A stretch of DNA of 64,000 nt from Amyloporia xantha (taxonomy: Eukaryota > Basidiomycota > Agaricomycetes > Polyporales > Adustoporiaceae), in contig JAYKKR010000037.1 of assembly GCA_036971615.1 (NCBI GenBank), positions 1 to 64,000 of the forward strand, written 5' to 3'. A program made the position numbers and the translations under genes. Shown here piece by piece: positions 1 through 64,000 of the stretch (position 1 is its first letter; each line of letters begins with the position of its first letter). The notes under the pieces were generated by a model that saw only the letters and a program-made list of their open reading frames with translations, was not told where the DNA came from and made no database searches.

Positions 1-3000
1 CATCACAAGGCCGTTATCCGATGTCATGAGAATAAGCGGTGTAGTTGCGGCTTGAGACTTCTACCAGACCGTTTAACAGATGAGTTTGTTTGATTTGTTG
101 CATTGCCAGTGCTACGGGCTCCTCACTAGACATCCTAGATCCACAGTATACCACCGCAAGTCTCATTTCGTTTGACGTTGTCTAGAGAGTTGGAAAACTC
201 ACTCTAATCGATCTTTTTCGACAAATATCGTCTTCCGCAAATTGCTTTCAATCGTCTGATTTCCGTTACGCACCAATTACGTATCGAATCCTGAAGAAAA
301 ATACTAACAGGTATGTTTTTTCAAGAAATTGTCGCTCATGCTGTCGCACTCATACACCCGCTCTTTGATGTGGCGGTCGCACGAATGTCGGTTTTCCTCG
401 ACTTGACCGCTGAGTGTCTCATTGAACCTTGGACCCACGGGTATGCATGCATGTGTGAGACCGACATTCACCGTCTACTGTATTGAATCGATCATGATAT
501 GGCAGCGATCGCTAACTATCCCTGTTTTAGTTTTTCCGAGGGGTGCCTCGGAATTCTGAGGAGCCGTTGCGGCTGTCAGAGGCTTCCGTGTTTGTGGGAT
601 AAAATCAAGGTGACATTCATATCCTTTGTGAACCGTATTCGGGCTGCATGATCCGACATGCGGTTGCTTACCTCCTGTTGCCAACGCGGGATGACACATG
701 TTTGGATTCCATTATCTATTTCTTTGCAGATTTATTTTGTGTTCGCGCTACATTGTGCAACATGCCCGCAAGTAACCTCTTCCTTAATCTTCCGTGGTGC
801 AGACTGAAAAAATTGCGAAGATGCCTGGTATCCACCGGCGCCACGATACTGCGCCTAACATGTCGGAAAGTCAGACGACTGGGACATTTCCGAGTCCGGA
901 GCCGTCTCATTTATGCTATATTGATCCACTGGTCACGGGCATTCATCTCGTGTCAGGGTGCAATAAATATTGCCACCGTATCAGCTGGTTCCACAGCGTC
1001 TGTATTGCTGGACGAAATTTGTGCCAGGGCGCGTACGCGGCCCAGGGAATGGACGTCTGTGCGCCTGGCTGAGTGCCTTTTATCTGCCTGGATCTATCTT
1101 CACCAAGCGCTGCAATGTCTGGCTCTGACGATGTAGACGTTCAACCCAGGATCTCAGATCACTGCTCTAGTGCGATCCAGATCTTACGGGGGAAGGCTAC
1201 TCCGACTTGGGCAGGAAGACGTTTTACTCTGATGGTGCGAGTGTCCTCTCCTGCCAGCGCCACAGGAAGATTGAGAAATTGCCCCCGCAGTGCATCGCCT
1301 CGCCTGGCGCATCAGAAATGAAGGGTCCCGAGCCACACAAACACCGAGGTGATATCTGGTATCAGACAGTCGTTGATTGCTATTGCGTACGATGTTATCG
1401 CATGCCCCTATGCAGGAAGAACACGAAAGTGTGGAAATCTTGACGCTCGTTGGAATGCAGGGACGATATACAGACCCCACTTACCGAAATCGGTCGCTCC
1501 TTACTGTGAAGGTCTCACTCAAAGTCGGAAGTTCCTTAGCCCTGTGTTAGGGAAGTGGGGTATGGAGCTTCCGTTTTCATCAGCTGCTGGGAGTTCCCGT
1601 CGGATCACGTACGACTCGGTACGACTGTCTGCATGGACTCGGTGGCTACTGGGACTCCTACTCCATTCATCGCCTATGTCTGCATCATCTAGAATGACGA
1701 TAGAACTTCGACCTCCGAACAAGAAATGATCTTCGTGCGTGCTTCCACTTAGAAATATCGCGTTGATTACTACTTCGCTTCCTGTTAGTGCTATCTCAGT
1801 GAGTTCATTGCCTGCAAGTTCGAGAGAGGTTGGTGTTTCCAGATTGATGCCGACGGAGTAAGTGATCCTGTATCCTGAATTTTGTGGGCCGCTGTTTCTA
1901 GGCCGATCTACACTCTTCTGCTACTTTGGTGTAACTAGTTCACGAGGGTAGATGCAGCAGCCTTCATAAGTGACATGCTAAATAGGTGCTCTCAGTTGGT
2001 TCTCCGAGCTGTTCACCGATTTTTAATTTCTTCTATATGTTTTACCATATCTTGGAATGCATGATCAAAAAGAATTGACGGGATACCCTTCGACTATGGA
2101 TCTTGTCCATAAGGGACTAGATGCAAATTACAGGCCTTCGCTGCAGTGCGTATGTAGTATTGTTGGTAGAAATATAGTAAAAATTACACCACTCCATCGA
2201 GTTGGCACACTATAACTTCGCGGGAAGCGCACCGCCGGCAGTTGCCGAGGGGCGCCTAACATTGATTGCTAGCCTCGTGGACTTCATGATCGACCCGAAA
2301 TGGGACACAGCATAGTTCGACACTCGTAAACTGTCCGCAGCGGCGGATGGCTGCCTTCAGCTTCCTCTTCTATTGTGGATGCCAGTTCAAGTTGCATGCA
2401 TCTGCCAGGATATCATGTCAAAGGATGGCTACGAGATCCTGGATACGACGAGATTGTCTGTGGCACCGGGAGGCCGCGTGTGCCCGAGAGTGTCAACGAA
2501 ACAAACAACGTCGACATGTGTTCTTTCTCTTCACCCGGAAAATAGGTACTGGACACTCCTGTATCAGAATTTGTCTCCTCTCCCTTGAACTTGTCTTTAC
2601 TCCTGCATCTGCGGTCGAAGTGGACCGTAAGGTCTGAGGTGGAACCTCCTAGGCGTCACTACTAATAATGGGCCGTTCCGGAATGTCGGTGAAATGCATC
2701 TTATCTGCAGTTATTCCCTGGAGTGCTGTCAGCTCTCCCACTTTTGATATTTAACACTGGTTGGCATCGCTATCCCACTCTGAGGTACGTTGCCGTACAA
2801 CAGCTGTCAGCTCGTCTAACCGTCCGGCGCTGAGCGCAGTAGAGCACACTGGATCCCACCCCCAGTCCCTGAAGTCCCGGAATCTCATGTTGCCGCCGTG
2901 GCCATTGACTCGGAATGATCCCGAAGACATACGCACGGCTGGCGGTCTAACAATGTTCTCTGGGATTCCGGGCTCCGGGAAATACAGGGCCGTGTGGGTG

Positions 3001-4460
3001 TCTTAATTGCTGGCTGATGGTTCTGATATCCCGATTGTGAACATTGCTAACATGGCTGCATCTGCGGCCATCGTAATGTGTCCGCGAAGCATCCGCACGC
3101 ATCGGACTCTTCCTGTGGTGCAGAGAAATGATGAGACATTCGGGAACCATGCGAGCAGTGTTTCAACACATTGTTCTGTGAGCCACAGATATCAGAGGAG
3201 GCTGCTTGTGTTTGCGATTCATGTGAGTGGTGTATTACCGTCATATTTTTCCTGAACAGTTGCAGTTGCGGTCAAAACAGCAGCTAACTTAGACTCCAGC
3301 CGTATGCAAGTTGCAGCACATCAGGGGTTATCATCGCGCCTGTGTCACATAAACACTGTAAGGCGTCGGAAGGCGCCGTTCCATTTTCTTCCTGCCTCCC
3401 TTGTCTGGTTTCATACCCAAGTTCATACCTGATGTTGACCGAAATTTCAAAATCCGTTAGATATTTTGTCTTCAAAACGTCCCGACTTCCTCAAAATATC
3501 GTGCAAATGTTCAGCGGATACGATGAGCAGTCTTCGGATCGCATGCCGAATTGAGAATGAATCCCTTACTTCTGTTCCGACTGGGAAGACATTGTCCTCT
3601 AACACGGCGATTGAATCACCGTGTTAGATGGTCATCCTCCAAAATTCTTTCCCATGGCCAGATGTGACGGAACTGACGTTGCGAAGAAGACTCAGTTGAG
3701 TTCCGCGTTCTATTGCCCCGCTATTTACTATCAAACGGAGTAGAAAGCAGCGAATTTTCAGAAGCCTGATTATTGACGTCAACAACGCCCGCCTGATGTG
3801 CACATCCTGTCGGTGAGAGGCCGTTAGTCCGGAAGATGACCACGCGCAATCCCCTTTCGGATTAGAAATGCGGGTGGCGAGAAACACTCTATAGTTATAG
3901 AGTCTTGACATACTAATCGCTACACAATGTGCACTTGCAGATGTATGGCATACTGCGACCTTGAGCGTTCTGCGCGCGCCAGGTACCGCAGTTGCGTTAA
4001 AGATCTGCGCAATGCCACCGGTTGTCGCGGTCACGTGGTCAGAGCCTGTCCCACTTTCCCATCGCGTCGGTCAAGGACGGAAGATATCTTGAAAGAACGG
4101 CCTATTGCTAGCGCTCCGGAGACGTCACGCCCTTTACCGACCTCTAGACAATACGTATTTCTACGAATTGCACTCAGGTTGTACAAACCGAGCGAGTGTA
4201 TTTCTCGCCGGAGTAAGTACTCCGCAGTCTCAACTCAACATCATTGAAACAACAGGCGGTATGCTGTCCAAAGCCGCAGCGCTGGGAGTCTACGGCGTTG
4301 CTCGAGGTCGTTGACAGTGTATCGCCGGAGGCAATCGCCTACTGGCATGAGCACAGCCGGTATGGTGGTATATTATAAGTGTACTCGAGATGCTCTCTCT
4401 CCAGCATCCAGCGACGGTTTCAAAAGTACTTTTCTTCAACACTCCTATTCTTCAAAAAGC
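1..4460. other. No convincing gene
   Basis: Only short overlapping open frames are seen on both strands, the longest being 162 codons at 648-1136 (+). None shows a recognisable domain, a consistent splice pattern or a sustained codon bias. The base composition is not extreme. It may be intergenic or decayed sequence. I see no repeat structure or element ends in it. Confidence 0.5.
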
Positions 4461-6398
4461 ATGTCAGCTGCACCGTCCTCAGTTCCTCTGGAAAGAGGCA
4501 AAGCATGTTTGCGCTGCAGGTAAGAGCCAAGACTCTTAGTCCGAGTTACATTTCTGATCGAGATTCTGTAATAGGCGAAGGAAAATGGTAACGGTCCATT
4601 TCACACTGAAGCTGCCGTAACTAAACTCTTCATAGCGATGCGATGGAAGCCGACCTGCTTGCGGACAGTGCGAGCGAGCGAACAGAGGCGCAGACTGCGA
4701 ATATGCAGACGGTCAAGGCGCAACGACCAGCCAGCTTCTTGAACAGCAGGTCACGGAATTAGAGGGACGCATAGCCGAACTCGAAAGTGCTACTGCCGCG
4801 CCGCTGACACTGCACGATCCTTATGAGGCATACCGTCAGTCCGCGCAATTTAATCAGCAACGGAGCCAGGATCAACACACCTTGTGAGTACGAGTTCGAT
4901 TGACTAGGCAGCATATATCTGACCGATATGTCAGAATGAGTTTCTTCTTTCAACATGCTTCTGAAGTTGGGTTCTTCCTACACATTCAGCGGTTCCTGCA
5001 GACCACTTCTGCCTTGCCTCATCCGGATCATATTTCTCTATTGCTGAATGTCATATACCTTCTCGGGGCTCAATTTTCCGGGAACACACAACTCCAAGCC
5101 CAGCAAGGTGGATTTCTTTCCCGCGCACTCGAGCAAATTACACCTGCGCTGTCGAGCGGAAATCCGTCGGCCGTTGTATATGTACTCCAAGCCGAGATTC
5201 TCTTATCCTACTTTTTCCTCGATAATAATCGGTCTCTCGAAGGAACCTATCATATGAAGGCCGCTGCCTCCGTTGCCTTTGCTTGCAAACTGCACCAGAT
5301 ACGCAGCTCTCGCCCTTCGACCGTTGCTGTTGGCAGCATGCAGTACCGTCTTCTCTCGCCTGTAGATGGCATAGAGGAGGGAGAAAGGATCAACGCTTTG
5401 TGGGCGACGTTCATTCTAGACAAATGCTGGGGAGTTGCCCTAGGGTTGTCGTCGGCTTTCACAGAAGACGAATCCAAGGGCACTCAAATTGACGTGCCAT
5501 GGCCGTTGGATCTATCAGGCTATGAAAATGTGAGCATCTTTTTCCATTCGATATATTTTCCTTGATCCGACATATCCTAGCATCCACTTCCAAGCAATCT
5601 GCGCAGCTGGAGGACTGTACAAACCTTTTTACAGAGCCCTGGTCCAGATGGCACGGAGCAAAGTATACTCGCCTTACACGCCAAGGCTTCGTGTCTGTTC
5701 GCATTCGCCAATTATGTAGCCTCTCGCTGGGACCCTGGTGAGTGGTGACGTCCTCACACGCGAGCCAATCATACGGAAGGTGATCGATTATCATGCATAG
5801 GCAACGCCTCATTCCAGGCCAGATTTAGCCAACTCGACAACGGCATCGAACAATTTAGACAAATCTTACCTTCACTTTCTCGCATAGATCCTGCTCGCTC
5901 GGACCTTCTTAGAAAGCTGCTCGTCGTCCACACTTTGACCTACTGTGCAACGATCCATCTTCATAATCCGACCGAGCCTCAAGCGGTGGCTTACAACGGC
6001 AGATCTTGGTCGGCGGCTACCGCTGCAGTAGGCATCCTGCAAAGAATAGACACCAGTGTTGTTCAGTATGTGAACCCTATAATGGCAGTAAGTGTAATCA
6101 GTTTTATTCTGGCTTTCGTTCTCTAATTGCGTGTACAGATTCTGTTGACGACAGTGGCGGACGTGATCGTACGCGGCATCGTTACTGCTAGGAGCCAGAA
6201 CGCCCTCAACTCGTCTAACCGAGCAGCACTCATGGCACCTTTGAACCAGATACTTGCTGCAATGGACATATGGGGGCTGCGCTCTCCTTTATCTGGTGAG
6301 TGTACTATGCATATCTTACGAAATTACTAATCCACTCAATCTCGTATATTATAGGACATCAACGGACGATCGTCCAGCAGAGTCTCGTCGGCCTATAA
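4461..6398 (+). CDS. Zn(2)Cys(6) fungal transcription factor
   Basis: This encodes a nuclear DNA-binding regulator of the fungal binuclear zinc cluster class. Exons read as 4461-4519, 4575-4587, 4636-4883, 4935-5529, 5581-5737, 5801-6087, 6139-6295 and 6355-6398. The spliced N-terminus gives the cluster CLRC-(6)-C-(6)-CGQC-(8)-C, which fits CX2CX6CX6CX2CX8C. It is followed by a short leucine/glutamate coiled coil (LLEQQVTELEGRIAELE), the usual dimerisation linker, and then a middle homology region with blocks such as LLNVIYLLGAQFSG and NALWATFILDKCWGVALG. Exon 2 is only 13 nt and lies inside the cluster. The length, about 480 residues, is short for the family but includes all parts. All exon phases are compatible and no in-frame stop is seen. 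The target genes cannot be inferred, and no metabolic cluster lies next to it. Confidence 0.85.
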
Positions 6399-6790
6399 GC
6401 CATGCAACATGGCACTCTCCCTAGGATCACATTCACTTTTTTCCAACGAACGAGTTGTATCTTCAATGCTACTAGATTTATATTCTAAATTTCTGCCTGT
6501 ATCCCTTAGCTGACCATCACTTGATCTTGTATCCCTTGCGAATATTGGCGACGTGAAGCATCACACCTGTCTTGGAACTCTGCGACTGTAGCTTCAGATA
6601 TTTATACGAGACCGCACCGTTTGTTATTTAATGGAATGAGTCGTACGCATCGTTCCCAAATATAGCGCTATATTTATCCTCCATGTTTCTAATTTCTCAC
6701 TGCATAATTTATCGCCTAATACCAAATGAAAGGTGAGCAACTCAGTTCAAGTCGCTCTATCTACTCGCTAGTCGTATCAACGATGAATGC
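6399..6790. other. Intergenic, downstream of the zinc-cluster gene
   Basis: AT-rich stretch without a supported open frame, probably the 3' UTR and terminator region of the upstream gene. Confidence 0.5.
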
Positions 6791-6799
6791 ATGTCATGT

Positions 6800-8300
6800 C
6801 ACTTGCATTCATTTTTCTCGCCTTCTTTGACGAGGCTCAAGTCTTCACTTTGCAGCACGGGATGTTCCCTTGGTGTCAGGAGTACACTTACCCTCGCCAA
6901 ATGTTTGGCACGCACTCTACCGGCAAGCGGGACGGCACCCAACATATCGGGACCTGTACCACCAAGTTCTTTGTCGCTAGCCGTCATGAGACATGTTATG
7001 AGCACAGCGACAAACGATGAAATCATATCTAAAATGTACCTCGAGATCAATCATCCAAACGCCAGTCTCCGTTGCCTCTTTGTTCTCTTCGTGATCGAAC
7101 CTGACCTCCGTGCGCCCGCTCTTTGATCAAAGGCGAGTTTGGGCACAAGATGCCGAAGCACGTTTTCGCCGCCTTATAGCGGAAGCCACATCACTGCCAA
7201 GAGGGATTCACGGATGATGGTCCCTGTAATAATGTGCGCCACATTAGCAGCGTTCGGGTGGCTTTGAACGCACTGAACAGTAGCTTCAGTCGTCAGGACA
7301 ACAGGATTGACTATGAATTTGCAGTGCAGACAGAACGATTGAGGTGAGTGGCTCCAAGCCAGCGGCGATAGTGGTGGACAGGATAACAGAGGAGATCCAA
7401 TTGCCGTACCTCTACCCCATGTTCGTGTTGCACATGTCCGCGCTCCGGATCAACGTCGTTTCACCAGCAGCTAGTTGCTCGTCCGTTTGCGTCACAGAAA
7501 GCCATGGCGGTTTGTCATTCGGGATCAGAGTCGAGCGTATAGAGCGTCATTCGGAACATGAGACGACGCACGGCTCTGGGACAGGGGGAATGCATTCGTT
7601 TGCACGGTTGCAGTCTGCTCGTCAAGCCCCGCAGTCTTCGCTTGGACGAATGTCACCATCAGCACGGTACACGGCTAATGTACAAGCACATATAACCAGA
7701 CCTGCGCAGACCACGGGGCAGTGCAGATGCCCACAGTACGTCGCCTGGTATACTGTGAAGATATAGTATGATGATTATCGAGTTCAAGACAAACCACCTG
7801 ATGCTACGGAACTTGACAGGAAGACTGAATTGCCTAGATCTGTCAGTTCTCTTGAATGACATCAAGGATCTATTACTGCGCGCTGCGCCGCTGGCACTGT
7901 GGAGTATTCACGCTCTGCTGATCAGTGACAGCGAAAGCATGGAAACCAACACGGAAGAACGGACTTTGACTGAAGCAGTCAAGACAGTGGCCAAACGGAT
8001 AGCGCGTAATAAAACTAGAGATAAGATGGGTGAGAGAGTTAAGTCTAAAAGCCTGAGAAGCAGTGCAAGGCGAGTAAGCAACTCACGCAATACGAAAGTA
8101 GTTGGTTGTGTAGTCTAACGCCAGACCCGCTCGATATGTCACACGTCAAGAGGTACCCGTGATGTTCGGCTTGCTTTAGGAACAAAACGACAGAGCATCG
8201 GTCGCAATGCATATATTGAGCGAGCGTCGCTATCAACGCGTAGTCCAAGAGTTTGTGGTCGTCGCACGAGCAGTCTTCTCATGTAAAATATGTAAAATAT
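6800..8300 (-). pseudogene. Decayed copy of the F-box/RCC1 gene
   Basis: Read on the minus strand, broken segments match successive parts of the intact RCC1-like protein encoded at 11753-14043. A block at about 8250 resembles FHALDSRGDIYVWG. About 7790-7900 contains SLPVKFRSIR (intact: SLSVKFRSIS). About 7700-7740 matches the CGRLHSTALDAA exon at DNA level. About 7590-7650 reads LDEQTATVQT (intact: LDEQSATVQT). About 7400-7500 reads TDEQLAAGETTLIRSADM (intact: SDQQLDGETKLVKIAGM). About 7040-7100 reads FDHEENKE...MIDLE (intact: FDHGEKKK...VIDLE). The order is collinear, but the reading frame changes and stops occur, so no continuous protein is possible. The F-box exon was not found. The end limits are approximate. 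Confidence 0.75.
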
Positions 8301-10520
8301 TGGGAGACACTGATTACACGAGCTCACCAACGATTGCAATCACGTCAACTGTCCCCATAATAAATGTAGGCAGACAGCTGGGTATGTTATATCAATAACT
8401 GAACACAATGCAATCGAGACGCAATCCTGAAACTCACCTGAACGCGTTGGAAGAATGCTTAACAAATCGTAATATACGGGAGACTTGTCACGGCAGTTCA
8501 ACCTTACGGCGGATGTCATTCAGAACTTCGACGCTGTGCTAATAACGGAAAAGGGGTACCTAAGTACCTCAGTCAAGAAACGATATAAACTGAGAAAAGC
8601 TCTGCAAACCTTCCTTCAGATCGCTGTCCGTGCTTCCTGACCCATCTGCACTTCGCCGAGAGCACCGAGGAGATCCTCTCAATATGACCCGGAATCAGAA
8701 TCTTGCAATTTCTCCTCGCTTTGGGTCGGAGCAGTCGCATATTAGCTTTAGGGTGAGTCGAATCTGAAGCCCAGAACGTTCGACGGGCATTTGGCAGTCG
8801 CAGATTATGGACAGTGAGGTGGGTTTTCGGATATCTATTGGGAGATCTGCCTGAGACTGAGACCTGGTAATTTTATTCCAGCTTCAATTGCGACGTTCTG
8901 CAGGGTGGTTGTTGGAATGGTAGCAGATACTTTGGTTGTGTATAGGACAGAATATATCCTTGTATGGTTGCGGGGAGCGAGGTGAAAGTCGAGTTGTGAT
9001 GTGGCGTGTAGGGGCGGCACTCTCGCTGAGTTGCCGGATGCGGGCTCATGCGAAAGGTTTTTGCAGCCGCTTCCACGTCGAATCTGCACTGGAAAAACCA
9101 CGATGTCTTCCTATCCTCATCCGCAAGGCTGTTGGTTTTGGATTCTGAGTCTTGTCTGCTTCTTTGATTATTGCGAAGGCTATCTCTTGCTGACCGAAGT
9201 CACGTACGCTGGGTGGCTGTCTCGGGAGTCTGGATAACATTGACCACTTCGGCCCCTTCTGTGTGGTTCTCTTGCGGGGACATCCTTTTTCGACGCCCTC
9301 AGCTCAAAGGTGTTCGGACTGTTGTTAGGGCACTAGGACTGTGCTCAAAGCTGCCGGAACTATGTCGTCCAGAGTTTCATTCTCTTGGACGTGATTGCTC
9401 TTGAGGATGGCGAGTACGACCTTATACATGTGCAGTCGTAAATATTCTTGCAGTTCAGATTGGGTCTTCTTTGCGAATTTGCTGCTTCAGGGCTTCGTAG
9501 ACATTCTGCAGAACATCTGCTCTTGTTTCAAGGCTGCGGTAATCTGCAACAGGTCACCCTCGCCAAGTAAAGAACAACTTATCACAGGGATGTTTAATTG
9601 TAGCACGGTACGTGGTGTAAAACATGGCTATGCGTTTCTTCGTTCCGAAAAAAAAGTATTGACGATACTTGTCGTGCGCGAACTGAGAGTTCGATACCCG
9701 GTGAGGTTGACGGGTTCTTGTCTTCATGCTCTTCACAAACAATTCGGATGGCTTGTTCTTGATCACACTCGCGCTTTTGTCGTCCTGGTGTCCTTGAGGC
9801 CATACGTTGACTTCAGTATAGAGTCTCTCACTGTGAAGGTAGAGATTGAAACTCGCCTGATGGGCCACCATGATAAGAGCGCGTCACAGTGATCACTCGT
9901 GATACGTGACGTCGGGTCACACGGGCGGCAATTACCTGTGCGCGCAGGTACGATGTGCCCTCTTGACCGGCGATGCACGCTCGTTGGGATGGGATTCATC
10001 CTGGATCCAGTTCACTGGGCTACATCGCGATATGTAATGAGATCCACCAACAGCTCAGGATACGCACATGGGATAATTGCGGTAGCCTATGACCTCCAAT
10101 TTGTGGTCAAGGATGCGAGCATGGCACACTGGCATTATGTGTCATGTTTATGGGCAATCACTATGAAAGAAATTCCTGTCCAGTACGGGTTACTATAAAT
10201 GCTGAAGATCAAAGAATAGGCTTTCTTTTGTGAGATACGCCCATTTGAGGGCGGAATGCTCGCGATCATACCCACTGGTCGACGCGAGCGTGCTGCACAT
10301 ATCTTCTGACGACTGTGCTTCATTCTCAAGGTACTGAATGTGAGCCACAATTGCTAGAGCGGACCAAAGGTCGAGGAGGATGAGAGCGAACCACAATAGC
10401 ACATTCGCGGAAGCAAATCTAGACCCAACACAACGCGGGGAGAGTCAGAGGGTGGTTTAAGCTTGGCCCCAGTCAGTCGTGTTCCCGCCTTACGTGTATC
10501 TCCTGCGTCAAATTTCTTGT
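8301..10520. other. No supported gene; possible membrane-protein relic near 8.7-9.0 kb
   Basis: A short exon-like frame starts at 8684 and ends at a GTGAGT. Further on, around 8880-8980 (+), a hydrophobic stretch ends in a YRT...VWLRG pattern like those in basidiomycete seven-helix membrane proteins. No complete model can be built. The 165-codon frame at 9395-9892 (+) has no recognisable feature and overlaps equally long frames on the other strand. Confidence 0.3.
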
Positions 10521-10522
10521 CC

Positions 10523-10530
10523 TATATAAT
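10523..10530 (+). promoter_or_regulatory. TATA box of the small orphan gene
   Basis: TATATAAT lies about 170 nt before the ATG at 10694 and is followed by a pyrimidine-rich stretch (TTTTCTTCTCTCTTCTC), the usual layout of a strong fungal core promoter. Confidence 0.5.
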
Positions 10531-10693
10531 GGGGTCTCGTCTGCCTACCAACTTTTCTTCTCTCTTCTCATTCCCCTCACATCATCTGGCCGACGCGTGC
10601 ATTTGAGCAACGGGACGTTCGGGCTCGCGTTCGCTCTGGTCTGCATAGCGAGTGGTTGTTACCCATTCGGTGGCTCTGGCCAATTATCCTACG

Positions 10694-11311
10694 ATGTCTC
10701 AATACGATGTTTCTGATATGCGTCTGCCTGCGTATCGCTCGACGCATTGTGAGCGTTACCACCCGTTCCCCAGGGTGTCGCGTCGCTATGATTTTATTTA
10801 TCATTCAATGGTGAGCTTTCAGGCCGCTTGCCTGTGTGTGCAGAGCTAACTGAGGTTTCCTATTCATAGAAGGAGGAGCGCTCCATGGATAATATGTGGA
10901 AGCAAGACCCAGACATGGAGTCGCCGCCATCGGTATTTTTGGTGCGATCGAGGTACTGGGAAGTGGTCACTCATCAGGCTCACTCTGTTTGCGTCACTCC
11001 TTGCAGCGTCCTCTTCGTGTCGAGCAAGATAACCCTAATGACCTTGATGGAGATGTGTCGTCGTTGGAACTCGACGATGTTCGGTCAACGGATGACGTGA
11101 AGGTTGTGCCTCCTGACTCTAAGACCTGTATGGAGGGAGGAAAGAGCGCGGTGGAGCCTGCATTTATTACCGTGAGCTTCATCCATCACATTTTGAATAA
11201 TCATTGAACTATTTGCAGCGTTTCGTCCTTGTGGTCATACGCACGGGATCGCAACCGACCGCTGCCATTAAAAATTGGTTGCACCAAGCAAGGTTGACTC
11301 TACTTGGGTGA
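10694..11311 (+). CDS. Small orphan protein, four exons
   Basis: I do not recognise this protein. Four exons (10694-10810, 10870-10932, 11007-11171, 11219-11311) join in phase 0 with good GT...AG borders to give about 145 residues. The N-terminal part is rich in Arg, Tyr and His (YHPFPRVSRRYDFIY), the middle is acidic (DNPNDLDGDVSSLELDD) and the C-terminus ends in AIKNWLHQARLTLLG. There is no signal peptide, membrane segment or known motif. A well-placed TATA box and pyrimidine-rich tract upstream support expression. An alternative without the second intron gives a different frame ending at about 11100, but that protein has a less natural composition. Function unknown. Confidence 0.5.
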
Positions 11312-11752
11312 CTTACCACTGCATAGAGATGGGCTTCGGCCCTCATTCGTCGTATGTTCATCTAATTTGCCTCTGCTTTATCATAGCTTTATTCCGTGCT
11401 GTCTTGTAGTCTTTTGACTTTGATGTGGAGATTTCGCAGCTAATTGCATTTCTTTGAATGTATATACCATAGTACGACATTAAATATAATCTCGAGCTTC
11501 ATGCATGTATGGTTTCATTGAAATACGAGGCCACGCTCATTTGGAATGATAATCGCCCGCACTGTGCACGACTTTGACTGCGCTGTGCCTAAGTTAGACA
11601 CGTGATATGACGATATGGAGGAGGCGCAGCCTGCGATTGTGGCAGTTGAATATAAGTACAGTAACTGGCCCCTGCGTGCTAGTCCGCAGCTCTAATCTCC
11701 CTTCGACCTCTTTCTCTACACCTGTACACTCAAATAATTCATAGTATCTGAC
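11312..11752. other. Intergenic; 5' region of the F-box/RCC1 gene
   Basis: The region contains a TATA-like TATAAG near 11650, about 100 nt before the ATG. No open frame is supported. Confidence 0.5.
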
Positions 11753-14043
11753 ATGACTGGATTAACCGATTTACCTGTCGAGCTCTTTCTCGACCATCTG
11801 TTCCCATTACTTTCCATCTCCGCCCTCCTCAACTTGTCCTGCACCAACCGCTTTTTTCACGAACTTGGTTCAGACGAACCCTTTTGGCACAGAAGACTTC
11901 AAGAGGACTTCAATTTTTCCGGGTCAGAAACTGCCAGAAAAAGTGGCTGGAAATTCCTGTATTCGCGTCTTTCGCATCCCAGAGTGTTCGTGTGGGGGTA
12001 TGTCTTTGTGCCACTCTTGAAGCAGGGCGGCACCACTGACAGTTGCACATCAGCGAGAAGGGTCATGGGCGGCTCGGTTTGCACCCAAATGTGCTTTCGC
12101 GCATCACTATGCCGCTAGGAGTCCCCTACCCAGTACAATTGCATATTCCCGGTGTCCGTATCGTGAACCTTGTTGCGGGTGGAATGTAAGCAAATGCGTG
12201 CACTACACGAAATACTCTCTTTGACGTGAATCGGATGAATGCAGGTCATTCCACGCCTTGGACTCCCGTGGTGACATATACGTTTGGGGTGAGGCAATCT
12301 GCTAAGTTATGTGTCTCGTACTAACCATCGCTACAGGAGTGCTTAATGGCGCCGCTGGAGCGCTGCGAAGCGACGGGTACGCAATACCATCCAAAGCTGC
12401 CGAAACCCCCATGCGACTCAGTCTTTCGGTCAAGTTCCGCAGCATTAGGTGAGTAGTTATGATACCGACGGTCATATCACTCTCATGCAAGTCAACGCAG
12501 CTGCGGGCGCCTGCATTCCACTGCGCTCGACGCGGCTTCGCAGGTCTGGACGTTCACGTCCTGGGGCAGGCCTTTCAAGCTAGTGTCACACTTGTTGGAT
12601 AAGTCTTCAGCAGAGACGACTGCAGTCCAGATCGAGAGCGGGTGGGGATTCTCGTCCGTGCTAACTGAGTCGGGCGATGTGCTCGTGTATTGGCCATCCA
12701 TTGGCCGGATGAAGGAAGCTGTTGATGCCAAGAACGAGGAGCTTGATGAGCAGAGTGCGACAGTGCAGACAAGAGCGCTGCCCACTGACCAAGAACCGCA
12801 TGTCGTTCCATGTTACGCTTGGGATCTGCAGGGCGTCGACCCTGTACGCCTGCCGCCGATACGGAGCGATCAGTTACCACGACTCACCGACACAGGCCTG
12901 TCAGACCAGCAGCTCGATGGTGAGACGAAGCTGGTTAAGATCGCGGGCATGGACAGCGCGATTATAGGGCTGACGAACAAGGGCCATGTCCTGATGTACG
13001 GCTCGCTCGGGGGAGAAGATTCGTACCAGAATGGTCATTGGATATACGTATGTGCTCAAGGAATGCAACCTCGTTCCATTGAGCTCACTCCGTTTTGGGC
13101 ATGCAGCTCCCTCACTTCAGTGAAGTCGACAAAGTGAGAGCGCATCCGACATTCGCTACTTCTGCACCGGAAGGCGATCCATCTCCGGAGCCACCTGAGA
13201 CGATACACATCACTCATGTCAGACCTGCTTCTCTCGCTTTCTTAATTTTTGAGTTCGGAAGCTCACATCTATCATCCACAGATCTCTGCTCATTTCCAGA
13301 CTTTCGTCGCCTACTCCACTGGCGAGCGCTCCGTCGTTCTTATGGGCCGGCCCCCGACGACCTCATTTATTGTTACCGGTCACACTGCGGAGCCACTTGT
13401 GCCCATCGTGTTACCAGCACTGCAAAACCGTGGGATCATATCTGTTGTCCTCGGGGACTACCACTATGGTGCGCTCACCGACACAGGGAAGCTCTTGACC
13501 TGGGGTGCGTTTTCTCTGGGTGCCCTGGGCCTCGGCGATCCGGCAAAGATTCCTGTTGGGCAGCCGGGCGGCTTCCGAGACGACGCGCAGCGGCAGCGGT
13601 CGGCGGCGAGACGCTACGCCGACCTGCGCTCTATGCCACCGCCAGAGGTGAGCGTGCCTACAGAGGTCATGTTCGACCACGGCGAGAAGAAGAAGAAGAG
13701 GGAGAAATATTGCTTCGCTGCGGCCGCGGCGGGCTGGCACATGGGTGCGCTGGTCATTGACCTTGAGGTTCGTGGAGGGCACGCCGTGATCTTTTTGCTT
13801 ATATGCTTATGACGTGTCTCGCTTTAGCCAAACGAAGAGGATTCGGACGATGAAGGGGCCTTGGACATGCCTGGAGCATTTCCCGCGGATGATGAGACGC
13901 ACCCGCCATCTTCTGGTGGAGGTGGTTTGCCACAGGCGCCAGGGGAGTATCCTATGCTGCCGTTTGGACGTGGGAATCATTTTCGTATTGGCTTCGCAGG
14001 GCGGGGAATGCGTCGAGGCACCGGTGGTAGAGGCAGAGGATGA
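11753..14043 (+). CDS. F-box protein with RCC1 repeats
   Basis: This is probably the substrate adaptor of an SCF ubiquitin ligase, of the F-box plus RCC1-propeller type known in fungi (SAF1-like). Eight exons: 11753-11997, 12054-12185, 12245-12288, 12337-12448, 12501-13047, 13107-13217, 13282-13767, 13828-14043. Residues about 3-45 form an F-box (LTDLPVELFLDHLFPLLSIS...). RCC1-type blades follow, marked by the recurring VWG/TWG ends and SGDV, RGDI, TGKLLTWGAFSLGALGLGDP. The C-terminus is acidic and then glycine/arginine-rich (GRGMRRGTGGRGRG). Intron 6 uses a weaker GTCAGA donor, but the frame requires it. A decayed inverted copy lies about 4 kb upstream. The total is about 630 residues, as expected for the family. 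Confidence 0.88.
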
Positions 14044-14424
14044 ATATTAGCCATGCTAATAGAAGTCATACGAATAAGCGAAAGTGATGTACGTTACGAA
14101 GAAGTGCTCTAGGCTTATTGCTGTAATGTTATTTTTGAAAATGCCTTGCAACGCAAGTTCTGGAAGTTCATAAACCTGTGCATTACTAGTACACTTTGAC
14201 TTAAGAGGCCGATTACGCTTGTATAGCCTCCATCTGAGGTTGGTAAATGTTTCGATGGCGAGCGATCACATAAGAAAGGAGTGATCCTCAGTTTCATACT
14301 ATGGTAATACACGAAGTAGCTGCAGAGCGATGCAAGGAGGAGAAAGTCGAAGGGATACAAGTTGACGCTATTCTCCCATCGAACATCTACTAACCACTAC
14401 GCTATATCAGAAGCGTGCTTGCTC
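14044..14424. other. Convergent intergenic region
   Basis: This is the 3' space between the F-box/RCC1 gene (+) and the large unknown gene (-). No gene is supported. Confidence 0.5.
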
Positions 14425-17400
14425 TCAATCCGTCATGAAAGGCGCGCCCACTGACATGACATTGGGCCTGTGGGATACAAGCGTCACATTTTGACTGGTC
14501 TCTGGGAGGGCAACCTGCTGCCACTCTACTAGCTGGGACTCCTGGGAGTTTGAGATATCAGTTGATAGACTGGATGGAGACGTAGGAACAGATCCGAATC
14601 TTTGACGGTTTGATCTCAATTCGAAGACCACGTCTCCCCGAGAATTTAGCGCTGGATTCGCAAGCATGCAAGCGTGCATTCCTGAGAAACAGAATGGTCC
14701 TTCTCCCTCGAATTGGCGTAGCGATGCCAAGACGTCGGTGAGATCGATGGTACTGGGGAGTTCGGAGGCGAGACTGGAATGGAGGTCGATTTGCCCGACC
14801 ATGTCTCCATCACCCTCTGTTTCTGCAGGCTCGAGAGAAGGAGCGGTCACATCTACGATGCGGGCTTGGAGTCCGTCCTCGGTCGTCTCAAGGGTTAGGG
14901 ATGCGCTCCATTTTGCAGAAGATTTGGTACTGAGAAAATCCGTCAGGTAGATGGTCCACGACGAAAGAAATGCACGTACGCTCTTTTGCTCGTATCAAAA
15001 TCGAACGACGCTGCAATTTTGGCATCACCCCCAACCTTGATGTCTAAACTGTGGCCTGTGCCTGTAGCAGATATTTGTACGTAATTGCGCGTTTCAGCTA
15101 GAAGAAAATGACTTAGTGACATGATAAAACGAGGAGACAGCTGCAACTCACATGAGGCCGAACACGCTGCACTGACAACGTCATCTCCCTCCTGCTCATA
15201 AGTGAACGCTACACGATGCCACCATTTCCACCTCAAGGTGCCATCTTCGTTCAGCTCTTCTAAAACCCATCGACATTCGCGTCTTTTTCTCCGTTCATCT
15301 CTCGCCCACGCAACGAATTGGAGCGCCCATGCACCGTCTTCGTCCACAGGGGAGTATATCGGACTGACAGTCGTGATGCTGTTGACAAAAGCTAGAGACG
15401 CTAGTAGCCCTTGGTCTATCACCGCATCTCTGGAGAAACTGACGGTGCCCTCGGATAAACCTTTCCGTGTATCAATGGCCCAATCATTGCAATCTTCGAG
15501 TGTCGTGGAAGGCAATGGACGAAATGCCATCATACCCAGGATCAAGACGGCGGGTTCCATGCCAGATGCAACCTGAGACCAATTTTGTCGGGTAACGACC
15601 TCTTTCGAGTATATGCGACAGACAGCATCAGTCAAACCGAAGGAAGGTAGTGCACTTCCCGGCCTCCAGACTGGAATAGTGAGAAAGACATTCACGCAGG
15701 CTTCTTGTAAGACAGCGAGGTAGCGATCACGTAGGTAGTGAAGCACAGCGTGGACTTGGTCGATCGGCCGTGCATCTCCTTGTGACTGAAGGAGACCGTC
15801 GAAATGGGAGTATTCATGTAAAAATTGGGCACCTAGTTGATGCTAGATGTCAGTCTTCGGCCTTCAGGGTCAAGAGATAGAGCTCACTACTGAAGTCCAG
15901 TAATACATGTTGCAAATCGCATTCGTCAGGTTTACGAGTGAGCTCAAATATCTGCGATTCTGGAGAAAACAACGAAGAAGCGGCGTCTGACAAATCAACA
16001 TCTGTAGTCATTTTTAAATCCACTTCGAATGCAATCTTCCAATTCTGAAGCTCATAAATCTTGCTCCTGAAAACACGACAGTAATCAAAACAAGAATGAA
16101 AAATAATTCAAGGACAGCGGGCTTACTCTCTCCAAGGTACTTTGTTCTTCAGAAGCTTCATATCACCCTTCTCCACATACACCCAGACTATCGCTCGGCT
16201 GTTACTCAGTAACCGTACCATCATAGGCTTGAAAGTTGCTGAAAAGAAATCTTCAAATTTCCAACTAGCCAGAGTCTGAGATGAGTCTTCTGTGTTCGAT
16301 GCTGTAGCGAGTCTCCAAAGACGTCTAAATTGGGCGTTAATAGATCTCTGCGAAACAGCGATGACTTGATCGAAGCCATGCGTATCAGACTTCGTTACTA
16401 GTTGCTTCCATGATTCGAGCTTGCTATCGGTAGTCCTATCACTGGATCCATCCCCTTCCGAAGCAGGTTCGGCATCGCTTGATTCCTCATCTCCTTCGGG
16501 CGGTGTCGGTTCGATGGGAAATTCTTCATCATCGATGGAAGCAGATGAGCGAGGATCATAAATCACGAGATTGTTGTTGTTTTCCAGACAAGTCAGGTAT
16601 TCTTTGTCGAAGAACTTGAGCAAACGATCCTTGCATGTAGCGTTGTCTTCGTCGGATCCGTCGAGGTCGGGAATTGAGCATGCATTCATGCATATTTGCG
16701 CTTCTGCACTGTACATTCAGTATCAGAAGCAACTACAATCAAAGGACGTCGTACTCTGTGAGTCAATCTTGCGAATGAGAACACCGTCGCATTCCTCCTG
16801 GACGACATCGGCGACTATGGCAATCTCCAACCCCTTCCCAGTACACTGGGTGAGATCGCTGCATTTTATGAATTAAACACGAGGCTATACTATGATAGTG
16901 AGCAGACTTACTCGGTATTTTCCGCGCCTATCTCGAACGAAACTTCATCTACTTTGAAAAGCAGTTCGGCCTCCTTCGAGCAGATCGCACTCAAGAGAGG
17001 AGTTCCGAACTTCAAATGAAATCGGATATCGGATTCGTCTACGGTCCAAGAACCGCGGTACTCGGCAAGCGCTACAGCTGTCCAATCGGAGGTCTGATCT
17101 GTGCAGTCGTCTGCAAGCATAGCCGCCTTTAGCCAAGATGAGGAAAGCTGTGTATTGATCGCCTCGACAGAGGCACCGCATATTTCACCAACTTCGTCCA
17201 CAGGCCCACCCATGAAGGAATGGTCGATTGTTAATCTCAGATCGGAAGCATCGAAATCGGGTAATGAAAAAAGGACACTTTGGCCGGCGCTTTGGAGAAA
17301 TTCGAGGTACTTCATAAGGTAGTACCCGAGGGCATCCTGGTCGGCAGATGCCTCCGACACAAGGGTCATGAGTCGAGCATCTGCAGGTCTTTTGAACACG

Positions 17401-17923
17401 GGACAAAAAGTCATCGAATAAGCGGACATACTCAATAGATCCAGAATGACGAAGCGCATGAGGCTCTTCCTATTGCCATGTCCCAAGTCTGGAATATCGA
17501 CTTCGCGCACGGTAAAGGAGACGCGAAATTTAATTTCAACTTGTTCAATTTGCTGAATGCGATTCCTAAGGCAGATTCTGTGAGAACAGAGATGTACTCG
17601 GAACCAGGGACGTACTTGTCGGAAGACAACGTTGTCGTGTCATGAGTGCAGTCGAGATGATAGTGACCTTTTCTGATCCTCAGATATAAAAAGGCATCAT
17701 GGTTGCATATGAATTCGAGACGAGGCTTGTCAAAACTAGCCTGAAACATAGTAGCAGTTTCTGACAAAGCCCTGTCTTCATATTGACCGAAATAAAAATC
17801 AGCAAGGGCATGCGCGTATCCTTCAAGACGAAATAGCGTCAATAAATGTTCAAAACCGCAACTGGACATTACATACTGAGTGGCTCTTCTGAGCTGGCGG
17901 CGTTGCTGTGGTGGCTGAGACAT
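14425..17923 (-). CDS. Large protein of unknown function, many introns
   Basis: Open segments on the minus strand join into one protein of roughly 1000 residues from the ATG at 17923 to the stop at 14425. An alternative start is the ATG at 17869. The beginning contains SCGFEHLLTLFRLEGYAHALADFYFGQ, then ETATMFQASFDKPRLEFIC and IRKGHYHLD. This style recurs in large uncharacterised proteins of agaricomycetes, as far as I recall. Splices that restore frame are seen at 17578-17615 (only 38 nt), around 17430 (giving LLNARLMTLVSEAS) and around 14940-14990 (giving SKRATKSSAKWSAS). An acidic linker (DEEFPIEPTPPEGDEESSDAEP) lies near 16500. There is no signal peptide, transmembrane helix or catalytic motif that I can name. 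The borders in 15750-16120 are uncertain. Function unknown. Confidence 0.7.
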
Positions 17924-19352
17924 TCTACAGCATTGTGATAGAGCGCGTCCAGTTGCGCGTTGATGAAATACACTGCTTGAGGAGCACAATTCTCGCCGAA
18001 ACACATAACGATAAGAGTGCGGCTGGAGGGTACAGTGAGCGAGTCAGTCGTACACGTCAGTTCGACGCGGGGATACTCTGAGTGTTCCTTCGAGCTTATA
18101 ACAGAGCGTGAGGCGCGTTCAATCCCTTGAATTATCCACGCAGATCGCGCGTATAAGTTGGCTACTCTGTTTTGCGATGTCTGAGAAGAGCGGAAATGAT
18201 AAACATGCCTTGATCAGCTGTAATAGCATTCAAGGAATTAGAATGACGGTCTCATCTAATTCCAGGGTCCATAGATGCCGTATACTAGCAATTTTCTGGT
18301 CTCATGATACGACAATAGACACAGCCCACTTGATTACTGGCTGATAGACGTGCTGTTCATTCTGACCGAATAGCTTCCACAAAACTGTTTTGATTCCGCA
18401 TTCTCTTGACAGTACGACTCTTCACTAAAGCGTCGGCATCTCTATATATCACAAATCTCATTGAACTTTTTCAGTGACTTCTCATTGAAATAACTCTTGC
18501 AACCTACCTGCTCCAAATGACGCCTTTCGAGATCAAGCTCGAAGCAATTGTGGTTGCTGCAATAAACGATTGAGTGGCAGGATATATTGAGCAAAGGAAG
18601 ATCAACGACGCAAATTCAGTCTGCATTTAGGAGAAATTATCTCGTAAGACGATGAGAGATGTCACGACGAAGCTCTCAAGAACACACTCCAAGCGGCGCC
18701 ATTAGAACTGCTGCTCGAAGTGATCAACATTGATACAGTAGATGTCAGAAAAAGAAAGCGTGTGTGAGATGCTTGTCGTATTCGTTCATCACATTAAAAA
18801 ACGCGGATGTACACGATGTTCTACTGCAGCGAGGCAAACAGGGGTTCAATTGAAGGAAGATCGATAATCACCAAGTCCGTGTAACAAGGCCGCTGCTGCG
18901 CCGCTGAGCAGTACTCGTGTCCCACGCGTGGTGCGCTGAAAGCGGCAATAGGACACGAGAAGTCAACCGACTTGTGCATGTGAGACAGACCGATCTCACC
19001 ATGTAATTTACATCTCTCAAGATAGCTCGAATGGAAAAAGCAGCCAACTTCATACTGCCAATTATGTATCATACAAGGACACGGGAACATTGCCTAACGT
19101 CATGGGAGATGCGCCGGCCATCGATGATTTTGGCTAGGGGATTGTGAAGACCGCAGACGTAAGCTGCGATAACCCGACGGGCTCTGTATAGGATGGGTGG
19201 ATAGACCAGTCAAAGCTGCCATCCAACAGAGCATGCATCAACGTGCAGAATAGCCTTCGATGACTGTCGCTCAACTGTGATCAATATGAGGGATGACATG
19301 GACACTGCCAAGGCTCCGCCAGACGAGGCAAATGGCTATGCAAGTCGAAAGG
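17924..19352. other. Intergenic, about 1.4 kb
   Basis: Only short frames are seen, including 89 codons at 18821-19090 (-), none with recognisable content. The part next to 17924 should hold the promoter of the large minus-strand gene: a TTATAA-type box lies near 18095. Confidence 0.4.
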
Positions 19353-19976
19353 TTATCCCTGGAACTTCCTCATAGTCTGTATCTCATCGAGAAGAGCTTG
19401 CAATCTGTCATCATCAATTTTCACAAGACTGTACGCAGTCATTGAATTGAGCTCATCTAGCCGCAAAAACCATTGGGTCCGCTTACCTAGGGATCACGCT
19501 CTTCGCTTCTTCCGCGTCAGCGGGACATAGATTAGCAATTTGTGCTGTCTCAAATTGTGTGAGAGCAGGTTCTCTCCTCAGTGTCCTGTTAAAATCCATC
19601 GATTATTTCATGCACTCGAAAAGCACGCAAAACACGGTCTCACTCTCGGACAGCACTTGCGGAGTCCGTGGTATTGAACTTTGTAAACGTCTTCACATAC
19701 TCCAGTGTCTTGTTGTAGACACTGTATATAAAATGAATAGATACGTTTGTCAAAGCGAAGAGAAACGCACGCGGTGTCTGGCGCATCCTTGTCCCTGTTC
19801 TCGAGCAAATATTTTACTTCCGAAATCAGCAGACAACCAGCATTATTGAACTCTACACACGCAAAGAGTCAAAATGGAGCACGCCCAATCAAATATGTGT
19901 CCTTACCAGCGCCAAGCTTCAACACTGAGGCATCCTCCTCTTCAATCTGCGGTCGGTGTCGCAAGCGAGGTGTCAT
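19353..19976 (-). CDS. RNA polymerase II subunit Rpb4
   Basis: This subunit pairs with Rpb7 to form the stalk of RNA polymerase II. Five exons on the minus strand (19907-19976, 19771-19852, 19644-19721, 19487-19585, 19353-19428) add to 405 nt, that is 134 residues plus stop, and all phases fit. The N-terminus QIEEEDASVLKLGAEFNNAG, the segment VYNKTLEYVKTFTKFNT and the C-terminal HRDC-like part (LTQFETAQIANLCPADAEEA, ending LQALLDEIQTMRKFQG) match the conserved order of Rpb4, and the length matches fungal homologues. The ATG at 19976 is the first in frame with the conserved EEEDA start. The gene is divergent from the amino-acid transporter, with 281 bp between the two ATGs. No exon reaches 100 nt, so it is easily missed by frame-based calling. 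Confidence 0.92.
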
Positions 19977-20079
19977 GGTTGTGGCGAAGAGATTGTTTGC
20001 CCTTGTTTAGCAAAGGCTTTAGATTCTAACAAATACAAACAACCTCCCGCGATCGGCACGACACCACGACAGACTAGAG

Positions 20080-20085
20080 CACGTG
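20080..20085. promoter_or_regulatory. CACGTG in a bidirectional promoter
   Basis: A palindromic CACGTG (bHLH-type site) lies in the 281-bp space shared by RPB4 (-) and the transporter (+). TATATA at 20167 fits the transporter. Function is inferred only. Confidence 0.3.
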
Positions 20086-20257
20086 CCGGGACAGCCTCCT
20101 ATTCTGGCTGTCACTATTCCTGCTGAAAGCTTGCGTGCTATCTTGCACCTCGCAGCTACTCATTGCTATATACCCTCTCATAACGCATCTCCGCGTGCGA
20201 TCTCCCTCGAGGCTGGGACTCAAGTCCGATTACGACCTCGAGGATAGCGAATTCGAG

Positions 20258-22205
20258 ATGGTACAGACCTATGGTGTCGCTTCCACGGAAGAGCATGATG
20301 ATGCGCCTCCTCGACCAGAAAATGCTGGAGAAGCTGATGCACTGCTTGGTGCAGACGCAAGCACAAGACGGCCCAAGAGAGATGGACATGCGACTCTATC
20401 AAGCTCCGTGGGCAATCTAGCAAATACAATCATCGGTAGTGGTGAGTCATGCCCGCATTAAGATAGAATTCTCTCACTGACATTCACTGTGTTAAGGCAT
20501 GCTTACATTCCCCCTGGTGCGTATATAATACGTTGTAGTACTGCCTTACCTGAGGTCTCAATCTGTGCACAGGCTATGGCTTCGGCGGGCATCATTCCGG
20601 GCATCATAACATGTGTCTTCTCTGGTGGTGTGGCGGCTTTCGGTTTATATTTATTGTCGTTATGTGCCGTGAAGGCGCCGCACCGTCGGGCATCGTTTTT
20701 TGCCGTCGCAGAACTCACGTTCCCTCGTGCGGCTGTGTTCTTTGACGCTGCAATCGCGATCAAATGCTTTGGTGTCTCCATAAGGTTAGTTTGTGCTATG
20801 TTCGCTCCTGGAGAAGTTTGAACTTTACTCATCCCATCACCCCATTCGTCCTATCTTTAGCTATCTCATCATCGTCAAGTCGCTCATGCCTAACGTCGTC
20901 GCTGCCTTCTATCACGACCTGCGTTCTTCCGACCCGCCAGCTTGGGCGCAGTCAGGACGGGTTTGGATAACTCTGCTAATGGCAATACTCTTCCCACTGT
21001 CTTTCCTTCGTAAGATAGACAGTCTGAGACACACAAGCTATGTTGCTCTCTTCTCTGTGGGTGGGTGGTCTGTCCTGGAGAAGACTGTTCGATATCTAAT
21101 TGATTCATTCCCGTAGCATATTTGGTTGTCGTGGTGATAACCTGCTACTTCTTCCCGATCGAGGGTACCCAAGCACCCGGTGAAATTCACCTGGTGCACT
21201 TCACTCCTAGCTTCATTTCGACCTTCCCGGTGCAAGTATTTGCATATACGTGTGCACAAAATGTCAGTGGTTTCCCTGCAACGTTCACAATGGACTACTC
21301 ACATATCCGATAGATATTTCCCATCTTCAACGAAATATCTTCGAATACTCAAACACGCATGAACCTCGTCATCGGGACCTCCATTGGCTCAGCGGCACTA
21401 ATCTACGAAATTATAGCTATCTTTGGTTATCTGACGTTTGGCTCTAAGGTGCTCCACTTTCCATTCGTATCGTTCCTTACCGCTCAACAACTGTCTCAGG
21501 TCAGCGCGAACATCATAGCGATGTATCCGTCAACGTCCCTGTTCATAGCGGGTGGGCAACTGGCAATAGCCATTTTGGTGATGTTTTCCTATCCGTTACA
21601 AGTACACCCATGCCGCAATTGTTTGGACAAGGTGTTCCACATGGGGCACGTGTTGAAAAGTCTCGAAGGTGAAGAGGAAGTGGAAGACGAGCATGGTGGC
21701 AGTCCAGATATGAGTACTCTTAAACACGCATTGCTCACCATTGCAATCGTCGTGAGCGGATTCACGATTGCATACTTTGTAGATGATTTACAGATGGGTA
21801 CGTCTCGCCGGTGTATATTTGTGAAGTCTATCTGACCCGTGACAATGCACCGTATCACGTATTCATCAGTGCTGTCGTTTGTTGGCTCCACCGGGTCAAC
21901 CACGATTTCGTTCATCTTGCCAGGCATGTTCTACTGGAAGGTCAGTTGGGTCTCTTTCTTCCTGTTTTGCAGATGCACTGACCTAACCTAAATCCCACTC
22001 CACATCGAAGCTGTCACACAATAATCCAAATGCCAACAAAGCGCTCTCCAACGCAGCACTTGGATTGGCCATCTACGGGAGTTTTATATTCATCTTCTGG
22101 TGAGTAATTCACTGCCACTTCGACATCATGACAAGACTGAATCAACGATCCAGCCTGGGCTTCAACATCTATCAAGTTGTTACGTCGTCACAGTCTGTAC
22201 ATTAA
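20258..22205 (+). CDS. Amino-acid transporter, AVT/SLC38-like
   Basis: This encodes a multi-pass permease of the amino acid/auxin permease superfamily, closest in style to the fungal vacuolar Avt5/Avt6 group. The acidic, soluble N-terminus (EDSEFEM precedes the ATG in frame; the tail contains PRPENAGEADALLG) is followed by the signature SSVGNLANTIIGSGMLTFPLAMASAGIIPG, split by introns, and by about ten more hydrophobic helices, including IFGYLTFGS and VPFSYPLQVHPCRN-like segments before a loop rich in Glu. Exons start at 20258 and the second is only 20 nt (20497-20516). Later ones begin near 20573, 20864, 21116, 21318, 21500, 21870, 22010 and 22155. The stop TAA is at 22203-22205. It probably exports or imports amino acids across the vacuolar membrane; the substrate cannot be told. 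Confidence 0.85.
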
Positions 22206-22724
22206 ATTAGAATTCATGTGAATGCTTTGGGGGGGGCAATACTACTTGAAGACAACTGTTCTGAGATCATTGTTGTTCGTTAGGCAAAGCAAGAACAAGC
22301 GCACCTGCATTTAGTCAGGCTGGTTCACAATGCAGTGTAACGTGCTCGTGACGGCGTTACGGACCAACAGACGCTCGTTACTACTTTGTCGGGCGTCTGC
22401 CGTTCTCCCCGGCTTACCCTCAGACCTGATGCACCCCCCTTCCCTTTCCATCCAAAAGATCTCGTATTCCTCGTCAATCACTGCTGAAGCATTCATATAA
22501 CTTGTCTTTCATGTCTATTGGTGCGTAATAGAACTGTTAGCACCTTTGGAGGGCGTGTTGCGAGCGCCTAGCTACCTTTGCCCTCCCGGTCGTAACTGCA
22601 CACTGAGGCTGCGCAACTCTACATTTCTTTGAATATCTCAGTGTCATCCGCGCAGCTTGGCCATCCGGAAACGCCGCTCTGCTCACCGTCTCTACCTTCA
22701 TCCTCTCCGTCGCCACACACGACA
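22206..22724. other. Intergenic; 5' region of the R3H-SUZ gene
   Basis: The region has a G8 run near 22230 and pyrimidine-rich stretches, but no gene is supported. An in-frame upstream ATG at 22629 could extend the next gene by 32 residues. Confidence 0.4.
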
Positions 22725-25700
22725 ATGGCGACTGCGACCATGAGCTCGACCGCTGCCACGACTGCGAGCGCAAGTGCTCCAGAGATCCATTCGACCAACG
22801 CGCTTTCTGCTAGCACGATCGTTCATTCCCCATCTTTGGATGCATTTCTTGCGTCTTCTCCCCGCGGTGCATCGCCAGACGCGCTTGGATTTACGAGCTC
22901 CCCGAGCTCCACCGATCTAGCGTCTGGAAGTAACGACAACTCTACGGAACCCGATCCTCAAATCGTCGAGGCCCTTCGGAGCAAAGACCGCCTCTACGTT
23001 CTGAAGTTGGGAGAGCAGATGGAAAGTCTTATCCACGAACACAGGTGTGTTTCTATTTAACAATACATTGACTGGTGGCCATCACGCGACATGCATATCT
23101 CACCGCTGTCTGAGCATTTTTGGATGAGCACGCATTCGGTGGTGTTTGGTTCTTGTGGTATCAATGTATTCTGACATAGTGTATCGCACACAGAGTCAAG
23201 ATTGACCTCACACCAGCAACCTCATATCAGAAAATGCTGGTCCACAGATGTTCTGCGTATTACAAGTTATCCCCTGAAAGCGATAACCTGACGAAAGGAA
23301 TTACTGTCTACTACCGCTCCGAAAGCAGAATGTAAGCGTCCTTGTCGCTACCATTATAAAATTTCCGACTGAATAATTCTGCATGCTTTATTTAGTCCTG
23401 CACGCAGAATCAGCGAGTTGGTCCCCTTGGAAGAATCCAACCAGCCAGCTTTTAAGATTATGCGAAGAAGCGCGCAGGATGGTTCGAAAAGCCGACAGAA
23501 CTCGCAGGCTGGGTCAGTTGCTGGCGAGGACGCCGATCTCTCTGACGTTGAGCCATCATCAGAGGCGGGCAGCATCAGTGGTCGCAGTAATGCAACCGGA
23601 AGTAGCGCGGCGAAAAGACACCCCACGTTGGAGGAGCGTGAGGCGGCCTACAACGAGGCACGGTCTCGAATCTTCATGGGTTTCGAGGAAAAGGAAAAAG
23701 ACAAGGAAAAGGACAAGGACAAGGATATGAGCGCCAACTCATCCACGTTCAGCCTTGTCTCCGGATCTGGTTCCACGAACGGAGGCCGTGGGAGTAGTAT
23801 TGGTGATCTCGACGATTCTGCTAGTTCAGCTGCTACTGAGAGCGAGTGGTCTGGTCCGGTCACTCGTGATAAGAGAGACAGTCGACGAGGAGGCTCAGCG
23901 GGGTCATCTTCCCGTTCAATGCGGTCATCCGGTGCATCTTACAATAACGGTTCAGGAAGCTCAAGGAACTCCAGAGCAACTTCACCATCTTTCACGTACG
24001 CGACACTTTACGAGCCACCTCCAGTTGTGGACTGTCAACCTTACGGAGCACAGCCTCCGCCTGCCGGTTATGTCCCGCATTATTTCTACGGATACGGTGC
24101 TCCCGGGCAAGTTCCAGCTCCTGTCTATGGCTATCCATATTACCCACCGTATGGCTATCCTCCTCATCCGTCCGACCCCACTAGTCAACCTAGTGAGTCC
24201 GTGTACTCTCCTGCCCAGTCCAATCAACCGCAAGTGCCCTACCCGAACCCCTACATCTGGCAGCCACCACCTAGTCACACTATGCATCAACCTTCCCAGC
24301 TCCAAGCTCAGAGCCCTGGAACTGCCGGCCTCAACCTTCCCCTCATTCATCCCACCCCTCGTCACCTCAACCACAAAATGTGCCTCAACCCCATTATCCC
24401 ACTTACATGGCGCCTCCACATTTTAACCCTTACGCAATGCAAGGTTACGCTCCGCCTCCACATGGATTCCAGCCTCCAACCTATGGTCCGCCTGCAGCAC
24501 AGCCGCCACAACAGCAGCTTTACATGCCCGAAATGGCCCCCAATAGCGCCTATGTCAATGGTAATGCCGACAACAACAACCACAGTCGTGCGTCTTCCAG
24601 GAGCAGTGGACATCACGGTACCCATAAGCGTAGTGCACCGCGGGCGCGTGGATCTTGGAGCTACGGTCCTGGAGCTGGTCAGAATGGGTATACATACAAT
24701 CTTCACAGCGTCGGTGGCGGTCTAGGAGGAAACGAAGCAGTAGGACCGCGGCTGAGCTCCAGTGTTAGAAGGATTTCTGGAACGTCAAGTGGGAGCGGAA
24801 GTGCGGGTGCGAGAACCCCGGGCGATGAAGCCTCTTCTACGGCAGTGAGTCATTTTTCTTGCTCTGCCCTTCTGTCTGCTGGTTCCATTCCTGAGTCATG
24901 TTGACCAATGAAATCTGTTACATATGATCGGTGCCTCTTTTTCGTTTCCACTCTATATTCCGTTATCTCACAGTCGTCTTCTACATCGTCGTCTTCGCGG
25001 CAAACGTATACGTCTACTTCATCAAAGCATCCACTTCCTGCCCGACCCGATTGGGCTGTCGGTCTCAAGCCTCAGCCTGGACTGCACCCTCCTCGACATC
25101 ATGACCATAGTAATGCCAATTCTAGAACCATGTCGCCTGTAAGAATCGGCGGTCAAGCACACCTTCCATCCCAGCATCAATCCCAGCCTGCGTTACAACC
25201 TAACGACTTCCCACCACTGTCTTCTGCGTCTGTTCCGGAGAGACGAACACCGGTAGTAGGCGGCGTGTGGACGAACACGTCTTCGATGCGTTCCATTATG
25301 ACGCCTGGACCACAGGGTAGCGCCAACCACCAGGGCTCTGCGCTCGTACACTACCCTAACAATCAACAATCAGCTTCTCAGAATGCCAATGGGAACCCTC
25401 GTTTGGACGATCCGGAGTCTGTTTTTGAGAGGCCACCGCCCAAGGGAAATGCTGAATTATTCAATCCCAGGGGTTCCCGGAGCGCAGGGTCTTCCAATGG
25501 AAACGGGGAACGGGCGAGTATGCAGGGACAGATCGAGGTGAGGGATGGAACAAAACAGGACAACGTTTGGCTGAAGGGGGAGGCGGTCGCGGTCGTGGTT
25601 GAGAAGGTGGGCCTTGTCACACTCGATGATCGCTCAGGGGAAGTAGATGTGTCACCGTCTGCGGCACCCCGACCCTCATCAGCTGTTCCGCCGCCAGTAG

Positions 25701-25736
25701 GTGTGACGGATGGTGCAGCAGATGTGGGTGCCTCAT
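22725..25736 (+). CDS. R3H-SUZ domain RNA-binding protein (frameshift in the middle)
   Basis: This is a cytoplasmic or nuclear single-strand nucleic acid binding protein. Exon 1 (22725-23044), exon 2 (23194-about 23331) and exon 3 (from 23396) join to an R3H domain (DRLYVLKLGEQMESLIHEHRVKIDLTP...MLVHRCSAYYKL), then a SUZ motif (EEREAAYNEARSRIF). A long Ser/Gly-rich and Pro/Tyr/Gln-rich tail follows (YGYPYYPPYGYPPHP and similar). Near 24327-24331 the coding frame jumps: upstream reads SQLQAQSPGTAG and downstream PSPHSSHPSSPQPQNV, which would be continuous if one C were added in the GGCCTC run. No acceptable intron explains it. A further exon from about 24974 carries LPARPDWAVGLKPQPGL and NDFPPLSS, short motifs I associate with fungal SUZ proteins. 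Either a sequence error or a real lesion is present. Confidence 0.78.
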
Positions 25737-26056
25737 AGGGGTCCATTTTCACCCACGTAACATATTGTCTCGTATCGCACTGCTATCGGGACGCTGTCAT
25801 TTGGCTGTCGCATGTAGTTGTCTGGCTAGTATTGGTTGATGTACTGCGAGTACTCTACTGTCGTGTGCATCGTTTACTTTGTTGTATTCACATCTCTTGA
25901 GCGTAACTTACACAATATAAATCGCATAATATGAATGTATTCGAACTGTGAACCAAGAATTGATATAGCGATAATTTACTGCATCAAAGAAGCGACAAAG
26001 GGCATGACAATAGATCAGCAAATAGATATAAAATCGGCCAGGAGTCACCGTCAAGA
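25737..26056. other. Convergent 3' intergenic region
   Basis: Space between the R3H-SUZ gene (+) and the disordered-protein gene (-). It is AT-rich, with nothing else seen. Confidence 0.5.
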
Positions 26057-27918
26057 TCACCGAGTCCACCTTCTGAACCACCGCTTCAACAACGAAAACG
26101 CGCCGCGCCTATGCTTTGTACGGGGCGTGGGATTGGCCGCCGACCAAGACGCAACACGTCTGAGCTGGCCATCCGACCGAAGCTGTCTCTGCAGCGGTGC
26201 CAATGCAGGATTCTCTTGAGATCTTATACTGGAAGGAAGGGGAGGATGAGGTTCAGGAGCAGGCTTGGGCTTTGATTTGGGTTTCGGAGGAGGGCCAATG
26301 AGTAACTCGAGACCACCCAAATCAAACGGCTTCGGCTGGTGTAGTGAGCGTGTAGTCGACGGAGTGGGTACTGTATGATTCGAGGGCTCTGAAGATTCGT
26401 GAGAGTCCTCGCGACAATGGGAGTCGAGTTGAGAACCTAGAGCTAAAACAAGGGCGACAGGCCGATTTCGGCGGCTAGGCGGTTTCCGCACGGTGCGGAC
26501 TCGTGGTGGATGGCGACTATGAGAACCGGGCGTCGCCTGAGCAGTGAGTGAGGTAGAAGTGCCCACAAGGAACTCCGGGGCATTCTTCGAGACAGTATGT
26601 CAGTATACATGAAGAGTAGTCGGCAATGCGATGTGCCACTGACATGAGGATCATAGGTATAGTATGGCTCTATGTCTGGTGTAGAGCCGCTCGACAATAG
26701 CGTGTCATAAGTAGCGTCCAGGCTGGGACTCTGTGCAAGATAATAAGGCCCACAGGTAACAACGATAGTGTCTGAACATACCAATTCCTGCTCTTCATCT
26801 TGATCAACCTCAACCCAGGCCGTCTTCCACTTCCCTTTGGCAGCCGTGGACCAAGATGCAAGCTCTCCCACAGACACGCCATCCTGAGACACGGCAGCCC
26901 GCGAGGGAATGCTGTCCTCGATGGCTCCAAAATTTTGGACAGCACTGTACACGTTTCGAGAAATATCATCAGAAGGCCTCCGTTGGGTATTGAATGCTGT
27001 CTGCACTCTCGGAGTCGTTGGGCCACTTCGAGGAGTAGACGAACCACTCTGTGGCGTGCGTGGGCGAGGGCCATGGCGGGGGCCGTGCACACGCGGGCGA
27101 ATGGAGTCGGGTACCAGCATAGGATGCGTGGTACGAAGGCTTTCTGCAAGAGACTCGAGTTGGTCAATCGTATTTTCTCGAACGCCCGTTGAGGGCCGCG
27201 ACGATGCAGTGCTAGTGCGGTGAGCCCGGACGTCGTCGTCGTCGCTGCCGTGTTCTGTCGTAGGAGCAGCAGAAGCTGCTATGGGGTCGTCCTGTAAAAT
27301 CGTCGTCTTGGCGTAGGATGAGATGTGTGGGAAGGACCCCATGACAATCCTAGGGTCGTCGAGTTTAAGTGTACTCGGGTTCTCGACGTCTTCGGCAACA
27401 GCAGTATGAGCATTTGTTCCCGTGGCATTGCCCTGCGAGCGGGACGAGACATGTTTCTGTAGCTCCCCCGCACTGCGTTGCTCACCCGCCGACTGCCCTG
27501 ACCTGTGCAAAAGGGAAAAATCTTCAGCGTTGTGATCCAAATGTCCAGGTGCGTCCGATTTGGAGGCGATATGGGATGTAGATCGAGTCAGTACGGCATT
27601 CGATGCAGCGCTCGAAAGATTCGAAAGGAGTGAATCCCTTGTATTATGGATAGTAGTCGACTTCCGAAGAACAGGGCGTTGCGCTGCAACTAAAGGCTCG
27701 CCATCGGAAGGGCGAGCGGGCGCCTGCTGTGAAATGGGATGACTGAATTTACGCCGACGACGCGGCCCGCGTATTCTTGTAGGAGAATAAGCGCTCGGGA
27801 CTTGGCTTGTTACACTAGGAATAGAAATAGAGGCGGTCAGTGCTTTATGTGTTTCGCTGAGCGCGAATGGCTCGAAAGTTAGAGGAGGTATATAGGAGGG
27901 AGCGTGGACAGACACCAT
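26057..27918 (-). CDS. Ser/Pro/Arg-rich disordered protein
   Basis: Not recognised. Exon 1 runs from the ATG at 27918 to 26644 and exon 2 from 26584 to 26057. The 59-nt intron (26585-26643) has GTCAGT...AAG borders and, when removed, joins DPH to NAPEFLVGTSTSL in frame; without it the frame runs off into an unrelated tail. The protein has about 600 residues and is low in hydrophobics apart from one ordered-looking block (AAKGKWKTAWVEVDQDEEQELVCSDTIVV...YDTLLSSGSTPDIEPYYTYDP). It contains basic clusters (RGPRRRRKF) and repeats such as PRTPQSGSSTPRSGPTTPR, typical of phosphorylated disordered regions. The C-terminus has a run PPPKPKSKPKPAPEPHPP and ends LLKRWFRRWTR. An upstream ATG at 28011 is possible. 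Function unknown. Confidence 0.65.
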
Positions 27919-28164
27919 GACAGTACATGGAGAAGAGGCGGGACTGACTCGCAGAACAGACGAGGTGGGCCGTGGGCTATGCGCGAGGCCGTGAGATGAC
28001 CAGATCGTCAAGATTTGGCATGTTGGCAGTTCGATGTGATGAACTATACCAATATCACGATAGACGGAATCTTAACTCCACGGTGCACAGCCTCGGCAAT
28101 TGCCAGCAGTATACTGGAAAGCACTCTCTCACACTGAACGTTCCATTCAGGCAACGAAGCATGT

Positions 28165-28603
28165 TCATAACGGATCCTCGACAAGGAGCACGACACACGT
28201 TGTAAATACAACTGCGGCTACAACCACCATGATGCAGAAGTGTGTCCTGTTGTCAAGGAGAGCGATGAGATGCGGTACAAACATATCAGCAGATGAGAAC
28301 GAACTTCGTCGCCACGAGAAAGCCACGCATAGTCCTAAAATCCTTGTAGGTTTGGAAGTACTGATACAGCCCGGCTAAAATTGTGCACAACGCTGCGGCG
28401 AATTCTATGGAAGCGATAGGCAGTTGAATCGCGGTGGGATCTCCAGAGGACGAACTGGAACCGCCGGGAAGGCGGGCCTTAAGCAGGACGGAAGATGACA
28501 GGAGAGACAGGAGCATGGCAAATTTGACATGCGAGAGGAGATTGCGCTCGAGCATCTGCAGATCACGGGTTGTGCTCCCAGAGTTCTCTATGTATGCCGG
28601 CAT
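28165..28603 (-). CDS. DUF202-family small membrane protein
   Basis: This encodes an integral membrane protein of the DUF202 (YidH-like) type, a domain also found in vacuolar transporter chaperone subunits. Exon 1 starts at ATG 28603 and ends at about 28309. After a roughly 60-nt intron, exon 2 ends at the TGA at 28165-28167. The signature DLQMLERNLLSHVKFAMLLSLLSSS is the conserved RD...ERT/NxL...R/KxxL region followed by helix 1. Two more helices are seen: IASIEFAAALCTILAGLYQYF and FCIMVVVAAVVFTTCVVLLV. The length is about 122 residues, usual for stand-alone DUF202 proteins. Function is unknown beyond membrane location. Confidence 0.75.
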
Positions 28604-30747
28604 GATGAGTGGCTGCAGCTACGCAGTTATGAGCATTTGTCAGTAGCAAGGTGAATAGAATAGTGCGCTCCTTGAAGTATTGAGAGTGGAATTAGCGGCA
28701 AGAGATAGATTGACGACAAAACACGTACTTCGGTTATTTCTGCGCGCTACCGACTTGTATAAGACGTTGCCACTGCGGATCGCGAGAGGTAAATGGACCC
28801 AATACACCAATTTATAAAGTGATGAACGGCCAGTGCGGTATGAGGGTTTTTGCACGGTGATGGCGAGAGTAGCTTCAACAATACTAGGTTGGTTCATCCG
28901 ACATGGCCCGCCTCTAGTAATTCGGAATTCGCAAACTTCCGCGAGGCCGACCAGCTAAAGACATAATAAGGATGCTGCTGAAAGTCGACAAAGTCGAATT
29001 GGAGCAATACCAAGGCCTAGTAAACGTCAACGAGTTATTAGGGTTAACTGCTAATCAAGGTGAGCTTCAAACGAGCCCTTGAAAGCGTTTTGAGATCGAC
29101 GCCCACTTGCTGCTACACGTGACCAATCTCAGGCCGATGCTTCACGTCTGCTCAGCCGCCACCCGTGCTGTACTCATCTCCGACGTTATAGACTGTAATT
29201 TCTCGACAGCCTGATTTAGCATCTCTGCCGCACAATTACTTTGCAATTACTCTATGACGGCAACCCCTCCAAGTATGCTCGAGGCCTTTCTTGTTTCAAA
29301 TTATGTCTTGAGCGACTGGTCGCATTTCCATCTTGAATGCCCTATCATTACTTCATGATGTGACAGTTTAGGACCTCAACTGAGATGCAGTTCAGATATG
29401 GCTTGCTCTATCCGGACCATATTTTGGAAACTCCGTCGTAAGGATGCACTTGATTCACATCTCTTGAGTGCTTCTACCGGATGGTCTTCTTTATGCGATA
29501 CATCGGTCAGTGCCGGAAATATACATCATATCGTAACTCTTATAACTCAACTACATCGAATGGTTATGGCGGCCTTTCTGAGCGTTCCGAAGGTACTGTG
29601 GTTCACTTACCCGTGCACCGCGACCGGGGACCGACGAGTAACCACATTCATGGTAGGTTCCTTGATTCTTGCAGGAATAAGAATATATTTCTTCCAACTC
29701 GATCAAGTCCTCACCGTAAGTTACATGATATGTACGAAAAGACCCTTGAAGGAAGGGACTAGTCCTACAGGTTCTTTGTTCGTTCAAATGTGTGTGCCGT
29801 GTTGCAGCATTTTGGTAAATTGTGACTGAGGCCCTCCGAGATATGCAGATTCTGCACGCATAGCACATTTAGAAAATGCCTGGCAAAGCTCACATTGCAC
29901 TTATTTGACCGATTGATGACCACGAATTGATCTCGGTCAGCATTAGGTTCAGTACCGACGATTGACACTGTAGCTCTACGATTATCAACAGCGGTTGACT
30001 ACTTCAAGAGAAACCCACGCTCTCGTTCCATATACTCGGGCACATGTGCTGAGGCAAATGGACTGCGTACGCATCTATTCAGTGATACCTCTATACTGTT
30101 TGAATAGCATCATACAACTGATTATGTTTGGTGTATTGAAGACTCGCACCTCCGCAAGTGCTCTGTGTCTTGTCTGCACAGGCTGTATACAGGCATTCAT
30201 CTTGGACGTGAGCAAATTAATCTGATATTTTGTGTTGAAATAGGAACTTGTGGGTCTCCGGATCCTTTGGCATGTCCTTCTGTCACCTCCTCGCTCACTA
30301 ATCATGGATAAAATAGAGAGCTGAAAGCCTGACACTTTGCTAATTATAACGACATTCCTTGAAAGAGACACCCAGGGATGTTTGCAATTTGGCTCAGTAG
30401 CTCGAAAGTTTCTTATCCATAGAGCAAAGCTTAAGGTTATATTGAACCTCAAATTTGTGGTGTCTGTGCGAACAAAGCCCCTAGATTTTCTATGTCAAGA
30501 CCGAAGATTCAGCCTTGCGGTTTTGGCTGAATGCAATATTCAATGGGTCTGGCCTTCTAGGGGTGACGAGTTCATTCGAAGGAGACTTGCGCCGAGAACG
30601 TCGTGTCTATTTCTAAGTACTGTACACGGTTCGTTACATCTGTTCTGGGATATCTAAGACAATTCCATATTCCAACAACCAATAGATCATTAATCGAAGC
30701 TCAGAGTAAAATGAAAATAAGAGTAGAAGTCCGGTATGATCACGGAT
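28604..30747. other. No supported gene, about 2.1 kb
   Basis: Several hydrophobic but short open frames occur (29398-29829 and 29995-30225 on +; 28640-28897 on -). An exon-like frame near 28970-29056 (+) ends at GTGAGC. None could be joined into a protein with recognisable features. This may be a decayed membrane-protein gene or plain intergenic DNA. Confidence 0.35.
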
Positions 30748-32618
<1,871 letters not shown>

Positions 32619-34144
32619 ATGAATTACGTGTGGGGAGTGGGGAAGGTGGGGGAGGGGAAGAGAAGCTGGGGGAGATCATAGCAAGCATGATGGGGAATTT
32701 ATAGAGGGTGCTATACCCCGCAAAATCTGGCCATTGGTCGGTGTGGGGGAGTGCACAGACCATCGGACCGTCGTACGGGGAGGATCGAATGTTCTGGCCA
32801 GGGCGCACAGGCGGACCTTGCCCCGGCTAATTCTCGGTTGGCGGACGCGGCAATGTTCCGGTCCGGCACACCGCGACGCGGAAGGTCACAAGCACGTGAC
32901 CGTGACACATCGCGCGGTACCCATCGCGAATGTCATGCCTTGTTCAGATCATATCGGACTGCTGGCTGGCTGAGGCTGAGGCAGCTGAGCACTGCTCACC
33001 GGGAAAATGGTCATGAAGGCATTATGACAGAGGCCATGCGGCGAGGTAAATGTGGTATCAAGTGACAATTTCGTCGCTACTTGGAAAGGATGATGAACGT
33101 CGTTGGGGCAGTTGCACACCGAACAGGTGGCTGGACGGGTCATCTGTTCGAACGATGAAGCTTCCTCGAGTTTCAGCATGTATGCAGAATAGAACGGTGA
33201 GTCGTACGGACCTTTTATATCTGGGTTAAGACATAGATGTAGTTATCTTCAAATGCCCTCCCCTTCATCAATATATGGATTCACATACTGTGTAGGGAGA
33301 CCTGCGCTCAATGCTTGCAATACTGCACAGGGTGCCCATTCATTTGCACCTGACCTACTGATACATTCGAATTAGATATACCTGAGTGTGCCATCTTTAG
33401 CACACACACGTTGACTTCAGTGAGGCCGTTCAACAGCCCTACTTCGCGCAGAATGAGTTATATTCGCATACTGACATACTGTATATTGTTAGATTTCCCA
33501 TTATGCAGTGCGGCTGCGTACATGTCTTGGTCTGCGTTCACTTGTGGTGAGCCGCTTGTATCTCAGACGAACATTGGGTTGATAGATGCAGGAGTAATCA
33601 AACATCGCCGAAACGCCGAAAAGAGCGAGGTTTTAAGTAGAACCCGAGGATGAGCGCCGAGAAGAAGAGCGAGGGACACCGCCGCTGTGCCTCGCCTGGA
33701 CTGATGCAGAACTGCTGCTCCCGCAAAAATATGATTCTGTCAACAATTTCCAGGTGAAACGCCTCGTCCTTTTGATGGTGTCGTCGGCGGTCGCAATAGA
33801 GGGAGCGGCCGTCAGTCACGATAGATCAAAAATCGTAGCCTTTGTCACAGCCGATAAACAGCTAATGTCACACAAATACTGGAGTTGTATGTACGTCACG
33901 CGTGACATCTCATACAGATCGGACAGGGTGATCTCTTGATCAATTGGCTGTGTGGCATCGCTAAGTTCGAGTGCGCGCATATGGGTTTCAGCTCGGGATC
34001 ATTTCAGACACACAGCCCCATCACAGTCTCACTGCGAGATATAAAGTACATCATGGTCACTCGTCTTCCCCGCAGTGAACGTTCCTCTTTGCTTCTATTT
34101 TCTTCGCCTTTTTACGATTTCTTTCCTTTCTTTCGTTCTTCGTC
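32619..34144. other. Divergent intergenic region of about 1.5 kb
   Basis: This is the upstream region of both the xylulokinase (-) and the aspartic protease (+). GATATAAAG at 34038-34046 fits a TATA box about 100 nt before the protease ATG. Short frames in between show nothing recognisable. Confidence 0.5.
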
Positions 34145-36412
34145 ATGAACACCCTTATCTTCCTTTTAATTGCATCGCTGTGCGGTCTTTCTCGTGCTCT
34201 TGCTCTCCCCGTTGCTGCTCGTGAATCTCGGCTGAGCCGTCGTATTGCTGGACCTGGAGTTCGCAGCCATGTTATGAAGTTGGTTGGGATCTATGCTCCG
34301 GACAATGAGAACGTCGTCAATTTCCAGGACACAGTGGTGAGTTCATATCCTCTATTTTTGCATATGAGAGGCACTGACGAATATAAACCATACAGTACGC
34401 CACTAATCTGACGATTGGCGGTCAAGGTGGGACCGGCTCCTCAGGAGTCGATTGCAAAGCTAATGGATATAAAAACCCCAGAACTTCTCATTCAGCTGGA
34501 TACCGGGTCTTCCGATCTCTGGGTCTCAGTACCTTCTGGCCAGATTGACTTTGCTAATGTCACGAACATCACGGCAACGCAGACGTACGGTATTGGCTCT
34601 GTCACCGGTCCAATTGCTATGGCCGATGTGTCCATGGGTCCTCACGATGTTCCTAACCAAGCCTTCATTAACGCGACGAATGTAAGTGTCACAGTATCTT
34701 GAGTGGAGAGTTTTTGCCCATTTGAACACAGGCAACGGATTTTGGCACTATTTTTGGTGATAACGTACGCGGTATCCTCGGTCTCTCCTTCGACGCAGGC
34801 TCTATCGTCGACCTTGAAATTGTGGAAAACTATGGCATCAACGCATCCACTGGCCGCTCTTTCATGACGAATCTATTCCTGCAGAACAGCAGCATGCCAC
34901 ACTTCTTCACCGTTCAGCTCGGACGCGCTAGCGACCCTGAATACGTCACTGAGGGCATCTTCACCATTGGTGAGTACGTCCCCGAATTGGCGGCGGTCGC
35001 CGACCAGCCGCAACTGCAGCGTTTCCCCAACTCTGATGACATCAACACGCCTCCCCGGTGGTCTACTGTTATGAGCGGAATGACAGTCAACGGCCAGCCG
35101 TTCGCGTTCAACGCGTCTGGTGTGCCGGGCACTCCGAACGGTTCCGTTGTTGCTGTGCTCGACACTGGGTTCACGTTCCCGCCTATCCCCGAGCCTGCTG
35201 TAGACTTCATATACGGGAGCATCGAAGGTGCATACTTCGACAACTCCAGCAGTCTGTGGATTGTTCCTTGCGAGAATTCTACCACGTTGGAGTTCCAGTT
35301 TGAGTAAGTCGAAGCTTGCTTACGGCGTGATGGCGTGTCTGACTGGCCCACTTTCTTAGTAACATGTCTATACCGATCCATCCATTGGATATCACCACTG
35401 TTATAGAACTGAACAACCAGACTGTCTGTGTGAACACCTTCCGGTAAGTAAACTGTTGCACAGTCCCAGCTGTTATCAAGGCTAACTAGGCTTATTGCAG
35501 AGCGACTACGTTCCCTGTAAACACACAATTTGACATCATTCTCGGGGATGCTTTCCTGAAGAACGTCTATGCATCGTGAGTAGTGTTGTCATGTATTGTC
35601 ACCCGTCGCCCTAACCGTCGCGCAGTTTCGATTACGGCAATTTCTCTGCGGGGGATCCCAATGCGATTCCCTTCATCCAGTTGATGCCTACTACGAACCT
35701 GACGGCTGCTTTCGCTGAGTTTGCTGAGGTTCGATCATCGATGGTCACCGCTGCGGAGGCTTCTGCTTCCATCTCGGCGACGTCAGTTGTGCCCTCTGCG
35801 ACACCATCGATCGACTGCGGCGGTGCCCCTGCATCTCCCATTCCCACATCCAGCCCCCTCTTTGCATCTGCGTGGTCCAGCTACCCTGCATCCTCAGTGT
35901 GGTCCAGCTACGTACCTGCTGCCTCTTCGTATTCGAGCTACGTGCCTGCGCCCTCAGCATCGAACGACTCTGCTTCCGCGACAGATTTGTCATCGGCCCC
36001 TGCGCCCACTGACGCTGCGTCCGTTAACGCCACCAACTTCTCACCCTCATCAAACGTGACATCCTTTTCAACCACCATAACCATCACGTCCCCATCTGAC
36101 ATTCCTTCCGCTTCGAACTCGACTCTCATGCGACGCCGTTCAATGCTGCTCGAGCCCTCGCGCACCGTTTCCGATTGCTTGAGTCCGTTGATCGAGCATT
36201 ACGGCGCGGTGCTATTCGCATTGCTAGGCGGGTCGCTCGTTGTTTCCCTCCTCCTCTGCGTCGTGATTGTCGTGCTCGCATTCCGCAACCATGCACGATC
36301 ACAAGCAAGGGGACGCGCGGGATATTCCGTTATGGAGGCAAAGGCGGAAGTAGAAGCAGATCCCGAGGCGGATGTCCTCTCTGCGAGGTATTACTATCAT
36401 GACAACTACTGA
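34145..36412 (+). CDS. Aspartic protease (A1) with C-terminal membrane anchor
   Basis: This encodes a secreted or cell-surface pepsin-type endopeptidase. Exons begin 34145-34336, 34396-34426, 34482-34681, 34732-35303, with further small exons to the last at about 35626-36412. Residues 1-20 are a signal peptide (LIFLLIASLCGLSRALALP), followed by a short propeptide. The first catalytic triad is DTGSSDLWVS (Asp about 81), the flap is TYGIGSVTGPIA, and the second triad is VLDTGFTFPP (Asp about 285). The last core strand is FDIILGDAFLKNVYASFDY. A Ser/Thr/Ala-rich stalk of about 150 residues with repeated SSYVPA units leads to a hydrophobic helix (GAVLFALLGGSLVVSLLLCVVIVVLAF) and a short basic-then-acidic tail ending YYYHDNY. 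This is type I membrane topology, not a GPI signal. DTGF instead of DTGS/T at the second site is mildly unusual. Confidence 0.9.
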
Positions 36413-37167
36413 TCTTGTTATTATTATGACGACTCACGCGGACACTGGGTGTTCTGACGACTTCATCTTTAACTTATCATTTTTTATACCCCTTACACTC
36501 TTTACATAGCGCTTTTTCAATATATGGAACGTTCAACCAGCATTCACTGTGCGACAGGACCCGGTAAGACGGCGGGATCGCAAAAGCACAACAAGTCCGG
36601 AGGCGTCGAGCAAGCATAGCTTGCGGAATTTTGAACCATCTTGGAAGCAGAGTCTCAATTGGGTCGCCATCCAGTGAGAAGCTGGGGCGTAGATCTTGAT
36701 GGAAAAGTCAGGTTCGACGGATGATTGCCCAGATATAGGCTGGCCGGGAAGCTGATGTAGTATATGCGTCAGAAACAGGTTCGAGGACAGATAGCAGACG
36801 GATTTGCAGCCACACCCTGTCCGTAACGCCATAAGGCCGCGAAGGCCGCGACGCGATCACGACTCGACTCGACTCGACTCGATCGTCACCTCGGCGAGAC
36901 ACGACGAGGCCGAGTACAAGCTAGTCAAATGAAACATAAGTGAATAATACAATGACCAAACGAGACCATGTAGATATCATGATCCTGTGCTATTGAAAGA
37001 ATGACTATTCGGCCAGGAATAGGCCGGGATACTGCTACATAACGACTCAGAGTCTATGTGCCACATGTGACATAAGTACGCGTAAAACGCGGACACGTGA
37101 TGATGTGGCCGCGGTGCAAGCGTCTCCAGCTTCAGGTCTACCAAAATCTACTCCAACGGTACAAATC
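36413..37167. other. Intergenic; 5' region of family A copy 1
   Basis: A short CTCGA tandem run lies near 36863-36882 within GCGACGCGATCACGA...GATCGTCAC. The same framed motif (GCGACACGATCACGAGATCG) recurs upstream of copy 3 near 42948 and, split, near copy 4. It is therefore part of the shared promoter region of family A. Confidence 0.5.
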
Positions 37168-37931
37168 ATGACCTGGGTCCTCGGTTGGTCGCTTGATGAG
37201 GATTATGCTATTCGATTCGCCAAGGACCGCAAACTTGTTGCCAATGTCGAGGTGTCGGACTTGGAAAATCGTCTCGTCCTCGCTGCGGCCGATTATATCA
37301 GTGCGAGCACCAACATCGACGATGTCCTGTCCTGCTGGGAGGGTGACGATCTTGCAGCGGTCTTCAGTATCTATATCGACTACAGACATAGGAGGTATCC
37401 CCCGCGAGAATTAATCCGTTCCCGACTACTACCCGAAAGAAGGATAGATCGACTTCTCAAATTGTTGCGGACGGACGAACCCCCCAAATGGTATCGCTAT
37501 GATGATGGCACATATACACCCTGGGATGGCGAGCTGTGCGGCTTCTCCGCTGAAGACCAGGAACATGACCTTCAAGAGGAAAGCAAGTGGGCGCACATGT
37601 GGGAAGACTTGGAGGATGATACTGATCCCCAAATGGACGAGGAGGGAGATTGCGATGAAAACACTTATGCAGAGGATGAATATGATAAGGAAGAACAAGA
37701 AAAAGAAGGTGATGATGATGATTATAATCCAGATAATGAGAAGGAGGAAGGGGAGGAAGAGAAGGAGGGGCCTGATATTGAGGACGACGGCGAAAGGGTA
37801 CATGAATCGAATGTGCTAAGCTCTACTTTTGGTACGTGCACCTGTGTTTCTTGACTCGGACTCTTGAACATGCTCATTGATGGTCATATATCATACTCTT
37901 CACAGTTTCGAAATGTGTCATTGAGGCCTAA
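37168..37931 (+). CDS. Family A copy 1: orphan protein with acidic tail
   Basis: Not recognised. Exon 1 is 37168-37831 and exon 2 37906-37931. The same two-exon layout is conserved in the other copies, ending in TFVSKCVIEA. The protein begins MTWVLGWSLDEDYAIRFA. Landmarks are DVLSCWEGDDLA, IYIDYRHRRYPPREL, and a WYRYDDGTYTPWDGELCGFS motif. The last third is a Glu/Asp tail (about 70 residues), followed by a short conserved end (VLSSTFVSKC). There is no signal peptide or membrane helix, so it is probably cytosolic or nuclear. Length about 229 residues. An upstream in-frame GTG region was ignored because the ATG before TWVLGW is shared by all copies. This copy is fully open. The acidic tail resembles those of chaperones or nucleosome-binding proteins, but that is no evidence of function. 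Confidence 0.65.
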
Positions 37932-38064
37932 TAGAAGACTTTACAGTCACGTTCACATTCTGCTTGTCATCAAACTTTCGCCTCCGCTCGCCGTCCCTTC
38001 AAGTCGAGCTGGGAATGAGTTACCTTTTTTGCAGTTTGAGGAGGAAGCCCATACGCCTTAAGAT

Positions 38065-38340
38065 AGAGAGCAATACGCCTTCGTCGACGATGAGTCCCAA
38101 GATGATCATCATAAAAAATCCTCGCCGTGCCGCTAAAGGAAGATCATGACGACAGTGACTCGCAAGCTGACATTATGGAAGGCAACAAGGAATACGAATC
38201 GTGTATCAAAGAGAAGGCTTCTCAAGAGGATGGTGCCAAGATTGCGCTCGAAGACTCACATGAGCTGGACTCCACTGCTGGTACGTCTGCTAGCTTTCAG
38301 TTTTTTAAATCTTCCGCGTGTCATAGATTGGAAATCTATT
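38065..38340 (+). pseudogene. 3' fragment of a family A relative (copy 5 type)
   Basis: The segment reads EQYAFVDDESQDDHH, then after a frame change acidic sequence up to IALEDSHELDST and a GTACGT donor. It parallels the degenerate copy at 45.6-46.1 kb (ERYIFVGDDSENF..., then ATTGCGCTCGA). The 5' two thirds are absent. It lies directly upstream of the gene B remnant, as copy 5 lies upstream of gene B. Confidence 0.5.
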
Positions 38341-38880
38341 AAGTCTTATCAAGGCAGTGGCCTGTACCACGTCTAGTAGAGCTTCGAGGCCGCGTTCACG
38401 TATTTACCATCGTCAGTCCTGCCAGGAACAAAACTAACATCCAAGCATTTGGACAATGTTCAAAACCGGCAAAACGCGAAGACCACAACAAGCAAAGCTA
38501 ACAACACAGAACACGAAAAAATCCCTCCAGTTAAGACACAATCTTCGCATTTTTACCGGATCATCGTCTCTTCTCCCGTCTCTCGCGCACGCAAACGCTA
38601 CCTCCGAAATATGGCCATCATGTCCCGAGCGACAGGCGAGAGCTCTGGATGACGCCGGAAAAGGCGGTACGGCACCCTCAGAGCCATGGGGATAACGTAC
38701 GTCGAAGATCGCCCAGCTACCGGTAGCGGCGTAGTAGGTGCGGTCTTTGGGCTGCGCCTTGACCTTTGTTTTCAAAAGCGTGACGTTTAGACGAGGAGCG
38801 AGACATCGTAGCCGAATTCTCATTATCGTTGTTGTCCCAGACTACGCCCGACGTGCGCAATCTTCGGGGCGCATGTAGCG
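38341..38880 (-). pseudogene. 3' remnant of gene B
   Basis: The minus-strand sequence at about 38430-38830 matches the last part of gene B (46318-46640) almost base for base in stretches: LKTKVKAQ, then AIFDVRYPHGSEGAV, then S-rich sequence. The 3' UTR is also alike (the two share GTTAAGACACA and AAGGCAG segments). Frameshifts break the copy and its 5' part is missing. Confidence 0.7.
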
Positions 38881-39661
38881 TAGTATCAAGACTTATAAAG
38901 GCGCGGGACTACGGCATGAGTTGGTTGTCTGTCCTACGTGGCCTCTAATAGGCCGAAAGGAAGAATCTCATAGCTGACGTCGAGTGTGCCAGTTCAAAGA
39001 TTACTGTCACAACTGCAAGCTTCAGATTCAGTGCTGACTCGGAGTCCAATCCTTTCGATACAGTTCAGTGCCAGGCCTGCTACCTTATTATTTTCATGTA
39101 TACCTAGCGGCTATCCGAGTCGTCAAAGTGCCTACCGCCACACCTACCAGTACCTCGGGTCCGTCTGATGCATAGTATCTCAAATACAGTCTGAAGATTT
39201 GAACTACTGCATCTCAATTCGTCAGCCTTTTCCTCGGGTTTGAGGTCTCACGCTAGTTGTACTTCTGTGACCAGATTTCTGAGCTATGCGAGCCGGACTA
39301 AAGTTCCTCTATAACAGCATACTCATGACACTAGAGGTGACGAAGAATGGATGAACTGAGGATGGACGTCGACGCTTTCCTCTCCGGTAACTTGCTTGTC
39401 ACAGATGTTATGTGAAACCAGCTCCCGTGATACAATGCACAGACAAATACTCAACTAGTAGAAATCGATGAAACCACAACAAACGTATCTGCATAATCCC
39501 TTTGACTCTTCCTTAGCAACTTTCGCAATACACGTCAGAAGTCTCTGTCCGGATTCCACATGCGCATAGCTGCTAGCATCCGGGCCTTCTGATCTTGTGA
39601 GTCCGGAGCTGTCCATGGCAGCCATTCACTCCATAACAACCTGCATTCGATGCCGTCAAAA
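38881..39661. other. Intergenic, no gene seen
   Basis: A possible TATAAA near 38893 has no supported gene after it. Nothing else is recognised. Confidence 0.4.
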
Positions 39662-41061
39662 TCATGCATTCGGCACCGTAAGAAGGGCAACGAACCGATC
39701 GACAAACGCCGCAGAGGTTTGCCCCTCTGCAGTATTAGGAGCATCGCTTGATGGGTCCGATGAGCTAGAGAGCGGCATCGCTTTTTGAGGAGCTTTCCCC
39801 TTTCGCTTTCCCTTGACTTTGCTCTTGTCAATACTAGAAATATTAGAATCAGAGAGATTGTTTCTGTCACTGACACACGTTCATAAGGATAGGTGTCCAG
39901 ACGTACATGGTGTCGCTTGGAAGTTTCGACGAGCCGGAAGCAACTCGCGGTGTCGATGCTTGTGCAGAGGGAGTACCCTTCGTTTTCCCACTGTACAGAT
40001 ATGTTAATGGAATGACAAAGAGTATGTTCCTTTAATAATCATTGGGCGATTTTCACCTTCTAGTAGAACCACCAGTTAGCGCGGCAGGTAGAACTGTAGC
40101 CAGTCGACTAGAGGCTCTGGGTCAATTCAGATCGCGACCTCGCACAACATGAAACTCACGAGCTGCCAGCGGACGGCCCACCACGGGCACTTGTTCGCTC
40201 ATCATATCGTGTTCTGAATCATTGTCAACAAATCAAATTGCAGCAATAAAAACTCAACAGAGACACTCACGTTGAGACAAGGGAGCTGGCAGAACGGTGT
40301 GTCCTGGAAGCAGTTAGTTTTTAGGAGAAGTACATGAGGGCAAGAAGAACACCTTACGAAGCTTTCTGAAGATTCTCAAAACGGTACCACTTTCTAGTCG
40401 TGCGTGGTTCATCGGTGCTCTCAGGCTTGCGAGGACGATATGTGGCGTCAACATTATCAGAGAGCTTGTTGACATCGGTCTGCTCGCAATTGGCCCAAGA
40501 GAATTCGGTCCCGACACATATAATCGCAACAATACCACTGGCAGCCTGATGCTCCGAATAATACAACCTCAGCTGCCTGTGAGCATGGGTTCGAGCTTCG
40601 GTTTGTTTCGACAACATATTATCTTGGAATTCTTTCCTGAATGCGGGACCTTCGAGACCCTTCTTCACCGATGGAAAAGGCTTGACCTCGCATATGGCGA
40701 TGACGTTGTGGTCGTTGATAACACAGTCGCCTTGAAAGTACTGTGCCATTTCGGCATAGTTGGTGACTTTGTCCTTTGAGTCGATCTGATGAGCCTCACT
40801 ACGGAGACCATCCAGGAACAACAGAACAAAGTCAGGGATTTTAGTTTTTTCGATTACCTTGCCTCCGTTCGAAATTTGCTTATATGACAAGGCGTACTGT
40901 GGCCCTACGTAGGTAGTTCGCCGGCCGCCAGGAAAGAACCCGTAAAAGGCGTGGGTCCAGTAGCTGTAGAAGGGGTACTCGAGGCCTTTGGGATTGTATC
41001 GGACGAAGTTGGCTGCATAAGCCTGGGCGATATCCAGCTCAAGTTTGTGAGCAGGATCCAT
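39662..41061 (-). CDS. PD-(D/E)XK-like protein of unknown function
   Basis: Exon 1 starts at ATG 41061 and is open to about 40356. It continues through small exons (…VGRPLAA, GKTKGTPSAQAS…) to a last exon at about 39870-39662 ending FVALLTVPNA. The first part contains IPDFVLLFLDG and, about 50 residues later, NVIAICEVKPFPS. The spacing D...E-V-K matches the PD-(D/E)XK nuclease signature: Pro-Asp on one strand, Glu-X-Lys on the next. A conserved-looking aromatic region (YPFYSYWTHAFYGFFPGG) precedes it. The C-terminal half is basic and Ser-rich with an NLS-like KVKGKRKGKAP. This suggests a nuclear nuclease-fold protein, but catalytic activity is not shown. It lies between two family A copies on the opposite strand. 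Confidence 0.6.
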
Positions 41062-41353
41062 GTTGAATGTGCATGAAATCGAACTGATACTGCGAAGCAG
41101 ACTTTATATCCGATCCGGAGTCACACTGAAAAGATGATCACGAGGACAAAGGCCATGGCAAGCAATAGTTCGACTTTTTTGGAACAAGGTAGCGTACATA
41201 CTTAGACTAGGCCCCAAGATCTAGCACTAGTAGCGGAATCTTGTGATCATGGCCAATCACTTACGTAAGTTATCTGGAGGTGCAGATGAGTTTCGATGCA
41301 CGCCACACCACGAACATACGTCCTTCCCTCCATCATCACTGTCTTCCTGCAAA

Positions 41354-42072
41354 ATGGTTTGGGTTCTCGGTTGGTCACTTGCTGTGGATTATGGTATTCA
41401 GTTTGCCAAAGACCACAAACTCGTCACCAATGTCGAGAACGTCACAGACAGTCGTCTCTTCCTCGCTGCAGCCGATTATATCAGTTTGAATACAAACATC
41501 GATGATGTTTTGTCCTGCTGGGAGGGTGACCATCTTGCGGTCGTTTTTGGTATCTATGTCGATTACAGACACAGAAGATATCCCCCGCGAGAAATAATCC
41601 CTTCCCGCCTACCACCCGAGGAAATGATAGATCTACTTCTCAGGTTTTTGCGGACCGACGACCCTCCGCAATGGTATCGCTATGATGATGGCACATATAG
41701 GCCGTGGGATGGCGAGCTGTGCGACTTTTCCGCTGAAGACTGGGAATACGACCTACAAGAGGAACACAAGTGGAACGAGGATGGTACTCGTGTGGAGGAT
41801 GCGCATGATGAGGAAGAAGAACAAGAAGAAGAAGAAGAAGATGATGATGATGATCAAGATATTGAGGAGGAGGAGGAGGAGGAAGAGGATGAAGAGGAGG
41901 AGGAGAGTGTCGATGTCGTGGATGGAGGCAAAAGGGCACCGGAATCTAACGCGCTAAACTCGACCTTTGGTGCGTGCGGCCTTTGGTTGTATTGACTCGG
42001 ACTCTTGGACTTGTTCGTTGATGGTCGCATATCATATTCTGCACAGTGTCGAAGTGCATCATCGGGGACTAA
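41354..42072 (+). CDS. Family A copy 2
   Basis: Exon 1 is 41354-41969 and exon 2 42047-42072, ending TFVSKCIIGD. It begins MVWVLGWSLAVDYGIQFAKD and keeps every family landmark (DVLSCWEGDHLA, VDYRHRRYPPRE, WYRYDDGTYRPWDGEL). The acidic tail (about 45 residues, GAA/GAG/GAT codons) stays in frame and is followed by ESNALNSTF. About 213 residues with no stop, so this is the best candidate for a functional copy along with copy 1. Its 3' flank is near-identical in layout to that of copies 3 and 4 and runs into a Sos7 remnant. Confidence 0.65.
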
Positions 42073-42411
42073 TAGCGGACTTCACGGTCACGTTCACATC
42101 CGGCTTGTCACTACACTTTCTCCGTCCCTTTCACGGTCATGCAATGCATATCCGTGACGCTCCATGTCGCTCATGCTGTGGTATCTGCTCTCGCTGCTAT
42201 CGGTTCCATGTACTTTACAAGACCACTCGAAACTCCATCTCATGGTCTTCGCCTTCTGCATTGCAGTATTTTGTTTGGCTCGATACGATGAATAATCAGT
42301 GCTGTCGTCTATTCAATTCTTGTAATTCTGCTGGTCAGTATCAATATACACAGGTTGGAGGTCCCGAAACACTTGTCATACAGTTGAAACTACAATCGTT
42401 GAAATCGCTGA

Positions 42412-42590
42412 CTATAGCCCTGCTCTTGTTCGCCCAAGTATAGCCGCTATGAGGCCTGGGACATCGTTGGCCTGCGCATATGCTTCTTCAGACAGTCCTT
42501 TGATGTGAGCGTCCGCGAGCTGCCTCGTGTCGGGTACGAAAAGCACGAGAATGCGTATTGGTGGCCCGCCCGAGTCAGACGATTAGAGAT
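42412..42590 (-). pseudogene. 3' remnant of the Sos7-like gene
   Basis: The minus strand reads LFVPDTRQLADAHIKGLSEE, then AYAQANDVPGLIAAIL and RTRAGL plus stop, matching the last exon of the intact gene at 54449-55671. A segment coding for VGDVVG is deleted, and no upstream exons are present. Confidence 0.75.
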
Positions 42591-42705
42591 GTTTTGAGAA
42601 GCGTCCTAAGGAAAAGGGCTCCATCAAAGTCAGGCTGGCAAAACAGACTTCGTCCGGCCCGCCTATGCACACAGCGAAAGGTAGACATCAATGTATTAAA
42701 TGTCG

Positions 42706-42940
42706 TCTTTTCCGATTTTTCCGCCAACATTTGAGCTTGAAGAAGCAGGAACTACGCGCGGAGAGGATGCGTTTGTCGAATGCCCCACTCCGAGTGGTCG
42801 CCCAAGCCCTAATCTGCTTTGATTATGTGCAGTTGAATTTCAACCTGGAGGAAGCTGGTGACGCTTAGCAGGCGGATCCTGCCAGTGCGAGGGAAAGGGG
42901 CATTTCTGCGATATGTTGCTCCTTGAACTTTGAGAAGACG
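42706..42940 (-). pseudogene. Exon 1 remnant of the PIF1 gene
   Basis: The minus-strand sequence matches about 58483-58720 of the PIF1 helicase gene (shared segments include TTTGAGAAGAC / GTCTTCTCAAA and the region around GGGCTTGGGCGACCACTCGGAGTG). The helicase start and all motor exons are missing. It lies directly upstream of family A copy 3, the same order and orientation as PIF1 and copy 4. Confidence 0.75.
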
Positions 42941-43039
42941 CGGGCCGCGACACGATCACGAGATCGTCACTTCGACGCGAGACTAAATAGTACTAGCGCC
43001 GGAGAACTACCGCTACACTCATCACTGTCGTCGCACAAA

Positions 43040-43789
43040 ATGACTTGGGTTCTTGGTTGGTCGCTTGATGTGGATTATGGTATTCAATTCGCCCAGGATC
43101 GCAAACTTGTTGCCAACGTCGAGAACGTCACGAGGAGTAGTCTTTTCCTTGCTGCAGTCAGTTATATCAGTTCGAAAACGGAAATCGACGATGTCCTGTC
43201 CTGCTGGGAGGGCGACTGTGTTGCGCTGGTATTTGGTGTATATGTCGACTATAGACATAGGAGGTATCCTCCGCGGGAAATAATCCCTTCCCGACTACCA
43301 CCCGACAACATGATAGATCGACTTGTCAGGTTTTTGCAGACGGACGACCCCCCTAAATGGTATCGCTATGATGATGGCACATATACACCCTGGGATGGCG
43401 AACTATGCGAATTTTCTGCTGAAGACCAGGAATACAACCTTCAAGAGGAACACAAGTGGAACGAGGATGGTACTCGGGCGGAGGATGCGCATGAAGAACA
43501 AGAAGATGACCATGGTGATGATCAAGAACAGGATGAGGAGGAGGAGGAGGAGGAGGAGGAGGAGGAGGAGGAGGAGGAGGAGGAGGAGGAGGAGGAGGAG
43601 GAGGAGGAGGAGGAGGAGGAGGAGGACTGATATTGAGGATGATGGCGAAAGGGGACCGGAATCTAACGCGCTAAGCTCCACCTTTGGTACGTGCAACGTT
43701 TGGGTGTATCGATTAGGACTGTTGGACATGTTCATTGATGGTCACATATCATATTCTGCACAGTGTCGAAATGCGTCATCGGGGACTGA
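43040..43789 (+). CDS. Family A copy 3, acidic tail expanded and out of frame
   Basis: It begins MTWVLGWSLDVDYGIQFAQD and keeps all landmarks to WYRYDDGTYTPWDGELCEFS. At 43535-43624 there is an uninterrupted run of 30 GAG codons (30 Glu). It is followed at once by GAC and TGA (43628-43630), so the protein as read stops there. The conserved end (DIEDDGER...ESNALSSTF, donor at 43687, exon 2 43764-43789 with VSKCVIGD) exists in the next frame. The repeat expansion or contraction has therefore shifted the frame by one. If the stop is real, the product lacks only the last roughly 30 residues. Confidence 0.6.
43535..43624 (+). repeat. (GAG)30 microsatellite
   Basis: A perfect GAG tandem run inside family A copy 3, coding for polyglutamate. 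The tails of the other copies hold mixed GAA/GAG/GAT codons. Confidence 0.95.
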
Positions 43790-44131
43790 TAGCAGACTCG
43801 ACGGTCACATTCACATTCGGCTTGCCATTACATTTTCCCTCCATCCCCTTCCACGGCCCTACGACGCACGTCCGTGACGCTCCCTGTTGCTTATGCTGTA
43901 GTATCTGCTCTCGTTGCTGTCAGTTCCATGTACATCACCGATCAAGTCGAATCTTCCGTCTCATGGCTTTCATTTTCGGCAAAATGCTATTCCGATGTGT
44001 TGCTTCGCTCGATGTGATGGCTAATGTGTGCCGTCCTCTACTCAATTCTTACAATTCCGATAATCAAAATCAATACACACAGGTTAGGGGTAACGAGACA
44101 GATATCATAAACTAGAAACTACAATCGCTGA

Positions 44132-45060
44132 CTATGGTCCTGCCCTCGCTCGCGCGAGTATAGCTGTCAGAGGCCTGGGACATCGTTGGCCTGCGCATAT
44201 GCTCCCACCATGTCTCCCACTTCTTCAGACAGTCCTTCAATATGTGCATCCGCGAGCTGCCTCGTATAGGGTACAAAAAGCAGGATAATTCGTATTGGTC
44301 TTGGTGGCCCCCCCGGGTCAGACGATGGTGTGATGGAATAGTACATGAGTTGAAGTTCATTCTCGGACACAGAACGGAAAGATTTGAGCGATGTAAGCGA
44401 AGCCGTGAACCTGTTCGCAGAACATGCTATATGAGGACCAGCAGCAGGAGCTCCCAATTCGACGTACCAGTCATGCAGGCTGACCACCCTTCCGTCTTCA
44501 ACCTCGGCCTGCTCTGACCAGCTTCTCTAAGTCTGCTCTCTCCATCCGCAGTCGCTCAACCTCCCTTGCGCCATCCTTCACTTTCTCCTTGACTTCATCG
44601 ATAGTCTCATTCAGATTCTGGAGCTCGTCGTCCAGCTCCTGCATCTCCGAGACTTGTGGGTCGAGTCGGGCGTTGGCAGACGCAACGGTAAGGCGAGGAT
44701 GAGGATGTTCCTGGCGAGGATCTTGCTCGCGAGTGTCGACGCCTCATCAGTGAGTGCTTTGGCCTTCACATAATCTGCGTCTGGATGTAGTTCGAAACTA
44801 GGTGGATACTAAGATTCAAATTGACACACCTTGCTCAACGACTCGGAGGAGCCAACTGTCGAATATCACCATCCTTCTCAACTAACCTGGCCTTTGCAGC
44901 CTTGAGAGCGTCTTTCTCCTCATTTTCGAGCCTGAGGTTCTTATTGTCCTCACCATTGATGTTGGGTGCATCGTCACTCACAATCGTCTTGATGTAATGG
45001 TCTGCTCGCAAGGGATTGGATCTTGAGCCTTTGCGACAATGCCTACGGCCAAGAGGCTCA
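44132..45060 (-). pseudogene. Truncated Sos7-like pseudogene
   Basis: Minus-strand segments match the intact copy: YIKTIVSDDAPNINGEDN, ALKAAKARLVEKDGDIR, a shortened coiled-coil exon (the part around ILDAR...LRQAHPHP is fused by deletion), SLHDWY, ENELQLMYYSITPSSDPGG and ADAHIEGLSEEVGDMVG. The first exon (MDAEHTAKLEA...) is missing and unrelated DNA precedes 45060. Frame breaks and the deletion make a full product unlikely. Confidence 0.75.
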
Positions 45061-45540
45061 CACCTCTCGACACCCACCGCAGGATTACAGGGAGCACAAC
45101 GAGGAACTTCATGAGTAGATGAGGTATGTGTACCCGCAGTACTAACATAGATGTTCAGGCTTGTAGTGGAACAGTGTCGAGGTTGTTGTCCGATCCCGTA
45201 CGAATCTAACCAGGCTGACTTTATGTTGAGCCCGTTTCAACACAGCATTAATCATATATAGAGACGAAATTGTGTGCTGTACCAAAATGCCTGGATTATC
45301 CACCAACGAAAGAATACCACACGGCGACCTGTAGAGCTTGTGTCGTCTGCACTCCGCAGTCATGAAATCTTTCTACTGCAGCTCTCCCTGTGCCGGTGAC
45401 AGTGTGCCACCGTCAACAGTCAAATAAACAGACTCACCAGATCGAGATAAACACCGCCTCGTGAAGTTATCCGCGGTTTGTATTACCATGTATGAAGAGA
45501 TGACCGTTTGAACTCAGAGAATGCTGCAGGGACACGGGTA
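45061..45540. other. Intergenic, no gene seen
   Basis: Only short frames without recognisable content. This is the junction between the Sos7 pseudogene and the degenerate family A copy 5. Confidence 0.4.
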
Positions 45541-45549
45541 AGTATTGCA

Positions 45550-46060
45550 TTTGCCAATTGTGTGCTCATCAAGATCTGACGGCGATCAGATTCATCGAGG
45601 ATGCTATGAATACGCACAAATTTCGAAGCTTGCCACTACCTCCTCTCTCAATCGTATGAGCATATGACTTAGGGTTTTCAGATGGCCCATCTACCACGAC
45701 TACGGAGTCCTCCTTGTGCTCGGTAACATATCGATGGTAGACATACGAGACTGCGTCCGCCGAGGATAGCGTTCTCGAGATCATCGCTCCTCGAGCTCGG
45801 AAAATGACGACTTGCTGTGCTTTTACAGGTTGATGAAGCCAAATGACGCCGATTTTATCATGGCATATATACTTTTGAAGATGGAGAGCGGTACATCTTT
45901 GTCGGCGATGATTCCGAAAATTTTCAGAAGGAAAGATGATGACGACAAGGTGACAGCGAATCACCGTGGCCGCCTACGAGAAAAGGCTGTTCGAACGGAC
46001 GATGACTAGATTGCGCTCGAGGCGGCAGACGAGTTAGTTTTCACTGATGGTACGTGTATG
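45550..46060 (+). pseudogene. Degenerate family A copy 5
   Basis: DNA-level similarity to the middle of family A runs from GACATACGAGACTG (compare GACATAGGAGGTAT) to a block readable as YTFEDGERYIFVGDDSENFQKE, which aligns with the YTPWDGEL...SAEDQEY region. Stops follow. The acidic end ATTGCGCTCGA...GATGGTACGTG matches the fragment at 38065-38340. It is more diverged than copies 1-4 and frameshifted. Confidence 0.45.
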
Positions 46061-46317
46061 AGTTTCCAGGAATTTGGAATGACTATGGAAATTTCGCGTG
46101 CTGAAGACCTAAAATCTATGGAGTCTCATCAAGGCAGCCACCTGCCCGGCGTGTAGTAGGCCTTTGGGGCTGCATCGATGTATCTACCACCACAACCAGT
46201 CCTGCCAGAAACGAAAACAATATTTATGCATTCAAACAACGCTCAAAGCTAGTGAAATGCGAAGATCACAACGAGGAAAGCTAAATAACAAAACGAAACG
46301 TGAAAAAAGTCCTGCAG

Positions 46318-48613
46318 TTAAGACACAGCTCTCGTAGTCCTGCCGAATCGTCGCCTCGTCTCCGCCTCTCGCGCACGCAAACGCTGCTTCCGAAGATTCG
46401 CCATCATGTCCCTAGCGACAGGCGAGAGTTCTGAAGACGACGCCGGAGAAGGTGCTACGGCACCCTCAGAGCCATGGGGATAGCGTACGTCGAAGATCGC
46501 CCGGCTTCCGGTGCGCAGTGGCGTGGTAGGTGCAGTCTTTGGGCTTACACGCTGTGCTTTGACCTTTGTCTTCAAACACGCAGCCTTTGGACTAGGAGCG
46601 GGAGAGATCTCAGCTGAGTTCTCTTTGTCGTTATCGTCCCACTCTGCGCCCAATGTATGAGAACGACGAGTGCGCAATTTTCTGCGGGCATGCTTTTCGA
46701 GACCAAGCCCATTTTCGACTCGCGGGTAAACGTCCACACCCGCGGTCCTGCGCTGCTTTCCCGAAGCATTAGCGGCGGATATAATCTTCCGATCTCGTGC
46801 ACGAGGTCCTCTAGGTGCGGATGCAGAGGTCCTGCTGTTTGCACGCGCTGCAGAAACACTGTGGTTATTATGAAGCGACCCTCCATCAGAAGTTGCAACC
46901 CAGGTATCCAAAGTCTGTCGGTGCTTGGCCTGTGATGGAACAGAGGGGTCTGAGAGGTCTTGTGAGCGTCGTGGGCGTGGCCCGCGGGGTATTTTGGAAG
47001 TAGGTATGTTGTTAGCTCCGCCTTCGATAGAAGTTCGTGTACTGGCTCGATTAAGCGCCGTTTGGTGACTCGGTCCAACCCCCATCTCATCCGAACAGGG
47101 TTCTTCCGGGAGTTGGCGAAGATCAGGGTTCGGCGGGATGGATTCGGGTACATCTTCACGCTGCGTGTCATGCGCGGCATAGATTGCAAGTCTGGACGTA
47201 GATTGAGAGCGCACTCTGTTTGTCATCGAGGCGGCCGCAGTCGACAGTTTCATCAGCGTCGCAGTCTGCACCTGCGCATGTGAGACACTTGAATGTTCTT
47301 GAGACGCATCTGGTGATCGGGGACTAGACGCTGCCCACACCGTGATTGGTGGAGACGCTTCGTTCCCCATTGGCTGCCAATGATCATGGGCGGCTAACGT
47401 GGTGGTGGATAGCAAGAGCGTAGGAAGGGATTGCGTCGCAGGATACCCGAGCATAGACTTGCGGCGCTCAGTAAGGAAGCCAAACACTTCTGATGCACGC
47501 TGCGGCGTCTTAGGACCTAGGGCAACTGCTGATAGCGATGGTTCAGGCATGGAGATAGTGCCGCTCCTCTCTGGGCCGGTGTCGGTAGCACCGCTGTACT
47601 CCACCTCCATGGACGAAATGACGGGAAATTGTGTAGAGAAGGATAGTTCTTGGGATAGCTCCTGGTCTGGTGAATGATCTGGATTCTTAAATATGCGTGC
47701 TTTTGAAATACCGTCTGGATAGTGGGTATCGACATTGCGGGGAGTAACAAGTGGGAGAGAAGAAGTTGACGAAAAGGGTGAGTCGCGTTCCCTAAGATAT
47801 TGTCAGTTTTAAACACTCATGCAAAGCCAAAATCATGCCTACCTCAAGAAACGTTCCGCCCAGGAGATGTCTCCTTCAGTGGCTTCGCCACGCTGGTCTG
47901 GGTCGCCCAGCAGCTGGCGCAGTGTTGAACCAGAACGCTTAATCTGCTCGTGACCTTGCGGGTGCTGGATCGGGGCAGGCGTCGGGGGTGTGTTCGAGAA
48001 GGCGTTGGCATCGAGACATCCCCGGTCATCATACATGTTCAGCAGGCTCGCGACGGACGGGTCGCGGCGTAGAGCATGCAGGCAACTTTGATCGCGGGGG
48101 GTAAACAAAACATCTTTCAAACGTGGACGATCATCGTCGGTATCAGGCGTGCGTGGTTCCTCGCGGTTGAGGTCAGAGTCGTTGCGAGATATTCTAGGGT
48201 TGGCATTGGGAAATTCGGTGCGTGAATGAAGGGTGCGCCCATGCACTGTTACGATATATGTGTTACTGCGCTGGATGCTGGTAGCAGACCGGGCTGGAGA
48301 TAGCGGAGGCGCCGCGGTGAGGTGATGCGCTGCTACATTCGATGAGTGACTGCTGGCATACAATATTACAATCTGGCTTACGAAGAGGAGGTACAGATAT
48401 ACTTTCGGTCTGTAAAGTATCCGCCCAGCGGGCAGATGTAGACCGTAAAAGTCGATTGGCATCTGTGTCGGACTGACGATTCTCAACATGCACGATCCGG
48501 CCCTCTGCGTCAACCTGGGACTGCACGGCCTCCGCACCCAGCTTCTGTTTCTGCTTGTTCTTCTTGGACCTCCTGCCGCTTCCGAGAGATAGAAATCGTT
48601 TGAAGAATCCCAT
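46318..48613 (-). CDS. Gene B: disordered protein with KEN box
   Basis: Not recognised. Three exons on the minus strand: from ATG 48613 to about 48380 (MGFFKRFLSLGSGRRSKKNK...VPPL), then from about 48330 to 47843 (PAHHLTAAPPLSPARS...ISWAERFL), then from about 47790 to the stop at 46318. Intron borders GTAAGC...GTAG and GTAGGC...TTAG keep the frame. About 730 residues, nearly all polar and Ser/Pro/Arg-rich. The N-terminus is amphipathic and basic, and the middle has LRQLLGDPDQRGEATEGDISWAERFL. Near the C-terminus DDNDKENS contains a KEN box, a degradation signal recognised by APC/C-Cdh1 in cell-cycle proteins; the conserved end holds FDVRYPHGSEGA and RDMMANLRKQRLRARE. A 3' remnant lies at 38.4-38.9 kb. 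Function unknown. Confidence 0.7.
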
Positions 48614-49850
48614 GGCACTCAGAGCTACCTGAAAAGATACTGGTCAGGGTATGAGAGTTCAACTTGCAATAGACGCGCGCTTGTTTCGACGCGACTGAAT
48701 CACGTGCTATCGGTAACAGGTCACGCGGCCCTTTGACAGCAATTGAGGTATGTTTTGGCTGCGGTAACATTCAGACCTCTATCTCGGAACAGAGACAATA
48801 CATAGATCAAATAATTAGGCAACCCTTCTTCCAGTCGTAACATCATGGTAGCGTTGTATTCTAACAGGCAAGTACCCAAATATGCCGAGATCTTCTTTCG
48901 CTGCAGCGACATTGTCACACGAGGCTCCAGGGATCGCGACGTTCTTCCGTTCCAGTGTCACGGTCATGTACGTCTGCAGGGCTGGCTTCTGTAATGGCAG
49001 AAATCCTATGTTCGCTAGAGAATGTGGAAAGGGCGGGTGGATGTTTGAGATTCTGTCCGTAAGCCAAAAGTACACTACATACCTTTGTGGACGAGTGATC
49101 CCGGACAACGCCTGCAATGGAGAAACCGTCGGAGTGGAAGCGTGCAACGGCTCTCTTATTTTCCTGACCTGCTGGCGCACATTGAGTCTACCACTGAAAT
49201 CAGTACAAGAGATTGTAGGTACGAAATCGATTCACGTACGCGGCGAGGAGCGTGTTCGCGTACACTAAGAGGCCCATCGTTTATCAAAATACTCTAGATT
49301 GTAGGAATGATGATGTCTTACGTGTGCCTGTCGGAATATAAAATACCATAGCGAGCTGGCTGGAGTGGAAAAGACAATAGACAAACTAATCAATGGATAG
49401 ATGCTTAGTGCAGAACATCACTAGTAAAGAGACACCCACAATCGTAAGGAGGGCTGACTGCATCAGGCTTGGTTAGAATCGTAGCAAGATAGTTTCGCGC
49501 AATTAGTGCGACTGCGTGATTGTTACTATCAAAAATGGCGAAATCATGTGCTCACAGAAGCAATATCCCTCGTTGTATCGTATATGCGATCAGGCTTGAT
49601 ATAATCCTATCCATTCTGAATGCAACCTCACATCAATTATTCTGAATCATGCAAATCTCAGGATACAAACATCTGATGGTGAGTTCGTACCATTTGCAAC
49701 AAGGTGCATAATGAAACCGCAAAATACACATCTGCAAGCAGAGTGCTAGTTGTTTCCAGAATTATTGATATCTATGTGAGTATGAGCACGGATATAGAGC
49801 ATTGAACTGTGAGGTCAAGCATACCGCATTGTCCTGTAGTTCTGTGGTGA
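48614..49850. other. Intergenic, no supported gene
   Basis: The longest frame is 128 codons at 48882-49268 (+), opposed by an overlapping one on the minus strand. Neither has recognisable content or splice support. Confidence 0.4.
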
Positions 49851-49859
49851 AATGCGAAT

Positions 49860-51044
49860 CTATATTGATCCTGAATAACACACAGAAGTGTCAGCAGCAG
49901 TATATTGCGATAAGAATGACTGGACGTACAATCGGTAGGTGATACCTGATATGAGATACACATCAGCTACATGTAAGCCAGTCTCGATAGGTGAGCCAAC
50001 ATCATCGTACTTACTGATACCACAGCCTGACGCATTCGCAAGATCAATGACAGCTAGTAATGTGAACCAGACATAAAAGCGTACACAAGCTGAGGAAGGA
50101 AAGCAAAAGCTATGTGACGCAAAGATCTGAGTATCAACAAGTGCATTCTCAGAAGACATTTCCTTACCGCAGCGATCGTCAGAGGAAGCCTGTAATAACC
50201 CTTTTTCAGCCTTGGTACAAGAATTAATACCGTTGATGGAAATCGCAGTCCTCAGTGAGAGATGCACATTTCCATATAGCGTGTGTGAAGAAGCTGTTAA
50301 TGATACAAAACTTTCGTAAGCATTATGTCAAACATGTATCGAACGTGATGCAGGCGTTTGGACTAAGAACACCATCAAAGCCTAAAATATCTTCAGGATA
50401 AGCTACAAATGTCCCTCTCAGTAATGCTTACCTCGAAAGCTATGAATAGCTGCAACGAGAATTAGCTAAATTCAAACAGGCAAAATAGGCTAACCGTACA
50501 GATGTCGGTCTGGAAGGATCAACGTCAGGAAAACACCGTCGACCAGAGATATAAGCATATAGGGAAGCTTACTTCCCGACGTAGAGAAGTCCAATAATAT
50601 TCGTGTGGTTCTTGATGAGGCCCATCCACACTACCTACGCTGCATGAGCTGAAAGTTTGATAAATGAATTTGTGGTATATAGTCACTTGAATTGACAATG
50701 TGTTCAACAAAGTATCCAACATCCTTGTCAAAAGTAAGACAAAGTTTAATGAGTTAATAAGTGTTCACGAACAATACGACGGCGACCTGTGTCAACAATA
50801 TGCCGTCAGTGGTGAGACGACGTAGCTGTATTACGTGTACTCACAGCGGCTTTCAGGAAGACCGGATCCGTCGGAAAATGTAAGTAGTAGTACACCGCTT
50901 GACCGCACGTGCAACCATACAGTCTACAAATGTCCCTGTGAACAAGCGCGTCCAGAAGCAATAGGGCACATACAACGCAGAGACCACAACACCGATTAAG
51001 TACATGCCTAGTGAATCGTCCAGAGAGAAGTCCACAGCAGTCAT
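49860..51044 (-). CDS. Seven-helix membrane protein, DUF6534-like, possibly decaying
   Basis: The ATG at 51044 opens with FSLDDSLGMYLIGVVVSAL. Splicing out a 38-nt intron then gives LDICRLYGCTCGQAVYYYLHFPTDPVFLKAA and VAVVLF. This matches the first helix and the LYG.T..Q...Y...P.D...LK block of a large basidiomycete family of predicted seven-helix receptors or channels of unknown role. Further on, MLDTLLNTLSIQVTIYHKFIY and RFYVWFTLLAVIDLANAS are helix-like, but the frames between them need many introns and one junction (near 50715) does not close in frame. The C-terminal part near 49900 is uncertain. TATATA lies about 65 nt upstream of the ATG. It may be a gene with many short exons or a recent pseudogene. 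Confidence 0.5.
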
Positions 51045-52356
51045 AGCAGCGTCCTTAGAATCTCAGAGTCACTGTAGGCGGTTCTCATTTCAAGTGTCTG
51101 GTTCGCTTATATATGCATAAGTCAGCGCTCAAAAGCAGACACGCGCGGCAGGGCAGCTACCCAAAGGATAGTGAGCGGACATAGTAACCGCCCAACAAGA
51201 CCACAAGCGGTTGATGACTGCTAGTACATTGATATTCCTGGAGAAAAAAAATTGTAGAGCGCTGATGAGGAATCGCTGGCAGTGTAAACATGTATGGAAT
51301 TATGCCGCCCACCTGGGAGATAATCAACACTTCGCAAAGTTCGCATCTGTCTATCTATCCATAGCTATCTATCCCTCCACTTCTACATAGCCGTGTACTT
51401 GTTCGCAAAGTAGAAACACGGTACCTGATTGGCTCAGACACGAGACCACATTCGACCCGACAATCTGACGCGGGTCATACCTTTCATTCCTGAGGCCCTG
51501 CCTCGTTGATGCTGCATTACAAGTACATGTGGAGTGCCGGACCTGAGAAAATGCTGTGGGCTCTTGTAGGCTCTGCGTCCTGTGCGGACCCGCGCCTTCG
51601 CGTGGCCCCGAGGGAGCGTCGCCGCCTCCCGGATGTTATTTTCCCCGTGCGCCGCTCGCTGCTATGTAAGGCTGTAAGTAGAGTCTGCGTCCGAACCAAG
51701 TCTGCACCCCTACAGGTTTCCGGGGGTGGGGAGAGGGAGGGGCATGCTCCGAGTCTCTGGCGTGCGCCCCTGTCTACATGCCAGTGACGCTCCCCATCGT
51801 CACCGTCGCACCATCATAGACATCACCAATTTCGAGCAGCAGCAATTCGGTACAGTACGTACATTACAGAGACCAGGACTCTTCCAGTCACTGTAGTAGT
51901 GGCGCTGCTACTGTACCAAGCCTCTAGGATGCCCGACATCACCAAACTGCGAGCAGCGTTATAACGTGTTACACCAGTTGGCAACTAATCTGTACGTTAC
52001 TCCAAATGTAAAGCCATATAATTCAAAAATAATTGATTTACGAGATATACTTGTGCAAACATATCGTCAGATATTTGAAAACACTCACGTATAATCTACC
52101 GGTCATAAGCTATTATAATCTGTTAGAATTAAATATAGCATCAATGCCAACTAAACTATTTTGTATGCACACTAGATGTCTGGCCGAATTTATGGGTGAA
52201 ATTTATAAAGACAAAAATATATATTTTGACCGGATGCTCGTTGTCGGAAGATAAGCGCCAATGTTCACATCACTAAATTGAAAATTCATGACTCTCGATT
52301 CATGGTCTCGTTTTGCTGAGACCGTGCCAGAATGCAAAGCCTGGTCTATTATGAAA
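51045..52356. other. Intergenic, 5' flank of the hairpin element
   Basis: This includes a short TCTATC-type simple repeat near 51350-51380 and, from about 52000, a markedly AT-rich stretch with only short frames. No gene is supported. Confidence 0.4.
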
Positions 52357-53089
52357 TTACAGCCGTTTGCAGAACATACGGCGCGTGATCGAAATTTCTT
52401 TTTTTGGACAAATATATACATTCTACAGTATATCTGTATTAGCTCAGTCAATACATGTTGGATTGTCTTGAAAATTGGAGCAATGAAATGGCATTGTAAA
52501 TCCAGAGGGGATGGTCAACTCAGATTTTTAAAATAATAAGTTTGAACACTTTACAAAAAAGTCATCATGTAAAGTCAATATATCTGGATTTCTGTGGTTC
52601 CTGGGTCTTTCTGGGCTTATCCCTGAATATACATTGTCCATACCACTCATATAAAGGGGACTGCAAATTTATTTTGTGTGTACAATATTTCTGTTGGTTT
52701 CTGGAAAGATGGAAATCTGGCATAGAACAGTGCAAGAACCACATGTCATATGAAAAGGCTACAAAGAGCCAAAATAAATTTGCAGTCCCCTTTATATGAG
52801 TGGTATGGACAATGTATATTCAGGGATAAGCCCAGAAAGACCCAGGAACCACAGAAATCCAGATATATTGACTTTACATGATGACTTTTTTGTAAAGTGT
52901 TCAAACTTATTATTTTAAAAATCTGAGTTGACCATCCCCTCTGGATTTACAATGCCATTTCATTGCTCCAATTTTCAAGACAATCCAACATGTATTGACT
53001 GAGCTAATACAGATATACTGTAGAATGTATATATTTGTCCAAAAAAAGAAATTTCGATCACGCGCCGTATGTTCTGCAAACGGCTGTAA
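52357..53089. mobile_element. 733-bp foldback (inverted-repeat) element
   Basis: Two arms of about 320 bp, 52357-52677 and 52770-53089, are reverse complements of one another with no mismatch seen by eye (at most a 1-bp length difference). They enclose a 92-bp loop. The outer ends read TTACAGCCGTTTGCAGAAC. No coding capacity and no obvious target-site duplication were found. It could be a foldback or MITE-type element or a locus giving a long hairpin RNA. The perfect arms imply recent origin or homogenisation. Confidence 0.85.
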
Positions 53090-54448
53090 GCCGTGCCCAG
53101 CTGCAATCTAGGCGGTTTTGTGCTTACGCCGGACCGGACAGAGTCTTGACTATCACATAAATACGGAGGTCATCTCGAGGGTACCCGCGCGTAGCCGCCT
53201 GCGCTCGCGCCCTGAGTCCTACTACTAGCTGTAGGAGTTCCTCCGACTCGAAGACCGGTAAGTGTCTGAGCCCGTTCTTGTCCCTAACAATCATAGCTGC
53301 AAGTACCTTACGGCACTGGTAAGTCCAAAGTAGTTCAGGTATCTAACCTTTGTACTGACTGCTAGCGAACTTCGTCAATACTCAGGACTACTGTAGTACA
53401 GATCAACGTGGTGGGGACCTCTAGGTCTATTACGAGTTGACTAGCACACATGCTGACCACATTTTTGATAGATCCGCCTCAATCTGACTTGCAGTCGCTG
53501 AAGTACTAATCTGCTCTTTCATCGCAACGGTACTATCAATTAATATATTTGACTTCTGTCTAGACATACTAGAATAATCCAGCCCTCAACTGGGCATCAT
53601 GTGCGGCCGGGTGATGGATGATATACTGGATGATGCTCAATTAGTATTGCTGTTGTCTATTTATGGTATATGGTCAGCAACGGAGACTACGGACAACGAA
53701 CGTAGAATAGTGAGGTAGTATTCTTGTAGATAATTGAATCCACTTCAATCCAGGAATATACAAAATTGATAATCTCTGGTCCCTGAGTTTGCAAATTGCG
53801 CACAAACGATGCGGAATTACAGCGCACCGGTCCATCTGGATCATCCATCGCTCGCTTATTATTGGGTCCAGAATAAATCCAGAACAGATCTATATTTACA
53901 GTGACCATATTTTTTCGACATCTCATAACAGCATATAACAAGCAGAAGAATTCCACCTTTTGGACCTGTTGGCAATCGCTCTCAGCCATATAATTCAATA
54001 TATGGGTGGTTATAATTTTCGTACATGTTCTATTGATTTTGCCTTATATCTCGACATCATATAGCTATATGAAGAATCTCGAGGTTTGGTGATGGATAAG
54101 ACAGGAGGGTTGATATAAGCGGCAGCTGGGGACCACACGGAAAAAAAGGCGCACTGCCAATTTCTTCAGAAAACCGCGTAATTCCTGCAGCTGATGGTCA
54201 TCGCGTACGTCGGATTGCTGGCACTGGCCAAGTCGATCGTCGCGGTAGCTACTAGAATTGAGAGACTGGAGGAACGCGCACACGTGATCTAAGACGCGTC
54301 CAGATTGGCAAGGTTGAGTGAACGCTGAGTACTGAGTCCTTTGACTACTTCTTCCATCCTAACCACTGATTGTGGTCACCACTACCCTTATAAGGATACC
54401 TCACATAATATTTTTGGACGCAGCGTCTCAACTGCGATTTAACCCACG
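53090..54448. other. Intergenic, no supported gene
   Basis: A 103-codon minus frame at 53687-53998 is open but has no recognisable content. The part next to 54449 should contain the Sos7 promoter. Confidence 0.4.
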
Positions 54449-55671
54449 ATGGACGCCGAACACACAGCCAAACTGGAGGCAGCTCGTTCCCTTCAGTCAA
54501 CGCTAGAGAATACGTCATTCCATATTGTCGGCTATCGAGATCAGTTTGATTCTCAGCGAAGCTCATCTGAAAATGAGGTCGGGCAACTGTTCCAAGGTGG
54601 GGCGGCACTGACTGATCCGGCCATCATCGCCTTTCATGTTGCATCGCAAGTGGTGAGGAGTTCCCAGGTGCTATGTAGGAAGACTTATACGAGGCTTCCG
54701 TAGGCGTTCTTGCGAAAGCTCAAGATCCAATACCTTGAGCAGAAGGCGAAAGACCAGTACATCAAGACAATTGTGAGCGATGATGCACCCAATATCAACG
54801 GTGAAGACAATGAGAAGCTTAGGCTCGCAAACGAGGAGAAGAAGGCCGCTCTCAAGGCCGCAAAGGCCAGGTTAGTTGAGAAGGATGGTGACATTCGAAA
54901 ATTGGCTCCCCTCGTCGAGCAAGGTGAGTACGAATATGAATGATGGTCATGATATACATATACTTCCGACTTACATCTCGGCGCAGATTATGTGAAGGCC
55001 AAAACACTCACTGATGAGGCGTCGACACTCGCGGGCAAGATTCTCGATGCGCGTTTGCAGCTCACTCGATTACGCCAGGCACACCCTCATCCTCGCCTTA
55101 CCGTTGCGTCTGCCAACGCCCAACTCGACTCACAGGTCTCGGAGATGCAGAAGCTGGACGATGAGCTTCAGAATCTGAACGAGACTATTGATGAAGTCAA
55201 GGAGAAAGTAAAGGATGGCGCAAGGGAGGTTGAGCGACTGCGGATGGAGAGAGCGGACGTAGAGAAGCTTGTCAGAGCAGGTAAGGACGAGGTTGAAGAC
55301 GGAAGGGTGGTCAGCCTGTATGACTGGTACGTCGCATTGGGAGCTCCTGTTGCTAGTCCTCATATTCTACGAACAGGTTCACGGCATCACTTGCCTTACA
55401 TCGCTCATTACACTCGCTTGAATCTTTCCGTTCTGCGTCCGAGAATGAACTTCACCTCACGTATTCCATCACGCCATTGGCTGACCCGGGCGGGCCACCA
55501 AGACCAATACAAATTATCCTGCTTTTTGTACCCAATACGAGGCAGCTCGCGGATGCACATATTGAAGGACTGTCTGAAGAAGTGGGAGACGTGGTGGGAG
55601 CATATGCGCAGGCCAACGATGTCCCAGGCCTCATAGCAGCTATACTCGCCCGAGCGAGGGCAGGACTATAG
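54449..55671 (+). CDS. Sos7-like kinetochore coiled-coil protein, intact copy
   Basis: Probably a subunit working with the KNL1/Spc7 module of the outer kinetochore, as Sos7 does in fission yeast. Four exons: about 54449-54649, 54707-54921, 54988-55326 and 55378-55671. They give MDAEHTAKLEAARSL..., the FLRKLKIQYLEQKAKDQYIKTIV block that marks the family, a long coiled coil (EMQKLDDELQNLNETIDEVKEKV...LRMERADVEKLVRAG) and a compact C-terminal domain (HLTYSITPLADPGGPPRPIQIILLFVP...). About 350 residues without stops. Two broken copies lie at 42.4 and 44.1-45.1 kb. It is convergent with the dead family A copy 4. Confidence 0.78.
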
Positions 55672-55928
55672 TCAGTGATTGTACTTTCTACTGTATGATA
55701 TGTATGTTCCTCGTTACCTCCAAACCGTGTGCATTGATTTTGATCATCTGAATTGTGAGAATTGAGTAGAGCACGGCACACAGTAGGCATTACATTGAGA
55801 GAAGCAAGATACCACACCATGAGCGATAGGGAGCGTCACGGACATGGGCCGCAGGACCATGGCAGGGAACGGAGGAGAAAGTATAATGACAAGCCGTATG
55901 CGCAAGTGACCGTCATAAAACTCTGCTA

Positions 55929-56652
55929 TTAGACCTCGATGATGCATTTCGACACTGCAGAATATGATATATGACCATGAATAGACATGTTCAAGACTCA
56001 AGAGTCGATGCACCGAAATGCCGCACGAACCAAAGGTGGAGCTGAGCGCGTCAGTTTCATGTGCCCTTTCGCCATCATTTTTGATAGCCCTCTCCTATTC
56101 TTCTTCCTTCTCTTCCCCCTCCCCCTCCCCATCCTCTTCAACTTCCCCCTATTCATTATCTCGATCATCATCATGATCATCTTCTTGTTCTTCCTCGTCA
56201 TGCGCGTCCTCCACACGCGTACCATCCTCGTTCCACTTGTGTTCCTCTTGTAGGTCGTATTCCTGGTCTTCAGCGGAAAATCCGCACAGCTCGCCATCCC
56301 ACGGCCTATATGTGCCATCATCATAGCGATATCATTGCGGAGGGTCGTCCGTCCGCAAAAGTCTGAGGAGTAGGTCTAGTTTTTTCTCGGGTGCTAGTCG
56401 GGAAGGGATTACTTCTCGCGGCGGACACCTCCTATGTCTGTAGTCAACATAAATACCAAAGACCACCGCAAGACCATCGCCCTCGCAGCAGGACAGGACA
56501 TCACGGATTTTTGTGTTCACACCGATATAACTGGCTGCAGCGAGGAAGAGACGATTGTCCGTGACGTTCTCGACATTGACGACGAGTTTACGGTCCTTAG
56601 CGAATTGAATACCATAATCCATATCAAGCGACCAACCGAGAACCCAAGTCAT
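55929..56652 (-). pseudogene. Family A copy 4, inactivated
   Basis: It starts MTWVLGWSLDMDYGIQFAKD and reads well to TDDPPQ. There the codon for the invariant Trp of WYRYDD is TGA (near 56332). Beyond it the frame continues (YRYDDGTYRPWDGELCGFS...) but meets two more stops in the acidic tail. The end SSTF and exon 2 (VSKCIIEV, stop 55929-55931) are still recognisable. One of the usual CWEGD residues is also changed (CCEGD). Its promoter is interrupted by the 1.37-kb element. Confidence 0.85.
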
Positions 56653-56765
56653 TTTGTGCGACGACGGTGATGAGTGTGGTGGTGGTTCTCCGGCTAGTAC
56701 TATTTAGTCTCGCGTCGAAGTGACGATCTCGTGGGGCATAGGAAAAGTGCCGCACGCGGACGTCA

Positions 56766-56812
56766 TCGGAGGGACGCCTGTGAGACGCCTGCGAGACGCC
56801 TTCGAGACGCCT
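56766..56812 (-). repeat. Left subterminal GACGC 11-bp repeats
   Basis: Four units of the form GAGACGCCTGT with small changes in their last bases. The orientation is opposite to the right-hand cluster. Confidence 0.8.
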
Positions 56813-57169
56813 GTGCCACACAGCTTGGCGCTTAGGAGACGCGTCCCAGACGTTCAACTTAGACAAGCTTGAGCGACGCACTTGCCTGGCTCGCCGCTTC
56901 GTCATCCCAAGGTGTATCCCTCACGTAGTCTTCTGTAATGTTTTGCTATCATATTGCCTGGACATCAGCTCCTATATACTAGCACTGTAGGCCCCAGTGT
57001 CGCTTCGGCGGGCGTCGGTTACTCACACTCCTGGCTTCATCCGAAATGGCTCAGGTTGTGATTCAGGCAAAAGTGTCTTGGTGGCTCCGAGTTTCATTTC
57101 TGTAGTTCGTGTTAAGATCAGTGACCTCTTCATGGTCATGGTGAGTTTGTATTTCTGCACCGTCTCCCC

Positions 57170-57395
57170 TGCGTCTCGCTTGCGTCTCCCCTGTGTCCCC
57201 CTTGCGTCTCCCGTGCGTCCCCCTTGCGTCTCCCGTGCGTCCCCCTTGCGTCTCCCGTGCGTCGCGTTTGTGTCTCTCGGGCGTCGCGCTTGCGTCTCTC
57301 GGGTGTCGCGCTTGCGCCTCCCGTGCGTTGTGTTTGCGTCTCACCTACGTCTCTTGCGTCTCACCTGCGTCTTGCTTACGCCCTCTGCGTGTCTG
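57170..57395. repeat. Central 11-bp / 22-bp minisatellite
   Basis: About twenty units alternate TTGCGTCTCCC and GTGCGTCCCCC, forming a 22-bp dimer that is exact for three copies and then diverges. All share the GCGTC core of the flanking clusters. Confidence 0.85.
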
Positions 57396-57965
57396 GCAGA
57401 CGGCAAGGATACTTCCACCGCCACGGAGCGTTGCTCTGGCGTCTGGGGCGCGTCGCCTTCCTGATTGGCTGTGCGTCGCCCTTGCGTCCGGCGGCCTATA
57501 GGCTATTGATCATCCCCATCTACATATCACTTGAGAACAACTTAGCTAGACCGTTAGCCACCTATTGACCGAGCTACCCCCTCTGAATTGCATTTTGGAC
57601 ATATCCTCCACCCAATGTACAGATCTATAACCTATGCATTTATTTGCCCATATTGGAGCCTGAGCACCATTTTATGTGAGGCTAAGTTCCGACCAATTTT
57701 AGCTAGTACTTTATGCATTACATTGACAGCAAAGAAATTGAAACTGTGCGAGCCTTTGAACCACGCAACGTGCCATCAAATCTGCTGTGTGGTTTTATCA
57801 TTATTGCGAAGTGAAACATCGGGGGAGAGGTGTCAATTTCAACGGAGTTAATGGTGCACATAATACATATGCCGAGATTCATGACCAAGACTGGCCAGAC
57901 GGCAACTTATACTGCAAACACAGGATTCTCATCACAATTACTACTACTCACACATTCTGTCTTAC

Positions 57966-58032
57966 TGCGCTCACATTGCGTCTATGTTGCGTCTGTGCTA
58001 CGTCTGTGCTGCGTCTGTGTTGCGTCTCTGCC
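57966..58032 (+). repeat. Right subterminal GCGTC 11-bp repeats
   Basis: About six units of TGCGTCTGTGC-type sequence, inverted relative to the left cluster. Confidence 0.8.
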
Positions 58033-58246
58033 GCGTCTGAGTGGCATCTGGGACGCGTCGCGCAAGCGCCGCAGAGGCGTCCGCTGACGGCAATTTCCCC
58101 AGGCCCGATCTCGTGATCGTGTCGCGGGTGGGTGTCACGCGTCCACATTCAACTTCGTTGCTGCCACCGGGTGCTGCACGGCTGTATACTCGTCTGCACA
58201 CTTGTCCTGGACTTGTTATTAACATAAACTCACTACTCGGGTAGAG

Positions 58247-60954
58247 ATGGCTCCTCCGCCTAAGCAACCGATGTCCGGCCTTCGCTCCGTCAAACGCGAT
58301 TTTTCATCAAATTCTCTGCCCTCGGCGAGCTACGATTCCTCCATTAGTGACTCGGACGCGACGGCCATTCCATGGGCACCTACGCCTCCAAAACAGAAAA
58401 TGTCTGGCCTTGAACAACGCCTCAAAGACATCCAAGAGGCTCTAGACGAGGAGAGTGCTGCCTCACAAACGATGATCACGTCTTCTCAAAGTTCCAGGAG
58501 CAGCATATCGCAAAAACGCCCCTCGCCCTCGCAGGACCCCCCTGCCAAACGTCGGCAACTTCCTCCAGGCTGGGGGCAACCTGCACAAAGTCAAAGCGCA
58601 ACCTATCCCAGATCAGGGCTTGGGCGACCACTCGGAGTGGCGCATTCGACAAATGCGGCGTCTCCGCTTGTAGTTCCTGCTTCTTCAAGGACAAATGTTG
58701 GCGGAAAAATCGGACCAGTCGTGCTAAGTCAGGAGCAGTCTCATATTCTGCAGCTGGTGCAGGAAGGACATAGCGTGTTTTATACCGGAAGTGCAGGTGA
58801 GTTGCTCGAACAGTTCATTGTGTTCAATGTCTCTAGAAGAAATGGTGAACGAAAGTGGAAATCTGCATGCCGCTTAATCTGCGTTATTTCAATCTATGCG
58901 TGACGCAAGGTGGTACTGGTAGGCACGACGGAAATACTGGCGTCTGTGAATGTCAAGTCGGATTACTTATTCCGTGCAAGTTACATTGAACACTTCAATA
59001 TTCACCTTCAGCTGTATGGATAGCCCAATCAGACGAATGCCGTTTTGCCGGCCTCATCTCGATGGAGTTCCTTTACGTGGATCGTGCCGCGAAACATTTC
59101 TAATTCATTGCCCGCTTAGGAACTGGAAAGTCTATACTGCTACGCGAGATTATCAAGACTCTCAAGATGAAACATCGCAAGTCCTCCGATGCGGTTGCTA
59201 TCACTGCCTCCACCGGTCTGTCGGGCATACTGCAGTTGCATATATGCACTAATTACATACAATACAGGCATCGCTGCATGTAATATTGGCGGTGTAACGA
59301 TCCACTCATTTGCGGGTATTGGCCTTGGACGCGAGCCTGTAGACCAGCTGGTGACAAAGATCAGGAAGAACAAGAAGGCTAGCGCACGCTGGCTTCGGAC
59401 GCAAGTACTTATCATTGATGAAGGTTTGTTGCCATGATATTTCTTCTTCTGTTGTCGTGAATGACACGTCATTTAGTGTCAATGGTGGATGGGGATCTAT
59501 TCGATAAGCTTGCACAAATCGGGAGCAAGCTGCGCGGGAAGGTCGAACCTTTCGGTGGGATTCAGGTGTGTGACTCTCCCATATAGCCAGGTCCACGCAT
59601 AGGGAGCCAGCCTCCTCACTGCGACCGGCTAGGTCATCGTCACGGGAGACTTCTTCCAGCTGCCACCTGTGGCGAAGAGCGATAAAGTCAAGTTTGCCTT
59701 TGAAGCCGAATTGTGGGGTGAGACCATTAAGCAGACATTCAACCTCACGAAGGTGTTCCGTCAGCGCGATCCTGGTGGGTGGAAATTTGGGTTCTTAATT
59801 AGAACCAGGCGTTGACGGCTCCCAGAATTCGTGGACATGCTGAACGAGATGCGATTTGGTCGGCTCACAGCCAAATCCATTGCGAAATTCAGGAGCCTTT
59901 CACGCGGGATTGAATATGAAGATGGACTTGGCGCGACTGAATTGTGCGTGGTCTGATCATATTCTGTCGGCATAGCTGATACAATGTTACGTGCTAGGTT
60001 CCCACGGCGTGAAGACGTCGAGCGCTCCAACACCGCGCGGATGAGCGGCATCAATGGAGAAGTCAAGACTTACACCGCCAGTGATGGCGGGACAATCGTT
60101 GACGAGGCCCAGCGTGAAAAAATGCTGGGCAATTTCATGGCCCCCAGAATGCTGACACTCAAAGTTGGCGCTCAGGTGCGTCGCGGGCTATTCCATGATC
60201 GCTTAGGTTATTAAGTGTCGCGGAACAGGTCATGTTGATCAAGAACATAGACGAGACGCTAGTGAACGGGTCCATGGGCAAGGTCCTGAGGTTCGTGGAC
60301 CCAGGGGATCCGTCGTACTTGTCCGATATGCAGGACAACCCGTATAGCGAGAAGTCCTCATCGAAGCCACTGTCGAAGAACGGCAAGGAAGCGAAGAGGG
60401 CGAGCACGGGCCAGCGACTTCCGGTGGTAGAGTTCCTGCAGCCCGGAACTCAATCCAGGACCGTGATTGTACAGTCGGAAGTGTTCAAGGTGGAATTACC
60501 GAATGGAGAGGTGCAGGTCAGCAGGACGCAGGTGAGGGGCGTGCATTTGAGAATTGTGCGCTGTATCTGCTAACGTGAGGATAATTCATAGCTGCCGCTG
60601 ATTCTCGCGTGGGCGATGTCGATACACAAGTCCCAAGGCCAGACACTGGAACGAGTGAAGGTTGATCTCACGAAAGTGTTCGAGAAAGGTAGGCTTTGAT
60701 GCTCTGTCCCAGCCTCGCGTTTGACGTTCATCTGACTGTATGCGTTTGAATCTAGGCCAAGCATATGTTGCGCTCTCTCGTGCCACCTCATTGGATGGGC
60801 TGCAAGTGTTGAATTTCGACCCTAATAAGGTATGGCAGCCCCAGTTTGCTGTCTGTCGTGCAGAATCAGCCCTTAACCTTTCTCTTATCAGGTTCTCGCA
60901 CATCCCAAAGTAGTACAGTGGTCGAGGACGCTAGCCACGATTGGAGAAAGCTGA
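58247..60954 (+). CDS. PIF1-family DNA helicase
   Basis: This is a 5'-to-3' superfamily 1B helicase acting on telomeres, replication forks, G-quadruplexes and mitochondrial DNA. The N-terminal region of about 170 residues is disordered, with repeated PPKQ.MSGL. Walker A is GSAGTGKS, made by splicing the exon ending at about 58797 to the one at about 59119. [12 protein letters not shown] and [12 protein letters not shown] follow. Walker B is VLIIDEVSM, across an intron. Then come [26 protein letters not shown], the PIF1-type insertion VMLIKNID...[29 protein letters not shown] (motif V) and [17 protein letters not shown] (motif VI). The last exon, 60892-60954, ends [10 protein letters not shown]. 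All seven helicase motifs are present, so it should be active. A remnant of exon 1 lies at 42.7-42.9 kb. Confidence 0.92.
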
Positions 60955-61781
60955 GCGTAAAGCTTATACCAGTATCTCGGAATATGCGGAAAACGAGCGC
61001 TCTAGCCTCACAGAGACTATTCTTGCTGTATTCCCTTCATGTAAGTTATCCCTTATGTTCGATAAGAGCTCGTGCTCCTTTGTGCATCCTCGTTGCACTA
61101 CTGAATGAAAATCTGGAGTTTATGATTCAGCGAGATGTTGGACGGCCTGGACGGCCTGCGCATGATGGTGTTTGATCGCAGCATATATCCAATGCTCTCA
61201 ACATCTGCAGCTATGCTCATCACGAATAAATAAACGACCTGTTGCACGCGAAAGCTTAGGACGTAGGTTTTATGTTGGAATAATCGGTGTAAAATCATCT
61301 GGCCTAGTAACGCGATGGTAAGAACGGCGGATGATTTTCGCGAGCTGAGAACATGAGCGTGCGACGGATCTTGCGAGGATGAGCCGTAAGGGCAGTGCTG
61401 TGGCGAAGTGTAGCAGGGCATCCATATATGGTAAACTGGGACACTGGGATCGATAAGGTCGACTTAAACTTTGTCGCCGCCATTCTGTCGTCGAGACCGT
61501 TCAGTCCGGCGTCCACACAGTCACGCCCAACGGCCGTCAGCTATCTGTTCCCTTCTCACACGTCGAGCAGGGCATTCTGCACGGCGTCGGAGTGGTCTGG
61601 ACTGCCTTTAATATAGTCGGACTGCGGATTCTCCCCGGGTCATTCAAGTGAAAGCCATTCTCAGCCACCACGCACTGACCACCTCGTTCTGATTGTCGTC
61701 GACATCGTTGTTTGCGACCACCAACTCCGCTTGACGTGAAAAGACGAACAGTACACACCTCGCGACTCGCCATCACTGTCC
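60955..61781. other. Intergenic; 5' region of the PAK gene
   Basis: Short frames only. The final 150 bases are pyrimidine-rich and probably the 5' UTR of the kinase. Confidence 0.5.

Positions 61782-64000
<2,219 letters not shown>

What the first reader, a model, noticed from the sequence alone, without database searches (positions are those of the whole stretch)
37168..56652. An unrecognised protein family amplified at least five times in 20 kb
Copies at 37.2, 41.4, 43.0, about 45.6 and 56.6 kb share the start W-V-L-G-W-S-L, CWEGD, YRHRRYPPRE and WYRYDDGTY.PWDGEL, an acidic tail of variable length, and a tiny second exon coding VSKC(V/I)I. I match it to no family I know. Two copies are fully open, one has a shifted tail, two are dead. 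This is the strongest candidate here for something undescribed: fast local birth and death of a lineage-specific gene.
Basis: partly seen in the sequence, partly recalled or inferred. Interest (0 to 1): 0.85.

Follow-up and report, generated by a model that had tools for sequence, protein, structure and literature searches.

The report
Polypore-fungus gene family, repeatedly amplified
A small, uncharacterised fungal gene family with a basic arm and an acidic tail has multiplied in place in this genome, and separately in other polypore fungi; most copies still look like working genes, but what they do is unknown.

Summary
The window holds four family members with a full-length core (starts 37168+, 41354+, 43040+, 56652-) and one relic (45724-45933). 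The unnamed 46.8 Mb fungal assembly has 18 full-length-core sequences and 2 relics, which I group as 11 core loci, 7 of them as allelic pairs. The core is open in 16 of 18. Pooled over four allelic pairs, core dN/dS is 0.22 (Fisher p = 5e-7): selected, not drifting.

It is not confined to this species. Profile searches find 22 relatives outside the genome; the 14 named ones are hypothetical proteins of five Polyporales genera. Grifola and Gelatoporia copies form separate clades, so expansion happened repeatedly. No curated family cut-off or convincing PDB match was reached.

My best guess is a non-secreted polyanion-binding protein checked by its own acidic tail (low confidence). The amplification predates the haplotype split; what is recent is the loss of single alleles.

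The parts
37168..37931 (+). Copy 1: exon 1 37168-37831, candidate intron 37832-37905, exon 2 37906-37931 (VSKCVIEA). Open; allele at C43:42749.
41354..42072 (+). Copy 2: exon 1 41354-41969, candidate intron 41970-42046, exon 2 42047-42072 (VSKCIIGD). Open; allele at C43:57128.
43040..43789 (+). Copy 3: core open; first stop at 43628, just after the GAG repeat 43530-43626; candidate exon 2 43764-43789 is out of register. Allele C43:59007 reads through the tail.
45724..45933 (+). Copy 4: relic of the 3' half of a core, three stops; partner relic at C43:61655.
   Evidence: E 0.0099; flank shared with copy 1
55929..56652 (-). Copy 5: broken core (stop at 56334), candidate intron 56030-55955. Allele C30:150763 has an open core.
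56733..58106 (.). Repeat of about 1.37 kb inserted about 81 bp before the start of copy 5 on this haplotype; related sequence on several other contigs; ATCTCGTG at both edges; absent from the C30 allele.
54449..55671 (+). Sos7 kinetochore-protein gene (several exons by my reading), tail to tail with copy 5; probable source of the Sos7 pieces carried by other copies. Only the piece 54704-54940 was matched to Pfam.
   Evidence: PF20882 E 3.6e-22; frames; the piece 54449-54700 had no Sos7 match
44000..45048 (-). Sos7 fragment carried downstream of copy 3 (83% identical to 54698-55807).
   Evidence: (PF20882 E 1.1e-7 on 44835-45236)
42266..42578 (-). Remnant matching the 3' end of the Sos7 segment, downstream of copy 2 (72%).
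38210..38849 (.). Flank of copy 1 that matches 45979-46651 beside copy 4 (72%): second type of duplicated unit, overlapping part of a 494-codon open frame.

Best explanation
This is a protein-coding gene family of polypore fungi with no curated family entry. Each gene encodes (i) a compact core of about 115 residues with strand-helix-helix-strand-strand-helix-strand order; (ii) a positively charged arm between the third strand and third helix (residues 72-89); (iii) a signature PxWYRYDDGTYTPWDGEL; (iv) a variable, low-complexity, mostly acidic tail, followed in most copies of the main clade by a tiny candidate second exon. Shown here: the family, its spread, purifying selection on the core, the predicted fold and the charge pattern. 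Inferred: the protein stays inside the cell and binds a polyanion (nucleic acid or an acidic protein face) through the basic arm, and the acidic tail competes for that arm and so sets how tightly it binds, as acidic tails do in some HMG-box proteins (recalled). New copies arise as segmental duplications of about 1-2 kb that drag along pieces of the neighbouring gene; tails are lost by slippage in GAG repeats, and whole alleles by stops and frameshifts.
For: Pooled allelic dN/dS 0.22, p 5e-7; 16 of 18 cores open; third codon positions vary most: 85 of 122 against 48 and 42 in the 11 close open copies. Core model pLDDT 87.6, pTM 0.80, five models agreeing at 86-88. Arm net positive in 33 of 33 of the 37 aligned sequences that have it, mean +4.7, although its sequence differs between clades; the other five segments average -2.1 to +1.0. 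Tail D+E above K+R in 16 of 16 open own copies and 19 of 21 outside proteins with a tail. No N-terminal stretch hydrophobic enough to suggest a classical signal peptide (13-residue maxima 0.12-1.24 on the Kyte-Doolittle scale, 18 copies). Units of 1-2 kb with Sos7 pieces.
Against: No binding, expression or localisation evidence of any kind. Two outside proteins (P0011, P0015) have basic tails and a third (P0005) is nearly neutral there. The acidic tail is cut short in C31_96k and C30_121k (stop) and knocked out of register in copy 3, while their cores stay open, so a full tail may be dispensable. Acidic low-complexity tails are common and may be a by-product of GAG/GAA repeats. The near-invariant signature residues could equally mark a ligand pocket.
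Confidence: 0.3

Rival explanations
1. The core is a small-molecule-sensing or catalytic domain (ACT-like), the near-invariant WYRYDDG/PWDGE signature forms the ligand pocket, and the acidic tail is only a solubility spacer.
Confidence: 0.25
2. The family takes part in genetic conflict (non-self recognition, or defence against viruses or transposons), and copy-number turnover is the outcome of an arms race.
For: Repeated separate expansions; 3 of 7 inferred allelic pairs carry one damaged allele; copies lie in repeat-rich, structurally polymorphic DNA.
Against: Pairwise dN/dS is below 1 in every pair with usable dS (highest 0.77); PADLOC gave one weak hit in 37 members (E 0.061), and PADLOC covers prokaryotic defence only. 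The SAVED hits (2 of 37, best E 0.00046) do not recur across the family: P0013 scores 12.3 bits against a cut-off of 33.
Confidence: 0.2
3. The copies are cargo or the protein of a mobile element, which explains their number.
For: Many copies, scattered on at least six contigs; repeats nearby.
Against: Units have different ends and carry pieces of ordinary neighbours (Sos7); in this genome copies are few (11 loci). I did not search systematically for terminal repeats or target-site duplications around the units.
Confidence: 0.07
4. The copies are decaying relics without function.
For: In the window copy 4 is a relic and copy 5 is broken; C30:120274 is broken too.
Against: Pooled dN/dS 0.22 even between alleles; simulated random change of the observed size kept both lineages open in 0.6-10% of trials for the seven pairs tried, while 16 of 18 cores are open. 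The 96k/C30_121k pair alone gives 0.57, on three changes.
Confidence: 0.05

Closest known systems
Hypothetical/uncharacterised proteins of Polyporales: Grifola frondosa A0H81_06858, 06861, 06863, 05731, 05732; Gelatoporia subvermispora CERSUDRAFT_114652, 75319, 75316, 113803, 123191, 94160; Laetiporus LAESUDRAFT_722322; Cerrena QCA50_008413; Rhodofomes EVJ58_g4633
   Same: Same family by profile search (E 3e-61 to 6e-6): same core and signature, mostly acidic tail; neighbouring locus numbers suggest clusters there too
   Different: 31-44% identity to the 37.2 kb copy for the ones that cover most of the core; separate clades; a different arm sequence (KKARTAEEAK type) in many; no function assigned
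Ferredoxin-like (alpha/beta plait) domains: ACT, ribosomal protein S6, VapD, designed ferredoxin fold 4rjv
   Same: Same order of strands and helices in the predicted model, with one extra helix; they head the structural list
Tad2-like domain (PF11195)
   Same: Weak Pfam hits in 4 of 37 members, best E 0.02
   Different: Not significant; absent from the other 33 members
SAVED domain (NF033611)
   Same: Weak NCBIfam hits in 2 of 37 members, best E 0.00046
   Different: P0013, one of the members hit, scores 12.3 bits against a cut-off of 33, over a stretch that runs into its acidic tail

Membership tests
Ferredoxin-like fold | beta-alpha-beta-beta-alpha-beta order | tested here: met
   strands 3-8, 53-58, 61-71, 107-111 with helices 11-20, 32-48 and 90-100; the second helix is extra. 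Strand pairing in space was not examined
Ferredoxin-like fold | convincing structural alignment to a member | tested here: inconclusive
Tad2-like (PF11195) | Pfam match at significance across the family | tested here: not met
   4 of 37 members, best E 0.02
SAVED domain (NF033611) | NCBIfam curated cut-off (33 bits) | tested here: inconclusive
   2 of 37 members, best E 0.00046, bit score of that best member not seen; P0013 12.3 bits
Secreted fungal effector | N-terminal signal peptide | tested here: inconclusive
   no strongly hydrophobic N-terminal stretch; no signal-peptide predictor available
Mobile-element gene | fixed ends with terminal repeats and target-site duplications | tested here: inconclusive
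   homology ends differ between pairs and units carry Sos7 pieces; terminal repeats were not searched for systematically
Acidic-tail-regulated binder (works like HMGB) | tail lowers binding by the basic region | not testable with these tools
   needs protein; only the charge pattern is seen
This Polyporales family | profile match over core and signature | tested here: met
   own copies and 22 outside proteins

The most novel reading that the evidence does not exclude
Polypore fungi possess a family of small polyanion-binding regulators of their own, with a core not represented among solved structures, in which expansions and tail-length changes at GAG repeats tune binding strength, so that each species and each haplotype carries its own set of strong, weak and dead variants.
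Probability: 0.12. Interest if true: 0.65.

Novelty: new member of a known kind. Interest (0 to 1): 0.42.

Why it matters
Order-restricted gene families without known function are a large unexplained part of fungal genomes. This one is small, clearly under selection, expanded separately in several polypore genera and predicted to fold well, so it is a tractable case. Within one assembly it shows alleles open on one haplotype and dead on the other, which lets gene loss be studied as it happens.

Tried and rejected
Domain matches: Pfam on one copy and on 18 and 37 members, NCBIfam, PHROGs on 18 members and PADLOC on 37 gave only scattered weak hits. SAVED, E 0.00046 in 2 of 37 members, was followed up: none of the 6 proteins, and of the 10 only P0013, at E 0.091; the second, stronger member was not identified before the cap. 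I treat it as chance, not as excluded. Tad2-like at 0.02 (4 of 37) likewise. PDB by sequence gave nothing below E 1.4. Fold searches gave nothing significant (viral library, first model only, best E 0.08); a fold missing from these lists is not excluded. Rfam gave nothing in 36500-58500.

Prokaryote origin: a scan of bacterial and archaeal genomes with one short pattern gave one locus, L069. Its frame resembles a flavin-binding split-barrel protein (recalled) that happens to contain WYRYDDG; I reject homology.

Neighbour: I first took the carried gene for kinetochore protein Spc7 from memory; Pfam shows Sos7.

An apparent rule that homology between copies stops just before the start codon came partly from my own filter; without it upstream homology continues beyond inserted sequence in some pairs, so I drop it. 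A first impression that copy 1 is a mosaic of two subtypes was not needed: the tree allows it to branch early among the short-tailed copies; I did not test recombination.

Literature: searches for six locus tags and three signature peptides found no paper; (listings and abstract starts only) showed none on this family. No paper was opened.

Full report
OBSERVATION. The window is G000:C31:1-64000 of an unnamed 46.8 Mb assembly in 60 contigs. With the 151-residue start of the 37.2 kb copy the genome search returned 21 rows. One copy (C30:120274) takes two rows, so these are 18 full-length-core sequences and 2 relics. In the window: 37168+, 41354+, 43040+, 56652- and the relic 45724-45933. Elsewhere: C31 (96724-, 97564-), C43 (42749, 57128, 59007, relic 61655), C30 (120274, 121096, 150763), C34 (1), C4 (1), C37 (1), C3 (3). 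The tool says such counts are lower bounds. The core runs open to the GEL of the signature in 16 of 18; the broken ones are the 56.6 kb copy and C30:120274.

HAPLOTYPES. C43:40001-44681, 54854-58446 and 58678-64686 match window 34425-48756 at 94-97%. The extra 10 kb in C43 carries a 1807-codon frame that looks like a LINE-type retroelement (my reading, no domain search). Window 59500-63900 matches C30:144887-149312 in reverse at 95% and 54393-54997 matches C30 at 96%. I therefore pair the copies as alleles: 37k/C43_42k, 41k/C43_57k, 43k/C43_59k, 56k/C30_150k, 96k/C30_121k, 97k/C30_120k and C4/C37; paired loci align at 92-99% over 1.8-3.5 kb. That leaves 11 core loci. The pairing is inferred. 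How C43 and C30 relate to each other is unresolved, and most flanks outside the window were not obtained.

AGE AND SELECTION. Synonymous divergence (NG86, core to GEL) is 0.34-0.64 among the three open-core window copies and 0.065, 0.118 and 0.129 between them and their alleles; one cross-haplotype paralogue pair (37k/C43_59k) is lower, 0.235. So the amplification is older than the split of the two haplotypes. Over four allelic pairs with open cores, 19 nonsynonymous changes on 1138 sites and 25 synonymous on 329 give dN/dS 0.22 (Fisher p = 5e-7). Singly the pairs give 0.25, 0.27, 0.09 and 0.57, the last on three changes. Distant pairs are saturated; among the 120 pairs the highest ratio with usable dS is 0.77 (37k/C43_59k). 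A simple simulation of random change kept both lineages of a pair open in 0.6-10% of trials over seven pairs.

GENE MODEL. In 11 copies examined (10 close open ones plus the dead 56.6 kb copy; C31_97k and C30_120k lack the site, C4/C37 and the C3 copies are too different) a candidate intron of 69-77 nt with GT and AG ends is followed by V-S-K-C-(V/I)-I, with VAKC once; the reading phase fits in 10 of 11, copy 3 being the exception. Exon 2 differs slightly less between copies (0.162) than the intron (0.214) or 3' flank (0.301), which is weak support. In C31_96k and C30_121k a stop precedes it. C4/C37 have a possible but different short second exon.

RELATIVES. One sequence found 3 proteins, a first profile 8, a second 22 at a limit of E 10, all at E 5.6e-6 or better. 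Fourteen are named: 5 Grifola frondosa, 6 Gelatoporia subvermispora, 1 Laetiporus sulphureus, 1 Cerrena zonata, 1 Rhodofomes roseus; all five species are Polyporales. The tree has 33 rows (16 own, 17 of the 22 others; P0006, P0008, P0018, P0019 and P0022 dropped as fragments). It puts the three Grifola rows in one clade (98/98) and the five Gelatoporia rows, with two unnamed rows, in another (96/91). The window genome's 16 rows fall in the remaining group (97/96) with two near-identical unnamed proteins and Laetiporus, whose long branch makes its place unsure. So the family has expanded separately more than once. The window species is probably a polypore; no call names it.

HOW COPIES ARISE AND DIE. 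The 43.0 and 56.6 kb units share 2 kb in inverted orientation, including a segment of the neighbouring Sos7 gene (54698-55807 against 45048-44000, 83%). Sos7 lies at about 54449-55671 (PF20882 on 54704-54940, E 3.6e-22); of the 8 matches to a Sos7 query only this one and C30:152044 are full length and open. A Sos7 remnant with stops also lies beside the C34 copy. The simplest reading is that the Sos7 locus is a source of duplicates; the direction is inferred. The 37.2 kb unit and the 45.7 kb relic share another flank. On loss: the 56.6 kb allele has a stop, and a 1.37 kb repeat about 81 bp before its start that C30 lacks, with ATCTCGTG at both edges; C30:120274 is shifted while C31_97k has an open core; copy 3 has lost its tail register while C43_59k keeps it. 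That is 3 of 7 pairs. Two further insertion differences lie upstream of starts: about 231 bp at -329 in 43k/59k and about 1.07 kb at -50 in C4/C37.

FUNCTION. Nothing here shows what the protein does. I put the electrostatic binder first because the basic arm and acidic tail are the two properties kept while sequence drifts; a ligand pocket at the signature and a role in genetic conflict are close behind.

NOVELTY. No match reached a curated cut-off that I saw, no PDB sequence matched convincingly, and text searches by locus tag and by motif found no paper (open-licence PMC only). The family seems undescribed in what I could search, but restricted, locally expanding families are a known kind.

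Noticed in passing
window 51930-54099, nested 52357-53089: A dispersed repeat is split by a nested element of about 733 bp that matches its own reverse complement at 92%, i.e. a near-perfect palindrome. It occurs in at least 24 other places in the assembly; two uninterrupted host copies show an 8-base overlap at the junction, as a target-site duplication would.
   Followed up: partly
C43:44681-54854 (L049/L050): About 10 kb present on one haplotype only, with a 1807-codon frame resembling a LINE-type retroelement, between the alleles of copy 1 and copy 2.
   Followed up: partly
window 56740-58106: The insertion next to copy 5 contains 11/22-bp minisatellite arrays and is related to sequence on C2, C7, C15, C17 and others.
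   Followed up: partly
window 46318-47802 (-) and 40354-41103 (-): Two long open frames (494 and 249 codons) between the copies without any Pfam match; part of the first has a duplicated fragment at 38210-38849.
   Followed up: partly
window 23300-26500; C43:17689-20889; C20:572858-575564: Reported as 100% identical on three contigs (partial on C20), probably overlapping contig ends; partner haplotypes are only partly resolved in this assembly.
   Followed up: no
C4:894503 and C37:230363: Allelic copies 99.4% identical over 1.8 kb but with about 1.07 kb extra sequence 50 bp before the start on C4.
   Followed up: no
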